A stretch of DNA of 64,000 nt from positions 39,723 to 103,722 of the forward strand of contig JAIXWR010000005.1 in assembly GCA_027491155.1 (NCBI GenBank), in the 5' to 3' direction. Origin of the DNA: Verrucomicrobiaceae bacterium. GTDB taxonomy: Bacteria > Verrucomicrobiota > Verrucomicrobiia > Verrucomicrobiales > Akkermansiaceae. Under the pieces are notes generated by a model. It was not told the DNA's origin and did no database searches. It worked only from the letters and a program-made list of their open reading frames with translations. A program made the position numbers and the translations under genes. Below, in pieces: positions 1 to 64,000 of this stretch (within the stretch, counting starts at the first letter, position 1; each line of letters opens with the position of its first letter).

Positions 1-1044
1 GATCCCAACGATCAGAATGGTCTCCGCCAGCGTCTTGCTGATTTCCTTCAGCGCCTCGCGCATGAACATCGTGCCGTCGTAGGCGAGGTGCATCTCGATG
101 TCCTTCGGCAAGGTCGGCCGGATCCGCGCCATCTCGGCTTCGAGCGACTTGGCAACGTCGATCTCGTTCGACCCGACCAGCGGCCACACGCCGAGATAGA
201 CGCCTTCCTTCTCGTTGCGCTTGGCGATCAGGTCGGGCTCCTCCGCGCCGAGCTCCACCTTCGCGACATCGGTCAGACGGATAATCGCGCCGTTGCGTTC
301 GACCACGATCAGCTTTTCGAAATCATCGGTCGATCGCAGGTCGGTGTTAGCCAGGAGGTTGACTTCCACCAGGTTCCCCTTGGTCCGTCCCACCGCCGCG
401 AGGTAGTTGTTCCGTCGCAGCGCGGATTGGACGTCGCCAGGTGTGAGATTGAGCGCGGCGAGGCGCTGGGGATCGATCCACACCCGCATCGCGATCGCCC
501 GGCCGCCTTCGATGGTCACGCGCTGGATGCCCGGCAAGGTCGCGAACTGTGGCTGGAGCGAGCGCGACAACCAGTCGGTGACCTCGGAGACACTCCGCTC
601 CGACGAGGTGAAGCTCAGGTAAAAGGTCGCGTATGGCCGGTCGGCGCGCTGGACCTCGACCATCGGCGGCTGCGCGTCGGGCGGCAGCTCGGCGCGGACC
701 TGCTGGAGCCGTGCGCTGATCTCGGCCAGCGCCGCGGTGGTGTCGTGGTTCAACTTCAGCCGCACTGTCACCGTGCTGACCCCGGCGCGGCTGCTCGACT
801 CCACGTGATCGACCCCGCCGATCTGCGAGACTACCCGCTCGATCGGCGTGGTCAGGAAGCCGCGCACCGTCTCGGCACTCGCCCCGTAGTAGATCGTGGT
901 GACCAGCACCGACGAGCTTTCGAGCTTCGGAAACTGCTGCACCGGCAGCGAGCCGACCGCCCGCCAACCGACAAGGACGATCACCAGGTTGACCACGATG
1001 GCCAGCACCGGGTGCTTGATGAAGAGATCGGTAAAGGAGCGCAT
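1..1044 (-). CDS. Efflux RND transporter permease (partial, N-terminal 348 aa)
   Basis: Inner-membrane permease of a resistance-nodulation-division (AcrB/MexB-like) tripartite pump that exports small molecules using proton flow. The visible protein opens with MRSFTDLFIKHPVLA and a hydrophobic first helix (VVNLVIVLVGWRAV). The porter domain follows, with the family's QQFPKLE and YYGASAETV segments, then LPGIQRVTIEGG. The reading frame is open to the first base of the window, so roughly two thirds of a normal 1030-residue permease lies outside. The start is 18 bp after the stop of the adaptor gene, so the two form an operon. The ORF track does not list it because its end is cut off. Confidence in the family is high; the substrate cannot be read from the sequence. 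Confidence 0.93.
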   Translation of the reverse strand, partial: MRSFTDLFIKHPVLAIVVNLVIVLVGWRAVGSLPVQQFPKLESSSVLVTTIYYGASAETVRGFLTTPIERVVSQIGGVDHVESSSRAGVSTVTVRLKLNHDTTAALAEISARLQQVRAELPPDAQPPMVEVQRADRPYATFYLSFTSSERSVSEVTDWLSRSLQPQFATLPGIQRVTIEGGRAIAMRVWIDPQRLAALNLTPGDVQSALRRNNYLAAVGRTKGNLVEVNLLANTDLRSTDDFEKLIVVERNGAIIRLTDVAKVELGAEEPDLIAKRNEKEGVYLGVWPLVGSNEIDVAKSLEAEMARIRPTLPKDIEMHLAYDGTMFMREALKEISKTLAETILIVGI

Positions 1045-1062
1045 CGGGCCGGATGGTTTCGA

Positions 1063-2163
1063 TTACTGGCCTTGCGGCGCTTGTCCGGCATCCGCCACCA
1101 GCGCGCCTTCACGAAGTTTGAACGATCCGGACGCCGCGACCGGCTCTCCCACCTTCAATCCGCTTTCGATGATCACCTCATCCCCCATCACCGACCCGCT
1201 TTTCACCAGCCGCATCGCGGCCCGCGGCTTGCCCTGCGGATCGTTGGCAATGACGAACACGTGGTCGCCCTCCGGCCCGCGTCGCAGCGCGCTCACCGGC
1301 ACCGCGACGACCTGGCGGACCACGCCGACCGGCACCCGGACCTGCACCGAGGCACCGGGCGGCGGGAGCTTGCGGGCATCGTCGACCAGCGCCCGGATGT
1401 TCGCATTGCGGGTATTGCGGTCGATCAGCGAATCCAGCGCGATGATCGTGGCGCTCACCGGCGCGTTCTTGTCCGCGCCGATGACCTCGACCACGTCGCC
1501 TTCCTTCAGCCCGAGCGCGACGGTCTGGGTGACGGTGAAATCGACATGCACCGCCTCGTCCACGCCTTGCAAGGTGGTCAGCTCGACGCCTTCGATCAGG
1601 TATTGACCCGGATGCAGGTCCGACAGCCCGATGCGGGCGCGGAACGGCGCACGGATCATCTTGCGGGCGATCATCGCCTTGGTCCGCTCGATCTGGGCCA
1701 GCGCGACATCGCGTTCGGCCTGGGCTTGATCAAGGTCCTGCTTGGAAGTCGCATCGCTGGTATCGAGCGCCTTGATCCGCTGCAAGGTCGCCTCCGCCAG
1801 CGAGGCCAGCGCTTCTTGCGCCTTCAGTTCCGCCTCTTCCACCGCGGTGTCCAGCACCACCAGCTCGGCCCCTTCCTCGACAATCTTGCCCGGCGTGAGA
1901 TCGACCCGCTTCACCACTCCCGGCAGCTCGTTCTTCAGCATGACCGAGCGCAGCGCCAGAACCGTGCCGACCGCGTTCGTCGTGCGCCGGTGCTCGACCT
2001 CGCGGGCCGCTTGCACGATGACCGCCTCCATCGGCTCCGGCATCATCGCCGCCTCGGCCGCGGCCTCCGCCATGTGGGACTTTTTCAAGGCCGCAAGACC
2101 GAAACCGATCCCCGCCACAGCCCCGATGAGTCCCAACGATGCGATCCAAGGTGCTGCCTTCAT
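1063..2163 (-). CDS. Efflux RND periplasmic adaptor (membrane fusion protein)
   Basis: Periplasmic adaptor (HlyD/AcrA family) linking the RND permease to an outer-membrane channel. The chosen start (MKAAPWIASLG) gives an N-terminal membrane anchor of about 20 hydrophobic residues; the ORF track's longer version adds a charged, unlikely extension. The order is anchor, first half of the lipoyl-like domain (VLALRSVMLKNELPGVV), an alpha-helical hairpin rich in Ala/Glu/Gln, the second lipoyl half (RAPFRARIGLSDLHPGQYL), then beta-barrel and membrane-proximal domains (VGVVRQVVAVPVSALRR). It lies directly upstream of the permease in the same operon. No outer-membrane factor is visible, so the pump probably borrows a TolC-like channel encoded elsewhere or beyond the left edge. 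Confidence 0.93.
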   Translation of the reverse strand: MKAAPWIASLGLIGAVAGIGFGLAALKKSHMAEAAAEAAMMPEPMEAVIVQAAREVEHRRTTNAVGTVLALRSVMLKNELPGVVKRVDLTPGKIVEEGAELVVLDTAVEEAELKAQEALASLAEATLQRIKALDTSDATSKQDLDQAQAERDVALAQIERTKAMIARKMIRAPFRARIGLSDLHPGQYLIEGVELTTLQGVDEAVHVDFTVTQTVALGLKEGDVVEVIGADKNAPVSATIIALDSLIDRNTRNANIRALVDDARKLPPPGASVQVRVPVGVVRQVVAVPVSALRRGPEGDHVFVIANDPQGKPRAAMRLVKSGSVMGDEVIIESGLKVGEPVAASGSFKLREGALVADAGQAPQGQ

Positions 2164-2384
2164 GATTCCGTGCGCACGGAGCTTTCCCCTCCGCAGCGAG
2201 GGGCAGCTAGGCAACAGGTTCAAGCCTTGTCAAATCCGGGAAAGGCCGCCGGGCGCTTCAAACACTTATGAATCCGATGATCCCCTCGCCGCATCATCCT
2301 GCATCCGGCAGCCGATCTTTTTTCATTTTCCCGTGATCGATCTCCCCCGCGGCCTCGCTTCATCGGCGAATCCATGACTTTCCC

Positions 2385-2882
2385 GTGGCATCCGACCCTT
2401 CCACCGAACGCTGGCGCCTCTGGATCCAAGAGCGCGGAGATGCCTTCCTGCTCTACGCCCGCCAAAGGACGCGCTCCGAGGAAGACGCCCGCGACGTGGT
2501 CCAGGAGGCCCTCGCGGAATCCTGGAACCGCAGCGCCGGCGAGGTTCCCGATGCCGCGCTGGTCTATGCGACCATCCGCCGCCGGGCCATCGACCACGGC
2601 CGCAGCACCGACCGCCGCTCGCGGCGCGATGCCGTCCATGTCGCCGAGTCCGAGGCATGGTTCGAACCGGACTTCAGCGAGGCCGACACCCACCTCGCCG
2701 TGGCCGATGCTCTTCGCCAGCTTCCCGACCCGCTCCGCGAAGCCGTCACGCTCCGTCTCTGGGGCGGCCTCCGTTTTCCCGAGATCGCCGAAATCACCGG
2801 CGTCTCCGTGCCCACCGCCACCTCGCGCTACCGGCTGGCCATCGACCGCCTGCGCGGAACCCTCAGCCCGCTCTTCGCATGA
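2385..2882 (+). CDS. ECF-type RNA polymerase sigma factor
   Basis: Sigma-70 family, extracytoplasmic-function type, 165 aa. Region 2 is visible as ARQRTRSEEDARDVVQEAL followed by ATIRRRAIDHGRS. Region 4 is LRQLPDPLREAVTLRLWGGL with the helix-turn-helix EIAEITGVSVPTATSRY. The start is GTG; the only nearby ATG (2374) is in another frame, so GTG is the best available choice. The stop overlaps the next gene by ATGA, so the two are translationally coupled. That neighbour is a small membrane-anchored protein in the usual position of an anti-sigma factor, and the following genes encode exported proteins. This suggests an envelope-related regulon. The family call is firm; the signal is unknown. Confidence 0.9.
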   Translation: MASDPSTERWRLWIQERGDAFLLYARQRTRSEEDARDVVQEALAESWNRSAGEVPDAALVYATIRRRAIDHGRSTDRRSRRDAVHVAESEAWFEPDFSEADTHLAVADALRQLPDPLREAVTLRLWGGLRFPEIAEITGVSVPTATSRYRLAIDRLRGTLSPLFA

Positions 2883-3295
2883 ACGATCCCTTTGAAGAAA
2901 AGCTCCGCGCCCTGCGGCCGGCCGCCATGCCTGCCGGGCTTCAGGAACGGCTGGCACGTCCGCCGGAACCCGCCGCCCGGCGCCCGGACCGCCGCATCCT
3001 GTGGATCACCTTCGCCACCGCCGCGGCCGCCTGTGTGACCGCCGCGCTCTTCCTTCATTCCTCGCCCTCGCCGGCAACGACCGGCGGCACCCCGCAACTC
3101 GTTGCCGAGCGCTCGCAACGCGTCACTTCCGTCCGACCGCTCTCCGTCGTCACCGACGAGTCCAAGCGCGCCTGGCGCCTGGTCGAAGTCCAGTGGGTCG
3201 AGGAAGACACCCTCGTCGCCGCCGACCAGCCGTCCGCCGTCCAGCTCCAGGACCACTACCGCACGGTCGTCCCGGTCGCCATCCACTTCGATTGA
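2879..3295 (+). CDS. Small single-pass membrane protein, possible anti-sigma factor
   Basis: Protein of 138 aa. A cytoplasmic N-terminus of about 45 residues (MNDPFEEKLRALRPAAMP...) is followed by one hydrophobic segment (LWITFATAAAACVTAALFL) and a periplasmic tail of about 70 residues. The start ATG overlaps the sigma-factor stop (ATGA). This topology and position are typical of anti-sigma factors controlling an adjacent ECF sigma. No zinc-binding anti-sigma motif (HxxxCxxC) is present, so the role is inferred from position only. The periplasmic part has no recognised domain. Confidence 0.75.
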   Translation: MNDPFEEKLRALRPAAMPAGLQERLARPPEPAARRPDRRILWITFATAAAACVTAALFLHSSPSPATTGGTPQLVAERSQRVTSVRPLSVVTDESKRAWRLVEVQWVEEDTLVAADQPSAVQLQDHYRTVVPVAIHFD

Positions 3296-3306
3296 TCCCC
3301 AACCCG

Positions 3307-3765
3307 ATGAACCCCATGAAAGCAACACTGCACCTGACCCTCCTGTTCGCCGCGTCGGTGGCTCTCGCCGCCGATTTCCCTGTCGCCCCGAATGTCGAGG
3401 TGAACCCGGGCGGCGAGACCAAGGTCGAATCCAAGAAGTCCTCGAGCTCGAAATCCGAGTCGACCTCCACCGGCTCGGCCACGTCGACCACCAGCACCAC
3501 CATCGACGGCAAGACCGTCACCATCACCCGCACCACCGGCCCGGACGGCAAGACCAAGGTCACCGTCACCACCCGCAAGGGCGACCGCAAGCCGAAGGTC
3601 GAGGAGATGACTCCGGAAGAATTCGAGGAGAAATACGGCCCCAAAAAGAAGAAGGGCGACGAACCCCTCGCTGAAGAAAAGGAAGAGCCCGCCGAAGAGG
3701 AGGACGCGGCGGGTAGACACGACGAACCCCAAACTCCGGCCAAGCCGGGAAAGGCCACCGAATGA
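3307..3765 (+). CDS. Exported Ser/Thr-rich protein with GPDGK motif
   Basis: Protein of 152 aa, or 149 if the second ATG (MKATLHL) is used; the latter gives a cleaner signal peptide ending SVALAAD. The mature part is low-complexity Ser/Thr/Lys (KKSSSSKSEST) followed by a beta-rich segment with TVTITRTTGPDGKTKVTVT, then an acidic Glu/Lys tail. The same GPDGK-containing segment occurs at the N-terminus of the next gene, so the two proteins share a duplicated element. The stop overlaps the next start by 4 bp. It belongs to the sigma-factor operon by spacing. No enzymatic function can be proposed. Confidence 0.75.
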   Translation: MNPMKATLHLTLLFAASVALAADFPVAPNVEVNPGGETKVESKKSSSSKSESTSTGSATSTTSTTIDGKTVTITRTTGPDGKTKVTVTTRKGDRKPKVEEMTPEEFEEKYGPKKKKGDEPLAEEKEEPAEEEDAAGRHDEPQTPAKPGKATE

Positions 3766-4658
3766 AACGCACCCTCCTTTGCCTCGCCCTGTTAGGCTCC
3801 GCCGCGCTCGCCGATGACGCGCAGACGGTCGACCTCGGCAACGGCACCACCCTCGAGATCCGCGACGGCAAGGTCTCGCTCAAGAACGACAGTCAGAGCG
3901 GCGGCGGCAGCAGCAGCGTCTCGCAAAGCAGCCATACCGACGCCTCCGGCAGCACCGTCACCCGCGTCACCACCGAACGCAACGGCCGGCGCGCCACCCG
4001 CACCGTGACCGTGGGTCCGGATGGCAAGGTCAGCATTTCCGGCGACGAACCCGCCAACGATCCGCCCGACCGCGACCCGGCGGAGGAACAGGCCGGCGGC
4101 GGCTGGCTCGGCGTCCACACCGTGCCCCTGGTCCCCGCCCTCCGATCCCAACTCGAGATCCCCGAAGGCCAGGGCATCGTCATCGAATTCATCGCCGAAG
4201 ACGGCCCCGCCGCGGACGCCGGGCTCGAGGAAAACGACATCATCCTGACCCTCGACGGCAAGCCGGTCCGCAGCGTCGAGGCCTTCCGCAAACAACTCCG
4301 CGAGTCGATGCCCGGCGCCACCGCCGTCATCACCTACCTGCGCAAGGGCAAGGAAGGCAGCGCCGTCGCCACCCTCGGCGAGCGCCCCGCCGACTCCCCG
4401 CCGGGCAATGCCGTGAAGCAGGAAGCCGCGCGCCTGATGCGGGAAATGCTGGAACGCCAGGGCCCCGGCCGCCGCAGCGTGGTGGTCGAGTCCGACGGCA
4501 GCACCCGCGTGGTCGAAAGCGACGACGGCGATGCCTTCGACCTGCTGCTCGACGACCCGAACGTCCCGGAAAACATCAAGGAGCAGATCCGCAAGGCCCG
4601 CGAGGAACTCCGCAAGGCGCAGTCCGACGCGCCCGGTGCCGAAGACCCCGAGGAATAA
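3762..4658 (+). CDS. Exported PDZ-domain protein
   Basis: Protein of 298 aa with signal peptide MKRTLLCLALLGSAALA. Residues about 20-95 are a Ser/Thr-rich region ending TRTVTVGPDGKVSISG, resembling the preceding protein. A PDZ domain spans about residues 108-205, with the carboxylate-binding-loop-like GGWLGVHTV, then IIEFIAEDGPAADAGLEENDIILTL in short form, and a closing VITYLRKGKEGS. The C-terminus is charged, helical and possibly coiled. No protease domain (no GNSGG) is present, so it is a PDZ adaptor or sensor rather than a DegP-like protease. As the last gene of the ECF operon it may monitor envelope proteins; that role is an inference. Confidence 0.85.
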   Translation: MKRTLLCLALLGSAALADDAQTVDLGNGTTLEIRDGKVSLKNDSQSGGGSSSVSQSSHTDASGSTVTRVTTERNGRRATRTVTVGPDGKVSISGDEPANDPPDRDPAEEQAGGGWLGVHTVPLVPALRSQLEIPEGQGIVIEFIAEDGPAADAGLEENDIILTLDGKPVRSVEAFRKQLRESMPGATAVITYLRKGKEGSAVATLGERPADSPPGNAVKQEAARLMREMLERQGPGRRSVVVESDGSTRVVESDDGDAFDLLLDDPNVPENIKEQIRKAREELRKAQSDAPGAEDPEE

Positions 4659-4722
4659 CACCCGCCGGAACTTCGCGCTCGTCTCCCGGGAGCGGAGGCG
4701 CTTAGTCACTCGGCCGGAGCCC

Positions 4723-5958
4723 ATGCTTTTCGACCGCTGGCAAGACACCCTCTCCCGCTTCCGGCACGCGCCCGCCCTGTTCGAGGGCGGGCGTTCGCTG
4801 TCGTTCGGGGACCTCGCCGGACGACTGGCCGCACTCCCCGCCGCGGCCAACACCATCATCGCCCGCGGCACCCCGACCGACATCGTCCTCGCGGTCCTGC
4901 AAGCCTGGCGGGACGGCCAGGCGGTCCTGCCCCTCGAAGCTTCCGCACCGCCGCCGGATCTAACAACGAACCTCCCCGCCGGCACCGCCCACCTGAAGCT
5001 CACCCCGGGCATCGAAGGCAAGCCGCGCGCCGTGTTCTTCACCGCGGATCAGATCGCCGCCGATGCCGACCGCCTGGTCGCCGCGATGAACCTCCGCCCC
5101 GGCATCCCGAACCTTGCCGCGATCTCCCTCACCCACTCCTACGGCTTTTCCAGCATCCTGCTCCCGCTGCTGCTCCACGGCGTGCCGGTCCACGCGGTGG
5201 AAGTGCCTTTCCCGAAAGTCATGGCGGATGCGATCGACGCCCACGATGCCGTCGTCCTCCCCGCCGTCCCCTCGATGTGGCGCGCCTGGCACCGCGCCGG
5301 CTTCCTGCGGCCGGAAAGGATCGCCCTCGCCGTGTCCGCCGGCGCGCCGCTCTCCCTCGAACTCGAGCACGCGGTCTTCGCCAACGGCGGCCTGAAGCTC
5401 CACAACTTCTACGGCGCCAGCGAATGCGGCGGCATTTCCTTCGATGCCAGCGACACGCCGCGAACCTCCGCCGCCGATCTCGGCACGCCGCTCGACGGCG
5501 TCGCGGTGACGCTCGACGCCTCGGGCCGCTTCCACATCGCCAGCTCCTCCGTCGCCCTCGGCTACCAGGCCGCCCGCGATGGCGAGGTCCTAGGCGGCGG
5601 CTCTTTCCTCACCCAGGACCACGGCCGGATCAAAGGCGGGCACCTGTTGTTAGACAGCAGCGGCGCGGAATCGATCAACGTCGCCGGCCGCAAGATCGGC
5701 CCCGCGAAGATCGAAGCCGCCCTGATGGCGACCGGCCTGTTGGAGAAAGCCCGCGTCTTCGGCGTCCCGAGCCACGACCCCGAACGCGTCGAGGAAATCA
5801 CCGCCCTGGTGAAGCTGAAATCCGGCACCCTCGATCAACTCCGCCAGCGCATGTCCGGCACCCTCGAAGGCTGGGAAATGCCGCGGCACTGGATGACCCC
5901 GGAAGACGATGCGCTCTGGCAACTCTCCCGCGCCGATCTCAAGAAGCGCCACCGTTGA
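4723..5958 (+). CDS. ANL-superfamily (AMP-ligase-like) protein with degenerate P-loop
   Basis: Protein of 411 aa, shorter than the usual 500-550 residues of acyl-CoA/aryl-CoA ligases. The start at MLFDRWQDTLSRF fits the family's N-terminus; the ORF track extension upstream runs through the previous gene in another frame. Recognisable motifs are the A5 motif as NFYGASECGG, a late hinge segment with TQDHGRIKGG where TGD would normally sit, and A8 as VAGRKIGPAKIEAAL. The usual Ser/Thr/Gly-rich phosphate loop (TSGTTGxPK) is reduced to LTPGIEGKPRAVFFT. It may still adenylate a small acyl substrate or act as a carrier-protein partner. No partner acyl carrier protein is adjacent. Confidence 0.75.
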   Translation: MLFDRWQDTLSRFRHAPALFEGGRSLSFGDLAGRLAALPAAANTIIARGTPTDIVLAVLQAWRDGQAVLPLEASAPPPDLTTNLPAGTAHLKLTPGIEGKPRAVFFTADQIAADADRLVAAMNLRPGIPNLAAISLTHSYGFSSILLPLLLHGVPVHAVEVPFPKVMADAIDAHDAVVLPAVPSMWRAWHRAGFLRPERIALAVSAGAPLSLELEHAVFANGGLKLHNFYGASECGGISFDASDTPRTSAADLGTPLDGVAVTLDASGRFHIASSSVALGYQAARDGEVLGGGSFLTQDHGRIKGGHLLLDSSGAESINVAGRKIGPAKIEAALMATGLLEKARVFGVPSHDPERVEEITALVKLKSGTLDQLRQRMSGTLEGWEMPRHWMTPEDDALWQLSRADLKKRHR

Positions 5959-6009
5959 ATCGACTTCGCGCTTCTCCCCTGCCCCGCGATCCGCTCTCTT
6001 CCTCGCCTC

Positions 6010-6498
6010 ATGGACAAGCAAGCGTTCTGGGAACTGCTCGAAGGCCTCGACCCCGAAAGCGCCGGCGGCGAACTGGCGGCGCGGCTCGATGCCCTCGAAC
6101 CCGAAGCCATCGCCGAGTTCCAGCGCCACTTCGACGAGGAGCACGCCCGGGCTTACACCTGGCCGCTTTGGGGAGCCGCTTACCTGATGGAAGGCGGCTG
6201 CTCGGACGACGGCTTCATCGACTTCCGCTACGGCCTCATTTCCCGCGGCCAGAAAGTCTTCGCAAGCGCGCTCGCCGACCCCGACTCGCTCGCGGTGCTG
6301 CTCGATGAAGACGACTTCCTCTCCAACGAGGAGTTCGGCTACGTCGCCGGCGAGGTTTACGAGAACAAGACCGACCGTGAAATCCCGCGCGATGGAGCGG
6401 ACCCTCCCGCCGACCCGTCCGGCGAGGAATGGGACTTCGACGACGAGGACCTCTGCGCCGCCAAACTGCCGAAGCTCTGGGCGAAGTTCGGCTACTGA
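6010..6498 (+). CDS. DUF4240 family protein
   Basis: Soluble acidic protein of 162 aa starting MDKQAFWELLEGLD. The pattern of a Phe/Trp-rich opening, EFQRHFDEEHARAYTWPLWGAAYL and then a segment on a region of activity (GGCSDDGFIDFRYGLIS) is typical of DUF4240, a widespread bacterial family of unknown function. The second half is rich in Asp/Glu. It has no signal peptide or membrane segment. It stands alone between two unrelated genes, so context gives no function. Family assignment is from memory of the motif pattern. Confidence 0.8.
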   Translation: MDKQAFWELLEGLDPESAGGELAARLDALEPEAIAEFQRHFDEEHARAYTWPLWGAAYLMEGGCSDDGFIDFRYGLISRGQKVFASALADPDSLAVLLDEDDFLSNEEFGYVAGEVYENKTDREIPRDGADPPADPSGEEWDFDDEDLCAAKLPKLWAKFGY

Positions 6499-6514
6499 GC
6501 CGCCCCGGTGCCTG

Positions 6515-8098
6515 TCACTCCGGCACGATCCGGTAGTAGCTCTCCAGGATCAGCAGGCAGAGGCAGTTCCGGTAGTGGACATTGCTCGTGTAAAGCGCCG
6601 CCACCGCGTTCGGCTTTTTCCCGCCGCCCGGCGCTTTCCAGGAACCGTCCTCCTGCTGGTTCTCGATCAACTGCGGCATCACCCGCGCTTGATAAATCTG
6701 CCACTTCTTGCCTCCTGTTCCTCCATCCTGCCGCATGGCCAGAGACTCAAAGAAGTGCCCATACAAATCGCAGTCCTCGCCGTTGAAGTTGAAGCGCGAT
6801 TTCGAATCCAAGTAGCGGAGACCTCGCTGGGTGCTTTGGGCACTTTGCTTACCCCAAAGCTGAAGGCAAAAGACCCCGGCCCCTGTCAGCGTGTGGTATC
6901 CGTTCGCAGCGGGCCTGTCGCCCTTGCCCTCATATCCGAAGCCCCCATCCTCAGCCTGCCTGGCCTCAACGTAATCCAGCGCCCTACGCATGGATCTCGT
7001 CATGTTGACAATCGGAACCCCCGCCTTCTTGCAGGCCGCCAATGCAACAATCTGCCATGCGGCGACTGACAGATTGGCGCCCAATTCGCCCGACTCGCTG
7101 TAGCCATACGCCCAACCACCGGACTCGTGCTGGTTGCTGACGATGAACTGTCCGGCATTCTGGGTGACCTCCGCCAAGTTTGGCACATTGAGGTTGAGCT
7201 GTTCGCACCACGCCAGCGCCTCGGCCAGGGCCTGGGTGGCGATCGCATGTTCGTAGGGCAGCTGATTCTTGTCCCCGGAAGAATCGAGGACGCCGTCCTT
7301 GGCCATGCCGCGGCTGACCAGGAAAGTGATGGCCCGCAGACAGGAATCGCCGAACTCCTCGGAAAGCGGGGTTTCGCAATGGCCGAGATAGGCGAGCAGG
7401 GCCAGACCGGTCATCGCGCACTGGTTGCCGCCCGTCCAACTGCCGTCCTCGTTCTGGGTGGACTTGAGCCAGCGCAACCCTTTCAGCACGGCCTCTTCCG
7501 ATTCCACCGACCCGCCGCCAAGCTCGATCATCCGCATCCGCTCCTCGCCATGGCGGAACCGCATCGACTTCGGCACCGGCCTGAAAAAAGCGACCATTTC
7601 CTCGGGCGGCGAGGCGATCTCGTCCTCCACCCGGGCGATCACCGGAGCAAGCGCCTTCGCATCCACCGTCATCCCCGCGTTCCCCAGCCGCTTCTCCAGT
7701 TTCCGCAGCGCGACCAGTTGGTCCATGCGCGCCTGCCGCAGGCCCGGTGCCGCGGCCTCCGCCAGCTTCCGGCTCTCCTCCGCATGGATCCTCGCCAAGC
7801 CCGCCACTCCGGGATGCTCGATCTTCCCCGGATCCAGGGTCCCCGCGTCCAGGTCGTTCAAGGCGCGGACCACCGCCAGTTCCCCGGCCACGTCCCCGGT
7901 CGCCCGCGCCTTCTCCTCCAGCTTCTTCAAGGCCGCCTTGAACTTCTCGTTCAGCTTCGCCCGCGGCTCCAGCAGCGCCGTGATCCGCTCCTCCGTCGCG
8001 ATCTCGATCTTCGCCACCTCCGCCGCGGTGTCGATGGCCGCCACCGCCACCTGTGCAGCCATCACCACCACCGCCACCGCATGGGAAAGAGCTTTCAT
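6515..8098 (-). CDS. Exported prenyltransferase/squalene-cyclase-like repeat protein
   Basis: Protein of 527 aa with signal peptide MKALSHAVAVVVMAAQVAVAA. Residues about 25-180 are charged and helical, probably coiled coil (LNEKFKAALKKLEEKARA). Residues about 200-520 are repeats of the alpha/alpha-toroid type, each with a helix followed by a QNEDGSW/QEDGSW-like turn: LKSTQNEDGSWTGGN, NQHESGGWAYGY, RQAEDGGFGYEGKG and NQQEDGSWKAPG. The fold matches squalene-hopene cyclases, but the DxDD catalytic motif of true cyclases is not seen, so it is probably a structural or binding protein. Such exported toroid proteins are common in Verrucomicrobia and Planctomycetes. It is transcribed towards the DUF4240 gene. 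Confidence 0.85.
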   Translation of the reverse strand: MKALSHAVAVVVMAAQVAVAAIDTAAEVAKIEIATEERITALLEPRAKLNEKFKAALKKLEEKARATGDVAGELAVVRALNDLDAGTLDPGKIEHPGVAGLARIHAEESRKLAEAAAPGLRQARMDQLVALRKLEKRLGNAGMTVDAKALAPVIARVEDEIASPPEEMVAFFRPVPKSMRFRHGEERMRMIELGGGSVESEEAVLKGLRWLKSTQNEDGSWTGGNQCAMTGLALLAYLGHCETPLSEEFGDSCLRAITFLVSRGMAKDGVLDSSGDKNQLPYEHAIATQALAEALAWCEQLNLNVPNLAEVTQNAGQFIVSNQHESGGWAYGYSESGELGANLSVAAWQIVALAACKKAGVPIVNMTRSMRRALDYVEARQAEDGGFGYEGKGDRPAANGYHTLTGAGVFCLQLWGKQSAQSTQRGLRYLDSKSRFNFNGEDCDLYGHFFESLAMRQDGGTGGKKWQIYQARVMPQLIENQQEDGSWKAPGGGKKPNAVAALYTSNVHYRNCLCLLILESYYRIVPE

Positions 8099-8199
8099 CC
8101 GGACCTATGCCCTAGCCCCCCGGCCCTCCCCGGTCAAAGCCATTCGGCCCCGGATTTCCCCTTGCCGCCCGTCCCCCGCTTTCCTAGCGTTCCCGCCCC

Positions 8200-10404
8200 A
8201 TGAGCCGGAAACCCATCCGTTCCGCCGGTCGCGCCGGACTTCTCGCCTGTGCCCTCGGTGTCGGCCTGTGGTGCGGCGTTTCCAGCGGCCAGGAACCCGG
8301 CCCGATGACGCCGGCCAAGGACGCCCCGGCGAATTTCGACCCCTCCGACGTCTATTTCCAAGGCTGGCTGCTGTCCCGCGATGCCGAGAAGCTCCAGGCC
8401 GAGAAGAAATACGAGGAGGCCCTCGAAAAACTCACCCGCGCCCGCCAGCTTTTCGATAGCATTGCGACCTACTTCCCGCTCTGGAAACCGGAAATGGTCA
8501 AGGGCCGCCGCGACCAGACCCGCGAGGCCATCACCGCGATCGGTCCGGATGTCCTGAAGCAGCGGAAAGAGAAGGCCTCCGCCGTCGCCGAACTCGAAGG
8601 CGGCGTCCGCACCGGGGTCGTCGAGGGCGAAGCCCCGGCCCCGCTGGGCGACCCGATGCCCCTCACCCCGCTGCCGGGCATCCAGAAAGTCGAAACCCTT
8701 GAAACCCGCCGCATCGCCGAGCTCGAAACCCGGGTCAAGGAGCTCCAGCAGGACCTGGCCAGCAGCGCCGACCCGAACAGCGCCGACCGCAATGCTTCCC
8801 GCGTCCGCGACCTCGCCAAGCAGCGCGACCTCGCCCAGGCCGACCTCAAGCGCGCCAAGGACGAACTCGCCCGGCTCCGCGCGAAGTTCGCCGCCGAGCC
8901 GATGCAGGAGGACATGCGCAAGCTCGAAGCCCAGCTTCAGGCCAAGGAGCGCGAGCGCGCCGCGATGAGCCAGGCCCTCGGCAAGAGCCAGCAGGAAACC
9001 CGCGAGGCCCGCGAACAGATCGCCGCCCTCCAGGCCGAGCGCACGCGCCTCGCCCAGAAAGCCGCCGATCTGGAGAAGAACCTCGAGATCGAACGCAAGG
9101 CCCAGAACGAGGTGATCGCCGGCCAACAGAAGCAGCTCCGCCAGCTTCAGGAACAACTCCGCGGCAAGAACGACGAACTCGCCAAGGCCAACCTCAAGAT
9201 CGCCTCCCTCGAGAACCAGCTCACCGAGGTCCGCTCGTCCTTCGACGAACTCCGCGAGGAACGCGACGGCCTGCTCCGCGAGAAGGAACAGATGGCCGCC
9301 CTGCTCAAGCTCAGCGAAGGCAGCCGGATCCAGGAAGTCATCGACCAGAACCTGAGCCTCGCCAAACAGCTCCGCGAGGCGCAGGAAAATGTCGAACGCC
9401 TCAACAAGACCAACAACGCCACCCAGGACCAGTTGCTCGAAGCCATGCGCGACCTCGCCATCGCCAAGGGCAACATCAACGATTTCAAGCGCGAGAAGAT
9501 CGCCCAGGAAAAGCGCATGGCGGACATGGAGCGCCGCCTCCGCGCCGAAGCCGCCGGCCTCGCCACCGCGAACGCCGACCCCGCCGAGGCCGACATGCTG
9601 CGCGCCCTCATCCAGAAGCAGCTCCGCATCCAGGAGCGCCGCCGCAAGGCCGGCGAACTGCTGGTCGATGCCGTCCGCGAGAAAGCCGAGAAGGACGAAA
9701 CCCTCCGCGAGGCCGTCCAACTTTACGAGCAGTCCGAACTTCCGCTGACCCCGAAGGAAATGGACCTGGTGAAGGACCGAGGCGTCGACGACGAGTTCGT
9801 GTCCCCCTTCAGCCGCCCGCAGGACGAGGTGAATGCCAGCGTCGCCCGCCTCGAAACGGAGAACCTCCCCTACACCGACGCCGCCACCCGCGCCTACCTC
9901 AACGGCCGCTTCCAGTCCTGCCGCGAGCTCTTCGAGCTGGTGATCGAGCGCCACCCCGGCGATGCCGACACGATGTGCCGCCTCGGCAACGTCCACCTGC
10001 GCCTCAACGACGCCGCCGCCGCCGCCGACATCTTCCGCCGCGCCACCGAACTCAGCAGCAACAACCCCTACGCCCACCGCATGCTCGGCTACTCGCTGAT
10101 GCAGACCGGTGCCCTCGGCGAGGCCCTGGAGTCGCTGAAGAAGAGCGTCGAACTCGCCCCGACCAACGCCGACGGCCGCGTGGTGCTCGGCAAGCTCTTC
10201 TTCGACCTCGGCCAGGAGGACGATGCCGAGGAACAGCTCAAGTCGGCCATCGTGTACGACGACGCGATGTGGCAGCCCCATTTCAACCTCGCCTACCTCT
10301 ACGCCAAGCAAGGCAAGAAGAAGCAGGGCCTGACCTACTATCGCAACGCGATCGAACGCGGCGCCACGCCCGATCTGAAATTGGAGAAACAGCTCGGAAG
10401 CTGA
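8200..10404 (+). CDS. Exported coiled-coil and TPR protein
   Basis: Protein of 734 aa. It begins with an N-terminal signal/anchor (AGLLACALGVGLWCGVSSG). A long coiled coil spans about residues 165-480, made of Glu/Lys/Gln/Leu heptads such as LQEQLRGKNDELAKANLK. A C-terminal tetratricopeptide region spans about residues 560-720, with repeats such as NPYAHRMLGYSLMQTGALGEAL and AMWQPHFNLAYLYAKQGK. The combination suggests an envelope scaffold that binds partner proteins through the TPRs. There is no catalytic motif. It is divergent from the cyclase-repeat gene, with about 100 bp between the starts. Confidence 0.85.
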   Translation: MSRKPIRSAGRAGLLACALGVGLWCGVSSGQEPGPMTPAKDAPANFDPSDVYFQGWLLSRDAEKLQAEKKYEEALEKLTRARQLFDSIATYFPLWKPEMVKGRRDQTREAITAIGPDVLKQRKEKASAVAELEGGVRTGVVEGEAPAPLGDPMPLTPLPGIQKVETLETRRIAELETRVKELQQDLASSADPNSADRNASRVRDLAKQRDLAQADLKRAKDELARLRAKFAAEPMQEDMRKLEAQLQAKERERAAMSQALGKSQQETREAREQIAALQAERTRLAQKAADLEKNLEIERKAQNEVIAGQQKQLRQLQEQLRGKNDELAKANLKIASLENQLTEVRSSFDELREERDGLLREKEQMAALLKLSEGSRIQEVIDQNLSLAKQLREAQENVERLNKTNNATQDQLLEAMRDLAIAKGNINDFKREKIAQEKRMADMERRLRAEAAGLATANADPAEADMLRALIQKQLRIQERRRKAGELLVDAVREKAEKDETLREAVQLYEQSELPLTPKEMDLVKDRGVDDEFVSPFSRPQDEVNASVARLETENLPYTDAATRAYLNGRFQSCRELFELVIERHPGDADTMCRLGNVHLRLNDAAAAADIFRRATELSSNNPYAHRMLGYSLMQTGALGEALESLKKSVELAPTNADGRVVLGKLFFDLGQEDDAEEQLKSAIVYDDAMWQPHFNLAYLYAKQGKKKQGLTYYRNAIERGATPDLKLEKQLGS

Positions 10405-10492
10405 TCGGCGGACGTCCTTTTCCCGGGCTTTCCCTGCGCTTTGAGGCCTTTTTGGTTTTGACAAACGGGGGCCCACACCCCAAGTCGCGCCC

Positions 10493-11248
10493 ATGACCGA
10501 GTCGCCCCCCGCCCGCATTTTCGCCGATTCCGCGGAAGCCTGCCGCACGCTCGCCGCCGAGCTGGCCGGACTCGTCGCCTCGATCAACGCCAGCGGCCGC
10601 CCCGCCGTCCTCGGCCTCGCCACCGGCCGCACCCCGATTCCCTTCTACGCGGAGCTCATCCGACTCCACCGCGCCGGCGAGCTTTCCTTCGCCCGGGTCG
10701 TCACCTTCAACCTCGACGAATACCTCGGCCTCCCCGCCGGCCACCCGGAAAGCTACCACTCGTTCATGCGCCGCGAGCTGTTCGACCATGTCGACATCCC
10801 CGCGGAGAACGTCCACATCCCGGACGGCACGATCCCGCCGGACCAGCTCGACGCCCATTGCGCCGCCTACGAGGACGCGATCCGCGCCGCCGGCGGCATC
10901 GACTTCCAGCTCCTCGGCATCGGCCGCACCGGCCACATCGGCTTCAACGAGCCCGGCTCGCCCCGCGACAGCCGGACGCGGAAGGTCGAGCTCGACCCCA
11001 TCACCCGCCAGGATGCCGCCCCGTCCTTCGGCGGGCTCGATCACGTCCCGACCCACGCCATTTCGATGGGCTGCGGCACCATCCTCGAAGCCCGCAGGAT
11101 CGCCCTGCTCGCCTGGGGCAAAGGCAAGGCGGCCATCGTCAAGGAAGCCCTGACCGGCCCCGTCACCGACCGCGTCAGCGCCTCCTTCCTGCAGGAGCAC
11201 CCGGACGCCGCCTTCTACCTCGACGCCGAGGCCGGCTCCGACCTCTGA
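10493..11248 (+). CDS. nagB: Glucosamine-6-phosphate deaminase
   Basis: Converts glucosamine 6-phosphate to fructose 6-phosphate and ammonia, the last committed step of amino-sugar catabolism. The 251-aa length is normal. Visible motifs are the phosphate-binding loop GLATGRTPIPFYAEL, the family signature FNLDEYLGL, and GIGRTGHIGFNEPGS containing the catalytic His of this family. The segment IAFLAWGKGKA-like (IALLAWGKGKAAIV) is also conserved. No nagA or transporter gene adjoins it, so it stands alone before secA. Confidence in family and reaction is high. Confidence 0.95.
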   Translation: MTESPPARIFADSAEACRTLAAELAGLVASINASGRPAVLGLATGRTPIPFYAELIRLHRAGELSFARVVTFNLDEYLGLPAGHPESYHSFMRRELFDHVDIPAENVHIPDGTIPPDQLDAHCAAYEDAIRAAGGIDFQLLGIGRTGHIGFNEPGSPRDSRTRKVELDPITRQDAAPSFGGLDHVPTHAISMGCGTILEARRIALLAWGKGKAAIVKEALTGPVTDRVSASFLQEHPDAAFYLDAEAGSDL

Positions 11249-11390
11249 GCCCGCGCGAAAGCCCGCCCGGAAGAGGCGGATCCAGCCCCTCCGGCGCTCC
11301 AAAACCTTTCCGCCGTGCCGCTTGCACCCCGGCCGATCCGGGTGTATGCCGTCACCCCGGTTCGCCCAAGGGACCCTACCTCCTTCTCAC

Positions 11391-14300
11391 ATGATCAAGT
11401 GGATCCTCCAGAAAATCGTCGGCTCGAAGAACCAGCGTGAGTTGCGCCGGATCCGCCCGACCGTCGAGCGCATCAAGGAAATCGAGGAAGCCCTGCAGCG
11501 GGAGCCGGTGGAAAAGCTCCGTGAAATGACCGCCAAATGGCAGGAGCACCTCTCCCGCTACCACGAGCTCAAGGTCGCCGCCAAGCCACAGCTCGAACGC
11601 ATGGACGCCGACGGCCTCGCCGAAGCCGCCGCCTACATGAACGGCCGCCTCAACCGCCTGCGCGACGACTTCCCGTCGCTGCCCGTCACCGTCGAGGCCT
11701 CCGCCGCATCCATCGAAGCCGCGAAGGCCGCCTTCCATGGGGTCGAGGGCGACTTCATCAAGCTTCGCGCCAAGTTCCTCGACCAGATCCTGCCCGAAGC
11801 CTACGCCGTCGTGAAGAACGCCGCGCGCCGGATGTGCGGCACCACCATCGACGTCTGCGACCAGCCGCTCGGCTGGGAAATGGTCCACTTCGACACCCAG
11901 CTCGTCGGCGGCATCGCCCTCCACCGCGGGATGATCGCGGAAATGATGACCGGCGAGGGCAAGACCCTCGTCGCCACCCTGCCGGTCTATCTCAACGCCC
12001 TCACCGGCCTCGGCGTCCACGTCATCACGGTCAACGACTACCTCGCCCGCCGCGACTCGGAGTGGATGGGTTCACTCTTCAAGTTCCTCGGCCTGACCAT
12101 CGGCTGCATCCAGAACCAGATGCCGCCCTGGGACCGCCGCCAGCACTACGCTTGCGACATCACCTACGGCACCAACTCGGAGTTCGGTTTCGATTATCTC
12201 CGCGACAACGGCATGGCCTCGACCAAGGACGAGCAGGTCCAGCGCGGCCACTACTTCGCGATCATCGACGAGGTCGACTCCATCCTCATCGACGAGGCCC
12301 GTACGCCGCTCATCATTTCCGGCCCGTCCTCGGTCTCCAGCCACCAGTTCGACAAATACAAGCCGCTCGTCGAGCAGATCGTCCGCCAGCAGACCTCCCT
12401 CTGCAACGAACTCGTCGCCGAAGCCAAGAAGGCCCAGGAAGCCGGCGACATGGAGACCTGCGGCCGCGCGCTGTTCAAGGTGAAGCTCGGCCAGCCGCGC
12501 AACCGCCAGCTCATGCGCATGATGGAGGAGCCGGAAATCCGCCGCCTCCTCGAGAAGACCGAGCTCTCCTTCTATCAGGACGCCCAGAAGAAGGAACTCT
12601 TCGCCATCAAGGAAGAACTCTACTTCACCATCGACGAGAAGAGCCATGACTCCGACCTGATGGAGAAGGGCCGCGAATTCCTCTCGCCCGACGATCCGGA
12701 GGCCTTCGTGCTTCCCGACATCGGCACCCTCTTCGCCGACATCGAGGCCGACGGCGCCCTCAGCGACGAGCAGCGCGTGATCCGCAAGGAACAGCTCCAG
12801 GTGAAGCTCGATTCCCAGGCGGAGAAGATGCACAACATCTCCCAGCTCCTGAAGGCCTACTGCGTCTATGAAAAGGACGTCCAGTACGTGGTGAAGGAAG
12901 ACAAGGTGATCATCGTCGATGAAAACACCGGCCGCGAAATGCCCGGCCGCCGCTGGTCGGACGGACTCCACCAGGCGGTCGAGGCCAAGGAAGGCGTCTC
13001 CATCGAGAAGGAGACCCAGACCTTCGCCACCATCACCATCCAGAACTACTTCCGCCTTTACGAAAAGCTCGCCGGCATGACCGGCACCGCGGAAACCGAA
13101 GCCGCGGAGTTTTCCGACATCTACAAGCTCGACGTGCTGCCGATCCCGGCCAACCGGCCGAACCAGCGCACCGACCACAACGACCAGGTCTTCAAGACCC
13201 GCCGCGAGAAGTACAACGCCGTCATCAAGAAGATCGAGGAAGCCCACGCCAAGGGCCAGCCGGTCCTCGTCGGCACCGCCTCGGTCGATGCCTCGGAAAC
13301 GGTCTCGCGCATGCTCAAGCGCAGCAAGATCCCCCACACCGTGCTCAACGCGAAGTACCACCGCCAGGAGGCCGAGATCATCGCCAAGGCCGGACAGCGC
13401 GGCGCGGTGACCGTCTCGACCAACATGGCCGGCCGCGGCACCGACATCAAGCTGGGCGAAGGCGTCCCCGAAGTCGGCGGCCTCTTCGTGATGGGCACCG
13501 AGCGCTACGAGTCCCGCCGCGTCGACCGCCAGCTCCGCGGACGCTGCGCCCGCCAGGGCGACCCGGGCATGAGCCAGTTCTTCATCTCGTTCGAAGACGA
13601 CCTGATGCGCAACTTCGCCGCCGCCGACCGCATGACGTCGATGATGGAGCGCTTCGGCATGCAGGAAGGCGAGGCCCTCGAGCACTCCTGGCTCAACAAG
13701 TCGGTCGAAACCGCCCAGAAGCGCGTCGAACAGCGCAACTACACCTGGCGCAAGCGGGTGCTCGAGTTCGACGACGTGATGAACAAGCAGCGCGAGGTCG
13801 TTTACGGCTACCGCAACGAGGTGCTCTCCACCGAGACCCCGCGCGACCTCGTCAACGAGATCATCCAGAAGGTCATCCCGCAGAAGGTCACCGAGTTCCT
13901 CGCCGACCGCGACGAGGCGAACCCGGACTACAACGAGCTGGTGCACTGGGTGAACGCCACCTTGCCGATCCGCTTCACGATGGAAGACCTCGACAGCGTC
14001 GCGAAGACCTCCGAGGACATCGCCAACCTCCTCGTCCAGCGCGTCCAGGAAGCCTACGAGGCCCGCGTCGACGGGCTCCCGCCGGAGATCCTCGACATGG
14101 AGGAGCGCCGCATGATGCTCGCCGCGATCGACCGCCAGTGGCAGGCCCACCTTTACAACATGGATGCCCTCCGCGAAGGCGTCCACCTCCGCGCCCAGGG
14201 CCAGAAGGACCCGCTGATCGAATACAAGAACGAGGCCTACGAGCTGTTCTCCCAGCTGATGAACAACATCGAGGGCGAGGCGCTGCAGAACCTCTTCCGC

Positions 14301-14570
14301 TCCGCCGGCAACCTCGAATCGATCCTCCGCCAGCTCCACCACGCGCCCCAGCACCTGCAAGGCGGCGAACAGCCGATCACCCGCGCCAATGTCGCCTCCA
14401 CCGGCAGCTCCGGCAGCGTGCTGGTCGAGGAAGCGGGTGCCGGCGAGATCAAGCTGAACCTGCCGAAGCGCCGCCCGCCGAGCTTCGACATCGACCAGCT
14501 CGGCCGCAACGCCCCCTGCCCCTGCGGCTCCGGGAAGAAATACAAGCAGTGCTGCGGCAAGGAGGGCTGA
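11391..14570 (+). CDS. secA: Preprotein translocase ATPase SecA
   Basis: Motor ATPase that pushes unfolded preproteins through SecYEG. The start at MIKWILQKIVGSKNQREL gives 1059 aa, longer than the E. coli protein (901) because of insertions in the region between NBD1 motifs and in the pre-protein crosslinking area (about residues 330-470). Motifs include Walker A MTGEGKTLVATLP, the DEVDSILIDEARTPLI segment, TNMAGRGTDIKLGEGV, and LRGRCARQGDPG in the second nucleotide-binding domain. The protein ends with a SEC-C zinc-binding tail (APCPCGSGKKYKQCCG). The ORF track start (11322) is upstream of the conserved N-terminus. It is an essential housekeeping gene and appears intact. Confidence 0.98.
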   Translation: MIKWILQKIVGSKNQRELRRIRPTVERIKEIEEALQREPVEKLREMTAKWQEHLSRYHELKVAAKPQLERMDADGLAEAAAYMNGRLNRLRDDFPSLPVTVEASAASIEAAKAAFHGVEGDFIKLRAKFLDQILPEAYAVVKNAARRMCGTTIDVCDQPLGWEMVHFDTQLVGGIALHRGMIAEMMTGEGKTLVATLPVYLNALTGLGVHVITVNDYLARRDSEWMGSLFKFLGLTIGCIQNQMPPWDRRQHYACDITYGTNSEFGFDYLRDNGMASTKDEQVQRGHYFAIIDEVDSILIDEARTPLIISGPSSVSSHQFDKYKPLVEQIVRQQTSLCNELVAEAKKAQEAGDMETCGRALFKVKLGQPRNRQLMRMMEEPEIRRLLEKTELSFYQDAQKKELFAIKEELYFTIDEKSHDSDLMEKGREFLSPDDPEAFVLPDIGTLFADIEADGALSDEQRVIRKEQLQVKLDSQAEKMHNISQLLKAYCVYEKDVQYVVKEDKVIIVDENTGREMPGRRWSDGLHQAVEAKEGVSIEKETQTFATITIQNYFRLYEKLAGMTGTAETEAAEFSDIYKLDVLPIPANRPNQRTDHNDQVFKTRREKYNAVIKKIEEAHAKGQPVLVGTASVDASETVSRMLKRSKIPHTVLNAKYHRQEAEIIAKAGQRGAVTVSTNMAGRGTDIKLGEGVPEVGGLFVMGTERYESRRVDRQLRGRCARQGDPGMSQFFISFEDDLMRNFAAADRMTSMMERFGMQEGEALEHSWLNKSVETAQKRVEQRNYTWRKRVLEFDDVMNKQREVVYGYRNEVLSTETPRDLVNEIIQKVIPQKVTEFLADRDEANPDYNELVHWVNATLPIRFTMEDLDSVAKTSEDIANLLVQRVQEAYEARVDGLPPEILDMEERRMMLAAIDRQWQAHLYNMDALREGVHLRAQGQKDPLIEYKNEAYELFSQLMNNIEGEALQNLFRSAGNLESILRQLHHAPQHLQGGEQPITRANVASTGSSGSVLVEEAGAGEIKLNLPKRRPPSFDIDQLGRNAPCPCGSGKKYKQCCGKEG

Positions 14571-14650
14571 TCCTTCCACCGTGACGGTCGGATCCACAAA
14601 GGCATGAAATCCGCTTTCGCGGACCCGTGCTTGCGCTACCCTCCGCCGCC

Positions 14651-15454
14651 ATGGCCGACCGCCGCCGCTTCCTTCTCCTCGGTGCCCTCGCCCTCGCCGC
14701 CACGGCGTGCAGCGAGAAGTCCAGCTCCACCGGCGCCGGCCCGCCGCTGCGGATCGGCATGGACCTCAGCTACCCGCCTTTCGAGATGCAGGACACCGCC
14801 GGCAAGCCAGACGGCGTCGGCGTGAAGATGGCCGAAGCCCTCGCCGCGAAACTCGGACGCCCGCTCCAGATCGTGCCGATGGAGTTCTCCGGCCTGATCC
14901 CCGCGCTCCAGACCGGGAACGTCGACCTCGTGCTTTCCTCGATGACCGCCACCGACGAGCGCCGCAAGACCATCGACTTCTCCGACCCCTATGCCTTCAC
15001 CGGCCTCGCGGTGCTGGTGAAGAAGGACTCCGACATCCAGTCGATCGACGACCTGAAAAGGCCCGGCCGCAGCCTCACTGCCAAGACCGCCACCACCGCC
15101 CAGACCTGGATCACCGCCAACCTTCCGGAAGCCAAGCTCGTGGTCTTCGAAGACCAGACCGCCTGCGTCCAGGAAGTCGTCCAGGGCCGGGCCGATGCCT
15201 TCATCTACGATCAGCTTAGTATTTACCAATACGCCCGGCAGAACCCCGACACCACCCGCGGCCTGCTCAAGCCCTTCGTCGAGGAGAGCTGGGCGCTGGG
15301 GATCGGAAAGGGCAACGACGCCCTCCGCCAGCAGGTGAACGAGTTCATCGCCGCCTTCCGCGCGGAGAAAGGCTTCGAGAAGCTCGGCGACCGGTATCTG
15401 GCGGAAGAGAAGAAGTTCCTCGAAAGCCAGGGCATCCCCTTCATCATCCGTTGA
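14651..15454 (+). CDS. Amino-acid ABC transporter substrate-binding lipoprotein
   Basis: Periplasmic solute-binding protein of the family 3 (polar amino acid) type, 267 aa. The start MADRRRFLLLGALALAATAC gives a short Arg-rich signal and a lipobox ending at Cys, so it is probably lipid-anchored. The upstream ATG in the ORF track lacks this logic. The family pattern is LRIGMDLSYPPFEMQD near the N-terminus, then GLIPALQTGNVDLVLSSMTATDERRKTIDFSDPY. The segment AFIYDQLSIYQYARQ is also conserved in cystine/glutamine-type binding proteins. The permease and ATPase follow at once. The exact amino acid cannot be determined from the sequence. Confidence 0.93.
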   Translation: MADRRRFLLLGALALAATACSEKSSSTGAGPPLRIGMDLSYPPFEMQDTAGKPDGVGVKMAEALAAKLGRPLQIVPMEFSGLIPALQTGNVDLVLSSMTATDERRKTIDFSDPYAFTGLAVLVKKDSDIQSIDDLKRPGRSLTAKTATTAQTWITANLPEAKLVVFEDQTACVQEVVQGRADAFIYDQLSIYQYARQNPDTTRGLLKPFVEESWALGIGKGNDALRQQVNEFIAAFRAEKGFEKLGDRYLAEEKKFLESQGIPFIIR

Positions 15455-15461
15455 GGCCCGG

Positions 15462-16238
15462 ATGACCCGCCGCCAGCACATCGCCAACATCGGGGTAGCC
15501 GTCGCGCTCATGGCCGCCGTCGGCTGGCTCTGCACTCTGGTGTTCGGTCAACTCGGCAGGCAGACCGACTGGTCGAAGGCCTGGCAGTATCGCGAGGCGC
15601 TGTGGAACGGCTGGCTGATGACGCTCGGCATTTCCTTCGCCGCGCTGGCCGGCAGCATCGTCTTCGGCCTGCTCTTCCTGCTCGGCCAGCGCTCCCCGCT
15701 GCCGGTGGTCCGCTGGACCTGCCGCGCCTTCCTCGAGTTCGTCCGCGATACCCCCCTGCTGGTCCACCTGCTGTTCGGCTACTTCGTCATCTTCGCCCCG
15801 CTCATCTCACGGCCGCTGGCCGATGCCGGCTTCCAGGACAAGGTGGTCATCGGCATCCTGCTGCTCTCCGTTTTCCAAGGTGCCTACCTCGGCGAGATCC
15901 TCCGCGGCGGGGTGGAAAGCATCCCGAAAGCCCAGTGGGACTCCGCCCGCGCGGTCGGCTTCAGCCCGGTCCAGGTGTATCGCCACGTGATCTTTCCCCA
16001 GGCCCTGCGCCGCGTGCTGCCGGCCATCGCCGGGCTCTTCGTCTCGCTGATCAAGGACTCCTCGCTGCTCAGCGTGATCGGTGTTTCCGAATACTTCTAC
16101 AACACCAAGAACTTCATCTCCCGCTCCTACGCCGGGCTCGAGGGCTACATCCCGCTCGCCCTCGGCTACCTCGCCCTCACCCTGCCGGTCGCATGGCTCG
16201 CGCACTGGCTGGAGAAACGCTTCCGCCATGAAACTTGA
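15462..16238 (+). CDS. Amino-acid ABC transporter permease
   Basis: Inner-membrane subunit of the polar-amino-acid uptake system (HisM/GlnP family), 258 aa. It has about five to six hydrophobic helices. The first is IGVAVALMAAVGWLCTLVFG; the typical first-core signature is WNGWLMTLGISFAALAGSIVF; then comes FLEFVRDTPLLVHLLFGYF. The ATPase-coupling EAA loop is seen as SIPKAQWDSARAVGFSPVQVY. It starts 7 bp after the binding-protein stop and overlaps the ATPase gene by 11 bp, so the three are one operon. Confidence 0.94.
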   Translation: MTRRQHIANIGVAVALMAAVGWLCTLVFGQLGRQTDWSKAWQYREALWNGWLMTLGISFAALAGSIVFGLLFLLGQRSPLPVVRWTCRAFLEFVRDTPLLVHLLFGYFVIFAPLISRPLADAGFQDKVVIGILLLSVFQGAYLGEILRGGVESIPKAQWDSARAVGFSPVQVYRHVIFPQALRRVLPAIAGLFVSLIKDSSLLSVIGVSEYFYNTKNFISRSYAGLEGYIPLALGYLALTLPVAWLAHWLEKRFRHET

Positions 16239-16959
16239 AGTCCAAGGCGCAACCCGGATCTATGGCGCGACCCGTGCGCTCGACAGCCTGACACTGTCGC
16301 TGCCCGACGCGCGGATCCTCGTGCTGATCGGCCCCTCCGGTGGCGGAAAGAGCACGCTGCTGCGGGTACTCGGCGGCCTCGAGACGGCCGACAGCGGCAC
16401 CGTGGAAGTCAACGGCCGGCGCCTCGTCGCCGACCCCGCCGCCCTCCAGGCCTACCGCCGGAAAAACGGCTTCCTCTTCCAACAGTTCAACCTCTTCCCC
16501 CACCTCTGCGCCCGGAAGAACATCACCCTGCCCCTCGAGAAAGTCCACGGCCACGACCCCGCGAAAGCCCGCGCCATGGCCGACGAGGCGCTCTCACGCT
16601 TTGGCCTGTTAGAACACGCCGACAAGCTCCCCGCCCAGCTTTCCGGCGGCCAGCAGCAGCGCGTCGGCATCGCCCGCGCCATCGCCTTCTCGCCCGAGAT
16701 CCTGTTCCTCGACGAACCGACCTCCGCGCTCGATCCCGAGATGACCGCCGAGGTCCTCGAGCTGATCCAGGAACTCGCCGAGGCCGGCCAGGACATCATC
16801 CTCAGCACCCACGAGATGGGCTTCGCCCGCGCCGTCGCCGATCACGTCGCCTTCGTCGCCGCCGGCCGGATCGAGGAATGCGGCCCGCCCGCCGCGCTGT
16901 TCGGAGAACCCGCGTCGCCGCTGTGCCGGCGCTTCCTCTCGCGGGTGATGCGTTATTGA
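16228..16959 (+). CDS. Amino-acid ABC transporter ATP-binding protein
   Basis: ATPase subunit (GlnQ/HisP family), 243 aa, starting [18 protein letters not shown] inside the permease's last codons. It has Walker A (GPSGGGKST), a Q-loop segment ([13 protein letters not shown]), the ABC signature [14 protein letters not shown], Walker [16 protein letters not shown] and the H-loop [15 protein letters not shown]. All key residues are intact. It powers import of the amino acid bound by the upstream lipoprotein. The gene ends shortly before a hairpin belonging to the convergent HTH gene. Confidence 0.95.
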
Positions 16960-16971
16960 AACCGGGCCATG

Positions 16972-17006
16972 AAAAACGGGGCGAAGGATCATCTCCCCCG
17001 CCCCGT
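16972..17006 (-). terminator. Rho-independent terminator of the HTH gene
   Basis: Read on the minus strand, an 8-bp stem (ACGGGGCG with CGCCCCGT) is followed by a T run (CGTTTTTC). It lies 25 bp after the stop of the 17031-17477 gene. It may also work for the convergent ABC operon, although the plus-strand side lacks a T run. Confidence 0.75.
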
Positions 17007-17030
17007 CGTGAAATCCGGATCCTCCAAGGC

Positions 17031-17477
17031 TTACGCCTTCGTGCCGGTGATCGCCAGCAGGCGGTCGAGGGTCATGGTGACCAGCACCTGGCTGCCGGTG
17101 GCGGTGACATAGGTGGTGGAATCGCTCGCCTTGCCGGCAAGTCCGCCGAATTCAAGGTTCAACTTTTCAATCTTGGGGTCGACTTTGTCTTCGAGGATCT
17201 CGCCGGTGATCATGTTCATCGAACGGACGATCTTGAAACCTTTGCCCGAGAGCAGTTTCAAAACCGCATCCTTGTCGATCGCGCCGGCCTTGCCCTTCTT
17301 CGGGCTGGCACCCGAAGCCTTCTTCCAATTGGTGAGGGTGAGCGGGCTGATGCCGTATTTCTTCGCCGCCTTGGCCGCGCCGCCGCGACCCTGTTGGGCG
17401 ATGAAGCTCAGGATTTCCGCTTTCTCCGCGTCGCTATAACGCTTGCCTTTCTTGTTTGCTGCTTTTTTAGCTGCCAT
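17031..17477 (-). CDS. Small helix-turn-helix protein, transposase-OrfA-like N-terminus
   Basis: Protein of 148 aa. A Lys/Ala-rich opening (MAAKKAANKKGKRYSDAEK) leads into a helix-turn-helix, AEILSFIAQQGRGGAAKAAKKYGISPLTLTNWKK in outline, like the N-terminal domain of IS3-type OrfA proteins. The C-terminal half (GFKIVRSMNMITGEILEDK, LVTMTLDRLLAI) is not a transposase domain. It is therefore more likely a domesticated DNA-binding protein than an insertion-sequence remnant. No inverted repeats or partner orfB flank it. It has its own terminator. Regulatory targets are unknown. Confidence 0.75.
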   Translation of the reverse strand: MAAKKAANKKGKRYSDAEKAEILSFIAQQGRGGAAKAAKKYGISPLTLTNWKKASGASPKKGKAGAIDKDAVLKLLSGKGFKIVRSMNMITGEILEDKVDPKIEKLNLEFGGLAGKASDSTTYVTATGSQVLVTMTLDRLLAITGTKA

Positions 17478-17688
17478 GCGCCGTGTTAGAAACGCATGGG
17501 TCCGCGGACAAGGATTTTCTCGAAAGAGTATCTGAAAAACTCATTTCGGGAACATGGCGTTTTCCGTGATCCCGATCCGGATACCGCTTTTCTTCCGAGG
17601 GAACCTACGAAACCTCCGGATCATATCTCCACCCGAGCTTGTCGGCTTGTCCCACAACGATCGGCAAAAGCGGGCTCCGGCCATGCCT

Positions 17689-19212
17689 TCAGTCCAGCTC
17701 GCGCCACACGACCGATTCGAAGCGGGTCGGACTTTCATACGAGCCGATGCCCAGCGCGGCCGGTCTCGCGACTGGATCCCAGGCCCAGGGGAAAACGATG
17801 CCCAGCTCGCGACCGGCAATCGGCACCAGCGCCTGCTCGCGGTCGTCGATCCGGATCCGGACCCGCTCCGGCCGCACTTCCACCGCGAGTTCATACGTCC
17901 TTCCGTTCTCCAGGGTGAACTTGAATCCCCCGCCCTGCCGCAAGTCGCGGCCGTCGATGCTCTGAACGCCGGCCACGCCGCGGTCCCAGCCGTCGATGTC
18001 CACCGAAGCGGTGCCGCCCTCCCCCGAAAAGAAGATCGCCACCGAATGCTCGCCGGACATCCGGACAAAGCGGGCACGGACCTCGTAGGCCGCCGGCATT
18101 TCCTTTTCGAGCGCGAGGATGCAGACCGAGTCATCCGTCACGACTTGCGAATCCTGCCGTTGCCAAGTGCCCGAGATCACGCCGCCGGAAAGGTCGGCCC
18201 CTGCCAGCGCGTCGTGCCATTCGCCGGGACCGGTCGCCACCGCGGGCGGCACCGCTTGCGGTGGCTTCGACAGCTTCCAGTAGCCCGCCGCCGCGGCGAG
18301 GCCGCCAAGACCCGCGAGCGAGAGCAGCTTCCGCCGCCCGATCCCGCCCCGGCCCGCTCCGTCGAGCAGGGCAAGCAAGGCCGCCATGTCCGCCGGGCGC
18401 TCGTCCGGGTCCGGCCGCAGGGCCTTCATGGTCGCCAGGCTGAGCGCCCGCGGGACTTCCGGCCGGATCACGCCCGGGGCATCGAAACTGCCGCGCGGCA
18501 CCCGGCCGGTGAGCATTTCGTAAAGCATGACACCCAGCGCGAAGACATCCGAACGCACATCCGGCGGGCTTTCGCGAAAGCACTCCGGCGCCATGTAGTC
18601 GAGCGTGCCTACCGCCGCCCCTGTGAGGGTGAGCCGCGGCGTGCCGGGCGCCACCGGCACGGCCAGCCCGAAGTCGGTGACGCGCGCCGTCCCCTGGCCG
18701 TCGATCAGCACGTTCTCCGGCTTCATGTCGCGGTGGACCACGCCGGACGCATGCGCGGCGGCCAATGCCCCGCCGATCTCGCGGACCAGGCGCAGGACCT
18801 CGTCCAGCGGCAGGCCGTCGGGATGAAGCGCGATCCGCTCGCGCAGCGTGCCGCCCTCGACATACTCCATCACGATCGCCGCGCCGCCGGAGTCCAGCCT
18901 CTCGAAATGATGCACGGTCACCAGGTTCGGATGGCGCAGCCGGGCCATCGTGCGGGCCTCGCGTTCCAGCCGCTCGAGGAACAAGGGATCCCCGGCCAGG
19001 CCCGCGGCCACCACCTTGACCGCCACCTCCCGCCCGAGGCCCAGCTGGGTGGCGAGATAGACCGAGCCCATGCCACCGCGGCCGAGCAGGCGCTGGATCC
19101 CGATCCCCGGCAGCTCCGGCGGGACCTCTTCGCCCCCGGGCATCATCCCGCCGGCCATCAGGCGGCCGGGATCCAGCCCGGCGAGACGGCGATGCGGTGA
19201 AGACGGCGACAT
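17689..19212 (-). CDS. Membrane Ser/Thr protein kinase with concanavalin-like sensor domain
   Basis: Hanks-type kinase, about 507 aa when the ATG at 19212 is used rather than the GTG one codon before. The kinase domain (about residues 37-300) has the glycine loop LLGRGGMGSVYLA, the lysine in EVAVKVV, the catalytic loop VVHRDMKPENVLI, DFGLAVPV and the APECF-like MAPECFRESP. One membrane helix follows (KLLSLAGLGGLAAAAGY). The outer part is beta-rich, ending WRELD, similar to the jelly-roll domain of Verrucomicrobial kinases and DUF1080 proteins. It lies 55 bp downstream of a sigma factor gene in the same direction. The pair may be a signalling unit that links an outer ligand to transcription. 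Confidence 0.9.
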   Translation of the reverse strand: MSPSSPHRRLAGLDPGRLMAGGMMPGGEEVPPELPGIGIQRLLGRGGMGSVYLATQLGLGREVAVKVVAAGLAGDPLFLERLEREARTMARLRHPNLVTVHHFERLDSGGAAIVMEYVEGGTLRERIALHPDGLPLDEVLRLVREIGGALAAAHASGVVHRDMKPENVLIDGQGTARVTDFGLAVPVAPGTPRLTLTGAAVGTLDYMAPECFRESPPDVRSDVFALGVMLYEMLTGRVPRGSFDAPGVIRPEVPRALSLATMKALRPDPDERPADMAALLALLDGAGRGGIGRRKLLSLAGLGGLAAAAGYWKLSKPPQAVPPAVATGPGEWHDALAGADLSGGVISGTWQRQDSQVVTDDSVCILALEKEMPAAYEVRARFVRMSGEHSVAIFFSGEGGTASVDIDGWDRGVAGVQSIDGRDLRQGGGFKFTLENGRTYELAVEVRPERVRIRIDDREQALVPIAGRELGIVFPWAWDPVARPAALGIGSYESPTRFESVVWRELD

Positions 19213-19267
19213 CACGGGGGCACGATAACGACCGGCCCGCAGGCCGGAAGCATGGAATCCCGGCTCC

Positions 19268-19996
19268 CTACGACATCCCTCCGAGCACCTTCATCATATA
19301 CGCGATCTCCTCGTCGATCCCCGCGTCCGGTGCCTGCGTCCCGGCGACCTCCTCCCGCAGGGCCTCGCGGAATCTCGCCCGCAGGCGGTGCACGCCGACC
19401 TTGAAAGCCCCGGCGTTCATGCCCAGCGGCCGGCCGGCCTCCTCGTAGTCCGCCATGCTCCCCTCGCCGCTCAGGAAGGGCCGCATCGCCGCGAAAGCCG
19501 CATCCTTTCCCCGCGCCGCGGCGTCGGTCTCGAGCCGCCGCACCGCCTGGTCCAGCACCGTGAGCGCCCATTGCCGGTCGAACAAATGCTCGGCGCTTTC
19601 GCCCTCGGCCTGCTCGCCGGCATACCAGACCTCCGCCTCGCTGCCGTCGAAGGACACCACCCGCCCGCCACCCCGGCGCTCCGCCTTCGCCTTCCCCTGC
19701 TCGTCCCGGACATGGCGCTGGAGCCCCGTCAGCAGGAAAGTCCGGAGTTTCCCCCGCGAGGCATCGGCGGCGGCGAAGAGATCCTTCTCCAGCACCTCCA
19801 CGAAGAAGCCCTGCACCATGTCCTCCGCATCCGCGGCACCCAGCCCGAAGCGACGGCACCACGCATAGAGCGGGAACCAGTAGGCACCACAGAGATCTTC
19901 CAGCGCCCGCCGGGCCGTCACACCCTGCCCGCGAGCCTGCATCACCAGGCTCCAGCGGGTGGCCTGGAAACGGTTCCGGTCGGAGCGGGATTCCAT
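19268..19996 (-). CDS. RNA polymerase sigma factor, kinase-linked ECF type
   Basis: Protein of 242 aa starting MESRSDRNRFQATRWSLVMQ, a beginning shared by many sigma factors of Planctomycetes/Verrucomicrobia that accompany Ser/Thr kinases. The ORF track start is 51 codons upstream and lacks that motif. Region 2 is LCGAYWFPLYAWCRRFGL then ADAEDMVQGFFVEVLEKD. Region 4 appears as LGMNAGAFKVGVHRLRARFREAL. The kinase gene follows at 55 bp. The family is well supported. That phosphorylation is the control mechanism is an inference from known neighbourhoods of this class. Confidence 0.88.
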   Translation of the reverse strand: MESRSDRNRFQATRWSLVMQARGQGVTARRALEDLCGAYWFPLYAWCRRFGLGAADAEDMVQGFFVEVLEKDLFAAADASRGKLRTFLLTGLQRHVRDEQGKAKAERRGGGRVVSFDGSEAEVWYAGEQAEGESAEHLFDRQWALTVLDQAVRRLETDAAARGKDAAFAAMRPFLSGEGSMADYEEAGRPLGMNAGAFKVGVHRLRARFREALREEVAGTQAPDAGIDEEIAYMMKVLGGMS

Positions 19997-20127
19997 CGCG
20001 CCAACCCCATAGCACGCGCAAACGGGAACCCAAGGCAAAGCTCCCCTTGCCCGTGGATGGAATTCCCGCCAGACTTTCCACTTGGGGCCGCGCAACACCC
20101 CGGCCACCCTCCGACCTTTCACTTCCC

Positions 20128-21309
20128 ATGGACCTTCTTCTCGCCACACAAGCCGTCGCCGATGTCGCTGCCGCCGATATGAAAATCTGGGCCTACGTGG
20201 GGTTCATCGGCCTGGTGATCGTGTTCCTTGCCCTCGACCTGGGGGTCTTCCACCGCGAGGCGCACGAGGTCACCATGAAAGAGGCGCTCGGCTGGTCGGT
20301 CGTCTGGCTGACTTGCGGCGTGGCGTTCACCGGCTTCGTCTATTTGGCCTACCAGAACCACTGGCTCGGGCTCGGCCTGCAGACACCGAAGTACGACGGC
20401 GGCTCGATCGTCCTCGGTGAAGTAAACGGGGCCACCGCAGCGATCCAGTACCTGACCGGCTACGTCGTCGAGAAATCGCTGGCCATGGACAACATCTTCG
20501 TGATCGCGATGATCTTCGGCTTCTTCGCGATCCCCGCGAAGTACCAGCACCGGGTCCTCTTCTGGGGCATCATCGGGGCCCTCATCATGCGCGGCGGCAT
20601 GATCTTCCTCGGTGCCGAGCTGATCATGCGCTACACGTGGATCCTCATCGTGTTCGGCCTGTTCCTGCTGCTCACCGCGCTGAAGATGGCCATCATCAAG
20701 AGCGAGAGCGACCCGCGCAACAATCCGCTGGTGAAGCTCGCCAAGCGCTACTTCCGCACCGTCGACTTCTTCGACGGCCAGAAATTCTTCACCCGCCGGA
20801 CCCTCGCCCCGACCTACCGGACCGACGAGGCCACCGGCCTGCAGGTCATGGAGCCCGCCCCCGCCGGCACGCTGTCGGCCAAGCGCGCGATCACCCCCTT
20901 GTTCCTCGCGCTCATCATGGTCGAGATCACCGACCTCGTTTTCGCGGTGGACTCGATCCCGGCGATCTTCGCCATCACGCCCGATCCCTTCATCGTTTTC
21001 ACCAGCAACATCTTCGCGATCCTCGGCCTGCGGGCGCTCTACTTCTGCCTGGCCGCCCTCATCGCCAAGTTCCGCTTCCTCAAGCCCGCGCTGATCCTGA
21101 TCCTCGCCTTCGTCGGCGTGAAGCTGCTGCTGCTCGCGGCGCCGCCCTACCTCGACAACATCGGCCTGGTCGCCAACGAACTGAAGGGCATCAAGATCGA
21201 TCCGATCCTCTCGCTCGGAGTCGTCGTCGCGATCCTCGTCTCCGCCACGGTGCTTTCGATCATCCTTCCCGCGAAGGAGGAGAAGGAAGGCGGGCAGGCG
21301 CACGGCTGA
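20128..21309 (+). CDS. TerC/Alx-family integral membrane protein
   Basis: Protein of 393 aa with about eight or nine membrane helices. The start MDLLLATQAVADVAAADMKIW follows the divergent sigma gene by 131 bp. The family signature is complete: LDLGVFHREAHEVTMKEA near the N-terminus, the acidic YLTGYVVEKSLAMDNIFVI motif, and LIMVEITDLVFAVDSIPAIF with the paired acidic residues that probably bind metal. Members (TerC, Alx) export manganese or load it onto exported proteins, and give resistance to tellurite or alkaline stress. The soluble loop at about residues 215-255 (FFDGQKFFTRRTLAPTYRT) is typical of the Alx branch. No Mn riboswitch is recognisable in the leader. Confidence 0.92.
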   Translation: MDLLLATQAVADVAAADMKIWAYVGFIGLVIVFLALDLGVFHREAHEVTMKEALGWSVVWLTCGVAFTGFVYLAYQNHWLGLGLQTPKYDGGSIVLGEVNGATAAIQYLTGYVVEKSLAMDNIFVIAMIFGFFAIPAKYQHRVLFWGIIGALIMRGGMIFLGAELIMRYTWILIVFGLFLLLTALKMAIIKSESDPRNNPLVKLAKRYFRTVDFFDGQKFFTRRTLAPTYRTDEATGLQVMEPAPAGTLSAKRAITPLFLALIMVEITDLVFAVDSIPAIFAITPDPFIVFTSNIFAILGLRALYFCLAALIAKFRFLKPALILILAFVGVKLLLLAAPPYLDNIGLVANELKGIKIDPILSLGVVVAILVSATVLSIILPAKEEKEGGQAHG

Positions 21310-21336
21310 GCCCTCCACCGGACGCCCGCAAACCAT

Positions 21337-21368
21337 CGGCCGCGCCCCTGATCCGGGGGCCGCGGCCG
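21337..21368 (+). terminator. Hairpin after the TerC gene, probable terminator
   Basis: A GC-rich stem of CGGCCGCG with CCCC against GGGG and CGCGGCCG, with a two-base bulge and a 6-nt loop, lies 28 bp after the TerC stop. The following bases (CTTCGTTTCC) are only moderately T-rich. The position supports a terminator. Confidence 0.5.
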
Positions 21369-21475
21369 CTTCGTTTCCAGCGGGAACGCGCCCCGGCGGG
21401 ACCGGGGTTGTCCTTTTCCGCGGAAATCGGCATGATGCGTGTAACCGGCCCCCGCGGATTCCCAAGCACAAGCCC

Positions 21476-24400
21476 ATGGACCTGCTCCGTTCGCTCCTCG
21501 CCGCCGCCCTTCTCGCTTCACCGCTCGCCGCCCAGGTGCCGGCCGTGAACCCGGCCTTCCCGACCTCCCTCACCGGCACGCCGGGCACCCTGCTGTTCCG
21601 CCAGGTGAATCTCGGCCGCGTGACCAACATCGCCTACCACAACGGCCTGATCTACACCCACGAGGTCGGCGGCGCGAACCCGCGGCGCTGGCGCTTCACC
21701 GACCCCGCCAACCCGGCCTCGCTGACCAACGAACTCACCGGCCAGAACCAGGTCGGCAACTTCGTCGACCACGGCACCCACGGCCACTTCAAGGTCGGCG
21801 ACTGGCTCGGCGGGCAATTCGCCATCAACATCCGCCGCCAGTCGCCCGGCGTGAACGTGCTGCAAGGCATGCCCGGCTTCACCTATCTCCAGGCCACCCA
21901 GCCCGGCGACGGCCTGACGCGGATGTACTACCCCTGGGGCCTCGCCTTCAACTGGATCGAATACGGCGCGGTCACCGGCAACGGCTACCTCTACCGCGGC
22001 AACCAGTTCCTCGCCGAATGGCCGGCCCTCGCCCGACACGGCGTCGCGGGAAACTCCATCCTGCTCGGCAACCTGCTCTTCATCACCTCCGACGAGTCGA
22101 ACATGGGCGTGCTCTGCTACGACATCTCGCCGGTCTTCGACACGCCCTCGCAGCCGCCCGTCCTGCTCGACAAACTCTCCGGACCCATCGGCGCCTACAT
22201 CGTCTCCCCCTGGCAAAACTACCTGGTCTTCTCCCGCCGCGACACCAACACGGTGGACCTGGTCGACTACAGCGATCCCACCGACCTCCGCTTCGTCACT
22301 TCCATCGATGTCTCCGGCAATCCCGCCTGGGACCGCGGCAACGGGCTCGGATACATCCAGTGCCAGGACCGCTTCGTCTTCGCCGACCGCCACAAGATCG
22401 ACATGGACACCTTCCAGCCGGTGCTGGAACTCGATGAAATGGGCGTCGCCCGCCCGCCCGGCAGCGTCGCCGGCCAGCTCGACACCAGCCAGCACCTGAT
22501 GCCGATGGGCAACCTGCTGGTCAGCGGCGGCTACAGCGCCGCCGGCGCGGACGGCGTGGGCGTCTGGATCCACGATGCGAATCCGGACACGAACCCGCCC
22601 TACGTCGGCTACCACGTCCCCCGTCCCGGCCAGACGAACTTCCCGGTCGGTGCCCCGGTGAGCCTGCTCATCCACGAGAACCTGGAAAGCTACACCATCC
22701 TCAACGGCGAAACCGTCATCCTCCGCCCCGTCGGCGGCGCACCGGTGCCGGCCACCGTCAGCTTCTCCTACGACGACGTGCTGACCATCACGCCGGTCTC
22801 CTACCTCGCCGAAGACACGACCTACGAGGTCGAGATCGTCGGCGGCGGCATCAAGGACGTCGCGGGCAACGGCATCCTGCCCTACACCTTCACCTTCTCC
22901 ACCGGCTCCACCGTCGCCGGCGGCAACGCCTCGCCGGCGATCACCGCGTTCTCCGCCGCCCCCTCCCCCGCCGCGCCCGGGGAACCAGTCGTTCTAACAG
23001 CCGCCGCCACCGATGCCGACGGCGACGCGCTCGAATACCGCTTCACCTTCGGCGAGGAGAACGCCGTGCGAGACTGGAGCCCCGTGGCCAGCGCCAGCCA
23101 CACCTACGCCGCCGCCGGACACTACGGCGTGAAAGTCCAGGTGCGCGACCTTCGGACCGGCACGCCGCTCTCGACCGTCTCGCAAACCGGCACCGTGACG
23201 GTGGCACCCGCCCCGCCCGCGCTGCGGCCGTCGAAGTCCTCGCCGATCGCGCTCGATGCCGCCAACCGCCGCGTCTGGGTGGTCAATCCCGACAACGACT
23301 CGGTCAGCATCCTCGATGCCGACACCCGCGCCCGGCTCGATGAAATCGATCTCAACGCGCTGCTCGGCATCACCGGCAGCATCGATCCCCGCGGCGTGGC
23401 GGTCGATGCCGCGGGCCGCGCCTGGATCGCCTGCCGCGATGCCGACCGCCTCGTGGTGCTGGACGGCGCGGGCGGACTTGTGGAAAGCATCGACCTCGGC
23501 CACGGCAGCGGGCCGATGGGCGTGGCCGTCGCCGGCACCAGCGCCTACGTCACCTTGGAAAGCCGCGGCCAGCTCCGCCGCTACAACACCGCCACGCGGG
23601 CACAGACCGGCAGCCTCCACCTCGGTCCGACGCCGCGTGCCATCGCCATCACCGCGGACGGCTCGCGGGTGCTCGTCACACGCTTCGTCTCCACCGAGGA
23701 ATACGGGCAGGTCTACGACGTGAACGCCGCGTCGATGACCCTCACCCGCACCATCCCGCTGCACCGCGACCGCGGGCGCGACGGCTCCTCCGCCGGCCGC
23801 GGCGTGCCGAACTTCGTCTCCGGCATCACGATCACGCCGGACGGGCAGTTCGCCTACTACACCGCCGTCAAGGCCAACACCCACCGCGGCACCTTCTTCG
23901 ACCAGGGCCGCAACACGAACGACCCGCTCGATCCCGACAACACCGTCCGCGCCATGGTCGGGCGGATCAGCCTGACCTCGAACAACGAACCCTTCGTCAG
24001 CGACATCGACAGCTACCGCATCGACGTGGACAATAGCGAATCCCCGACCTCGATCGAGTTCACCCCGCGCGGCGACTACTTCTTCGTCACGCTGCAGGGG
24101 AACAACAACGTCGCGGTCTTCGACGACCTGCTGCTGCGCGCCACGCCCCGCAGCCTGTCGGTGAAATCCACCAAGGGCCGCTTTCCCACCGGCCTCGCCC
24201 CGCAGGGCGCGGTCTTCGACGCGGCGACGAACCGGCTCTTCACCGCCGACTTCATGGGCCGCAGCGTGACGGTGCACGACCTCGGCGGCTTCCTGTCCTT
24301 CGGCCGCCGCGAGACGGACCGGGTTGCGGTGGCCGCCGTCGACAGCGACAAGCTGGCGCCGCAGGTCCTGTTAGGAAAGCGGGTCTTCTATCAGGCGGCC

Positions 24401-27229
24401 GACGCCAGCGGCCTCTCCGGGCTGCCGACGATGAGCCTGGAAGGCTACATCTCCTGCGCGAGCTGCCACGTGGACGGCCGGCACGACGGCATGACCTGGG
24501 ATTTCACCCAGCGCGGCGAAGGCCTGCGGAACACCACCGACCTGCGCGGCCGCTCCGGCATGGCGCACGGCAACGTCCACTGGTCGGGCAACTTCGACGA
24601 GATCCAGGACTTCGTGATCGACGTGGTCAACGAGTTCGGCGGCGGCCAGGGCCTGCTGCCGCCCGGCCAATCGCCGAACCCGCCGCTCGGCGCGCCGAAT
24701 GCCGGCCGCAGCGCGGAACTGGACGCGCTGGCCGCCTACGTCGCCTCGCTCGGCCGCGAAAGCCTGCCGCGCAGCCCGCACCGGAATGCCGACGGCACGC
24801 GCACGGCCTCCGCGGAAGCCGGCGAGGCCGTCTTCGCTTCGCTCGACTGCGCCAGCTGCCATGGCGGCGAAAACTATACCGATAGTATTTCCAGAAACAC
24901 CGGCACCCTGCGCACCAGCTCCGGCCAGCGGCTGGGCGCGGCGCTCACCGGCATCGACACCCCCACCCTCCTCGGCCTTTGGGACGCCGCACCCTACTTC
25001 CACGACGGCTCGGCGAAGACGCTCGACGAGGTCTTCCGCGTCGCCGGCGGCACCGTCCTGCAAGCCGAGAGCGCAGTCCTGGGCGCGGGCGTCTATCAGC
25101 CGGGCTACCCGCGCTTGAACGAAGACAGCTCGATGCACGGGCAGATGGTCTATCTGAACAACGGCGAGACGGTCACCTTCCCGGATGTCGACGGCGGCGG
25201 CACCGCCGGCACGGGCGACCTCGAGCTGCGCTGGCTGGCCCCCTACTGGGGCGCTCCCGGCACCCTGACCGTCACCGTCAACGGCGTCGCCCGCGTGGTC
25301 GCGGTCACGCGGCCCTTCGGCAGCGGCAATCCCGGCGACCACTGGCAGCGCATCCGCATCGAGGACGTGGCCATGACCGCCGGCCCCACCAATGACATCG
25401 TGGTGTCCACCTCAGCGGGAAGCGATGCCGGCTTCGACGACCTCACCGTCATCACGCCCGACCGCCGCAATGCCGCGCTGGCCCACCGCTCCGCCCTCTC
25501 CCTCGCGCCGGCCGATTTCCAAAACCTGCGCGATTTCCTGCTCCAGCTCGACGGCGCGCCGGAACCCGCGAATCCGACGGTGGCCCTCACCGCTCTCCAG
25601 ACCTCGCCGTCCACCGCGCCCTTCGCGGAATTCGACGTCGTCTTCTCCGAGCCCGTCACCGGCCTCGACGCCGGGGATTTCCAGGTCGCCGGTGCGTCCG
25701 CGCGGCACCTGACGACGACCGGCGCCGCCACCTACCGCCTCCGCGTCGCCGGCCTGGCGGGACTGGTCACCGTCGAACTGCCGGCGGGCCGGGCGCTCGC
25801 GGCGGACGACAGCCTGCCGAACTTCGCGTCGAACCAGGCCTCGGTCACCTACCAGCCACCGGACGACCTCGCGGCCTTGTCCGACGAGTTCAACGACGCC
25901 GCCACCTTGTCGAACTGGCAGCGCAACGAATTCGCCGAAGGCTGGGGCGTCTCGAAGCTCCAAACCTGGAACATCGGGCAGTCGCGCCCGGGCCACATGC
26001 GGCTGATGCCCTACAGCAGCACCTGGTTCCAGAACTGGACCGGGGCCTATGCCTACAAGCAGGTCAGCGGCGACTTCGTGGCGACGCTGCGGATGCAAGC
26101 GAACCGCCGCGGCGGTCTGGTCGGCCGGCCCTCTTCCGCCTACAGCCTGGGCGGCATCATGATCCGCACGCCGCGCGGCCTGACCCAGGCGGCACCCGTG
26201 CCGGACCCCGGGCCGAACGTGGTGCTGCCCTGGCCCCCGCCGCCCCCCGGCCAGCCGGGCCACTACGTCACGCCCTGGCAGCGCGGCACGGAAAACTACA
26301 TCTTCCTCTCCTACGGCAACGCCGACGTCGCCTGGGGCAATGTCCCGAACACCTGGTACTGCGAGGTGAAAACGACGGTCAACAGCGCCTCCACGCTCTA
26401 CGCCGTGCAGTCCGGCATCCCCGCCGGCAGCGACCTCGTCACGCTCCAGTGCATCCGCCGCGGCCCGGTCTTCCTGCTCCTGCGCCGCCACGGCGAGGCG
26501 GGCCCGTGGATCATCGAGAACCGCTTCGTGAGAAACGACATGCCCGCCACCCTGCAGCTCGGCATCACCACCTACACCGACTGGCCCAGCGTGGCCCAGC
26601 AGGACGAGTTCCACCACAACCGCACCGTGGTCACCGGAGGAAATCCCGATCTCGTGGTGGATGCCGACTTCCTCCGCGTCCGCCGGCCGCCGGCATCGGT
26701 CAGCGCGGCCATGCTCCAGGCCGCGCCGGTCACCGGCCAGGGAAATGCGCCCGCGCTGCTCCAGAACACGGCGCTGGCCGGTCTGTTAGGCGACGCCGCC
26801 CACGCCGCCGGCGACGGCCAGGGCTACCACGCCTGGCTCGCCGCCCGCTTCAGCGCCGCACAGCTCGCCGACCCGCGGATCTCCGGCAACGATGCCGACC
26901 CGGACGGCGACCGGTTGCCGAACCTGCTCGACTACCTCACCGACGGCGACCCGCTGGGCGGCACCGGCGGGCTCGCCTTCACCCGCACCGGCAACACCTC
27001 ACGGCTCGTCGTGACGCGCAACCCGCAGGCCCGCGGCTTCCGGCTGATCGTCGAGGCCGCCGGCGACCTGCTCGACTGGGATAGCATCGCGGAGTCCGCG
27101 AACGGCGCCGCGCCGACCGGTCCGGCCGTGACCGGCGAAACCGGAAGCCCCCTGCCGTCCTTCACCGTGGAGGAAAGCGGCGCGTCCGCCCCGCGGCGCT
27201 TCTACCGCCTGCGTGCCGAGAGCCTCTGA
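21476..27229 (+). CDS. Giant secreted multidomain propeller and di-haem c-type cytochrome-like protein
   Basis: Secreted protein of 1917 aa with signal peptide MDLLRSLLAAALLASPLAAQ. In order: an LVIVD-like beta-propeller (about 30-370), an Ig-like/Big_5 domain (about 375-480, DTTYEVEIVGGGIKDVAGNG), a PKD domain (about 485-580, HTYAAAGHYGVKVQVRD), a YVTN-type propeller (about 590-960), a cytochrome-c-peroxidase-like region with two CxxCH sites (CASCHVDG near 993, CASCHGGE near 1125), a carbohydrate-binding-like domain, another Ig-like domain (about 1365-1460) and a lectin-like region (about 1480-1760). The C-terminus (DPDGDRLPNLLDYLTDGDP ... FYRLRAESL) resembles Verrucomicrobial secretion tails. 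It probably does redox or adhesion work at the cell surface on an unknown substrate. It is one uninterrupted frame. Confidence 0.85.
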   Translation: MDLLRSLLAAALLASPLAAQVPAVNPAFPTSLTGTPGTLLFRQVNLGRVTNIAYHNGLIYTHEVGGANPRRWRFTDPANPASLTNELTGQNQVGNFVDHGTHGHFKVGDWLGGQFAINIRRQSPGVNVLQGMPGFTYLQATQPGDGLTRMYYPWGLAFNWIEYGAVTGNGYLYRGNQFLAEWPALARHGVAGNSILLGNLLFITSDESNMGVLCYDISPVFDTPSQPPVLLDKLSGPIGAYIVSPWQNYLVFSRRDTNTVDLVDYSDPTDLRFVTSIDVSGNPAWDRGNGLGYIQCQDRFVFADRHKIDMDTFQPVLELDEMGVARPPGSVAGQLDTSQHLMPMGNLLVSGGYSAAGADGVGVWIHDANPDTNPPYVGYHVPRPGQTNFPVGAPVSLLIHENLESYTILNGETVILRPVGGAPVPATVSFSYDDVLTITPVSYLAEDTTYEVEIVGGGIKDVAGNGILPYTFTFSTGSTVAGGNASPAITAFSAAPSPAAPGEPVVLTAAATDADGDALEYRFTFGEENAVRDWSPVASASHTYAAAGHYGVKVQVRDLRTGTPLSTVSQTGTVTVAPAPPALRPSKSSPIALDAANRRVWVVNPDNDSVSILDADTRARLDEIDLNALLGITGSIDPRGVAVDAAGRAWIACRDADRLVVLDGAGGLVESIDLGHGSGPMGVAVAGTSAYVTLESRGQLRRYNTATRAQTGSLHLGPTPRAIAITADGSRVLVTRFVSTEEYGQVYDVNAASMTLTRTIPLHRDRGRDGSSAGRGVPNFVSGITITPDGQFAYYTAVKANTHRGTFFDQGRNTNDPLDPDNTVRAMVGRISLTSNNEPFVSDIDSYRIDVDNSESPTSIEFTPRGDYFFVTLQGNNNVAVFDDLLLRATPRSLSVKSTKGRFPTGLAPQGAVFDAATNRLFTADFMGRSVTVHDLGGFLSFGRRETDRVAVAAVDSDKLAPQVLLGKRVFYQAADASGLSGLPTMSLEGYISCASCHVDGRHDGMTWDFTQRGEGLRNTTDLRGRSGMAHGNVHWSGNFDEIQDFVIDVVNEFGGGQGLLPPGQSPNPPLGAPNAGRSAELDALAAYVASLGRESLPRSPHRNADGTRTASAEAGEAVFASLDCASCHGGENYTDSISRNTGTLRTSSGQRLGAALTGIDTPTLLGLWDAAPYFHDGSAKTLDEVFRVAGGTVLQAESAVLGAGVYQPGYPRLNEDSSMHGQMVYLNNGETVTFPDVDGGGTAGTGDLELRWLAPYWGAPGTLTVTVNGVARVVAVTRPFGSGNPGDHWQRIRIEDVAMTAGPTNDIVVSTSAGSDAGFDDLTVITPDRRNAALAHRSALSLAPADFQNLRDFLLQLDGAPEPANPTVALTALQTSPSTAPFAEFDVVFSEPVTGLDAGDFQVAGASARHLTTTGAATYRLRVAGLAGLVTVELPAGRALAADDSLPNFASNQASVTYQPPDDLAALSDEFNDAATLSNWQRNEFAEGWGVSKLQTWNIGQSRPGHMRLMPYSSTWFQNWTGAYAYKQVSGDFVATLRMQANRRGGLVGRPSSAYSLGGIMIRTPRGLTQAAPVPDPGPNVVLPWPPPPPGQPGHYVTPWQRGTENYIFLSYGNADVAWGNVPNTWYCEVKTTVNSASTLYAVQSGIPAGSDLVTLQCIRRGPVFLLLRRHGEAGPWIIENRFVRNDMPATLQLGITTYTDWPSVAQQDEFHHNRTVVTGGNPDLVVDADFLRVRRPPASVSAAMLQAAPVTGQGNAPALLQNTALAGLLGDAAHAAGDGQGYHAWLAARFSAAQLADPRISGNDADPDGDRLPNLLDYLTDGDPLGGTGGLAFTRTGNTSRLVVTRNPQARGFRLIVEAAGDLLDWDSIAESANGAAPTGPAVTGETGSPLPSFTVEESGASAPRRFYRLRAESL

Positions 27230-27354
27230 GCCGGCGAACTCCCGGAAGCCCGCCTTCCTCGCCTCCACCGCGAGCAGGAAGGCCCGCTCCTCACCGCGGC
27301 GGCGGACCGGAACGATCCGCGGAACGGCTCGGCCGTCTTCCGGGATCCGCATGC

Positions 27355-27396
27355 AAAAAAAGGCCGGTCACGACCTCTGGTGTCGCGACCGGCCTT
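27355..27396 (-). terminator. Rho-independent terminator of the helical-repeat gene
   Basis: A 15-bp stem with one mismatch (AAGGCCGGTC to GACCGGCCTT outer arms) closes a 7-nt loop. On the minus strand it ends in a run of seven T residues. It lies about 20 bp after the stop of the 27415-28797 gene and about 125 bp after the giant gene, which converges on it. Confidence 0.85.
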
Positions 27397-27414
27397 GTAG
27401 AATCGGGGTGAGGA

Positions 27415-28797
27415 TCAATCGCGACCGCGGCCGCCCGGGCCGCCGCGACCGCCCCAGCCGCGGCCTTCGCTCTCGATGATCCGCTGCTTCGCCTCGTCGC
27501 TGAGCGCCGTGGACTGCTGGATGTAAGCGGTGGCCGCATCCTTGTCCTCCTGCATCCAGCGCATCGCCGCCATGCCGACGGTCCGGCTGCGAGAACCTTC
27601 ATCGGAGATCGTCTCCGCGAGCTGGATCGTTTCCTGCGGGCTCGCGCCGCGGTTCGACCAGATGTAGGTCGTCGTCGCCTCGTCGCGCAGCTCGCCGGCC
27701 GGCTGCTGCTGGATGAAGGCGAGCGCGGCACCGCTGTCCTGCGCGGTCCACGAGGAAATCACGCCGCGGATCGCATCCTCCGGATCTTCCGTCTGCTGCT
27801 GCACCACCCAGGCCGCGGCACCGGCGGGGTCCTTGCGGGCCCACGACTCGGCCACGTCCTCGATCGCCCGGTCCCGGTCGCGGCCCACCGGAATGCTCGC
27901 CACTTTCGCGGCGGCTCCCTGCGGGTCGGTCGCCGCCAGGCTCTCGATCGCCTGTGACATCGCCCGGTCGCGCGACTCGGCCGGCAGGCTCTGGATCCAC
28001 GCCTCGGCTGCCGCGAAATCGGTGCTGGCCCACTTGCCGGCGATCTCGCCGTAGGCCCGGGCCTGGTCGTCGCCCTCCAGCGTGGCGGCCACCTGCGCGG
28101 CCTTGGTCGGATCCTTCGAAGCCATCTCGCTGATCACCGAATTCAGCGCGCCGCTCTTGTCGCGGCCCTCCAGGCCGTTCGCCCAGGCCAGCGCGGCATC
28201 GGGATTGATCTTGGCCCACTCCGCGGCGATCACGGCCGCGCCGCTCTCCCCGCCGCCCGGCCCGCGCCCGCCGCCGAAGCCGCCCATCATCGCGAACTCG
28301 CGCGGATTCTCGGTGAAATACTTCGCGGCATTCTCCGGGTCCACGCTGGCCCAGCTCTGCAGGATGGTCGGGCGCACGAACATGCCGCCCATGCCCATGG
28401 TGTTCGAATACGCGAGCGCACCGGTCGGATCGACCTCGGCCCAACGCCCGAACAGGAGGAACGAAGCCATGATCCGCTGTGCCATCGGCAGGCTGTCCAG
28501 CTTGGCTGCCTCGGCCTCGAGCTGGGCCGCGTCCATCCCGGCGTAAAGATCCATCAACGACTGCATGCGGGCCATCTGCCCGGGCTCGCGCAGGATCTGG
28601 TCGACCTGCTTCGCGCGGCTCTTTCCGGATTCCCCGGCGCCGGCCGATCCCGTCCGGCGCGTGCTCTTGCCGTCGGCGATCGATTCGGCCCTGGCCTTCA
28701 CTTCGTCCGTGCCCTCGCTGCCGGCCTTGCCGGCGAGATATCCCCCGGCAGCCCCGGCGAGCAGGGCTGCGATTCCAATGGTGGCGGTGTTTTTCAT
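27415..28797 (-). CDS. Membrane-anchored alpha-helical repeat protein
   Basis: Protein of 460 aa. An N-terminal anchor (TATIGIAALLAGAAGGYLAG) is followed by a Lys/Arg/Glu linker. From about residue 95 come repeats of roughly 30 residues with the pattern WAxxDPxxAxxWxxxLP: WASVDPENAAKYF, WAKINPDAALAWANGL, WASTDFAAAEAWIQSLP, WARKDPAGAAAWVVQQ. The C-terminus is Gly/Arg-rich (GRGWGGRGGPGGRGRD). This class of repeat protein is frequent in Verrucomicrobia and its function is unknown; it looks like a periplasmic scaffold. It is 58 bp downstream of the sulfatase gene in the same direction and may share its transcript. Confidence 0.8.
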   Translation of the reverse strand: MKNTATIGIAALLAGAAGGYLAGKAGSEGTDEVKARAESIADGKSTRRTGSAGAGESGKSRAKQVDQILREPGQMARMQSLMDLYAGMDAAQLEAEAAKLDSLPMAQRIMASFLLFGRWAEVDPTGALAYSNTMGMGGMFVRPTILQSWASVDPENAAKYFTENPREFAMMGGFGGGRGPGGGESGAAVIAAEWAKINPDAALAWANGLEGRDKSGALNSVISEMASKDPTKAAQVAATLEGDDQARAYGEIAGKWASTDFAAAEAWIQSLPAESRDRAMSQAIESLAATDPQGAAAKVASIPVGRDRDRAIEDVAESWARKDPAGAAAWVVQQQTEDPEDAIRGVISSWTAQDSGAALAFIQQQPAGELRDEATTTYIWSNRGASPQETIQLAETISDEGSRSRTVGMAAMRWMQEDKDAATAYIQQSTALSDEAKQRIIESEGRGWGGRGGPGGRGRD

Positions 28798-28855
28798 GAT
28801 TTCGATCTCCAGGCGGCTGCAACCCGCCGCGGGCGGAAAGGTTGCGGGTTGCGGG

Positions 28856-30661
28856 TCATTTCGACGGCTTGGGGCGGAATTCGGTCTTGGGCGCCTTGCG
28901 CTCGCCTTTCCGCTCCAGCGAAACGAAAAAGGCCCCGAGGATCCGGTCGTTCAGCAGTTGGCCGCCGAACCAGATTTCCAGGTCGAGCGGCCCCGCGTCG
29001 AGGTCCACCGGCACCCTGAACGAGGTCGCGCCCTGCTTGATGTCCAGCCGCAGCTCTTCCTGCCCGGCCCGGATGTGCGCCACGCCCGGCCGCAGTTGGC
29101 CGATCGCCGTGCGCTCTTCCGCCGGGGCTTCCGGCGGCAGCAGGGCGAAGCCAATCTCGTAGTTCCCCTCGCGCTCGACCTGCAGCTTCCAGTGGCCGGA
29201 GTTCGAAGGCAGCGCGTTGCGGGTCGCCGCCACCTGCGCCTTTTTCAGGAAATCCCGGATCTGCGAATGGGCGAAATTCCGCTCCGCACCGCTGGCCTCG
29301 GTCTCCTTCGAAGGCCACCAGTCGTGCGCCGTCAGGCGGACCAGCGGGCAAGCTTCCGATCCCACCACGTAGCGGACCGGCTCGCGCACCGCCGGCAGCA
29401 CGCCCTCCCACCACCGGCCATACTCGGCCAGCAACCGCTGGGCCTCCGCCCCCTCCGTGGAAAACAGGTTCTTCGTCTGACCGGGATCCGCCACCATGTC
29501 GAACAGCTCCAGCCCGACCAGCCGCCAGCGGTCGTCCCGCACCGAGAAATCCCGGCCGCGGAAGCGCCCCGCCGCCTGGTCGCCCCGCCAGCGGCCCACT
29601 TGCGTGAAAAACACCCGCCCCTTCGGAAACTCCGCCTTCCCCAGCAAGGACGGCGCGAGATCCGCACCGTCGCCGCTCCAGCCCGCCGGCCGCGCGACAC
29701 CGCACAAGGAAGTCAGCGTCGGCAGCAGGTCGATGTGCGCCGCCAGCTCCGGCACCACCTTGCCCGCCGCGATCTTTCCCGGCCAGCGGACGAAGCACGG
29801 CACCCGCACCCCGCCTTCATCCGGACTGCCCTTCCGCCCCTTCATCCCGGCGTTCGCCGCCCCGATCGCCGAGCCGTTGTCGGTCAGGAACACCACCACC
29901 GTGTTCCCCGCCTGACCCGACTTCTCCAGCGCCTCCATCAGCTTCGCGAAGTTCGCGTCGATGTTCCCGATCATCGCGTGAAAGGCATCCGCCCCCGTCA
30001 GTTTGGAATCCCGCTCCGGCGGGATGTAGGGCGCATGCGGCGCGTTGGTCGCCAGATGCAGGAAGAACGGCTTCTGCTCCGCCACCCGCTCGCCCATCCA
30101 GCGGATCGCCTCCTGGAAAAACACGTCGGTGCAGTAGCCCTCGGTCTTCTCCCAGCCGCCGCGGCGACGGATCATCGGGTCGAAATAACCGTTCCCCCAG
30201 TAGTCCGCCGTCTGCCCGATCCCCCCGCAACCGTGCACGAACACGTCGTCGAATCCCCGGTCCTCCGGCCGGCACGGGTAGGCGTCGCCCAGATGCCACT
30301 TGCCGATGATCCCGGTCCGGTAGCCCGCCGCGCGGAACATTTCCGGCATCGTCGGGATCCCCGGCCTCAGCAGGCTCCGCCCCATGATGGTGTGACTGAT
30401 CCCGCATCGGAACTCGTGCAGCCCGGTCATCAGCGCCGACCGCGTCGGCGAACAGGTCGGACTCACGAAAAACCGGTCGAGCGAGGTCGACTCGCTCCGG
30501 AACCGGTCGAGCGCCGGCGTCTTCACCTTCGTGCTGCCGTGCGCCGAAAGATCGCCGTAACCCTGGTCGTCGGTGATCACCACGATCACGTTCGGCCCCG
30601 CCGCCAGGACGGGCCCGAGCAGCACCTTTGCGATTGCGGCCAGCAGTGGAATGCGGAGCAT
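28856..30661 (-). CDS. Secreted arylsulfatase-family sulfatase (Cys-type)
   Basis: Type I sulfatase that would hydrolyse sulfate esters, probably on algal or animal polysaccharides or mucins. The start MLRIPLLAAIAKVLLGPVLAAG gives a signal peptide directly before the conserved PNVIVVITDDQGYGDL metal-binding segment. The modifiable Cys is residue 70 in PTCSPTRSALMTG, so a formylglycine-forming enzyme is required. Further conserved blocks are GIIGKWHLGD and PFFLHLATNAPHAPY. It is 601 aa, with a beta-sandwich-like C-terminal extension of about 130 residues that may bind carbohydrate. It is divergent from the phosphatase gene with only 19 bp between starts. No maturase gene is in the window. Confidence 0.93.
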   Translation of the reverse strand: MLRIPLLAAIAKVLLGPVLAAGPNVIVVITDDQGYGDLSAHGSTKVKTPALDRFRSESTSLDRFFVSPTCSPTRSALMTGLHEFRCGISHTIMGRSLLRPGIPTMPEMFRAAGYRTGIIGKWHLGDAYPCRPEDRGFDDVFVHGCGGIGQTADYWGNGYFDPMIRRRGGWEKTEGYCTDVFFQEAIRWMGERVAEQKPFFLHLATNAPHAPYIPPERDSKLTGADAFHAMIGNIDANFAKLMEALEKSGQAGNTVVVFLTDNGSAIGAANAGMKGRKGSPDEGGVRVPCFVRWPGKIAAGKVVPELAAHIDLLPTLTSLCGVARPAGWSGDGADLAPSLLGKAEFPKGRVFFTQVGRWRGDQAAGRFRGRDFSVRDDRWRLVGLELFDMVADPGQTKNLFSTEGAEAQRLLAEYGRWWEGVLPAVREPVRYVVGSEACPLVRLTAHDWWPSKETEASGAERNFAHSQIRDFLKKAQVAATRNALPSNSGHWKLQVEREGNYEIGFALLPPEAPAEERTAIGQLRPGVAHIRAGQEELRLDIKQGATSFRVPVDLDAGPLDLEIWFGGQLLNDRILGAFFVSLERKGERKAPKTEFRPKPSK

Positions 30662-30680
30662 GCGACAGCTTCTCCACCCG

Positions 30681-31172
30681 ATGCCCGCCGACCGCAAGCC
30701 CTTCCGCGTCCTCTTCGTCTGCATGGGAAACATCTGCCGCTCCCCCGCCGCGGAAATCGTCTTCCGCAAGCAGGTCTGCGACGCCGGTCTCGACGAGGCC
30801 ATCCACATCGACTCCGCCGGCACCATCGGCTACCACGCCGGCAAGGGTCCGGACCCGCGGATGGCCGACACCCTGCGCCGCCGCGGCTACTCCATCGCCG
30901 GCCGCGCGCGCCAGGTCACCGCCCGCGACCTCGCGGAGTTCGATCTCGTCCTCGCCGCCGATGAGGAAAACCTCGCCGACCTCCGTCGCCTCGACCGCGA
31001 AGCACTCCACCGCGACAAGATCCGCCTGCTCGTCGACTACTGCGTCGAAAAGGAAGCCACCCGCGTCCCGGACCCCTACTACGGCGGCCAGCAGGGCTTC
31101 GAGGAAGTCGCGGATCTGGTGGAAGACGCCTGCGCCGGCCTGTTGGAGGAGATCCGCGGCCGGCTGGCCTGA
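30681..31172 (+). CDS. Low-molecular-weight protein-tyrosine-phosphatase
   Basis: Protein of 163 aa of the LMW-PTP/arsenate reductase fold. The phosphate-binding loop is intact: FVCMGNICRSP (C-x5-R-S). The general acid lies in DPYYGGQQGFEEV near the C-terminus. The start MPADRKPFRVLFVCMGN was chosen over the ORF track start, which runs into the divergent sulfatase gene. It acts in the cytoplasm on phosphotyrosine proteins, often tyrosine kinases for exopolysaccharide synthesis, but no such kinase adjoins it. Confidence 0.93.
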   Translation: MPADRKPFRVLFVCMGNICRSPAAEIVFRKQVCDAGLDEAIHIDSAGTIGYHAGKGPDPRMADTLRRRGYSIAGRARQVTARDLAEFDLVLAADEENLADLRRLDREALHRDKIRLLVDYCVEKEATRVPDPYYGGQQGFEEVADLVEDACAGLLEEIRGRLA

Positions 31173-31331
31173 CAACCCGCCGCCGGACTCCCTCGCCCCG
31201 GCCTTGCCACCCGTCCTTCGGAAATCCTAACTTCCCCTAACTCGAAGTTCTACGGCCCCTCGCCCCGCGCTTGTCCCAGCTCCCCGGCTCAGCTCTCCCA
31301 TTTCAGCATCTCAGCTTTTCAGTTTTCCTCC

Positions 31332-34300
31332 ATGTCCCCGCTCCAAAGCATCCTCGCCGCCTACCGCGCCACCTCCCAGTCCGAGCGCGAGAAAGGCACC
31401 TACTTCGAGGAGCTGATCCGCACCTACCTCCGCCACGAGCCCCGCTTCGCCGACCTCTACTCCGACGTCTGGCTGCATGCCGACTGGGCCAAGCACTACG
31501 GCGTCTCCGCCAAGGACACCGGCATCGACCTCGTCGCCAAGACCCGCGGCACCGACGAATACCACGCCATCCAGTGCAAGTGCTACGCCGACGGCCACCG
31601 CGTGCGGAAAGAGGACATCGACAGCTTCTTCACCGCCTCCGGCCAGCAGCCGTTCACCCGGCGGATCATCGTCACCACCACCAACGACTGGACCGACAAC
31701 GCCGAGAAAGCCCTCATCGGCCAGCAGCCGCCGGTCTATAAGATCGACCTCCACGACCTCGAAATCAGCCAGATCGACTGGGCGAAGTATCAGCCCAGCG
31801 CCGAGCCCATCCTGAAGAAAAAGAAGGACCTCCGCAAACACCAGACCTCGGCCAAGGCCAACGTCCTCCTCGGCTTCAAGTCCGCCGACCGCGGCAAGCT
31901 CATCATGGCCTGCGGCACCGGCAAGACCTTCACCTCCCTCAAGATCGCCGAGGAAGTCGCCGGCCCCGGAAAGCTCGTCCTCTTCCTCGTCCCCAGCCTC
32001 AACCTGCTGTCCCAGACCCTCACCGAGTGGACCCAGGAAAGCGCCGTCCCGCTCCACTCCTTCGCCGTCTGCTCGGATGCCGAGGTCGGCAAGAAGCGCG
32101 ACCGCGACGAGGACATCGTGGAAACCTTCGCCCACGAACTCCGCTACCCCGCCACCACCGATGCCAAGCGCCTCGCCGTCGAGGTGGCAAAGCGCCACGA
32201 CGCCGGCCACATGAGCGTCATCTTCTCCACCTACCACTCGCTCGATGTCATCAGCCGCGCCCAGCACCTCCACGGGCTGCCGCCCTTCGAGCTGGTCGTC
32301 TGCGACGAGGCCCACCGCACCACGGGTGCTGTTTTTGACGGTGAAGACGAAAGCAATTTTGTCCGAATCCACGACGCCGAGTTCATCCGCGCCGCCAAGC
32401 GCCTCTACATGACCGCCACCCCGCGGATCTACGCCGACTCCGCGAAGGCTACTGCAGAAAAGGAGAACGCGGTCCTGTTCGACATGAACCGGGAGGACCA
32501 GTTCGGAAAGCAGTTCCACCTCATCACCTTCTCGGAGGCCGTCTCGCTCGAACTCCTCACCGACTACAAGGTCCTCGTCCTCACCATCGACGAAGCCCAC
32601 GTCAGCTCCCGCCTCCAGGACCTCCTGAAGGACGACAACAACCAGCTCAAGGTCGACGACGCCGCCCGCATCATCGGCTGCTGGAAGGCCCTCAGCAAAC
32701 AAGGCCTCGCCGGCGACCTCAGCCACGATCCCGACCCGATGCGCCGCGCCGTTGCCTTCTGCCAGGTCATCGAGCGCCAGAAAGGCAGCGGCAAGCACAA
32801 GGTCTCCTCCAAGCAGATCGCCGCCATGTTCCAGGCCGTCGTCGATGCCTACCAGGCGCAGGAAGACAGCGACAACCACCTGCTCTGCGAGGCCGCCCAC
32901 GTGGACGGCACCATGAACGCCGCCGAGAAGGAGGAAAAGCTCACCTGGCTCAAGGCCGAGGCCCCGCCGAACACCTGCCGCATCCTCAGCAATGTCCGCT
33001 GCCTCTCCGAAGGCGTCGATGTCCCGGCGCTCGATGCCGTCCTCTTCCTCACCCCGCGGAATTCCCAGGTCGATGTCGTCCAGTCCGTCGGCCGCGTGAT
33101 GCGCCGCACTCCGGATGGGAAGAAGAAGCTCGGCTACGTCATCCTCCCCGTCGTCATCCCCGCCGGCATGGAACCGCACGAGGCCCTGAACGACAACAGG
33201 GTTTACAAGGTTGTCTGGGACGTCCTCCAGGCCCTGCGCTCCCACGACGACCGCTTCGATGCCTTCGTCAACAAGCTCGATCTCATCGGCAAGGACTCCC
33301 GCAAGATGGAAGTCATCGCCATCACCGACCAGATCTCGAAAAAGTCCGCCAAGCCCTCCACCTCCGCCAAGGACAGCGCCAAGGGCGGCAACACCATCGC
33401 CGAGGAACCGCCCGCCTATCCCCGCGAAGTCCAGGGCGACCTCCAGTTCCACGTCGGCGAACTCGAGCGCGCCCTCTACGCCAAGGTCGTCAAGAAATGC
33501 GGCAACCGGAACCACTGGGAAGATTGGGCGAACGACATTGCCAAGATCGCCCAAACCCACATCACCCGGATCACCCAGATCGTCGGGAATCCCGCGAACA
33601 CCCGAGAAGTCGCCGCTTTCCAGGCCTTCGCCAATGAACTCCGCGACGACCTCAACGACTCCATCACCGATGCCGAGGTCATCGAGATGCTCGCCCAGCA
33701 CCTCATCACCAAGCCCGTCTTCGACGCCCTCTTCAAGGACTACAGCTTCGCCAGCCACAATCCCGTCTCCCTTGCCATGCAGCAGGTGCTGGACGTCCTC
33801 CACGAGCACCGCCTCGAAAAGGAAGCCGACACCCTGGAAAAGTTCTACGCCAGCGTCGCCATGCGCGCCGATGGCATCGACAGCGCGGAGGGCAAGCAGA
33901 AGATCGTCGTGGAACTCTACGACAAGTTCTTCCGCAATGCCTTCCCCCGCATGACCGAGCGCCTCGGCATCGTTTACACCCCGGTCGAGGTCGTGGACTT
34001 CATCATCCACAGCGTGAACGACCTGCTCCAGCAGGAATTCGGCCAAACCCTCGGCAGCCCCGGCGTCCACATCATCGACCCTTTCACCGGCACCGGCACC
34101 TTCATTACCCGCCTCCTCCAGAGCGGCCTGATCAGCCCGTCCCAGCTTCCCCACAAGTACAAGCACGAGATCCACGCCAACGAGATCGTCCTCCTCGCCT
34201 ACTACATCGCCGCCATCAACATCGAGGCCGTTTACCACAGCCTGATGTCGAAGCACGCCGCCACCAAATACCTGGCCGCGAAGTCCAAGCCCGCCGCCGT

Positions 34301-36314
34301 CGCTTACGAGCCCTTCGAGGGCATCTGCCTCACCGACACGTTCCAGCTCTACGAGAAGGGCGACATGATCAGCGACTTGCTGACCCACAACAGCGACCGA
34401 CGCAAACGCCAGAAGGCCCTCGACATTCGCGTCATCATGGGGAACCCGCCGTACTCGAAAGGCCAGGAAAGCGCGAACGACAACAACCAGAACGTCTCCT
34501 ATCCGGAACTCGACGAACGCATTCGCACCACCTACGCCGCCCAGTCAGAGGCCACGAACAACAATTCCATTTACGACAGCTACATTCGGGCGATCCGCTG
34601 GGCGAGCGACCGGATTGGCCAGAGCGGCGTCGTCGGATACGTCACCAACGCTGGTTGGATTGACGGGCGCGCCGCCGACGGGCTGCGAAAGTGTCTCGTC
34701 CATGAGTTCACGAGCATCCACGTCTTTCATCTCCGCGGCAACGCCCGCACCTCGGGCGAACAACGCCGCAAGGAGAAAGACAACGTGTTCGGCCAGGGGA
34801 GCAGAGCACCTGTCGCCATTTCGTTGCTAGTGAAGAATCCCAACGCCACCACCTGCGGAAAGATCCACTTCCACGACATCGGCGACTATCTGACTACGGA
34901 ACAAAAACTAGCTCGCGTGAGCGAGTTTGGAAGCGTGTTAGGTATTGCCGCCGCCCAGGGCTGGAACTCGATCGAGCCAGATTATCGCGGCGACTGGCTA
35001 AAGCAGCGAGATGCGGGTTTTGAGAAGTTCATCGTGATGGGCGACAAAAAGAGCGATCAGCCGGCACTTTTCGACAATTACTCCAGTGGAGTAAAAACCC
35101 AGCGAGATGCGTGGTGCTTTAATGCGTCACTCAACACCTTGACCTCTAATGTCCGCCGCACAATTGACTTCTACAACGCGGAATTGGTACGATTCGCAAC
35201 CGCTTTTCCGGGTGCAGACCGGAGAACTCGTGAAGTAATGGCAGAAACATTTCCAAGCACGAATGCCGACAACATCAGTTGGACTCGCGCGTTGCGTGCT
35301 GATTTGGTCAAAGGTCGCCAGATCCGTTTCCGGCCGGAGGCGTCAACAATCAGCGTCTACCGCCCCTTCACAAAGCAATGGCTCTACTTTGATCGGCGAC
35401 TGAACGAAATGGTCTACCAGATGCCACGTCTGTTTCCGCACCGTGGCGAGAAGAACTTGCTCATCATGGTCAAGCAACGGCCAGCAGAGGGAAGTCAGTT
35501 TGCAATGCTAGTGGATCACCCTCCCGAACTTCAAAGCGATGGGGGGACGCAATGCTTTCCCCTCTACCTCTACGACCCAACCGACGAAGCCACTAGTGAC
35601 GACCTCTTCTCCTCCGCCAAGTCCGGCTCCACCACCTACACCCGCCGCGACGCCATCACCGACTCCGGTCTCGCGCATTTCCAGGCGGCGTATCCGGCGG
35701 CGGGCGAGGGCGAGACGCTGACCAAGGAAGACCTCTTCTACTACGTGTATGGCCTGCTGCATTCCCCCGACTACCGCAGCCGCTACGCCGACAACCTCGG
35801 CAAGGAACTCCCGCGCATCCCCGCCGTGAAATCCTTCGCCGATTTCCGCGCCTTCTCCCAAGCCGGCCGCGACCTCGCGCATTGGCATCTGAACTACGAG
35901 ACCGTCTCCTGCCACCCCGGCGTCACCCTCGACACCGGCAAGACGCCGGCGAACGCCCTGACCGACGCCGCCTACCGCGTCACCAAGATGAAGTTCGCCA
36001 AGACCAAGGACCCGGTCACCGGCAAGAGCGTCGCCGACAAGACCACCGTCCTCTACAACGACTTCATCACCATCCGCGACATCCCGCTGGCCGCCTACGA
36101 CTACATCGTCAACGGCAAGCCCGCCCTCGAATGGGTCATGGAGCGCCAGTCCGTCACCACCGACAAGGACAGCGGCATCGTCAACGACGCCAATCTCTGG
36201 GCCACCGAAACCATGGGCAACGCCAGGTATCCCCTCGAACTCTTCCTCCGCGTCATCACCGTCAGCCTGGAAACGATGAAGATCGTGAACGGCCTGCCGA
36301 AGCTCGGGATCTGA
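31332..36314 (+). CDS. Type ISP single-chain restriction-modification enzyme
   Basis: A 1660-aa protein combining nuclease, translocase and methyltransferase, as in LlaGI/LlaBIII. An Mrr-like nuclease is at about residues 15-150 (TGIDLVAKT with AIQCKCY as the D...QxK core). A superfamily 2 helicase follows at about 170-640: Walker A MACGTGKTFTSL near 191, VVCDEAHRTTGA near 325, MTATPRIY near 359 and QSVGRVMRRTPDG. A coupler region leads to an N6-adenine methyltransferase with motif I DPFTGTGTFITRLL near 918 and motif IV GNPPYSKGQ near 1037. The target-recognition domain should be about residues 1150-1500. The protein appears intact. Base composition falls in the recognition-domain part, see findings. 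It protects against phage DNA lacking adenine methylation. Confidence 0.93.
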   Translation: MSPLQSILAAYRATSQSEREKGTYFEELIRTYLRHEPRFADLYSDVWLHADWAKHYGVSAKDTGIDLVAKTRGTDEYHAIQCKCYADGHRVRKEDIDSFFTASGQQPFTRRIIVTTTNDWTDNAEKALIGQQPPVYKIDLHDLEISQIDWAKYQPSAEPILKKKKDLRKHQTSAKANVLLGFKSADRGKLIMACGTGKTFTSLKIAEEVAGPGKLVLFLVPSLNLLSQTLTEWTQESAVPLHSFAVCSDAEVGKKRDRDEDIVETFAHELRYPATTDAKRLAVEVAKRHDAGHMSVIFSTYHSLDVISRAQHLHGLPPFELVVCDEAHRTTGAVFDGEDESNFVRIHDAEFIRAAKRLYMTATPRIYADSAKATAEKENAVLFDMNREDQFGKQFHLITFSEAVSLELLTDYKVLVLTIDEAHVSSRLQDLLKDDNNQLKVDDAARIIGCWKALSKQGLAGDLSHDPDPMRRAVAFCQVIERQKGSGKHKVSSKQIAAMFQAVVDAYQAQEDSDNHLLCEAAHVDGTMNAAEKEEKLTWLKAEAPPNTCRILSNVRCLSEGVDVPALDAVLFLTPRNSQVDVVQSVGRVMRRTPDGKKKLGYVILPVVIPAGMEPHEALNDNRVYKVVWDVLQALRSHDDRFDAFVNKLDLIGKDSRKMEVIAITDQISKKSAKPSTSAKDSAKGGNTIAEEPPAYPREVQGDLQFHVGELERALYAKVVKKCGNRNHWEDWANDIAKIAQTHITRITQIVGNPANTREVAAFQAFANELRDDLNDSITDAEVIEMLAQHLITKPVFDALFKDYSFASHNPVSLAMQQVLDVLHEHRLEKEADTLEKFYASVAMRADGIDSAEGKQKIVVELYDKFFRNAFPRMTERLGIVYTPVEVVDFIIHSVNDLLQQEFGQTLGSPGVHIIDPFTGTGTFITRLLQSGLISPSQLPHKYKHEIHANEIVLLAYYIAAINIEAVYHSLMSKHAATKYLAAKSKPAAVAYEPFEGICLTDTFQLYEKGDMISDLLTHNSDRRKRQKALDIRVIMGNPPYSKGQESANDNNQNVSYPELDERIRTTYAAQSEATNNNSIYDSYIRAIRWASDRIGQSGVVGYVTNAGWIDGRAADGLRKCLVHEFTSIHVFHLRGNARTSGEQRRKEKDNVFGQGSRAPVAISLLVKNPNATTCGKIHFHDIGDYLTTEQKLARVSEFGSVLGIAAAQGWNSIEPDYRGDWLKQRDAGFEKFIVMGDKKSDQPALFDNYSSGVKTQRDAWCFNASLNTLTSNVRRTIDFYNAELVRFATAFPGADRRTREVMAETFPSTNADNISWTRALRADLVKGRQIRFRPEASTISVYRPFTKQWLYFDRRLNEMVYQMPRLFPHRGEKNLLIMVKQRPAEGSQFAMLVDHPPELQSDGGTQCFPLYLYDPTDEATSDDLFSSAKSGSTTYTRRDAITDSGLAHFQAAYPAAGEGETLTKEDLFYYVYGLLHSPDYRSRYADNLGKELPRIPAVKSFADFRAFSQAGRDLAHWHLNYETVSCHPGVTLDTGKTPANALTDAAYRVTKMKFAKTKDPVTGKSVADKTTVLYNDFITIRDIPLAAYDYIVNGKPALEWVMERQSVTTDKDSGIVNDANLWATETMGNARYPLELFLRVITVSLETMKIVNGLPKLGI

Positions 36315-36424
36315 GCCACGGACACCACTTTTCCCTTGGGGAGAAGAGCTGGGAAATGATAAGGCGTTCATGGTGATCGGGATCATGAAAATCCCGGTTA
36401 CGCCCTTTCAACCTGACCCCTCCC

Positions 36425-37285
36425 ATGAACAAGACCACACTGAAGATATCGGCGGCGCGGATGGAGAAGCTCTTCCGGCCGGACCCCTCGCTCCCGAGCC
36501 ACGAAGAAAAATTCCGGAAAGACCGGCTGAAATGGCCGTCGCTGATCTGCGAAGGGGATTCGTGGTTCCGGAATCCGGGCCGCTTTGTCACAATCCCACA
36601 ACATCTGAACCAGGATAAACTGGGATATAGTTCCAAACTCGCGATTCTCAACCGCGCAAGCCCCGGTGACACGGCGGAAGGAATCCTACACGGGCTTGGT
36701 CGGGCCTATGAGGATGTCCGCAAGTATCGACCTAACGGCTTTCTGCTTAGCGCGGGCGGGAACGATCTCCTCAACCCATCGAATCTCCGCAGCATCATCA
36801 AGCCGCGGACCGGCAACGGCGACTTCTTCAACGAGGAAAAGATGACGGCATTCGAGCAAGAGCTGGGCCAGACGTACATCGACATCCTTGCGACGTTGAA
36901 CAGCGCGCAACCGGGGATGCCGATCTTTCTCCACGGCTACGATTATCCGCACGTTACGGGGCGCGGAATCGGCTTCGGACCGATCATGATAGGACCTTGG
37001 CTAAAGCCGGTGATCGAAACAGAGCGAGGCTATCGGTTGAAATCCGAGCAGCAGGCATTGGTCCGGCAAACAATCCAGCGCTTGGAGGGTGTCCAGAAGA
37101 ACGCGATGTCGATCCTGACCGAATGGTGCAAGAAGAAGGGAGTCCGCTGTTCGCTTCATCACGTGAACCTTAAGGGCACCGTCCCTTCGGCAGACGATTG
37201 GCTGGATGAGATTCACCCGAGCTCGACGTCAAACAAGAAGCTGGCGACCAAGATCAAGGCGGCGGTAATGAGTGTCATTTCGTGA
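36425..37285 (+). CDS. SGNH-hydrolase-like cytoplasmic protein in defence island
   Basis: Protein of 286 aa without a signal peptide. The SGNH blocks are visible: block I ICEGDSWFRNP (catalytic Ser), block II Gly in NRASPGDTAEGI, block III SAGGNDLLNP (Asn) and block V WLDEIHPSSTSN (Asp and His). Family members hydrolyse esters, usually outside the cell; this one seems intracellular. It starts 110 bp after the restriction enzyme, in the same direction, and the next gene is nuclease-like. GC content is lower than in the chromosome around it, which suggests acquisition with the island. A defence role is inferred from position only. Confidence 0.78.
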   Translation: MNKTTLKISAARMEKLFRPDPSLPSHEEKFRKDRLKWPSLICEGDSWFRNPGRFVTIPQHLNQDKLGYSSKLAILNRASPGDTAEGILHGLGRAYEDVRKYRPNGFLLSAGGNDLLNPSNLRSIIKPRTGNGDFFNEEKMTAFEQELGQTYIDILATLNSAQPGMPIFLHGYDYPHVTGRGIGFGPIMIGPWLKPVIETERGYRLKSEQQALVRQTIQRLEGVQKNAMSILTEWCKKKGVRCSLHHVNLKGTVPSADDWLDEIHPSSTSNKKLATKIKAAVMSVIS

Positions 37286-37437
37286 AGTTGGATAGGTGCG
37301 TGGAGTCCGTTTCCGCAACGTCACATCCGTCGTTGTCCTACCGATCCCCCCGCTCACCTCTACCCCGTCACATCCGAGTAGAATTGCCTTTCCCTCTTCA
37401 AAGCGGGAGATCTGATCATCAGGAACCCCATTGGACC

Positions 37438-38496
37438 ATGCCTTTGTTCAAATTCGGAGAGCACGAACTGACCGCGGTGAAGCGCCGATCCATGGCCGAA
37501 CTCAACATCCGCGAACGGACGGATCTTCAGCGATTGCTGCGCGACAATATCGAAGTGATCTCACCGGGGACGCTGGTCGTTTCCGAAGAGTATACCGGAT
37601 GGGTCGGAAGCCTTCGGCGGATTGACCTGCTGGGGATCGATCGAGACGGGACTCTCGTGGTCTTCGAATTGAAGCGCACCGAGGATGGCGGGCACATGGA
37701 CTTGCAGGGAGTTCGCTATGCCGCGATGGCCTCGCTTCTCTCCTTCAAGGAACTGGTGGCGGTGTTCGCGGCCCATTTGGAGAAAGCGGGAAGGGACGGT
37801 GACGCCGAGGCTCTGCTTCGCGATCATTTGGATGTTGAAGCCGAGGATTGCGAAGCGGTCGTTGCGGCGAAGGTGCGGATCGTGCTGGCATCACCGGACT
37901 TCGGCCAGGAGCTCACGACGACGGTCCTCTGGCTCAATCAACACGGTCTGGATATCCGCTGCATCAGGATGGTGCCCTACGAGGACGGGGAAAGCGTTTA
38001 CCTCGACGTTCAGCAGATCATTCCCGTACCGGAGGCGGCCGACTACGTGATCAAACTTCGGGAGAAAGAGGAGAGGAAGGAAGTCGCGCGCCAAGGAGAC
38101 CGGGATTTCACCCGTTTCATCGTGGCCCATGCGGGGAACCGCACCGCGGCCCTGCCCAAGCGGCGAGCCATGCTCGCGATCGTGAAGATCCTTGTCGGTC
38201 AAGGTCATGCACCGGAGGACCTTCAGGTGGTGATGAGAATGAACCGTTTCATCAAAGCAGCCGGGCACTGGCGCACCAAAGAGGAGTTTGCCAGGGCTCC
38301 CATGCTTTCGGTGAGAGACGGGATTTCCGGAGACTTCGACCTCGATCGGTTTTTCACTGCCGAAAGCGAACTCATCCATCACGGTGGCAACACCTACGTG
38401 TTCAGCCATCAATGGGGATCGAAGACGCGTGAAATCATGAAGGCGTTGCTCGATCGCTATCCCAATGCCGGCATCAAGGTCGAAGAAACGTCGTGA
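37438..38496 (+). CDS. PD-(D/E)XK nuclease-like protein (NucS/DUF91-related)
   Basis: Protein of 352 aa starting MPLFKFGEHELTAVKRRS. The nuclease core is seen at about residues 45-85: the Glu/Asp-containing strand RRIDLLGIDRDGTLVVFELKR provides the D...ExK signature. A middle region includes YVIKLREKEERKEV. The C-terminus (TYVFSHQWGSKTREIMKALLD) resembles domains often fused to such nucleases. The ORF track starts upstream at an ATG overlapping the SGNH gene, but the 37438 start begins the conserved part. It may be a restriction or repair nuclease of the defence island. Specificity is unknown. Confidence 0.8.
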   Translation: MPLFKFGEHELTAVKRRSMAELNIRERTDLQRLLRDNIEVISPGTLVVSEEYTGWVGSLRRIDLLGIDRDGTLVVFELKRTEDGGHMDLQGVRYAAMASLLSFKELVAVFAAHLEKAGRDGDAEALLRDHLDVEAEDCEAVVAAKVRIVLASPDFGQELTTTVLWLNQHGLDIRCIRMVPYEDGESVYLDVQQIIPVPEAADYVIKLREKEERKEVARQGDRDFTRFIVAHAGNRTAALPKRRAMLAIVKILVGQGHAPEDLQVVMRMNRFIKAAGHWRTKEEFARAPMLSVRDGISGDFDLDRFFTAESELIHHGGNTYVFSHQWGSKTREIMKALLDRYPNAGIKVEETS

Positions 38497-38749
38497 GACC
38501 TTTGTCGGCATCTTGGTGGCGCCTGAGATAGCCAGCCGTAAAAGCCCCTGCCTCAGAACCGCACGAGCGTCGTCTTCCGCCATACTGCCGACCTGCAGCA
38601 CGGCAAGCCTTTCACCTCGGTCCGCGACGAGGCGAAGCGGAACCGTCTCCGCCAGGAGCCCTTCTGCCGAGTTGCTTGCCTGTCCAACTGCCTTCCATTT
38701 GCCACTGCTGGGGGAGACGGTGCCCAAGCTCTCTTGAATCGTCTCACGG
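38497..38749 (-). other. Non-coding stretch with an antisense ORF remnant
   Basis: No plus-strand gene is convincing here. On the minus strand a protein-like frame begins near 38765 (MFTMSGNRETIQESLG) and continues with VPLRLVADRGERLAVLQVGS. It then runs under the nuclease gene in the antisense direction, where coding bias is lost. It may be the 5' part of a truncated gene. Homology cannot be checked here. Confidence 0.3.
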
Positions 38750-38930
38750 TTGCCGGACATCGTGAACATGTGCCCGTGCACTGCGCACAAGGTCCGGTGC
38801 ATCACGTCACGGCCAGCCCGACATCGTGAACAAGTGCCCGTGCATCGTGCCCGGGTGCCCGTGCATCGCGACACGGCATGCCGGACATCACGTCACGGCA
38901 TCCCTGCATCGCGTCACGGGCTTCCGAACC
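38750..38930. repeat. Degenerate short tandem repeats
   Basis: Several imperfect units recur: GACATCGTGAACA at 38756 and again near 38820, GTGCCCGTGCA four times, and CATCACGTCACGGC or CATCGCGTCACGGG three times. Units are interleaved at irregular spacing of about 20-60 bp. No gene is visible in this part. It resembles a decayed minisatellite at the right edge of the defence island. Confidence 0.6.
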
Positions 38931-38988
38931 CACGTTCCGGATCCCTGTTACGGCGGCCGCTTCGCCTGACGCCCCGCCGCCGGGCGAT

Positions 38989-39522
38989 TCACTCCCGGCG
39001 CGCCGCTTCGATCTGCCGCAGGAGTTCCGCCCGCTGGCTCTCGTGCAGCGACTCGGCGCTCCGGTGCGCCTCCGCTTTCGACGCGCCGTTCACCGCGTTG
39101 AAAATCGCGAAACCCACGAAGACCAGACCGAACAGGACGAAGGGCGCCGGTGCCCCCATCGAGCCGGCCGCAACGGTCCAGATGACCCCGAACAGCGCCG
39201 CAAACCCGCCGCCCACCGCGCTGCCCGCCGTCGTGGGCAGGGAGCGGTGCCCGTGCTTTCCCGTCACCATGAAACCCTCCCGCTCCTGCTCCCACTCGCG
39301 GTCCATCCGGGCGAGCTCGTTCTGCAGCTCGATCACCCGCAGGTTCCCGGCCATCCGCTCGGTGGTCTTCTCCAGCTTCTCCATCAGCCGGGTGTGGGTC
39401 ACCGAGGGATCGTGCACCACCTCCAGCCGGGCGTTGCAGTAGTTGCAAGTCACGTAGCGGACGTCCTCGTCCACCTGCAAATCCGCCCCGCAGCCCTGGC
39501 AGCACACCTTGGTGATCTTCAT
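38989..39522 (-). CDS. Zinc-ribbon membrane protein
   Basis: Protein of 177 aa starting MKITKVCCQGCGADLQVDED; the ORF track start is 59 codons earlier and lacks coding character. The N-terminus has a four-Cys zinc ribbon (CQGCG ... CNYCN). A charged helical region follows (LQNELARMDREWEQERE), then two hydrophobic segments (GGGFAALFGVIWTVAAG and PFVLFGLVFVGFAIFNA). The C-terminal tail is charged and probably coiled. It resembles small zinc-ribbon/TM proteins of unknown function. No partner genes help. Confidence 0.78.
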   Translation of the reverse strand: MKITKVCCQGCGADLQVDEDVRYVTCNYCNARLEVVHDPSVTHTRLMEKLEKTTERMAGNLRVIELQNELARMDREWEQEREGFMVTGKHGHRSLPTTAGSAVGGGFAALFGVIWTVAAGSMGAPAPFVLFGLVFVGFAIFNAVNGASKAEAHRSAESLHESQRAELLRQIEAARRE

Positions 39523-39927
39523 CGCCGCGCAGGATGCCAAATGCCACCGCCCGACCGCACGTGGAAAATCCCGGCCGCTCTGGAACATGCCCCCCGGGGC
39601 CGGCCTCCGCGCCGCCGCACCGATTTGCCGGATCGCCAAGAGATCCTCGCCGCCACGCCCCCACCTCCTTTCCCGCACGACACTGCCCCCCGTACGCATT
39701 CCGCGCGGTCCGCCGAGTCTGAAACCCGCCGTTCCCGCCGGGGTCTAGTCCGACGTGCACCGGAACCCCGGGAAGCGGCCAACAAGCCGGTGACTTTCCC
39801 GAACGACCCGCCCGAACCGCGCCTGATCCGGCGAGGGGGAGGCGCTCGCCGGGCCCGTTCGTGTCGGCGGGGGGAGACCGGCTGGCCGGGCGGCCGGGAG
39901 GCAAGCGGCTCGCCCGGCCCCGGGGAA
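39523..39927. other. 405-bp intergenic region, no feature recognised
   Basis: It lies between lexA and the zinc-ribbon gene, both on the minus strand. It is very GC-rich with several C/G runs. The antisense and sense frames in the ORF track have no protein-like pattern. It should hold the lexA terminator and the promoter of the zinc-ribbon gene, but no clear T-tailed hairpin was found. Confidence 0.4.
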
Positions 39928-40545
39928 TCAGGCGGCCTTCCGCAGCAGCGCGACCATCACCCCCTGGATGATGAGCTCGCGAGCCGGGATCAGGTCGGGG
40001 AAATCGGCATTCTCCGCATGGAGGTAGGGCTTGCCACGGCTGACCTGGTAGCGCTTCAGCGTGGTTTCGCCATCGATGAGGGCGGCGACGACGTCGCCGT
40101 GCCGCGGTTCGCGGAATTCGAGGATGACCGTGTCGCCGCTACAGATGTGGGCATCGATCATCGAATCCCCGCGGACTTTGAGCGCGAAGGTGCGGGCGCT
40201 GCGCGGGATGCCGATCGAGGCGATGTCGATCGAGATGCAGCCTTCCTTTTCCTGCTCCACCTCGCCGGCCATGCCCGCGGCGATCTGGCCGTAAACCGGG
40301 ATGTCGACGATTTCCTCGCGGTCGAGTTCGTCAGGGAAGACCACCGCGCGGGCCTTGCCCGGCCGGCGCTGGATCACTCCCTTGCGCTCGAGGGCGCGCA
40401 GGTGGCTCATGGCCGCGGTCTGGCTGGCGAAACCGAAGTAGTGCTGGATCTCGCGGGTCGACGGCATCACCCCGGTGGTCCGCTGGGCATACTTCAGGTA
40501 TTCGAGGATCTCCTTCTGGCGTTCGGTCATCGGCTCGTACTGCAT
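39928..40545 (-). CDS. lexA: LexA repressor
   Basis: SOS-response repressor, 205 aa. The N-terminal winged helix (about residues 1-70) contains TERQKEILEYLKYAQ and the recognition region FGFASQTAAMSHLRALERKG. The autoproteolysis site is Ala90-Gly91 in QIAAGMAGE. The S24 peptidase dyad is Ser128 (RGDSMIDAH) and Lys164 (TTLKRYQ). All functional residues are present. A perfect palindrome of the Verrucomicrobial LexA operator type lies 14 bp upstream of the start, so the gene should be autoregulated and derepressed when RecA filaments form on damaged DNA. Confidence 0.96.
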   Translation of the reverse strand: MQYEPMTERQKEILEYLKYAQRTTGVMPSTREIQHYFGFASQTAAMSHLRALERKGVIQRRPGKARAVVFPDELDREEIVDIPVYGQIAAGMAGEVEQEKEGCISIDIASIGIPRSARTFALKVRGDSMIDAHICSGDTVILEFREPRHGDVVAALIDGETTLKRYQVSRGKPYLHAENADFPDLIPARELIIQGVMVALLRKAA

Positions 40546-40558
40546 GGCTTTTGAACAG

Positions 40559-40572
40559 TGTTCTTGAGAACA
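40559..40572. promoter_or_regulatory. LexA operator (SOS box)
   Basis: TGTTCTTGAGAACA is a perfect TGTTC-N4-GAACA palindrome, 14 bp before the lexA start. This pattern is the LexA-binding motif known for Verrucomicrobia. An overlapping GAAC-AGT-GTTC runs into it. The carboxypeptidase gene lies divergently about 85 bp away and could also feel the operator. Confidence 0.9.
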
Positions 40573-40657
40573 AAATCAGGACGGAATGCGGGCGGCAAGC
40601 GGAAATTCGCCGAATCCCGCCTTGAGACCCCGGGCCGGACCGGGGATAGTCCCGCCG

Positions 40658-41557
40658 ATGTTTCGCAAAGCCACCTTGCGCACCTTCGGACTGCTCGCCT
40701 TTTCGGTCCTTCTTCCGGCCTGCGGGGTCGATTCCCCGCCGCCGCGGACGGCGAACCCGGGCGGACCGCAGCGGGCCGAACCGGTGCTGACCACCACCAT
40801 CCCCGCCACCCCGCCGCCGCCGGTCGTCGGCGAAAGCGCCATCGTGATCGACCCGGTCTCCGGCCGCGTCCTCTACGCGAAGAACGCCGACCAGCGACGG
40901 CCGGTCGCCTCGACCCAGAAACTGGTCACCGCGCTGGTGGTGATGGACAGCGGGAGCATCGACAAGCCGGTGACCATTTCCCAGGACGACACCCGCTGCG
41001 AGCCGACCAAGCTCTACCTGAAGCCCGGCGAGGTCCACCCGCGCCGCGAACTGCTGAAGGTGCTGATGGTGAAGAGCGCCAACGACGTCGGCCGCGCCCT
41101 GGCCCGCGACGTGGCCGGCAGCCAGGAGGCCTTCGCCGCGATGATGAACCGCAAGGCGCTCTCGCTCGGCATGCGGAACTCGAATTTCCTCAACCCGCAC
41201 GGTTTGCCGGCCGAAGGGCAGTTCTCGACCGCCCGCGACATCGCCATCGCCTCCCGCGCGGCGTGGCGGAGCCAGACGATCCATTCCTTCACCTCGATGA
41301 AGAGGACCACCTTCCGCCACAGCGACGGTCGGGTGAAGACGCTGGAGAACACCAACCGGCTGCTCAAGACGCTCCCCTACTGCGACGGCCTCAAGACCGG
41401 GACCACCAACCTGGCAGGCCGCTGCCTCGTGAGTTCCGGCACCCTCAACGGCCGCTCGGCCATCGTGGTCGTGCTGAAGAGCAACTCGGCCAACATCTGG
41501 AAGGACTCCGAGAAGCTGCTGCGCTGGGCGCTCGAACGCCCGGCCGCCCAACCATGA
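40658..41557 (+). CDS. D-alanyl-D-alanine carboxypeptidase (peptidase S11), lipoprotein
   Basis: Penicillin-binding protein of the DacA type, 299 aa. The start MFRKATLRTFGLLAFSVLLPAC gives a lipoprotein signal with Cys22; the ORF track's upstream extension is not signal-like. The active-site motifs are SxxK as ASTQKLV (Ser85, Lys88), SxN as KSANDVG and KTG as LKTGTTN. It trims the terminal D-Ala of peptidoglycan stem peptides. A proline-rich linker separates lipobox and domain. Its stop overlaps the bioF-like start (ATGA), so they are translated together. Confidence 0.94.
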   Translation: MFRKATLRTFGLLAFSVLLPACGVDSPPPRTANPGGPQRAEPVLTTTIPATPPPPVVGESAIVIDPVSGRVLYAKNADQRRPVASTQKLVTALVVMDSGSIDKPVTISQDDTRCEPTKLYLKPGEVHPRRELLKVLMVKSANDVGRALARDVAGSQEAFAAMMNRKALSLGMRNSNFLNPHGLPAEGQFSTARDIAIASRAAWRSQTIHSFTSMKRTTFRHSDGRVKTLENTNRLLKTLPYCDGLKTGTTNLAGRCLVSSGTLNGRSAIVVVLKSNSANIWKDSEKLLRWALERPAAQP

Positions 41558-42696
41558 GCCGCGCCGACCCGCGGCCGGAACTCGCGGAACTCGCCGCGGC
41601 CGGCTTGCTCCGCACCCTGCGCCCGCTCGATTCCCCGGCCGGACCGCGGGTAGTGCGGGAGGGCCGCGAGCTTTGGAATTTCGGGTCGAACGACTACCTC
41701 GGCCTGGCCTCCCATCCGGCGCTGGCCGATGCGTTCATCGAAGGCGTCCGCCGCCACGGTGCCGGGGCCGGAGCGTCACGGCTGGTCAGCGGCACCCTGC
41801 CGCCCCACGGCGCGCTCGAGGATGCGCTGGCCGCCGCCAAGGGCATGGAGGCGTCGCTGCTCTTTTCCTCCGGCTTCGCCACCGCCGCCGGCAGCCTGCC
41901 CGCGCTGGCCGGCAAGCAGGATGTCGTGGTCCTCGACAAGCTCTGCCACGCCTGCCTGATCGACGGCGCCCGCCTTTCCGGCGCGACGATCCGGGTCTTC
42001 CCCCACAACGACGTGGCGAAGCTCGACCGGTTGCTCGGCACCCTCCGCGCCCGGCACCCGGAAGCCCGCATCCTGGTGGTCACCGAGTCGGTCTTCTCGA
42101 TGGACGGCGACCTGTGCCCGCTGCGGGAAATCGTCGACGCCAAGGACCGCCACGGCGCGCTGCTTTTCCTCGATGAAGCCCATGCCTTCGGCGTGACCGG
42201 CCCGGCCGGGATGGGACTGGCCGCGGAGCTGGGGCTGCAAGACCGGGTCGATTTCCAGATGGGCACGTTCAGCAAGGCCGCCGGCCTCTCCGGCGGCTAC
42301 CTCGCCACTTCCGCCGCGTGGCGCGACCTGCTGGTCAACCGCGCGCGCTCCTTCATCTACTCGACCGCCCCGCCGCCCGCCCTGGCCCACGCCGCGCTGG
42401 CCGCGCTCGGGATCCTCCGCTCGGCGGAGGGCGATGCCCTGCGCGGGGAACTCCGCCGGCGCATCGACCTCCTGTGCCCCGGCCACCCGAGCGCCATCCT
42501 GCCCCGGATCCTGGGCGACAACGACGCCGCCCTCGCCGCCGCCCGCAACCTCGAAGCGCGGGGCTTCCTCGTTCCGGCGATCCGCTACCCCACGGTCCCG
42601 CGCGGCACCGCCCGGCTGCGGATCTCGCTTTCCGCCGGCCATCCGCTCCACGCCGTGGAGGACTTGCAGCGCGAACTCGCCGCGGCGGCGCGATAG
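41554..42696 (+). CDS. bioF: 8-amino-7-oxononanoate synthase-like alpha-oxoamine synthase
   Basis: PLP-dependent enzyme, 380 aa, the normal length for BioF, which condenses pimeloyl-ACP/CoA with alanine in biotin synthesis. Motifs are WNFGSNDYLGLASHP at the N-terminus, GAGASRLVSG, LLFLDEAHAFGVTGPAG with the cofactor-binding Asp and His, and the lysine in GTFSKAAGLSGGY (about residue 241). The N-terminal extension in the ORF track reads through the carboxypeptidase gene in a different frame. No other bio genes are adjacent. The family also includes 2-amino-3-ketobutyrate ligase and serine palmitoyltransferase, so the exact substrate is not certain. Confidence 0.85.
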   Translation: MSRADPRPELAELAAAGLLRTLRPLDSPAGPRVVREGRELWNFGSNDYLGLASHPALADAFIEGVRRHGAGAGASRLVSGTLPPHGALEDALAAAKGMEASLLFSSGFATAAGSLPALAGKQDVVVLDKLCHACLIDGARLSGATIRVFPHNDVAKLDRLLGTLRARHPEARILVVTESVFSMDGDLCPLREIVDAKDRHGALLFLDEAHAFGVTGPAGMGLAAELGLQDRVDFQMGTFSKAAGLSGGYLATSAAWRDLLVNRARSFIYSTAPPPALAHAALAALGILRSAEGDALRGELRRRIDLLCPGHPSAILPRILGDNDAALAAARNLEARGFLVPAIRYPTVPRGTARLRISLSAGHPLHAVEDLQRELAAAAR

Positions 42697-42722
42697 GCCG
42701 GGCTGCCCGGGATAATCCTTGT

Positions 42723-42738
42723 CAGGAAGCACTTCCTG
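42723..42738. promoter_or_regulatory. Palindrome, candidate operator of the LacI-type gene
   Basis: CAGGAAG-CA-CTTCCTG has two perfect 7-bp arms around a 2-bp centre and lies 32 bp upstream of the LacI-family start. LacI-type regulators usually bind such short palindromes and often control their own gene. No downstream sugar gene confirms it. Confidence 0.5.
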
Positions 42739-42770
42739 TCCCGGAATCCCGCCATAGGAACCCTTCTTGC

Positions 42771-43817
42771 ATGATCAAGCGCATCCGCCTGAAAGACGTC
42801 GCCGAACGGGCCGGAGTGGCCGTCAACACGGCCTCCACCATCCTCAACCGCCGCCCCAATTCCTGGGCCTCCAAGGAAACCGAGGCCCGCGTCTTCCAGG
42901 CAGCCCGCGAACTCGGCTACCGCCCGTCCAAAACCGCCCGCGCCCTGCGCTCCGGCCGCTACCACACCATCGGCCTGCTGCTCCAGGACCTGACCAACCC
43001 CTTCTTCTCGACCCTCGCCGACGAACTCGAGGCCGCGGTCGAGGAACGCGGCTACGACCTGCTGGTCGAGAACTGCCGCTCCTCTCTGGTCCGCGAGAAG
43101 CACCTCTTCAGCGACCTCGCCGACCTGGAGGTGGACGGTTCCGTGCTCTGGCTTTCCGACAACGAGGTCTTCCGCCCCGAACTAGCGGCCATGGCCGCCG
43201 ACCGCCGGCCGGTGGTGGTGCTTGGCAACGGCATCCCCGAGAAGCCGATCCCGGTCGATGCCGTCCTCTCGGATTTCACCCAGGGCCTGAGCGACGCGGT
43301 CGACGCCCTGTGCCAGCTTGGCCACAAGCGCTTCGCCTTCCTCAGCGCGCTCGCCGAGGGCCAGGCCGACGGCAAGCGGCCGCGACTCTTCCTCGAAATG
43401 CTCGCCGCCCGCGGGATCCCCGCCGCGAACATCGACATCCTGCGCACCGGCCACACCGTCGAAAGCGCCTGCGAGACCTTCGCCAACTTCCTCCGCAAGA
43501 ACCCTGGCCGCCGGCCCACCGCACTGCTCGCGATGAACGACCTCGCCGCGATCGGCGCCATGCGCGCGGCGATCGAGGCCGGCATGAGCATTCCCCGCGA
43601 TCTGTCGGTCGTCGGCGTCGACGACGTGCCGCTCTGCTCTTTCCTGCCGATCAGCCTCAGCTCGATCCGCCAGCGCTACAAGATGATCACCGGGGCCGCC
43701 GCCCGCCTGCTGATCTCCCGGATCGAGGCCCCTGCGGACGAAGATCTGCCGCCGCGCCAGGAAGTGTTCCCCACCCTTTACACGCCGCGGGAAAGCGTCG
43801 CGCCCGCGGCCCCCTGA
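42771..43817 (+). CDS. LacI-family transcriptional regulator
   Basis: Protein of 348 aa starting MIKRIRLKDVAERAGVAVNTAST, the classical LacI helix-turn-helix, followed by the hinge-like KTARALRSGRYHTIGLLL. The periplasmic-binding-protein-like effector domain spans about residues 60-340, with QDLTNPFFSTLADELEAAV and TALLAMNDLAAIGAMRA. It presumably responds to a sugar, but its neighbours (bioF-like and GNAT) do not show which. A palindrome just upstream suggests autoregulation. The long upstream part of the ORF track frame overlaps bioF and is spurious. Confidence 0.93.
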   Translation: MIKRIRLKDVAERAGVAVNTASTILNRRPNSWASKETEARVFQAARELGYRPSKTARALRSGRYHTIGLLLQDLTNPFFSTLADELEAAVEERGYDLLVENCRSSLVREKHLFSDLADLEVDGSVLWLSDNEVFRPELAAMAADRRPVVVLGNGIPEKPIPVDAVLSDFTQGLSDAVDALCQLGHKRFAFLSALAEGQADGKRPRLFLEMLAARGIPAANIDILRTGHTVESACETFANFLRKNPGRRPTALLAMNDLAAIGAMRAAIEAGMSIPRDLSVVGVDDVPLCSFLPISLSSIRQRYKMITGAAARLLISRIEAPADEDLPPRQEVFPTLYTPRESVAPAAP

Positions 43818-43895
43818 AGGGATTCCCGATCCCCCCATCCCGAACCGGTCGCGTCCGCCGCTTGCCCGACAGGAATCCGGCGGAAAGCTTCCCGC

Positions 43896-44342
43896 ATGAC
43901 CTCCGTCATGAGCATCGTCGAAATCGCCCACGGCAGCCCGGGCTACCACGAGATGGTCCGGCTGCGCGACCTCCACCTGCGCCAACCGATCGGCCTGCGG
44001 CTGCAGCCTGCGGACCTCGCGGGCGAGGAAGGGCACCGCCATTTCGCGCTGGTCGAGGACGCCCGGATCGTCGGCGGGCTGATCGCCAACCCGCTCGGCG
44101 CGGGCCGGGCGAAGCTGCGGCAGATGTGGGTCCACCCCGACCTCCGCGGCCAGGGCCATGGCCGCGAGCTGCTGGCCGAAGTCGAAGCACGCCTTGCCGG
44201 CGAGGGGGTCACCGGATTCGTCCTGCACGCTCGAAAGGATGCCGCCGGCTTTTACGAGAAAAGCGGCTACGTCGCGAAGGGCGAGCCCTTCACCGAAGTG
44301 GGGCTTCCCCACCTGCTGATGGAGAAGCATGGCGGCGCCTGA
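43896..44342 (+). CDS. GNAT-family N-acetyltransferase
   Basis: Protein of 148 aa (143 if the internal ATG at MSIVEIAHG is used). The acetyl-CoA loop is visible in LRQMWVHPDLRGQGHGRELLAEVE (R-x-x-G-x-G/A type), followed by GFVLHARKDAAGFYEKSGYVAKG, the typical C-terminal strand-helix. The family transfers acetyl groups from acetyl-CoA to amines. The early part resembles the ElaA branch of GNAT proteins. The gene sits immediately before the tRNA-Leu gene. The substrate is unknown. Confidence 0.9.
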   Translation: MTSVMSIVEIAHGSPGYHEMVRLRDLHLRQPIGLRLQPADLAGEEGHRHFALVEDARIVGGLIANPLGAGRAKLRQMWVHPDLRGQGHGRELLAEVEARLAGEGVTGFVLHARKDAAGFYEKSGYVAKGEPFTEVGLPHLLMEKHGGA

Positions 44343-44399
44343 TCCGCCCTGAAATGCCCGCTTGCCGCGTCCCGGCTCCGGTCTAGCATGACGACCGTT

Positions 44400-44481
44400 G
44401 CCGGGATGGCGGAATTGGTAGACGCACCTGACTTAGGATCAGGCACCGCAAGGCGTGCAGGTTCGAGTCCTGTTCCCGGCA
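44400..44481 (+). tRNA. tRNA-Leu (anticodon TAG)
   Basis: The acceptor arms GCCGGGA and TCCCGGC pair fully. The D arm is GCGGAATTGGTAGACGC; the anticodon stem CCTGA/TCAGG encloses CTTAGGA with anticodon TAG. A long class II variable arm and a T arm with TTCGAGT follow. The discriminator is A, and CCA is not fully encoded (ACCT follows), so a CCA-adding enzyme is needed. Confidence 0.95.
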
Positions 44482-44512
44482 CCTCTTTCCCGATCGCGGG
44501 TCCGCTGCGAAG

Positions 44513-46606
44513 TCACCAGAAAAGCTTCGCCCCGACGATGGCGTTGAAGCCCGGTTCGTTCTGCCCGGAGCCGTGGTTGCGGTAGTCGTCGTCGGCGATG
44601 TTCTCGAGCCCGGCGTTGAGTTCGAGATGGTCCGTCGCCTGCCAGCCGCCGTGCAGCATGTAAACGAGGTAGCCCGGCGTTCCGAGGGTCGGGATGCGCT
44701 GCACGTCGGCGCGGTCGGAGGCACTCAAGCGGTCTTCCTCCGCGGCGGCCAGCATCCGGCCTTCGACCCAGAATTTCTCCGACGGCGAGGTCCAGCGCAG
44801 CGCGAGCGAACCGGTCAAGGGCAGCAGCCGCGAACCCGGCTCGTCCACCACGGGGCCACCCACGAAGGCGGCGGTTTCAGTCCGCCCGTCCTGCCAGGCG
44901 GCGAAGCCCGACAGCGTCCACTGCGGATGGAAACGCCAGGCTCCTTCCAGCTCCACCCCATACACGTATCCGTCGCGGCCGTTGGTCGCCACGGTGGTCG
45001 TGCTGCCCGCGGTCACCGGCACGCCGACGATCTGGTCGTGAATGTCGGTGTAGAAAAAGGCGAAGTTCAGCGAGGTGTCGTCGGTCGTGTGGCGGGTGCC
45101 GATCTCGTAGGTGATGAATTCCTCCGGATCCACGTCGGAGGAACCGGTGGCCGCCACGCCGGAGCGCGAGGTCAGGTTGCCCGAGAGGTCGTCGAGGTTC
45201 GGCGCCCGGAAGGCCTGGGAAGCGCCGCCGTAGAGGCTCCAGCACGGATTGATGCGGTAGAGGGCGCGCAGCGAGCCGACCACGTTGTCCCAGTCCCGCT
45301 CGGAGCCGTAGATGTCGGTGCGGGCGGTCGCGTCGTAGTAGCGGCCGAGCTCCGCTTCGGCATAGGTGTAGCGGGCACCGGCCATCAGTTCGAAGCGGTC
45401 CGCGGGCCGCCAGATGTACTGCGCGAAGGCGCCGAACAGATCGTAGGTCGAATCGTCCGCCAGCGGGCGGAAGGTCGGATCGTAGAGCAGCGGTGCCGCG
45501 CCCCGCTTGCGGTAGCCCTCGGATTCGACCGTGTCCTGGTAGTAGTCGAGCCCGTAGACCAGGTCCCCGTCGCCCAGCGGCGATTCGAAGGACAGGTCGA
45601 AGCCCGCGGTGTCCACTTCCGCGATCTGGTAGCGGCGGTCGGTGGCGCTGCGGTACTGGGATTCGGAATCGCGGCCGGTCTGGTAGGAGACCGTCGCGTT
45701 CCAGCGCTTGATGAAGGAGCCGTCGTCGTTGACCTGCTCGACCCGGGCATAGGTCAGCGAGCGCTCCTGATCGTAGGTGTTGGCCAGCCAGGTGCCGGGC
45801 GCGATGACGTGGCCGCCGTGCTGCCAGCCGGGGCTGAACACGGTGCGGTGCCAGCGCGAGATCGAGTCCTGGTTCACCTGCTGGTGGAGCAGGGTCAGCG
45901 TGGTCTGCCCGTTGAGCGCGAGATCGAAGCGGAGATCGAGATCCTGCTCGGGGTAGCCCGTGCCGCGCATCAGGCCGACGGCCGAATCGCGGATGTCCCC
46001 GTAGTCCTTGCCGGTCAGGCCGAACATCACGCCGTATTTCCCGCCGACGCCGAAGGAGCTCTCGATCCGCCCGATGTGGGAATCGTCGCCATTGCTACGA
46101 TACTCGTAGTAGGCGGACCCGTGGCTGAAGAACTGCCCGTCCGCCTCGTCGCGGAAGCCCGAGGAACGCGTGTAGGCATTGACCGTGCCGCCGATGGAGT
46201 CGGACCCGTAGAGCACCGAGCCCTGGCTCTTCACCAGCTCCAGCCGGTCGATCGAGAAAGGGTCCACCGTGTTCCAATACTGCACCGGCCCGCTGCGCCA
46301 GGTGGAATTGTTGATGCGGATGCCGTCCACCATCAGCAGGTTCTGCCGGCCGGTGAAACCGCGGACGAAGGGCGAGCCGTGGCCGTTCGCCGTCTTCTGC
46401 ACCAGCACGCCGGGCGTGAACTGGAGGACCTCCGGCAAAGTGCGGCGCGTGTTGTCGCGGATGTATTCCGAACTCAGCCACTCGACCGTGTAGGGCGTGT
46501 CGCTTTCGGGGGCTTCCATCCTCGATGCGGTGGTGACCAGCGGATCGAGCATGTCCTGGCCATGCAGGGCCAGCGGGACGAGGCTGAGGAAACAGAGGGT
46601 TCGCAT
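44513..46606 (-). CDS. TonB-dependent outer-membrane receptor
   Basis: Outer-membrane beta-barrel transporter, 697 aa. The start MRTLCFLSLVPLALHG gives a short signal peptide; the ORF track's earlier start adds a few charged residues. The plug domain (about residues 30-160) has TRRTLPEVLQFTPGVLVQK, NLLMVDGIRINNS and SQGSVLYGSDSIGGTVN. The barrel has alternating aromatic beta strands and ends in the typical C-terminal aromatic residue (AKLFW). It imports siderophore-iron, cobalamin or oligosaccharides with energy from TonB-ExbBD. The ligand cannot be named, and no binding-protein genes adjoin it. A cobalamin riboswitch was looked for in the leader and not found. Confidence 0.93.
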   Translation of the reverse strand: MRTLCFLSLVPLALHGQDMLDPLVTTASRMEAPESDTPYTVEWLSSEYIRDNTRRTLPEVLQFTPGVLVQKTANGHGSPFVRGFTGRQNLLMVDGIRINNSTWRSGPVQYWNTVDPFSIDRLELVKSQGSVLYGSDSIGGTVNAYTRSSGFRDEADGQFFSHGSAYYEYRSNGDDSHIGRIESSFGVGGKYGVMFGLTGKDYGDIRDSAVGLMRGTGYPEQDLDLRFDLALNGQTTLTLLHQQVNQDSISRWHRTVFSPGWQHGGHVIAPGTWLANTYDQERSLTYARVEQVNDDGSFIKRWNATVSYQTGRDSESQYRSATDRRYQIAEVDTAGFDLSFESPLGDGDLVYGLDYYQDTVESEGYRKRGAAPLLYDPTFRPLADDSTYDLFGAFAQYIWRPADRFELMAGARYTYAEAELGRYYDATARTDIYGSERDWDNVVGSLRALYRINPCWSLYGGASQAFRAPNLDDLSGNLTSRSGVAATGSSDVDPEEFITYEIGTRHTTDDTSLNFAFFYTDIHDQIVGVPVTAGSTTTVATNGRDGYVYGVELEGAWRFHPQWTLSGFAAWQDGRTETAAFVGGPVVDEPGSRLLPLTGSLALRWTSPSEKFWVEGRMLAAAEEDRLSASDRADVQRIPTLGTPGYLVYMLHGGWQATDHLELNAGLENIADDDYRNHGSGQNEPGFNAIVGAKLFW

Positions 46607-46779
46607 GCGCGCGGGTTGCACGCCCAACCTGTCGTTTCCCTTGGGGAAAAATGAAGAAAAAGCGCGTCATCCGCGCCCCGGGCCGGGGGAGGCCGCCCTG
46701 CCACTCGCCATCTTTATCTTGCCGAATCCACCGGCAGACCGATGCTTTCGGCTCCCTCCCCCCTCATCCCCATCCCGCC

Positions 46780-46986
46780 ATGAACGAACTGAAGGAGAAG
46801 CTGGCCGCTCTCGGATTGAGCGAAGAACAGATCGACGGAGCCCTCCGCACGGTCGCGGAGTTCGTCAAAGGCAAGGTGCCCGCCGAATACCAGGGCATCG
46901 TGGACTCCCTGCTGGCCGGGGAGACGCCCGACCTCGGTGCTCTCGGCGGCGGCTTGCTGGACAAGGTGAAGGGAATGTTCGGCTGA
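46780..46986 (+). CDS. Small helical protein of unknown function
   Basis: Acidic protein of 68 aa starting MNELKEKLAALGLSEEQID, then AEFVKGKVPAEYQGIVDSLLAG and a glycine-rich end GALGGGLLDKVKGMFG. It is predicted to be mostly amphipathic helix. Similar small proteins are scattered through bacteria without a known role. It is the last host gene before the integrative element. The ORF track places its start further upstream, but the 46780 ATG begins the coherent part. Confidence 0.65.
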   Translation: MNELKEKLAALGLSEEQIDGALRTVAEFVKGKVPAEYQGIVDSLLAGETPDLGALGGGLLDKVKGMFG

Positions 46987-47079
46987 GCCGGACCAGGGCC
47001 GCTGCAAGCGGGGCCCGGAAGCGGCGCGCCCCGGCGCGGAAACCGTCTGCCATGGGAGCAGGCCTGAGGAAAAAAGGAG

Positions 47080-47121
47080 TGGAGCATAGGAGATTCGAAC
47101 TCCTGACCTCTTCATTGCGAA
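47080..47121 (-). other. attachment site: 3' part of tRNA-Ala(CGC)
   Basis: Read on the minus strand: anticodon loop TTCGCAA (anticodon CGC), 3' anticodon strand TGAAG, variable AGGTC, T arm AGGAG-TTCGAAT-CTCCT, acceptor ATGCTCC and discriminator A. The 5' half of the tRNA is absent; the bases upstream give only a weak wobble stem. This is the expected footprint of integration into the anticodon loop/3' end of a tRNA gene. Confidence 0.8.
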
Positions 47122-47220
47122 CGAAAACCCAGCTAATCTCAAATTACTCTTTTTCAATCAGTTCCAACTCTCACTTGAGGAATCCCTTGGCAGTTGCCAG
47201 CAAAGTTGCCAATTTTGTAC

Positions 47221-48648
47221 GTGGCCCGGCCGAAAAAGCTCATTCATTTCAAGATCACGAAGTTCAAAAACGCGGCTTCGGGCACCAGTTCATGGCGGGT
47301 GACAGGAACGAAAAAAGACGGTACCCGGGTCCGGAAGAATTTCGCCGATCGGGCCGAAGCAGTCCAGGAGCAAGCCGACCTTGAAGTGGAGTTCGCCGGC
47401 GGGCAAGAGCATCGCAAGGCCGCCCGCACCTCGCTCGGACCCAACCAGTTGTCGGACGCGGAAGCGGCAATCAAACTGTTGAACGGGATGAGCCTTTCGA
47501 CGGTGGTCGCCCACTATTTGAATCTTCAGGCGCGGGTCCGGGCCAAGGGAGAGAACTTGGACCAGGCAATCGCGTTCTTCGAGAGCCGGTACCGCCCGGA
47601 GACCCAGTCGATCACGATCCTCAACGCGACCGAGGAATACCTGCGGACGCGACAGGGGCTCTCCGAAGCAACCCGGGCGAACTACAAGACCGGCCTGCTG
47701 CTGCTCCAGAAGAAGGATCCCAACAAACCGGTGCACACCTTCACGGTCGGCGACCTCGAGTCGGCCCTCAAGAATTACAAGAACGTCCGGTCGCAGAGGA
47801 GCTTCCGGCTGATCTTCTCGGTCTTCTTCCGCTGGGCCGTCCGCCACCACTACACGCTGGAGAACCCCTGCGCGCGACTCGACAAGCTGCCGAAAGAAAT
47901 GACCCAGATCGCGATGCTGTCCCTCGAAGAAAGCAAGCGCCTGCTCTATGCGGCCCTGACTTACGGGGACGGCACGGCGGCAACGCCTGTAGCCATCGCG
48001 CTGTTCGCCGGGCTTCGCCCGAGTGAACTCACCGCCCTCAAGGCGGACGACATCGGCGACAAAGTCATCCGGGTGTCCGGCGGCAAGCTGCGCCGGAAAC
48101 TCAAGCGGACAGTACCGATCCCCCCGGTGCTCGCGGACTGGCTCAAGCAGCAGCCCTTCACCGGCGTGCCGGCGGGCTGGATCTATAAGCTCAAGCAACT
48201 CAAGAAAGCCACCAAGGCCGCGAGGTGGGTGCCAGACATCCTCCGGCATACCTCCATCAGCTTCCAGACGGAGCGCGACAAAAACGAGGCCCTAACCGCC
48301 TTCCACTGCGGGACGTCGATCCAAATGATGAACCTCCACTACCGACACACCGTCGACGACGCCAAGGCCGTGAGGGAGTTCTGGAGTTTGACCCCGGCGA
48401 AGGTTCAAGCCACCAAGCCCGAGATTGAGCTACCCGCTGTGCGGAAAATAGCATGGCCTACCAAGGCGGCGCTACGCAAACTCGTCTGGAGCAAGCCGCT
48501 GGTGCATGCTGCAAAAGAGATCGGGGTGTCGGACGTGGCCTTGAAAAAGCGATGCGTAGCTCTCGGGATTGCCACTCCAGTTCAAGGTCATTGGATTCGA
48601 TGCGAAGCTGACGACCCGTTCAGCGCTAGACGCAGCAGCGACTCCTGA
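47221..48648 (+). CDS. Tyrosine recombinase (integrase) with C-terminal HTH
   Basis: Site-specific recombinase of 475 aa. The GTG start (VARPKKLIHFKITKFKN) fits an integrase N-terminus better than the TTG nine codons upstream. A SAM-like core-binding domain is at about residues 110-220. The catalytic domain has the first Arg in FAGLRPSELTAL (about 266), the His/Arg pair region ILRHTSISFQ (about 342) and the Tyr in NLHYRHTVDD (about 374). The last 70 residues (LRKLVWSKPLVHAAKEIGVSDVALKK) form a helix-turn-helix extension absent from most integrases. It is adjacent to the tRNA-Ala fragment, so it is probably the enzyme that integrated this element. Confidence 0.9.
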   Translation: MARPKKLIHFKITKFKNAASGTSSWRVTGTKKDGTRVRKNFADRAEAVQEQADLEVEFAGGQEHRKAARTSLGPNQLSDAEAAIKLLNGMSLSTVVAHYLNLQARVRAKGENLDQAIAFFESRYRPETQSITILNATEEYLRTRQGLSEATRANYKTGLLLLQKKDPNKPVHTFTVGDLESALKNYKNVRSQRSFRLIFSVFFRWAVRHHYTLENPCARLDKLPKEMTQIAMLSLEESKRLLYAALTYGDGTAATPVAIALFAGLRPSELTALKADDIGDKVIRVSGGKLRRKLKRTVPIPPVLADWLKQQPFTGVPAGWIYKLKQLKKATKAARWVPDILRHTSISFQTERDKNEALTAFHCGTSIQMMNLHYRHTVDDAKAVREFWSLTPAKVQATKPEIELPAVRKIAWPTKAALRKLVWSKPLVHAAKEIGVSDVALKKRCVALGIATPVQGHWIRCEADDPFSARRSSDS

Positions 48649-48652
48649 AGCC

Positions 48653-49222
48653 CTAGGCCTCCGGGGCCTTGTAGGGAAACCGATCGTCAAGAATTTGAAG
48701 TGCCTCTTCGTCCTTCGCTTCGCCCTTGGGCAAGTTGTTCGAGAACCCATGATCCAAGAGCAACTTTCCGAGTCCCTTCAGAAAAGAATCGGAACGGCGC
48801 TTGCGTGAAAGATCGATCGCGATCTTGGTCATTTCCCCCAGAAGGTCCGCGATTCCGACGCTACGAGCATCGGCGTCGAAAATGAGATTGTTCCATACGG
48901 CTTGCTTAAACGACACGGGCTCGATCTGCCTTGGAATACACGTTGGGCTCCATCGAGAACCGTCCGCCGACCTTATTTCATCTGCGGGATCCTTTCCAAG
49001 AAGCCAGTCGCCAGAGACCCCCGTCTTCTCGGAAATCAGAGCTGCCAAGCTCGTCGAGCATTCAATAATTCCGCTTTCAACATTTCTGATCAAGCTCTCC
49101 GAGCGCCCAACAAGATCGGCAAAACCTTTTTGGGTACCGAACTTTTTCAGATGGGGAACACCGGATTGAGCAAGTTCGCGACGAAGCTTCCTAAGGGGGT
49201 GTTCGGGAGGCGGCGGAGGCAT
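48653..49222 (-). CDS. XRE-type DNA-binding regulator
   Basis: Protein of 189 aa when the ATG at 49222 is used instead of the preceding GTG. A helix-turn-helix of the Cro/CI type spans about residues 25-75: TQKGFADLVGRSESLIRNVESG followed by SLAALISEKTGVSGDWLLGKDP. The C-terminal part is charged and helical with no recognised domain. It converges on the integrase with a 4-bp gap and is divergent from the next gene. Inverted repeats in the 150-bp divergent region may be its operators. It probably represses element functions. Confidence 0.82.
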   Translation of the reverse strand: MPPPPPEHPLRKLRRELAQSGVPHLKKFGTQKGFADLVGRSESLIRNVESGIIECSTSLAALISEKTGVSGDWLLGKDPADEIRSADGSRWSPTCIPRQIEPVSFKQAVWNNLIFDADARSVGIADLLGEMTKIAIDLSRKRRSDSFLKGLGKLLLDHGFSNNLPKGEAKDEEALQILDDRFPYKAPEA

Positions 49223-49271
49223 CACTGAAGTCTTCGTGATTCGGCGATATTTTCAACATCGTTCTCACCTT

Positions 49272-49316
49272 AGCGCACTTTTCGGTTGTTTTGGCCTTTT
49301 TTAGCGCTATTGCGCT
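49272..49316. promoter_or_regulatory. Candidate operator repeats of the XRE regulator
   Basis: TTAGCGC occurs at 49270 and again at 49301, 31 bp (three helical turns) apart. The second forms a perfect inverted repeat, AGCGC-TATT-GCGCT (49303-49316). The site lies between divergent genes and in an AT-richer stretch. Binding is inferred. Confidence 0.5.
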
Positions 49317-49374
49317 TCTTGTAATGAAGCTCACCGCTAAACTCAAACCCTGAACTTCCACTCCCATTGCACGC

Positions 49375-50394
49375 ATGAACACGAAAACCAATAACGCCCC
49401 TACGCGGCGCAACTCTATCGTCATCAAACTGTTGGAGATCGTCACCAAGTATCCGGTGCTCCTTCTCGAATGGATCCTGACCGCCCGGATCCAGTTGCAA
49501 TGGCTTCACCCGTCGTCCTGCCCGCTCGTGATGATCGTGACGAACGATTCCCACGGCAAAACCATCCCTCTGCCTCCTTCGGCTGACCCCTGGATCTTGG
49601 ATCACGCGAGCGGCCACGGCCTCCTCACACCCGATGGGAAGCACCTCAAGGCCGTGTTTCCGCTGACGGCGGTCTCCCTCCCCATCGAAGGATGCGATTT
49701 TTTCGCTGTTCACCCGGCAACTCTCGCCGTGTCCAAATGGTTGGAAATTGACCTCTCATCGATCGCAAGCTTCGGGCAGTGCGTGGTGACGATCCCCAGC
49801 CAAACCCCTGTGCCGGCTGAAATCGTCGATGCTCTCGCTGAACTCTTTTCGGCGTTCCGTAGCGAAGCCGTTCGCGGCTTCGAGGCAACGAACGGCGGCT
49901 TGGACGACACGATCACTCCCGCCGGATTCCTCGAAGCGCTCGACGGCCTCCCTGGCCGGTTTGTGGAAGCGATGCGCACGCTCGCGGAAGAGATCGACCA
50001 CCTTGTGGGTCACATCGCTGCCGTCGCCGGCAGTGCCCATGAGGAGCACGAATTGGAGCTCTGTGATGAGATCAGCAAGGCCGCCATCTGCGCGTTGATT
50101 CCCGGGATCCGTGCCCTCGCGTTCCACGGCTTCGGCTGGCCCATCCTTCCCCCCGCGGATGCGAAGATCTTTCTGGGCAAGATCCGAGACGGGCAACCGG
50201 TGTCCGTCGAGACCATCGCGACCTTCCGCAGCGACCTGGATTCGGAACAACACGAGGAGCTGCTCAGCTTCTTGTTGAAAGCCGGGTTGGTGGCCATGAA
50301 GGACTCGTTGATTTCGGTGGTCGAGCCGGCGGCCTTCCTGGCCGCCCAGTCGGGAACCCTCGCGCCGGGCACTGTAGCCGGCGGCTTTGCCTGA
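49375..50394 (+). CDS. Unknown protein of the integrative element
   Basis: Protein of 339 aa starting MNTKTNNAPTRRNSIVIKLL. The first hydrophobic stretch (KYPVLLLEWILTARIQLQWL) might be a membrane or amphipathic helix. The middle includes FRSEAVRGFEATNGGLDD and a helical part ending EEHELELCDEISKAAICALIP. No family is recognised. It is the only gene between the XRE regulator and the first 22-bp inverted repeat, and a perfect 10-bp hairpin follows it. The composition is lower in GC than the host chromosome. Coding is supported by continuous third-position bias. Confidence 0.65.
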   Translation: MNTKTNNAPTRRNSIVIKLLEIVTKYPVLLLEWILTARIQLQWLHPSSCPLVMIVTNDSHGKTIPLPPSADPWILDHASGHGLLTPDGKHLKAVFPLTAVSLPIEGCDFFAVHPATLAVSKWLEIDLSSIASFGQCVVTIPSQTPVPAEIVDALAELFSAFRSEAVRGFEATNGGLDDTITPAGFLEALDGLPGRFVEAMRTLAEEIDHLVGHIAAVAGSAHEEHELELCDEISKAAICALIPGIRALAFHGFGWPILPPADAKIFLGKIRDGQPVSVETIATFRSDLDSEQHEELLSFLLKAGLVAMKDSLISVVEPAAFLAAQSGTLAPGTVAGGFA

Positions 50395-50404
50395 CCTTTC
50401 CGGG

Positions 50405-50434
50405 GCGGCCCGCCTCGCGACCGGGGCGGGCCGC
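50405..50434 (+). terminator. Strong hairpin after the unknown 339-aa gene
   Basis: GCGGCCCGCC and GGCGGGCCGC form a perfect 10-bp stem with a 10-nt loop, 10 bp after the stop codon. Only TT and CTGGTT follow, so a classical T run is lacking. Confidence 0.6.
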
Positions 50435-50470
50435 TTCTGGTTGCATGAGGTGATGCCGTTATGACCCAAC

Positions 50471-50501
50471 GCCGTCCTACGCCGATCTTTGCCGTCCTAC
50501 G
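50471..50501. repeat. Iteron-like direct repeats upstream of the replication-like gene
   Basis: GCCGTCCTACG occurs twice, at 50471 and 50491, exactly 20 bp apart. The intervening CCGATCTTT resembles the start of the nearby 22-bp repeat (TGATCTTT). An AT-rich stretch (TTCATACCAATTAATCG) follows. The arrangement is compatible with a replication origin. Confidence 0.5.
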
Positions 50502-50518
50502 ATTTCACCGACTGCCGG

Positions 50519-50540
50519 TGATCTTTAACACTACCGTAAT
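50519..50540 (+). repeat. Left copy of a 22-bp inverted repeat
   Basis: The sequence begins TGATCTTTAACACTACCG and ends TAAT. The identical 22 bp occur at 62052-62073 in the opposite orientation, so both copies read inward from the ends of an 11.6-kb segment. It lies just before the replication-like gene. Confidence 0.9.
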
Positions 50541-50609
50541 TCATACCAATTAATCGTGCACCCACCTGCCGACATCCCCCCCGCCGATCATGCCGGTCGC
50601 GCCCCCACG

Positions 50610-51764
50610 ATGCTAGACCGCTCCAAGATCTCCCTGCCTCTCCTTGAAATCCATCCCGACCTCGTTCGCGCCCCGGACCAGTTCGCGAGGGACCATGGAT
50701 TCCCCCTGCTGGACTGGCAGCCCAAGACCAGCAGAAAAACCAAAGACGGCTACCAACGACGGACCGCGAAGCTGTCACCCCTCGCCGACGACATCGTTGT
50801 TGTTTGGACCGTAAGGAAGGGAGATCGCTACTTCGCGGTGTACGTTGAATTCAATCCGGGCGGCCTGCTGTTCGGCCACAACGGCATCCCCATCGACAGT
50901 CCTCGCCTGCTCTGCGCGGCACTGAGCGAACTTGTCGCGGTCATGAAGCTGCTCCTTCGCAACACTTCGGATGCGGATCTCGTTGTTCCCGGGGTCAAGC
51001 GTGGCGGTGGATCCTACTGGTCCAGTCTCGAGATCCAGGTGAATCTCCACGACCCATCGGGGGCTCTTTTCCAGGCCTGCGCGAACGCGTCCCACTCCCG
51101 CATCCGAAGGCCTGCGTTTCACGTCAGCGGGGAAAGCAGGAAACTGCGCGGGACGAACCTCATTGTGAACATCTACCGCAAGGACCGCGAAATGGGCAAG
51201 CTGGCCCGCAAGTTCGAGATCGAGACACCCGCCGACATTCTCCGCATCGAGTATACCTTGAAAGCCGCCAAGCTGGCCCACTACTTCAATACGGATGGCG
51301 GCAATCTGAAGTCCTTCACCCTCGACCAGCTCTCCGCGGTTCACCGGCAGATCACCTCGGAACTTCGGGGGGTATTCAAACCCCTCACCTCCAAGAAACC
51401 TGCGGCGACGGCGCATGCACGGTTCATCGCCACGTTGGCCATGAGGAGCCTGGCCACAGCGGACGATCTGATCGAGGACTATCTTGCGGTGGGTGGCGGA
51501 AACCGCAACACCCGGAGCCAGCTACGGAAACAGGTAATCGCCCTGCTGGAGCAAGCGAGCACCACCTCGTTCGAGGATGTCTTCACAGATCAGGCCTACG
51601 TCCTACAGCCCCGCATTCGCATCCCAGAGCTAGAGGACAAATTCCGTAACGCAAGGCTCAGCACGGGCACCGACAAGCGGATCCACGAGATCTACGGAAA
51701 GCCCCGTCGCGAAGATCTTTTCGTTCCTCATGTCTCCGTCGACGACCTTTGCCCGCTCAACTGA
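50610..51764 (+). CDS. Possible phage/plasmid replication initiator (gene II/X-like)
   Basis: Protein of 384 aa from the ATG at MLDRSKISLPLL; a GTG 18 codons upstream is also possible. Features that recall replication proteins of filamentous phages and small plasmids are YFAVYVEFNPGGLLFGHNG and the strand LRIEYTLKAAKLAHYF. The second half is helical (TSFEDVFTDQAYVLQP). It starts directly after iteron-like repeats and the left 22-bp inverted repeat, where an origin would be expected. I recognise the resemblance only weakly. If correct, it initiates rolling-circle or strand-displacement replication of the cassette. Confidence 0.5.
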   Translation: MLDRSKISLPLLEIHPDLVRAPDQFARDHGFPLLDWQPKTSRKTKDGYQRRTAKLSPLADDIVVVWTVRKGDRYFAVYVEFNPGGLLFGHNGIPIDSPRLLCAALSELVAVMKLLLRNTSDADLVVPGVKRGGGSYWSSLEIQVNLHDPSGALFQACANASHSRIRRPAFHVSGESRKLRGTNLIVNIYRKDREMGKLARKFEIETPADILRIEYTLKAAKLAHYFNTDGGNLKSFTLDQLSAVHRQITSELRGVFKPLTSKKPAATAHARFIATLAMRSLATADDLIEDYLAVGGGNRNTRSQLRKQVIALLEQASTTSFEDVFTDQAYVLQPRIRIPELEDKFRNARLSTGTDKRIHEIYGKPRREDLFVPHVSVDDLCPLN

Positions 51765-51783
51765 AACCCATTTTCCAATAGCC

Positions 51784-53187
51784 ATGGAACCTCCGCCAAT
51801 CCCACCCGAGGCCCTCCACCTCCTCCGCAGCTTCGACTACGCCACCCTCGGAGACAGCAACGCCGTCGCCGGGATGAACGTGCTCACCTCGATGTGCTGC
51901 ACCCTCGCAGCGGTCGCCGGACCTCAAGCGGCGATCGTCACCGACCAGGGCGAATCCCGCCCCGTCGGGATCAACTTGCTCGCAGCAGGTTCCCTGTCAG
52001 CGGAACAGGTCGCGTCGCGGGTCCTGGAGCCCCTCCGCGTGCTCCAGAACAATCTCTCGCAAAACACCATGCAGGCGGCGGCAAAATCGGACAGCCACCT
52101 GAGCAAGAATATGCCGGGCACGGTGGGACCGCCGAAGTCCCCCATCACCCCGGAGCACCTGGCATCGGCCGAGGACTCGATGTTGCTCGGCTCGCTCATG
52201 CCGTCTGAATTTGTGGGAGAGAGCTTCCTGAATGGCGCTGCACGCATTCTCCGCCGCAACGCCCTGAGCGGAGGTGCGGAGGTGCTGTATCGCCCCGGCT
52301 TCTACTTCGAGGGCAGCAGCCCGGATCTGCTCTCCGGCCAGCTCGTGCACTGCCACAAGCAGCACCCGCTGGTTCACTTCCCCATCGGCGAACTCGCTCA
52401 GCTTTCCCGGGTGGAAGGAACCTGCCTCGGCATCATGGACGGCTGCTCCCTGCCGGGCAAAGTGCCCATCCACGTCAAGGGCTACGTGGTCGCCCGCACG
52501 TCGGCAGAGGTGCTGAAGCGCTTCGTCGAGTCGCGAGACGACGTCAGTTGGACCTACCGCACGCTGTGGCTCGTCGAAGACCCGCTCGGGCCACGTGGTC
52601 CCCAAGTCGCCGATCAGGTCCGCCTGGACCGCGTGCAGCAGCGCTACACCTCTGCGTTGGAGTCGCTCCTTGCCAACCGGTTCGGCGAGGGCCCAGCCCC
52701 GACGATTAGGGGAGACATCTCCGTGGAGCAGAATCGCGTTGTGAAGCACCTCGTGCAGCTCGACCGGGACCTTCCCGGCATCGCGGGCACGCTGATGAAC
52801 CTCTTCCCCACGCTGGTGTTCGGGCTGCACCACATCGCCAGCAGCGGGCCTGCTCCCAAAGGCTTCAAGTGGGATTGCAGGTCGGCCGCCCTTCTCGCCA
52901 TCCACCTTGCCGACCGCATGGCGCACTCGTTCAAGCTGATGCGCTACGCCGAGTTCTTGGCAACGAAGGAGCGGATTTCAGCTTTCATCCTTCAGAAGCT
53001 GGCAGAGCACCCCCATACCGCCCGTGAACTCACCCGCCGGCACAACAAACTGCCGATGCCTTGGTGCCGCCAAGCTCTTGAGGAGCTTCATGCCGGGGGG
53101 CTTGTTACCCTCGAAGGCGACAAGTGGCAGGTCGTCGACCGCCCCGCTCTTTCCAACACCCGCCCCCCGGTGATCGATGTCGGCTAA
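51784..53187 (+). CDS. Unknown 467-aa protein with C-terminal winged-helix-like region
   Basis: The start MEPPPIPPEALHLLRSFDY follows the replication-like gene by 19 bp; the ORF track start overlaps it. An N-terminal Ala-rich helix-strand pattern (NVLTSMCCTLAAVAGPQAAIV) resembles the beginning of DUF3987-type proteins, but the Walker A loop expected after it is absent (NLLAAGSLSAEQ). The C-terminus (LAEHPHTARELTRRHNKLPMPW then LEELHAGGLVTLEGD) looks like a winged helix. It overlaps the next gene by 11 bp, and the two share this layout, so they may be distant paralogues. Function is unknown. Confidence 0.65.
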   Translation: MEPPPIPPEALHLLRSFDYATLGDSNAVAGMNVLTSMCCTLAAVAGPQAAIVTDQGESRPVGINLLAAGSLSAEQVASRVLEPLRVLQNNLSQNTMQAAAKSDSHLSKNMPGTVGPPKSPITPEHLASAEDSMLLGSLMPSEFVGESFLNGAARILRRNALSGGAEVLYRPGFYFEGSSPDLLSGQLVHCHKQHPLVHFPIGELAQLSRVEGTCLGIMDGCSLPGKVPIHVKGYVVARTSAEVLKRFVESRDDVSWTYRTLWLVEDPLGPRGPQVADQVRLDRVQQRYTSALESLLANRFGEGPAPTIRGDISVEQNRVVKHLVQLDRDLPGIAGTLMNLFPTLVFGLHHIASSGPAPKGFKWDCRSAALLAIHLADRMAHSFKLMRYAEFLATKERISAFILQKLAEHPHTARELTRRHNKLPMPWCRQALEELHAGGLVTLEGDKWQVVDRPALSNTRPPVIDVG

Positions 53188-54643
53188 CCTGATCACCTGG
53201 AACATGGCGGCCGCGGGCAAGGATCCGGTGCGCGCGCTCACCGGGCTGCTCCACCGCTTCCCGGAGCACGACATGTCGCGCTCCCAGTTGGCAGCATCGC
53301 TCCTCCTCTCGATGTGGCAGCTTGGAGGACCGACTTTCTCCCCCACCCCGCCCTCCTTCCTGCTGGTCGACGCCAACGGGGAGAAGGACGCCGTGTGGCA
53401 GGCGCTTGCTGGGATGCTCAAGTCGCCGCTGGCACCGATCGAGGCGGCACCCGCCAAGTCCCTGCCGTCCGATCCCAACAACCTGTTCCGGGGAAAACCC
53501 GAACTGAGCCGCAGGACCATGCTGGCCGCGATTGCCACGCGCGAGAAGCTGGTGAGGCAGGGCTACCCGCCCGACGTGATCCACATGCAGTTGAAGAAGT
53601 GGCGGGAACAATGGCACCAGTGCAAGCCGGAGGCCTTCCCGGCGACGGAGATCAACCACTACTCCAAGGCCCACGACCCGGATTTCGGATGGGTCACCCA
53701 CGCCGACGATCACATCTCCCTTTTGGTCTGCGGTCCGAAGAGCGAAGCCGAACTCCGTCGCGATCTGCTGGACGAGCAATCGAAGCTTCACCTTCCCCAG
53801 GGCGTCCGCGACGACCTCAGCCGCTGGGACAAGAAGCTCGCGCTGATGGGAAGGATCACCGTCAAGAGCTGGGACACGTCCCTGGCAGACGGCTTGCTCG
53901 GCGGCCCCTTGCCCGTCGTATTCCTCCCCCACCTGTCTCCACCGCCCCCTGATGCCGGGCCGCACCCGGATGCCGGCCTCCTGGCCTCCATGGTGAGCTA
54001 CTTCACCCGGCACCAGCGCAACCACTGCCCGCCCGCGAGGGCTGACCTCCACCTCATGCCGATGGATGGAGAACCCGCGATCTACGCCGACCTGATCCTG
54101 AGAGCGTCGGCCGGGCTCCCCGGCGACCGCAGCTTCGGCCTCCAGCTTCTTATCCGCGAGCTTCAACTGGTGGTCTTTCGACTGTGCCTATGGCTTCTGC
54201 CAGCCGAACAGAAATCCGGCGCCAGCCAGGCTGAAGCTTTGCATCACCTGAGTCGCGACCTCTACGTCACCGCCCTCCGTGGCATTGCCTACGGGGTGGC
54301 GGCGCTGGGCTTCCACGGCCGTGGCATCGGCCTCGGCACCGACAGGACGGCAGCCATTCAAGTTCTTACCCACTTGAGGACCGCAGGCCCATGCAGCCGG
54401 CGCGACCTCCAGCGCAAGCTCTACAAGCTGGATAAGATGGAACGGGACCGCCTGCTGTCCCGGCTGGTGGCGGCATCTTTGGTTTCAACCGCGGGTAGGG
54501 ACGTGGAAGCGGTTCCCCTCGGCGACTATCTGATGGGGATCCCCGGCAGGCTGCGATTCCCCCTTCCGACACTCGCCACCACCCCCGCCTACATGGCCGG
54601 AATGAAGGACGGCGGGGCCTCCCAGGCAGGCGCGATGAAGTGA
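53177..54643 (+). CDS. Unknown 488-aa protein, possible paralogue of the preceding gene
   Basis: It starts inside the end of the previous gene (MSANLITWNMAAAGKD). The N-terminus has RSQLAASLLLSMWQLGG then SFLLVDANGEKDAVWQAL, where an ATP-binding loop would be expected in DUF3987-like proteins but is degenerate. The C-terminus (VLTHLRTAGPCSRRDLQRKL then LLSRLVAASLVSTAGRD) is a winged-helix-like region comparable with that of its neighbour. A middle segment (HPDAGLLASMVSYFTRHQRNH) is helical. The tight overlap suggests the two proteins act together, perhaps at the origin. No family is established. Confidence 0.65.
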   Translation: MSANLITWNMAAAGKDPVRALTGLLHRFPEHDMSRSQLAASLLLSMWQLGGPTFSPTPPSFLLVDANGEKDAVWQALAGMLKSPLAPIEAAPAKSLPSDPNNLFRGKPELSRRTMLAAIATREKLVRQGYPPDVIHMQLKKWREQWHQCKPEAFPATEINHYSKAHDPDFGWVTHADDHISLLVCGPKSEAELRRDLLDEQSKLHLPQGVRDDLSRWDKKLALMGRITVKSWDTSLADGLLGGPLPVVFLPHLSPPPPDAGPHPDAGLLASMVSYFTRHQRNHCPPARADLHLMPMDGEPAIYADLILRASAGLPGDRSFGLQLLIRELQLVVFRLCLWLLPAEQKSGASQAEALHHLSRDLYVTALRGIAYGVAALGFHGRGIGLGTDRTAAIQVLTHLRTAGPCSRRDLQRKLYKLDKMERDRLLSRLVAASLVSTAGRDVEAVPLGDYLMGIPGRLRFPLPTLATTPAYMAGMKDGGASQAGAMK

Positions 54644-55013
54644 TGGCCCGAGTCCGGGGGATACCCGCGGGCGAGCGTAGCTCGCGCACGCGGGAGTCTC
54701 CCCACCGCGAAGCTCGCTACCCACCCTTCACGCCGCGACTGATGCGACAGCGGTCCCGGGAAACAATCCCATTACAACCCGATTTGACTCCGATGATTGT
54801 CGCGACTGTCAAGAGAAGCGCCCCACTCCACGGCGACCAACACCGCAGGAGCAAAAAAATGGCACTGCGCCCACTGCATCCAAGCTGCACCGCTTGCATC
54901 GTGACACCCGGCACACCGCTGCGCGTCACCGGAAACCAGAGTGGAGTGTCCCCCCTCAAGCGCAATTCCCGGCCCCGGAGTGTCATTAGAAGTTGAAACA
55001 CCCCCACATTTCC
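54644..55013 (+). other. 370-bp intergenic region with RNA-like hairpins
   Basis: Directly after the stop a double hairpin is possible: CCCGCG with CGCGGG around CGAGC-GTA-GCTCG, and a second GCGAAGCTCGC copy follows. The rest contains repeated GGAGTGTC/CCACTCC motifs and no convincing gene; the 118-codon frame in the ORF track is rich in Arg/Pro and looks spurious. It could hold an origin, a small RNA or the promoter of the downstream operon. Confidence 0.4.
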
Positions 55014-55211
55014 ATGCCCCGCGACCTATACTCCCCGAAATTGTCAAACGACGTGGTCCGCGCCCTCTACCGGGAAGGACAACGTCGCCGACAGCCCATG
55101 ACGCGCGTCGCCGATGACCTGCTCCGGCAGGCTCTCGCCGCCGCCGACAACGACCGTCCCGTGCTCCGCCTCTGCGAAGAGGAACCGGTGCGCGACCGTC
55201 AGGTCGCCTGA
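55014..55211 (+). CDS. Small ribbon-helix-helix-like DNA-binding protein
   Basis: Protein of 65 aa from the ATG MPRDLYSPKLSNDVVRALY; the ORF track begins at a TTG seven codons upstream. The pattern short strand, helix (NDVVRALYREGQRRRQ), turn, helix (MTRVADDLLRQALAAA) fits the Arc/MetJ/CopG fold used by plasmid copy-number and antitoxin regulators. The C-terminal 15 residues are acidic. It is followed by a strong hairpin, so it is its own transcription unit. It is a good candidate regulator of the cassette. Confidence 0.65.
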   Translation: MPRDLYSPKLSNDVVRALYREGQRRRQPMTRVADDLLRQALAAADNDRPVLRLCEEEPVRDRQVA

Positions 55212-55236
55212 AACATCCCCCACCCCCGTCCGGCGA

Positions 55237-55269
55237 AAGCCCCGGTCCTCCCCATGAGGTCCGGGGCTT
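55237..55269 (+). terminator. Strong hairpin after the RHH-like gene
   Basis: AAGCCCCGG pairs with CCGGGGCTT (9 bp), and an inner CCTC/GAGG stem extends it, separated by one mismatch. It lies 25 bp after the stop. The downstream bases (CGTCGTGTC) are not a T run, so termination efficiency is uncertain. Confidence 0.65.
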
Positions 55270-55324
55270 CGTCGTGTCGGGGATCCACAGTCCCACCCCA
55301 CATCAACCCCAAAACTAATCAGCC

Positions 55325-55852
55325 ATGGCCATCAAACTTGTCGCCAATTACAGCAAGCGCCTGGGCCTCCCGGGCTACTCCAGCCACCAGTTCAGTATCG
55401 AGATCGAGACCGAACTTGTGACCACCGACGACGTGGCCGCCGAGTCGGCCCGCATCTACGAGCTCCTCCAGACCAACGTCGACGAGCAGATCCGCACCAC
55501 CGGATTCGTTCCTCCTACCGGCTACGGTTGTGAGGAAAGCCCGCCGGCACCATCCGCCAATGGGCACACCAACGGTGCGAGCCGTCCCCCGGCAAACACC
55601 GAGTGGAAGTGCACCGCCAAGCAGCGCGAGCTGATTGAGAACCTCGTCGCCGAGCACCACCTCGAAAAGACCGTGGTGGAGAACCTTGCCGTCGAGCGCT
55701 TCGGCAAGGGCGTCCGCCAGCTCAACAAGGTCGAGGCCTCCGGGCTGATCGACGAGTTGCTCGACACCCACGGCGGACAGCAGCGTCCTGCTACCAACGG
55801 CCGGCGCTCCGCCTACGCCGGGGTGAACGGAAACGCGGGAGGTCGCCGATGA
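55325..55852 (+). CDS. Small conserved-looking protein coupled to the Fe-S nuclease
   Basis: Protein of 175 aa. The N-terminal half (about 1-65) starts MAIKLVANYSKRLGLPGYSS and continues HQFSIEIETELVTTDDVAA, a beta-rich pattern seen in proteins next to RecB-like nucleases in related bacteria, from memory. A Pro/Asn-rich linker separates it from a helical C-terminal part (CTAKQRELIENLVAEHHLEK then LNKVEASGLIDELLD). The final residues are basic (GRRSAYAGVNGNAGGRR). The stop overlaps the nuclease start (ATGA), so the two are co-translated and probably form a complex. The exact role is unknown. Confidence 0.7.
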   Translation: MAIKLVANYSKRLGLPGYSSHQFSIEIETELVTTDDVAAESARIYELLQTNVDEQIRTTGFVPPTGYGCEESPPAPSANGHTNGASRPPANTEWKCTAKQRELIENLVAEHHLEKTVVENLAVERFGKGVRQLNKVEASGLIDELLDTHGGQQRPATNGRRSAYAGVNGNAGGRR

Positions 55853-56673
55853 TCGCGCTGGCCACTCCACCGCCGTCCCGGGCTTCAGCACTCCCGGATT
55901 ACATCAGCCCGTCAGCCGCCAAGAGCTACCTGGCCTGCTCCCTGCGCTTCTATTTCGAGCGCGTGTTGCAGATCAAGCAGCCGACGACGGCCGCCCTGCA
56001 CCTCGGCAAGTCCGTCCACGCGGCGCTCCAGGCTTTCCACCTGGCACGCTGGCGAGGGACGGACGACTCGCCCGAGGTGGTCGCCGCAGCCTTCGAGGAC
56101 GCGTTCACCAAGCTCGAACGCGACGAGGGGCCGGTGAAGTGGAAGGACGGCGAACGAGAGAAGTCCCGGCTTGCCGGTCTCCGCGTCGTCGCCGCCTACC
56201 TCGACAGCCCGGAGGCACCAAAGTCGAAACCACGAGCCGTCGAGGTGCCGCTCACCGAGACCATTGCCGGGTTGTGCGTGCCCCTCAGGGGCACCATCGA
56301 CCTGGTGACCGACTTCTTCGCTCCGATCGACTTCAAGTCGGCCGCGGCGAAGCCCGATCCAAAGCATGCGGTGTTCGACCACGAACTCCAGCTCGTCGCC
56401 TACCAGCTTCTGCTGGAGAAGGCCACGGGTGAAAAGCCTCCGTCGCTCGACCTCGTGTTCCTCGTGAAGACCAAGGTGCCGCAGGTCATCCGGGTTTCCT
56501 CGCCGCCTGCCGACCGCAGGCGGAAGGACCGGGTGATCCGCATGATCTACACCGCCGTCATTGGCATGTCGGAGGGACGCTTCCACCCGCAGCCCGGCAT
56601 GACGTGCATGTCGTGCCAGTTCCGCAACGAGTGCCAGAAATGGCCGGCGGTGATGGAACGGAGGGCCGCATGA
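55849..56673 (+). CDS. PD-(D/E)XK nuclease with probable Fe-S cluster (Cas4/AddB-like)
   Basis: Protein of 274 aa of the RecB-nuclease/Cas4 type. The order is YISPSAAKSYLACSLRFYFE with the first cluster Cys, HLGKSVHAALQAFH (motif His), the nuclease core RGTIDLVTDFFAPIDFKS (Asp near 151, D-x-K near 160), the QLVAYQLLL motif (QxxxY) and a C-terminal triple Cys MTCMSCQFRNEC. All catalytic and cluster residues of the family are present. Such enzymes cut or trim DNA ends, often 5'-3'. It is coupled to the upstream 175-aa protein and to the downstream lipoprotein (ATGA overlaps both sides). No Cas genes or CRISPR array are in the window. Confidence 0.9.
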   Translation: MIALATPPPSRASALPDYISPSAAKSYLACSLRFYFERVLQIKQPTTAALHLGKSVHAALQAFHLARWRGTDDSPEVVAAAFEDAFTKLERDEGPVKWKDGEREKSRLAGLRVVAAYLDSPEAPKSKPRAVEVPLTETIAGLCVPLRGTIDLVTDFFAPIDFKSAAAKPDPKHAVFDHELQLVAYQLLLEKATGEKPPSLDLVFLVKTKVPQVIRVSSPPADRRRKDRVIRMIYTAVIGMSEGRFHPQPGMTCMSCQFRNECQKWPAVMERRAA

Positions 56674-56864
56674 GGCCTTCCCTCCTCGCCGCCTGCTTGG
56701 CGCTCCCACTGCTGACCGGCGGGTGCTCGGAGCGCCCGCCGGAGAACCCTACGCCGGTCCCGGTGGCGACGGATCTCGCCCCGGTGGGTGAAGGGATTAA
56801 GACACTGGCCTACGCGCTCCTCGGAGCCTCTGTCGTGTTCACAGTTGGCAGAGTGCTTCGATAA
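56670..56864 (+). CDS. Small lipoprotein with one membrane segment
   Basis: Protein of 64 aa. A lipoprotein signal MRPSLLAACLALPLLTGGC is followed by a Pro-rich stretch (SERPPENPTPVPVATDLAP) and a hydrophobic C-terminal helix (IKTLAYALLGASVVFTVG). The start overlaps the nuclease stop (ATGA). Anchoring at both ends is unusual and suggests a small envelope or spanin-like protein. It is followed by another tiny membrane protein. Function is unknown. Confidence 0.65.
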   Translation: MRPSLLAACLALPLLTGGCSERPPENPTPVPVATDLAPVGEGIKTLAYALLGASVVFTVGRVLR

Positions 56865-56879
56865 CCGCCCACACACACC

Positions 56880-57017
56880 ATGAACCCCCACCCGTACATT
56901 GCGGTATTTGCGGGCATCTCGATCACGGCGCTCTGCCTTCAAATCATCGACGACTTCTGGTTGCCGATGATCTTGGGCGCTGCCGTCGCGGTCCTGATCG
57001 CCCGCATGTCGCGCTAA
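56880..57017 (+). CDS. Tiny two-helix membrane protein (45 aa)
   Basis: It is too short for the ORF track. MNPHPYIAVFAGISITALCLQ begins it, and two hydrophobic segments, YIAVFAGISITALCLQII and LPMILGAAVAVLIARM, are separated by a short acidic turn (DDFW). It starts 15 bp after the lipoprotein gene and ends before a T-tailed terminator, so it is the last gene of the nuclease operon. Coding is supported by position and hydrophobic pattern only. Confidence 0.55.
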   Translation: MNPHPYIAVFAGISITALCLQIIDDFWLPMILGAAVAVLIARMSR

Positions 57018-57041
57018 CCTGATCCGCTACCTCCTACGAAG

Positions 57042-57078
57042 CACCCGCCCGGTCCCGTGACCCGGCGGGTGTTTTGTT
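57042..57078 (+). terminator. Rho-independent terminator of the nuclease operon
   Basis: CACCCGCC pairs with GGCGGGTG, and an inner GGTC/GACC stem continues it. TTTTGTTT follows at once. It lies 25 bp after the tiny membrane protein and 43 bp before the next gene. Confidence 0.88.
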
Positions 57079-57120
57079 TCCCAGTCCCCAACCAATCCCA
57101 ACAACAACCAGCCAAAACAC

Positions 57121-58140
57121 ATGTCCCAGCAAATGTATGACCTCCCCCTCCTTGAAGCCGTCTGCCGTCGCGGTGTCCTCTGCGCCACCTCGGTTAGATA
57201 CTGGCGCGGATGTAAGCGCCTCAACGCCGAAGACCTCGGCCTCGATCCCGCCCACGTCTCCGACCGGCTGATCCAACTCGGTCACAAGCGGCTCATCCCG
57301 CGCGAGGCCTTGTCGGCTTTCTCGTTGATCGAGTCGAGAGCACACGCCCTCGTCGAAAGCGGCAGCTTCCCGTTCCTGGGAGGAATCGCCCGCTTCGTTC
57401 CGAATCCCCGTTTGGCCTCCTTGGTCGACGGCCTCGACAAGCTGCGCGACGAGTTCCGCGACGCCACCCTCGATTTCGTGGCAGGCTACGGCCCGCTGCG
57501 CGACCGGGCGATGGAGGAGTGGCGTGAGGCTGCCCGCCATCTCAACGGCAGCGCAGAGGCCCTGCTGATTACGATCGAGCAGAGCTTTCCCCCGGCCTGC
57601 GACATCGCCAAAAGATTCGCCTTCGAGACCCGGATGTTCCAGGTGGCGGCTCCCGAGAGCCTGCGCCTTGAAGTGTCCGAATCCATCGAGAGCATGGAGA
57701 TCGCCGACCAGCGCCGCCGCGTCGCGGAGGATGCCGGCCGCCGCCTCCAAAGTGATCTGGATTCCTTCATTAGCCAGTCAGTCACCACGCTCCGGGAAGA
57801 GACCGCCCGGCTCGCCTCCGACGTCCTCGCCACCATCGACGGCAGCGAGGGCGGCGTCCACCAGCGCACCCTCAACCGCCTCACGACGTTCATCGACAGC
57901 TTTCGGTCGTTGAATTTCGCCGGCGACCAGCAACTCGAAACCACCCTCGAACACTTCCGCGAGCAACTGCTCACCCGGAGCGCCGAGGAGTACCGCAACG
58001 ACAGCACTGCAATGCAAAGCCTGACCGCCGGCCTCAACCGGCTCCGCGACAACGCGGTGGCGATGGTCCGAACCGAGGGCCGCGACGTGCTCACACGCTT
58101 CGGCCAGATGGGCGGGCGCAAGCTCGCCGTCGCGAGCTGA
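57121..58140 (+). CDS. DUF3150 family protein
   Basis: Protein of 339 aa starting MSQQMYDLPLLEAVCRRGVL. The family pattern is good: an early VRYWRGCKRLNAEDLGLDP, then IQLGHKRLIPREALSAFSLIESRAH, FLGGIARFVPNPRLASLVDGLDKLRDEF and RDRAMEEWREAARHL. The C-terminal half is long helix, probably coiled coil (DAGRRLQSDLDSFISQS). DUF3150 proteins occur on integrative elements next to MoxR-type ATPases and VWA proteins; their activity is unknown. Here the partner ATPase would be the Ycf46-like protein at the end of the cassette. Strong hairpins flank the gene on both sides. Confidence 0.8.
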   Translation: MSQQMYDLPLLEAVCRRGVLCATSVRYWRGCKRLNAEDLGLDPAHVSDRLIQLGHKRLIPREALSAFSLIESRAHALVESGSFPFLGGIARFVPNPRLASLVDGLDKLRDEFRDATLDFVAGYGPLRDRAMEEWREAARHLNGSAEALLITIEQSFPPACDIAKRFAFETRMFQVAAPESLRLEVSESIESMEIADQRRRVAEDAGRRLQSDLDSFISQSVTTLREETARLASDVLATIDGSEGGVHQRTLNRLTTFIDSFRSLNFAGDQQLETTLEHFREQLLTRSAEEYRNDSTAMQSLTAGLNRLRDNAVAMVRTEGRDVLTRFGQMGGRKLAVAS

Positions 58141-58150
58141 ACCCACACGG

Positions 58151-58187
58151 AGTCACCCGGCGGGAGCTTGCTTTCCGCCGGGTGACT
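58151..58187 (+). terminator. Perfect 13-bp hairpin after the DUF3150 gene
   Basis: AGTCACCCGGCGG and CCGCCGGGTGACT form a perfect stem with an 11-nt loop, 10 bp after the stop and 19 bp before the next start. The bases after it (TCCACATCC) are not T-rich. It may terminate transcription or protect mRNA ends. Confidence 0.65.
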
Positions 58188-58206
58188 TCCACATCCTGAC
58201 ATCAAC

Positions 58207-58758
58207 ATGACCCGCCTCGAAAAAGAACAGCAACTCGCCAAAGACGCCGTGCGCCAGGCAGTCGCCTACCTCCGCCGCTGTGGCATCCGGGTTCCGAGGT
58301 TTGTGCTCACCACCGAGTGGAACGCACCCATCGGCGGATCCGCAGTGTACTTCGACGGCCGCGTCTCTCGGCTCAATATAGGCAGGTATCCAACCGCGTT
58401 CCTACGCGACTGGCTGGCCATGCACGAACTCGGCCACGTCCTATGGAATGAGCACCAACCGCTCCGGCGCAAGAAGTTCCGGGAGGCCTTCGGTGCCCCG
58501 GAACCTGAAGGTTACGACACGCTCTACCTCGCCGAGTCTTGGAAGACCGCTGCCACCCACCGGTTGTCCTGGCTCCCGGGCCTTCACCGTCCCCATGGCG
58601 AACCGTCATGGTATGGAGTGCGAGGCGGCGGAGGCGAGCGTTTCTGCGAGTTACTGGGGTTGATGTATGCGAACGAGGATTTCGCAGAGTCGCCCCCGCC
58701 GGATCTCTCCCCGTTGTGGAATGACTGCTGGGAGCACGGCCTCGCCCACATGACCTGA
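58207..58758 (+). CDS. HExxH zincin-like metalloprotease
   Basis: Protein of 183 aa. The zinc site is MHELGHVLWNEH with His73, Glu74 and His77. A third ligand may be Glu in the GERFCELLGLMYANEDF region. No signal peptide or membrane segment is present, so it works in the cytoplasm. The N-terminus (MTRLEKEQQLAKDAVRQAV) is helical. Its place between DUF3150 and DUF1257 genes suggests it processes a cassette protein or partner. The family is not further resolved. Confidence 0.78.
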   Translation: MTRLEKEQQLAKDAVRQAVAYLRRCGIRVPRFVLTTEWNAPIGGSAVYFDGRVSRLNIGRYPTAFLRDWLAMHELGHVLWNEHQPLRRKKFREAFGAPEPEGYDTLYLAESWKTAATHRLSWLPGLHRPHGEPSWYGVRGGGGERFCELLGLMYANEDFAESPPPDLSPLWNDCWEHGLAHMT

Positions 58759-59085
58759 CGGGGCCTCATTCCTCGCACCTCACGCCACACCCGAGCCCGC
58801 CGGACTGACGTCCCGCGGGCTTTCTCGTGCCCTCATCCTGGGCGTCCCCGCTGCTTTCCCGACCAAGCCTGCCATGCATCACCCGACCTGACTGCCTCCG
58901 CCCTGACCCGCCTGCTTTTCCAACCACCATCATCACTCCCACTCGAACGCCTGCTACCACCCTCAAAGCTTCCCCCAGATTCCCCGAACCCCGCGCAAAG
59001 GGCTGCTCCATCAAGGAGCAGCCCTTTGCGCATCCCGCCTTCCCGATCACCAAATCGAACCAACAACCCTATCTACTAGAAAGTC
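58759..59085 (+). other. 327-bp intergenic region with two hairpins and a C/A-rich leader
   Basis: The first hairpin (58794-58821) has AGCCCGC against GCGGGCT, followed by TTCTC. The second (58993-59031) has a perfect 17-bp stem starting GCGCAAAGGGC with loop ATCAA. Between them the sequence is C-rich without gene-like frames. A leader with AACCAACAACCC precedes the DUF1257 start. A promoter for the last operon is expected here. Confidence 0.6.
58993..59031 (+). terminator. Perfect 17-bp hairpin upstream of the DUF1257 gene
   Basis: The stem arms run 58993-59009 and 59015-59031 with no mismatch, and the loop is ATCAA. No T run follows. It is the longest perfect stem seen in the window. Its distance from the zincin stop (about 235 bp) makes simple termination of that gene less likely. 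Confidence 0.6.
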
Positions 59086-59475
59086 ATGAGCCACTTCACC
59101 AGCGTAAAAACAGAGGTCCGCGACCTCGACGCCTTGCTGCAAGCATGCGTCGAACTCGGTCTCAAACTCACACCGCAGTTCCCCTGCCGGGGATACGCCG
59201 GCGTCCACCGCAAGGCCGACTACACCATCGAGCTGCGCGGCCCCTACGACATCGCCGTTGATCCTTCCCTGGAAAAGGACGGCACCTACGCCCTGACCAC
59301 CGACTGGTGGGACGGCCATGTCGCCAAGGAAGTCGGCGTCGGTTACGGCAGGCTCCTCCAAGCCTACGGCATCCACAAGACCTTCCGCGAGGCCCACGCC
59401 CGCGGCCTGCGTGCGACTCGCCGGCTCGAAGCGGACGGGTCCGTGCTGGTCACCCTGGAAGGAGGTGCGCTGTGA
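59086..59475 (+). CDS. DUF1257 (Ycf35-like) protein
   Basis: Protein of 129 aa. The opening MSHFTSVKTEVRDLDALLQAC is the DUF1257 signature also found in the plastid/cyanobacterial protein Ycf35. The middle (YTIELRGPYDIAVD and YALTTDWWDGHVAKEVG) is beta-rich. The C-terminus (GSVLVTLEGGAL) is short. The family's biochemical role is unknown. It is coupled to a DUF2997 gene by a GTGA overlap, an order that recurs in many genomes together with a Ycf46 ATPase, which is present downstream. Confidence 0.88.
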   Translation: MSHFTSVKTEVRDLDALLQACVELGLKLTPQFPCRGYAGVHRKADYTIELRGPYDIAVDPSLEKDGTYALTTDWWDGHVAKEVGVGYGRLLQAYGIHKTFREAHARGLRATRRLEADGSVLVTLEGGAL

Positions 59476-59672
59476 GCCGCCGCATCCTCGTGCGAGTCGC
59501 TCCCGACGGAGCGCTCACCGTTGAAGCGGATGGCTTCCAGGGCAAAGGCTGCGAAGCCGCCACCCGGGCCATCGAGGAAGCCCTCGGCAAACGCACCGAC
59601 CGCACGCTCAAGCCCGAGCACCGCCACGGCGGCGTTTCCGTCCAACAGCAACAACAGCTCGGCGGGTCATGA
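59472..59672 (+). CDS. DUF2997 protein
   Basis: Protein of 66 aa starting at GTG inside the DUF1257 stop (GTGA); the ORF track start is wrong. The pattern RRILVRVAPDGALTVEADGFQGKGCEAATRAIEEALG followed by KPEH fits DUF2997: a short beta sheet and one helix, with the conserved GFxGxxC. The C-terminus is Gln-rich (QQQQQLGGS). Nearly all members lie next to DUF1257 genes. Probably it forms a complex with that protein. Function is unknown. Confidence 0.85.
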   Translation: MSRRILVRVAPDGALTVEADGFQGKGCEAATRAIEEALGKRTDRTLKPEHRHGGVSVQQQQQLGGS

Positions 59673-60103
59673 GAACGACCCTCCGATTCGACGACACCGG
59701 CCGAGTGGAGTGCCTCTTCACTGAAGCGGTCGATCTCCGTGCGCTCGGACGACTCCAGGTCGTCCGGGCCACGGACATCCGCTTCAACGCCTCGACCCAG
59801 CTCTGGGAAGTCCACCACGCCGACAACGACGAGGTGCTCTTCTCGGATCCCTCCCGTGCGGCGTGCCTCGCGTGGGAGCAGGACCACCTGCAACCCGGCA
59901 CGCCCGATCCCCAACTACCAACCCGCACCATCCGACCCACCATGAAAAAAGCAGTCCTCGTCACGCTGGCGCTTGCCGGCCTCCTCGCCGCATGCGGCCC
60001 CAGCAAATCGGAACTCCGCGCCGAACTTCGTGCCATCGACACCGAACTGGTGAGCCTCCGTGTCGCAGCCGAACAACACCGGGCTCAGATGAGCCAGGCC
60101 TAG
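59669..60103 (+). CDS. Small cassette protein whose frame runs into the next lipoprotein
   Basis: ORF of 144 codons beginning MRTTLRFDDTGRVECLFTEA with an ATGA overlap to the DUF2997 stop. The first 75 residues form a coherent small domain (LRALGRLQVVRATDIRFN, then VLFSDPSRAACLAWEQDHL). The frame lacks a stop there and continues through a C/A-rich segment into a lipoprotein signal (MKKAVLV) that looks like an independent start at 59942. Either a stop codon was lost, or a real fusion exists. The small domain resembles proteins that I associate with Ycf46 neighbourhoods. Function is unknown. Confidence 0.6.
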   Translation: MRTTLRFDDTGRVECLFTEAVDLRALGRLQVVRATDIRFNASTQLWEVHHADNDEVLFSDPSRAACLAWEQDHLQPGTPDPQLPTRTIRPTMKKAVLVTLALAGLLAACGPSKSELRAELRAIDTELVSLRVAAEQHRAQMSQA

Positions 60104-60301
60104 TTCGACGCCTTCATCGGCTCCTTTGCGGCCGGCTACGGTGCCGTGTCCGGCGACTACGGCTTGGCCGGTGACGGTGTCGGCACGGCCATCGACGCCA
60201 CGAACCAGGCCAATGCCGCCAGCTACTCGCTGAACCAGATCAAGCAGCGCCACGACCAGCTCGCCAAGAGGCGCGCGGAGATCGTCGGCAAACTCGACTA
60301 A
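59942..60301 (+). pseudogene. Lipoprotein gene interrupted by an in-frame amber codon
   Basis: From ATG 59942 the protein opens with the lipoprotein signal MKKAVLVTLALAGLLAAC and a charged helix (KSELRAELRAIDTELVSLR). TAG at 60101-60103 stops it after 53 residues. The same frame then continues for 65 codons with normal codon bias (FDAFIGSFAAGYGAVSGD ... QLAKRRAEIVGKLD) to TAA. A glycine-rich middle and a helical end suggest the original 119-aa lipoprotein. A CAG to TAG change would explain it. A functional readthrough is possible but unproven. Confidence 0.75.
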
Positions 60302-60316
60302 TGCGACGCATGTCCC

Positions 60317-60355
60317 TGACCCCGGTCTCCCCACGGAGGCCGGGGTCATTGTTTT
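60317..60355 (+). terminator. Rho-independent terminator before the AAA+ gene
   Basis: TGACCCCGG pairs with CCGGGGTCA, and an inner CTCC/GGAG stem continues it across a wobble pair. TTGTTTTT follows. It lies 16 bp after the lipoprotein TAA and 40 bp before the AAA+ start. Confidence 0.88.
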
Positions 60356-60394
60356 TCCAGCAAGCCCATCAAACCAACAACAACTCCGATCCCC

Positions 60395-61918
60395 ATGAAC
60401 CTCACCACCTACCTGCGCGCCGGCTACCCCGGTCTCGCCGTCATCACCTCCGAAGAAGCCCGCGCCGAGGCCGACATCGCCGTCGCCTGCGCTTCCGTCG
60501 AACGCCGCCTCCACGCCTGGTCCTCCACCGAGGGCCTCGTCGATACCACCGACGGCCGGGTCACCCCGTGCCCGGATCCGCTCGATGCCCTGCAACTCCT
60601 CGACGGCATGTTCGCCGCCGACAACCCACGCCACGTCGTGCTGCTGCGCGACCTTCAGCTCCACCTCGACCAGAGCGATCCCATGCTGGTCCGCCGCCTC
60701 AAGGACATCCTGCGCGTCGCCAAGTCCAACGGTCACGCGATCATCCTGCTCGGCTGCCGCTTGAAGCTGCCGCCCGAACTCGAGCACGAGACCACCCACG
60801 TCGACTTCAGCCTGCCCGATCCCGCCCGCCTCGGCGCGGTGCTCGACGGCATCCTGAAGTCGGCCAAGCTCAAGAACGTCCACGAAGTGGTCAAGGAAGC
60901 CGCCTTGCAAAGCGCGCTCGGACTCACCACCACCGAGGCCGAGAACGCGTTCGCCCTGTCGGTCGTCGAGACCCACGGCATCGACCCCAAGGTCATCGCC
61001 CGGGAGAAGGCCCGCACGCTCAAGCGCAACGGCCTCGTCGAAGTCGTCGAAGCCACCACGTCCCTCGACGATATCGGCGGCCTCGGCCAGCTCAAGGAAT
61101 GGCTCCAGCGCCGCGCCGAGGCCTTTTCCGCCTCCGCCAAAGCCTATGGCCTGCCCGCCCCCAAGGGCCTCTTGATCGTCGGCATCCCCGGCACCGGCAA
61201 GAGTCTCACCGCCAAGGCCACCGCCGGAGCCTTCGGCCTGCCGCTGCTACGCCTCGACATGGGGCGCGTGTTCGGTGGCATCGTCGGCCAGAGCGAAGCC
61301 AACCTGCGCTCCGTCATCCAGACCGCCGAGGCCATCGCCCCGTGCGTCCTGTGGATCGACGAGATCGAGAAGGGCTTCTCCGGTAGCAAGTCGAGCGGCT
61401 CCACCGACGGCGGCACCTCGTCCCGGGTCTTCGGCTCGTTCCTGAGCTGGATGCAAGAAAAGGACCAGCCGGTGTTTGTCGTCGCCACCGCCAACGACGT
61501 CTCCAAGCTGCCACCGGAGTTCCTGCGCAAGGGAAGGTTTGACGAGATGTTCTTCGTCGACCTGCCGGATGCCCGGGAGCGCGCGCAAATCTGGGACATC
61601 GTCATCAAGCGCCACGGCCGCCGGCCCGCCGACTTCGACACGGTCGCTCTGTCCCGCGCCTGCGAGCAGTTCACCGGCGCGGAGATCGAGGCGGTGTTCA
61701 TCGACGCCCTGCACGAGGCCTACACCGAAGTCCGCGAACCGGGCCCGAAGGACGTCCTCGACGCGATGGCCCACACCGTGCCGCTGGCGCAGCTCATGGA
61801 CGGCCAGATCGGCGCCCTCCGCCACTGGGCCAAGGGTCGCGCCCGCGATGCCGGAGCCCCGGTGAAGTCGACACCCGCCGCACCTCGCGGCTCGCGCCGG
61901 GTGCAGTCAGCCAACTAA
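60395..61918 (+). CDS. Ycf46-like AAA+ ATPase
   Basis: Protein of 507 aa. The N-terminal domain (about 1-220) has the Ycf46 opening LRAGYPGLAVITSEEARAEADI and a degenerate nucleotide-binding fold. The AAA+ core is at about 225-450: GLGQLKEWLQRRAEAF, Walker A VGIPGTGKSLTAKA near 262, Walker B VLWIDEIEKGFSG near 317, sensor 1 FVVATANDVSKLP and arginine finger region FLRKGRFDEMF. It probably forms a ring that remodels or unfolds a partner. In cyanobacteria Ycf46 has been linked to carbon-uptake control; elsewhere it is uncharacterised. DUF1257 and DUF2997 are its usual neighbours. Confidence 0.92.
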   Translation: MNLTTYLRAGYPGLAVITSEEARAEADIAVACASVERRLHAWSSTEGLVDTTDGRVTPCPDPLDALQLLDGMFAADNPRHVVLLRDLQLHLDQSDPMLVRRLKDILRVAKSNGHAIILLGCRLKLPPELEHETTHVDFSLPDPARLGAVLDGILKSAKLKNVHEVVKEAALQSALGLTTTEAENAFALSVVETHGIDPKVIAREKARTLKRNGLVEVVEATTSLDDIGGLGQLKEWLQRRAEAFSASAKAYGLPAPKGLLIVGIPGTGKSLTAKATAGAFGLPLLRLDMGRVFGGIVGQSEANLRSVIQTAEAIAPCVLWIDEIEKGFSGSKSSGSTDGGTSSRVFGSFLSWMQEKDQPVFVVATANDVSKLPPEFLRKGRFDEMFFVDLPDARERAQIWDIVIKRHGRRPADFDTVALSRACEQFTGAEIEAVFIDALHEAYTEVREPGPKDVLDAMAHTVPLAQLMDGQIGALRHWAKGRARDAGAPVKSTPAAPRGSRRVQSAN

Positions 61919-61968
61919 CGATCACGGCACCCGAACAGCGGAGCGGAGAAAAATGCCGACGATATGTG

Positions 61969-62002
61969 GCCCCGACGTCGCCCAGAGGAGCGGCGTCGGG
62001 GC
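61969..62002 (+). terminator. Hairpin after the AAA+ ATPase gene
   Basis: GCCCCGACGTCGC pairs with GCGGCGTCGGGGC over 13 bp with one T-G wobble and an 8-nt loop. It starts 50 bp after the stop. The following CTAGGTTGCC is not a strong T run. Confidence 0.65.
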
Positions 62003-62051
62003 TAGGTTGCCGATTGGAGGCCGTAGCGGCATGCTCGAATAATGATGCGGT

Positions 62052-62073
62052 ATTACGGTAGTGTTAAAGATCA
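62052..62073 (-). repeat. Right copy of the 22-bp inverted repeat
   Basis: The plus strand reads ATTACGGTAGTGTTAAAG and ends ATCA, the exact reverse complement of 50519-50540. Identity is limited to these 22 bp; flanks on both sides differ. Confidence 0.9.
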
Positions 62074-62234
62074 TACCCAGTGACGACCCGGGATCCGAAT
62101 CACGTTCTCCACCTCCGCGACGGTCATTGAAGTAGATCCCACAAGGGTGGAACCAACTGGTTTCATCTTGGCAAGCATCAGTCCTCCTCTGACGTCAGGA
62201 TCATCCGGTCGGCATAGAACTCCTGAATCCGGCA

Positions 62235-63080
62235 TCAATCCTGCCAGCCGAATGGCAATGCCGCCCTGATCACCCGCACCACTTCCACGAAGTCCGCAGG
62301 CGCACCGGCCAGGCTGTTGCGGTTCAAGAACGCCTTCCACATCGCCTGCTTCAGCCGGCCGAATTCATCGCTCAACCCGGTAGGACATTCCGCGGGAAAC
62401 GCCGTACCGCGACGCTGGAAGGTGGCGTGGATGCTCGCCACCAGTTGACTCCGGTCGAGCTGGTCGCCGGTCAGTAGGAAGTGCAAGTCGAAGAAGTCCT
62501 TCAGCCGGCTGTTCTGGAGATCGAGCACTACCAGCGCCTCCAGCTTTTCCGCGACCACCGTCTCCGCCGGATAGACCCGGATCACCGGAGCCGGCAGGGT
62601 GCCGAGCAGCCCCGGGAACTCCCGTTCCTGCGGCGGCGGATCCACGGCATCGCCGAACCCGACGTCCACCTGGATCGGAATGCGGATGTTGCCCAAGCGC
62701 GCGGTCATCTTCACCCGGACTCCTCCATACGACGCGTCCTCGCGGATCGGCTCGGCCACCGGGTCGCTGAACTTCAAACCGTCGTCGGGAACCTCGGCGG
62801 CAATGATCCGTCGGAAGATCTCCGCCACCCGGCCGGGGTCCGGATCACCGCGGCCGAGCAGATCGAGGTCCCGTGTCGGACGCCGGGTGTCGCCGCCCCA
62901 AACGTGATAGAGCATCGCCCCCTTGAGCACGAAGCCGGGCGCTTCGCCTGATGCCTGAAGCCGGAACAACAGACGCTCCAGTCCGTATTGAACCAAAAGC
63001 GTGTCGAACACCACGCCACGCTCCCGGCTGAGGTTCAGCAGACGATGGCGGATCGATTCGATGAGGCCTTCGGATTTCAT
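62235..63080 (-). CDS. AbiEii-type nucleotidyltransferase toxin
   Basis: Toxin of the type IV AbiE toxin-antitoxin system, 281 aa. The start MKSEGLIESIRHRLLNLSRERG lies 3 bp inside the antitoxin stop. The nucleotidyltransferase core is FVLKGAMLYHVWGGDTRRPTRDLDLL, with the GxxxG-like loop and the D-x-D motif. A conserved late segment is ETVVAEKLEALVVLDLQNSRLKDFFDL, typical of AbiEii. Toxins of this family transfer nucleotides, in some cases to tRNA, and stop growth after phage infection. The ORF track start is 106 codons upstream, inside the antitoxin gene. Confidence 0.92.
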   Translation of the reverse strand: MKSEGLIESIRHRLLNLSRERGVVFDTLLVQYGLERLLFRLQASGEAPGFVLKGAMLYHVWGGDTRRPTRDLDLLGRGDPDPGRVAEIFRRIIAAEVPDDGLKFSDPVAEPIREDASYGGVRVKMTARLGNIRIPIQVDVGFGDAVDPPPQEREFPGLLGTLPAPVIRVYPAETVVAEKLEALVVLDLQNSRLKDFFDLHFLLTGDQLDRSQLVASIHATFQRRGTAFPAECPTGLSDEFGRLKQAMWKAFLNRNSLAGAPADFVEVVRVIRAALPFGWQD

Positions 63081-63694
63081 GACAGCAGGCTTTCCAGGTA
63101 GGGCTTCATGACCCGCGCCATCCGGAAGCGGGTGGCGAGCCGGTTGAGTTCCTTGAGCTGAAACCGCTTCCCGCGCCAAGCCTCCCGCAGCGCCTCGATG
63201 GCCACATCGACGCCGAGCTTGTTCCGCTGGCGGAAGAGATCGACCAGGGTGCGGGCCACCGAATAGACCGGGACCCGGGCTCCTTCGATTTCGTGCCACT
63301 CTGTCCCATCCTCCAGCATGTCGGCCTGGCAGCGCACCACCCGCAGGGGCACGGCGTCGGTCTCCGGCTTGCGCATCGTCCGCGGGATCGTTATCCACAC
63401 CTCGCGCGGGTTCTGGGTCGTCAGCCCGTGAAATGCCAGCGCGCTCAGGTGACTGATCCTGGCTCCCTCGACCCGGGTGGCGGCCACGACCAGCGAGTGA
63501 TGCTCCGTCGCCGCCGTGTCGGGCAGGGAGTAAAGCCCCCTACCCACCCGTTCAAGCTTCCCGTCCTTCGTGGCCAGGCGCAGCACCTCGCGTGAAATGC
63601 CCCTCGCTTCCAACTCCTTGGAGCGAAGCACGGAGGCGCTCCCGAAGGCGCGGGCCAGCGGTTCGCTTTGCTTCAGGGTGTTTGCCGCATCCAC
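63077..63694 (-). CDS. AbiEi-type antitoxin
   Basis: Antitoxin/repressor of 205 aa with a GTG start at 63694; the ORF track uses the adjacent TTG. A winged helix at about residues 20-65 (SKELEARGISREVLRLATKDGKLERVGRGLY) binds the promoter. The C-terminal domain contains LVVAATRVEGARISHLSALAFHGL and the end YSVARTLVDLFRQRNKLG, typical of AbiEi. Its stop overlaps the toxin start (ATGA). AbiEi proteins repress their own operon by binding inverted repeats; a palindrome lies just upstream here. Confidence 0.92.
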   Translation of the reverse strand: MDAANTLKQSEPLARAFGSASVLRSKELEARGISREVLRLATKDGKLERVGRGLYSLPDTAATEHHSLVVAATRVEGARISHLSALAFHGLTTQNPREVWITIPRTMRKPETDAVPLRVVRCQADMLEDGTEWHEIEGARVPVYSVARTLVDLFRQRNKLGVDVAIEALREAWRGKRFQLKELNRLATRFRMARVMKPYLESLLS

Positions 63695-63702
63695 CAAAGT
63701 GC

Positions 63703-63736
63703 GAACATTTGTTCATTATAGTTCACATTTTGTCAA
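63703..63736 (-). promoter_or_regulatory. Candidate abiE promoter/operator region
   Basis: GAACATTTGTTC is a perfect palindrome 9 bp upstream of the antitoxin start. On the minus strand TATAAT sits directly before it, and GTTCA is repeated at 63711 and 63721. TTGACA is also present but only 10 bp from TATAAT, too close for a standard pair. Binding by AbiEi is likely from the family's known behaviour. Confidence 0.55.
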
Positions 63737-63883
63737 ATCATCCGACACACCGCACGGATGTTTGGGATTCCTGAACATCCGTGCACCGCCGATTCCCGAC
63801 ACCGGCTGCAATTCTCCCCGCCACGACCGGCGGCGACACCCCAAACCACCAACCAGCCCAGAACCAACATGCATCCCGCAACA

Positions 63884-64000
63884 CCACCAGCCACCAGCCA
63901 CCAGCCACCAGCCACCAGCCACCCGCCACCAGCCACCAGCCACCAGCCACCAGCCACCAGCCACCAGCCACCAGCCACCAGCCACCAGCCACCAGCCACC
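63884..64000. repeat. Heptanucleotide tandem repeat (CCACCAG)n, cut by the window end
   Basis: Sixteen consecutive 7-bp units CCACCAG plus a partial one are present; one unit at 63919 is CCACCCG. The array continues to the last base. The antisense WWLVAGG frames in the ORF track are artefacts of it. The stretch 63737-63883 before it shows no gene. Confidence 0.92.

Follow-up and report, generated by a model that had tools for sequence, protein, structure and literature searches.

A genomic island in the tRNA-Ala(CGC) gene of a Verrucomicrobiaceae bacterium and related islands in other tRNA genes

Genomic islands of the kind collected by Islander (tDNA islands) carry an intact tRNA gene at one end, a 3' fragment of it in the same orientation at the other end and a tyrosine integrase in between, and 2083 of 3919 islands were scored as anticodon-centred (PMC4383910). 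The locus described here, found in a 64,000-nucleotide stretch of DNA (the window, to which all positions without a contig name refer), resembles these islands in all of these respects, including the anticodon-centred site, and differs from them in that it spans a contig break and in that its integrase clade is described from Verrucomicrobiota. A search through part of the literature returned nothing specific on such islands in Verrucomicrobiota.

Related integrases with targets diversified over many tRNA genes are known from the archaeal pT26-2-type (reviewed in PMC8371274), and the integrases studied here likewise have different tRNA targets. Unlike the archaeal group, however, the present clade is bacterial and not suicidal, the attachment site lying outside the integrase gene, and three sister pairs with different isotypes were resolved, one of them within a single genome. 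The best structural match is the phage lambda integrase, which the predicted N-terminus of three strands and a helix also resembles, and motif pairs in both arms around the core are a further likeness to lambda and its attP; unlike the lambda enzyme, to which it is about 15% identical, the window integrase has an extra C-terminal domain and targets a tRNA gene. Like integrative and conjugative or mobilizable elements the island is large, tRNA-integrated and cargo-bearing, but relaxase and conjugation genes were not found among the ORFs scanned.

Read on the minus strand, positions 47121-47080 contain the 3' half of a tRNA-Ala(CGC) (tRNA positions 32-73): the anticodon loop TTCGCAA (anticodon CGC), the stem strand TGAAG, the variable region AGGTC and the T arm AGGAG-TTCGAAT-CTCCT, ending with the acceptor strand ATGCTCC and the discriminator A. 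The stretch is identical to the 3' half of an intact gene on another contig of the same genome (G000:C31:54547-54619, minus strand). ARAGORN called no tRNA at 47080-47121, because the D arm and the 5' acceptor strand are missing. When the whole genome (5.73 Mb) was searched with the 42-mer, allowing up to 3 mismatches, two copies were found, both exact, the second one inside the intact tRNA-Ala(CGC), and no third copy of the tRNA-Ala fragment. The two loci share an exact direct repeat of 50 bp (47076-47125, minus strand; partner C31:54543-54592), which starts at tRNA position 28, ends 4 nt beyond the discriminator and forms the attachment-site core at the integrase end; the chance expectation of a 50-bp exact repeat is about 1e-16.

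A first-pass annotation of the window had recognized a tRNA-Ala(CGC) 3' fragment lacking its 5' half, with which both the sequence read and the sole genomic partner agree. The parts that it listed (loop, variable region, T arm and acceptor strand) are all there, but the list has to be extended by positions 28-31, the 5' strand of the anticodon stem, which are also kept within the 50-bp repeat; the break is therefore placed at the anticodon loop or immediately before it. The same annotation had predicted that beyond 64 kb, at the right end, a second copy of the 42 bp would be found together with an intact tRNA-Ala(CGC), and proposed to look for them, the fragment being an old relic if neither turned up. 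Both are present, 54.5 kb into contig C31 and in the predicted orientation.

A tyrosine recombinase (integrase) is encoded on the plus strand at 47221-48648. Its likely GTG start at 47221 is 99 bp from the fragment, in line with the roughly 100 bp noted before. The protein matches phrog_1 (integrase) at 1.4e-28 and also Xer models, scores below the Pfam gathering cut-off, and comprises N-terminal and catalytic parts and extra C-terminal helices. In a structural model of modest mean confidence (63.6) the N-terminus is predicted to form three strands and a helix, and a fold search with this model gave lambda integrase as top match, followed by other tyrosine recombinases. A sequence search against solved structures gave no match, and in IMG/VR there is one weak, partial relative (34% identity). 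The residues R275, K298, R351 and Y383 are invariant among the aligned integrases. As assigned by eye, the histidine of the HxxR motif would correspond to D348 and the H/W position to T374, and this D and T are found in all seven aligned members.

Between the fragment and the integrase gene lies a paired motif, TGGCAA-N6-TGGCAA, with a 12-bp period (47194-47211, minus strand), and at the opposite island end a matching pair is located 119/131 bp beyond the intact tRNA. At both ends of the tRNA-Ala island described here, and likewise at both ends in two further genomes (G010 and G011), the core is flanked by such pairs, with the motifs 12 bp apart. The pair on the tRNA side also occurs in G006 and in a further island of the present genome, on contig C36, with one degenerate copy in G008, and the motif on the integrase side is present in most clade members, 3 of 17 being without it in the stretch searched. 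The pairs are candidate arm-type sites that the N-terminal domain of the integrase may bind.

The alternative that the fragment is an old relic, whose source element is gone and which has no connection with either the adjacent integrase or the intact C31 tRNA, appears very improbable. The genus does have tRNA fragments without a related integrase, such as G012:C18:214469, where no match to the window integrase lies within 20 kb. The repeat of the window, however, shows full identity along its 50 bp, the integrase ORF is intact and has close relatives that adjoin the same fragment, and the same arm-like motif pair is found at both ends.

A complete island of the same design is contained in one contig of the genome (G000:C36:133920-201615; 67.6 kb), where an intact tRNA-Pro(CGG) is located at 133920 and the tRNA-Pro fragment, repeating 49 bp of it exactly, at 201567; its integrase shares about 92-93% identity with that of the window. 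In a congener (G017:C189) an intact tRNA-Arg(ACG) is followed, 78.5 kb further on, by an integrase and a 49-bp exact copy, the repeat identity beginning at the first anticodon-loop base. The same junction as in the window, with the same left-flank genes and an integrase 87% identical, was found in G010. The earlier view of the fragment as an integration junction at the left end of an island is thus borne out by a second example of the junction and by complete islands elsewhere.

The related island of G011 bears on the position of strand exchange. The T stem of its intact tRNA-Ala reads GGGA/TCCC and that of the displaced fragment GGAG/CTCC, a difference at four positions (52, 53, 61 and 62), and the stem of the fragment is that of the tRNA in most close congeners. 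It follows that the island would have supplied the new 3' half, with the exchange upstream of position 52. In the simplest reading the G011 island brought its own 3' half and displaced the native one, the exchange probably falling somewhere from position 32 to position 51. In G000, C36, G011 and G017 the repeats have their 5' boundaries at positions 28-32, which would agree with an exchange in the anticodon loop. As a separate observation, an insertion sequence appears to cut the right end of the G011 island inside the terminator that follows its tRNA-Ala, which would account for the contig break there (end of C11 and start of C10; L107 and L073).

Taken as a whole, the evidence makes it very probable that the island was integrated into tRNA-Ala(CGC) by a lambda-type integrase, and that the fragment at 47080-47121 represents the original 3' end of the host tRNA gene, displaced by the insertion. 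An excised, presumably circular element would have carried a tRNA 3' half, from the anticodon stem to the discriminator, in its own attachment site, and a lambda-type tyrosine integrase, its N-terminal domain possibly bound to the paired TGGCAA sites at both ends, would have recombined this site with the host tRNA gene inside the anticodon loop. The copy on the element would have completed the tRNA at C31:54547-54619, and the original 3' half of the host would have been pushed to the far side beside the integrase. This would have produced an island with a length of at least 71.5 kb, broken in the assembly at a 7-bp array.

The window ends with contig C15, inside this tandem array (CCACCAG, 63884-64000, plus strand), which continues at C31:1-91 and links both contigs; elsewhere in the genome the array (CACCAGC) was found in the first bases of C31 only, on the same strand. 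In the C36 sister island, a match to the window at 51.8-61.9 kb and, after a gap of about 2.1 kb, a match to C31:86-2069 come one after the other, and in G011 window-like DNA extends up to the AbiE genes and is then followed by the C31 start. Since the array is shared and unique, and since the gene order is that of C36 and G011, there is a strong indication that C15 runs into C31, two contigs that are not physically joined in the assembly. At the other end, the last 0.75 kb of C31 before the tRNA matches DNA beside the tRNA-Pro on C36. The island would accordingly measure at least 71.5 kb, 16.9 kb of it in the window (47076-64000) and about 54.6 kb on C31 (G000:C31:1-54592), the fragment end being the one with the integrase and the opposite end the one with the intact tRNA. 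IS transposases are found close to the right end, and some of the 71.5 kb may therefore be a later addition.

The intact tRNA-Ala(CGC) is followed by a terminator. This terminator and a small helix-turn-helix-like gene beside the tRNA were considered as native chromosome, a reading that was discarded, the same end being found next to the tRNA-Pro in C36. The genome has an estimated contamination of 4.6%, and genes on C31 and C36 were called with a simple home-made caller. With C15 and C31 in the order given, the locus has an intact tRNA gene at one end, the displaced 3' fragment downstream in the same orientation and a tyrosine integrase within the interval, as in the definition used by Islander, and is a classic tRNA-integrated genomic island.

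A WGR/ligase-like gene, whose first codons directly continue the array, has a C36 homologue without it. Units of 7 bp shift the frame, and the start of this gene could be phase-variable.

It could be argued that the left end on C15 and the right end on C31 stem from two islands at one tRNA gene, either as a tandem array or as a composite with a rearranged middle. Several of the C31 genes (the long polysaccharide cluster, the NO-signalling genes and the IS transposases) are without a match in the C36 island, and synteny of the left and right flanks is not conserved in congeners, as such an origin would allow. On the other hand, the genome holds no third tRNA-Ala fragment, and the first 2 kb and the last 0.75 kb of C31 before the tRNA match the C36 island in order. 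We therefore regard two islands as unlikely and a single one as the better account of both ends.

An empty tRNA-Ala site with both flanks adjacent was sought in 17 congeners and found in none, the left-flank genes being located elsewhere and the flank synteny broken. In G009 the flank gene nearest the fragment is correctly oriented and sits on the 3' side of the tRNA, at a distance of 40 kb. This gene (46783-46986) was used as left-flank marker; lexA was dropped for this purpose, as it has another gene neighbourhood in most congeners and says little about the site. The tRNA flanks were compared by blastn and tblastn, tblastx being uninformative through high G+C noise.

Next to the integrase, a putative phage-type transcriptional repressor is encoded on the minus strand (48653-49225; phrog_8, 2.6e-5). 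The island backbone follows on the plus strand at 49375-58758, most of which is common to the C36 sister island and G011 and which includes a PD-(D/E)XK nuclease (55849-56673, plus strand) and a DUF3150 gene (57121-58140, plus strand). It continues at 59086-61918 (plus strand) with a DUF1257 protein (59086-59475), two small ORFs and an AAA ATPase (60395-61918), a set that is common to the C15, C36 and, in part, G011 islands. The shared backbone extends from the integrase through the AAA ATPase and includes the WGR/ligase-like gene. An AbiEi/AbiEii toxin-antitoxin pair (62235-63694, minus strand) also occurs in the G011 island and is without a match in C36.

On C31 the cargo of the tRNA-Ala island consists of a polysaccharide biosynthesis and export cluster, NO synthase and haem-NO-binding signalling genes, and IS transposases. 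The gene for a nitric-oxide synthase oxygenase domain adjoins those for a haem-NO-binding protein and a histidine kinase with a haem-NO-binding-associated domain (G000:C31:47572-50903), possibly a self-contained NO-signalling cassette inside the island. The tRNA-Pro island on C36 carries a BREX set (BrxA, BrxB, BrxC, PglX, PglZ and BrxL) and a DnaE-type polymerase with a SRAP gene.

Whether integrated once and since domesticated, keeping the marks of integration while no longer excising or transferring, is a separate matter from how the island arose, and such an immobile island would be compatible with the preferred origin. The Pfam hits of the ORFs scanned, in a non-exhaustive scan, include no relaxase, conjugation or type IV secretion gene and no capsid, terminase, portal or tail gene, and the junction shared by G000 and G010 is compatible with inheritance. 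Against this, the integrase, the att repeats and the arm-like sites are intact, and members of the clade occur at many tRNAs and in many species. Present immobility is a serious possibility, if the less probable one beside a predicted capacity for excision and transfer.

Relatives of the integrase were sought in 84,980 genomes and in 116 relatives. At all 18 distinct loci examined, with integrases of at least about 49% identity, a tRNA 3' half broken at the anticodon loop adjoins the integrase start. The targets, identified from the anticodon of the fragment, are Ala(CGC), Pro(CGG), Pro(GGG), Pro(TGG), Thr(TGT), Arg(ACG) and Arg(TCT), of which Ala, Pro(CGG), Pro(TGG) (intact copy in G017) and Arg(ACG) are confirmed by the intact gene. 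The integrases of the clade thus use the same position in different tRNA genes, with different cargo. Akkermansia-type integrases (about 31% identity) have no obvious tRNA half beside the gene, and the statement on the clade leaves them out. Another tRNA-Ala 3' fragment from position 28, at G012:C18:214469-214516, is without a match to the window integrase in 20 kb, and the same site may be used by another integrase type.

In a maximum-likelihood tree the isotypes were scattered, with 9 changes over five labels including the outgroup. Shuffled labels fitted the tree about equally badly, and the isotype label therefore has little phylogenetic signal. Three well-supported sister pairs have different isotypes, namely the genome's own Ala/Pro pair (97/94), a Thr/Ala pair (100/100) and a Thr/Arg pair (100/99).

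Islands of this kind are already known, and the closely spaced isotype switches would be of specialist interest. We tentatively suggest, as a rather doubtful generalization, that for the integrases of this clade any anticodon arm may serve as a landing site, that they move from one isotype to another within short times, and that each insertion replaces the 3' half of the tRNA concerned; islands with one backbone and different cargo (polysaccharide versus BREX defence) could then reside in several tRNA genes of one cell without mutual exclusion. The findings provide the exact delimitation of a large island in a poorly studied bacterial group. They also provide a natural series on the change of integrase target. 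A single genome has one island in tRNA-Ala and one in tRNA-Pro, their integrases sharing about 92-93% identity, and the Thr/Ala and Thr/Arg sister pairs are added to these, in a clade where the recombination position is fixed. With this series the determinants of tRNA target choice are directly testable.
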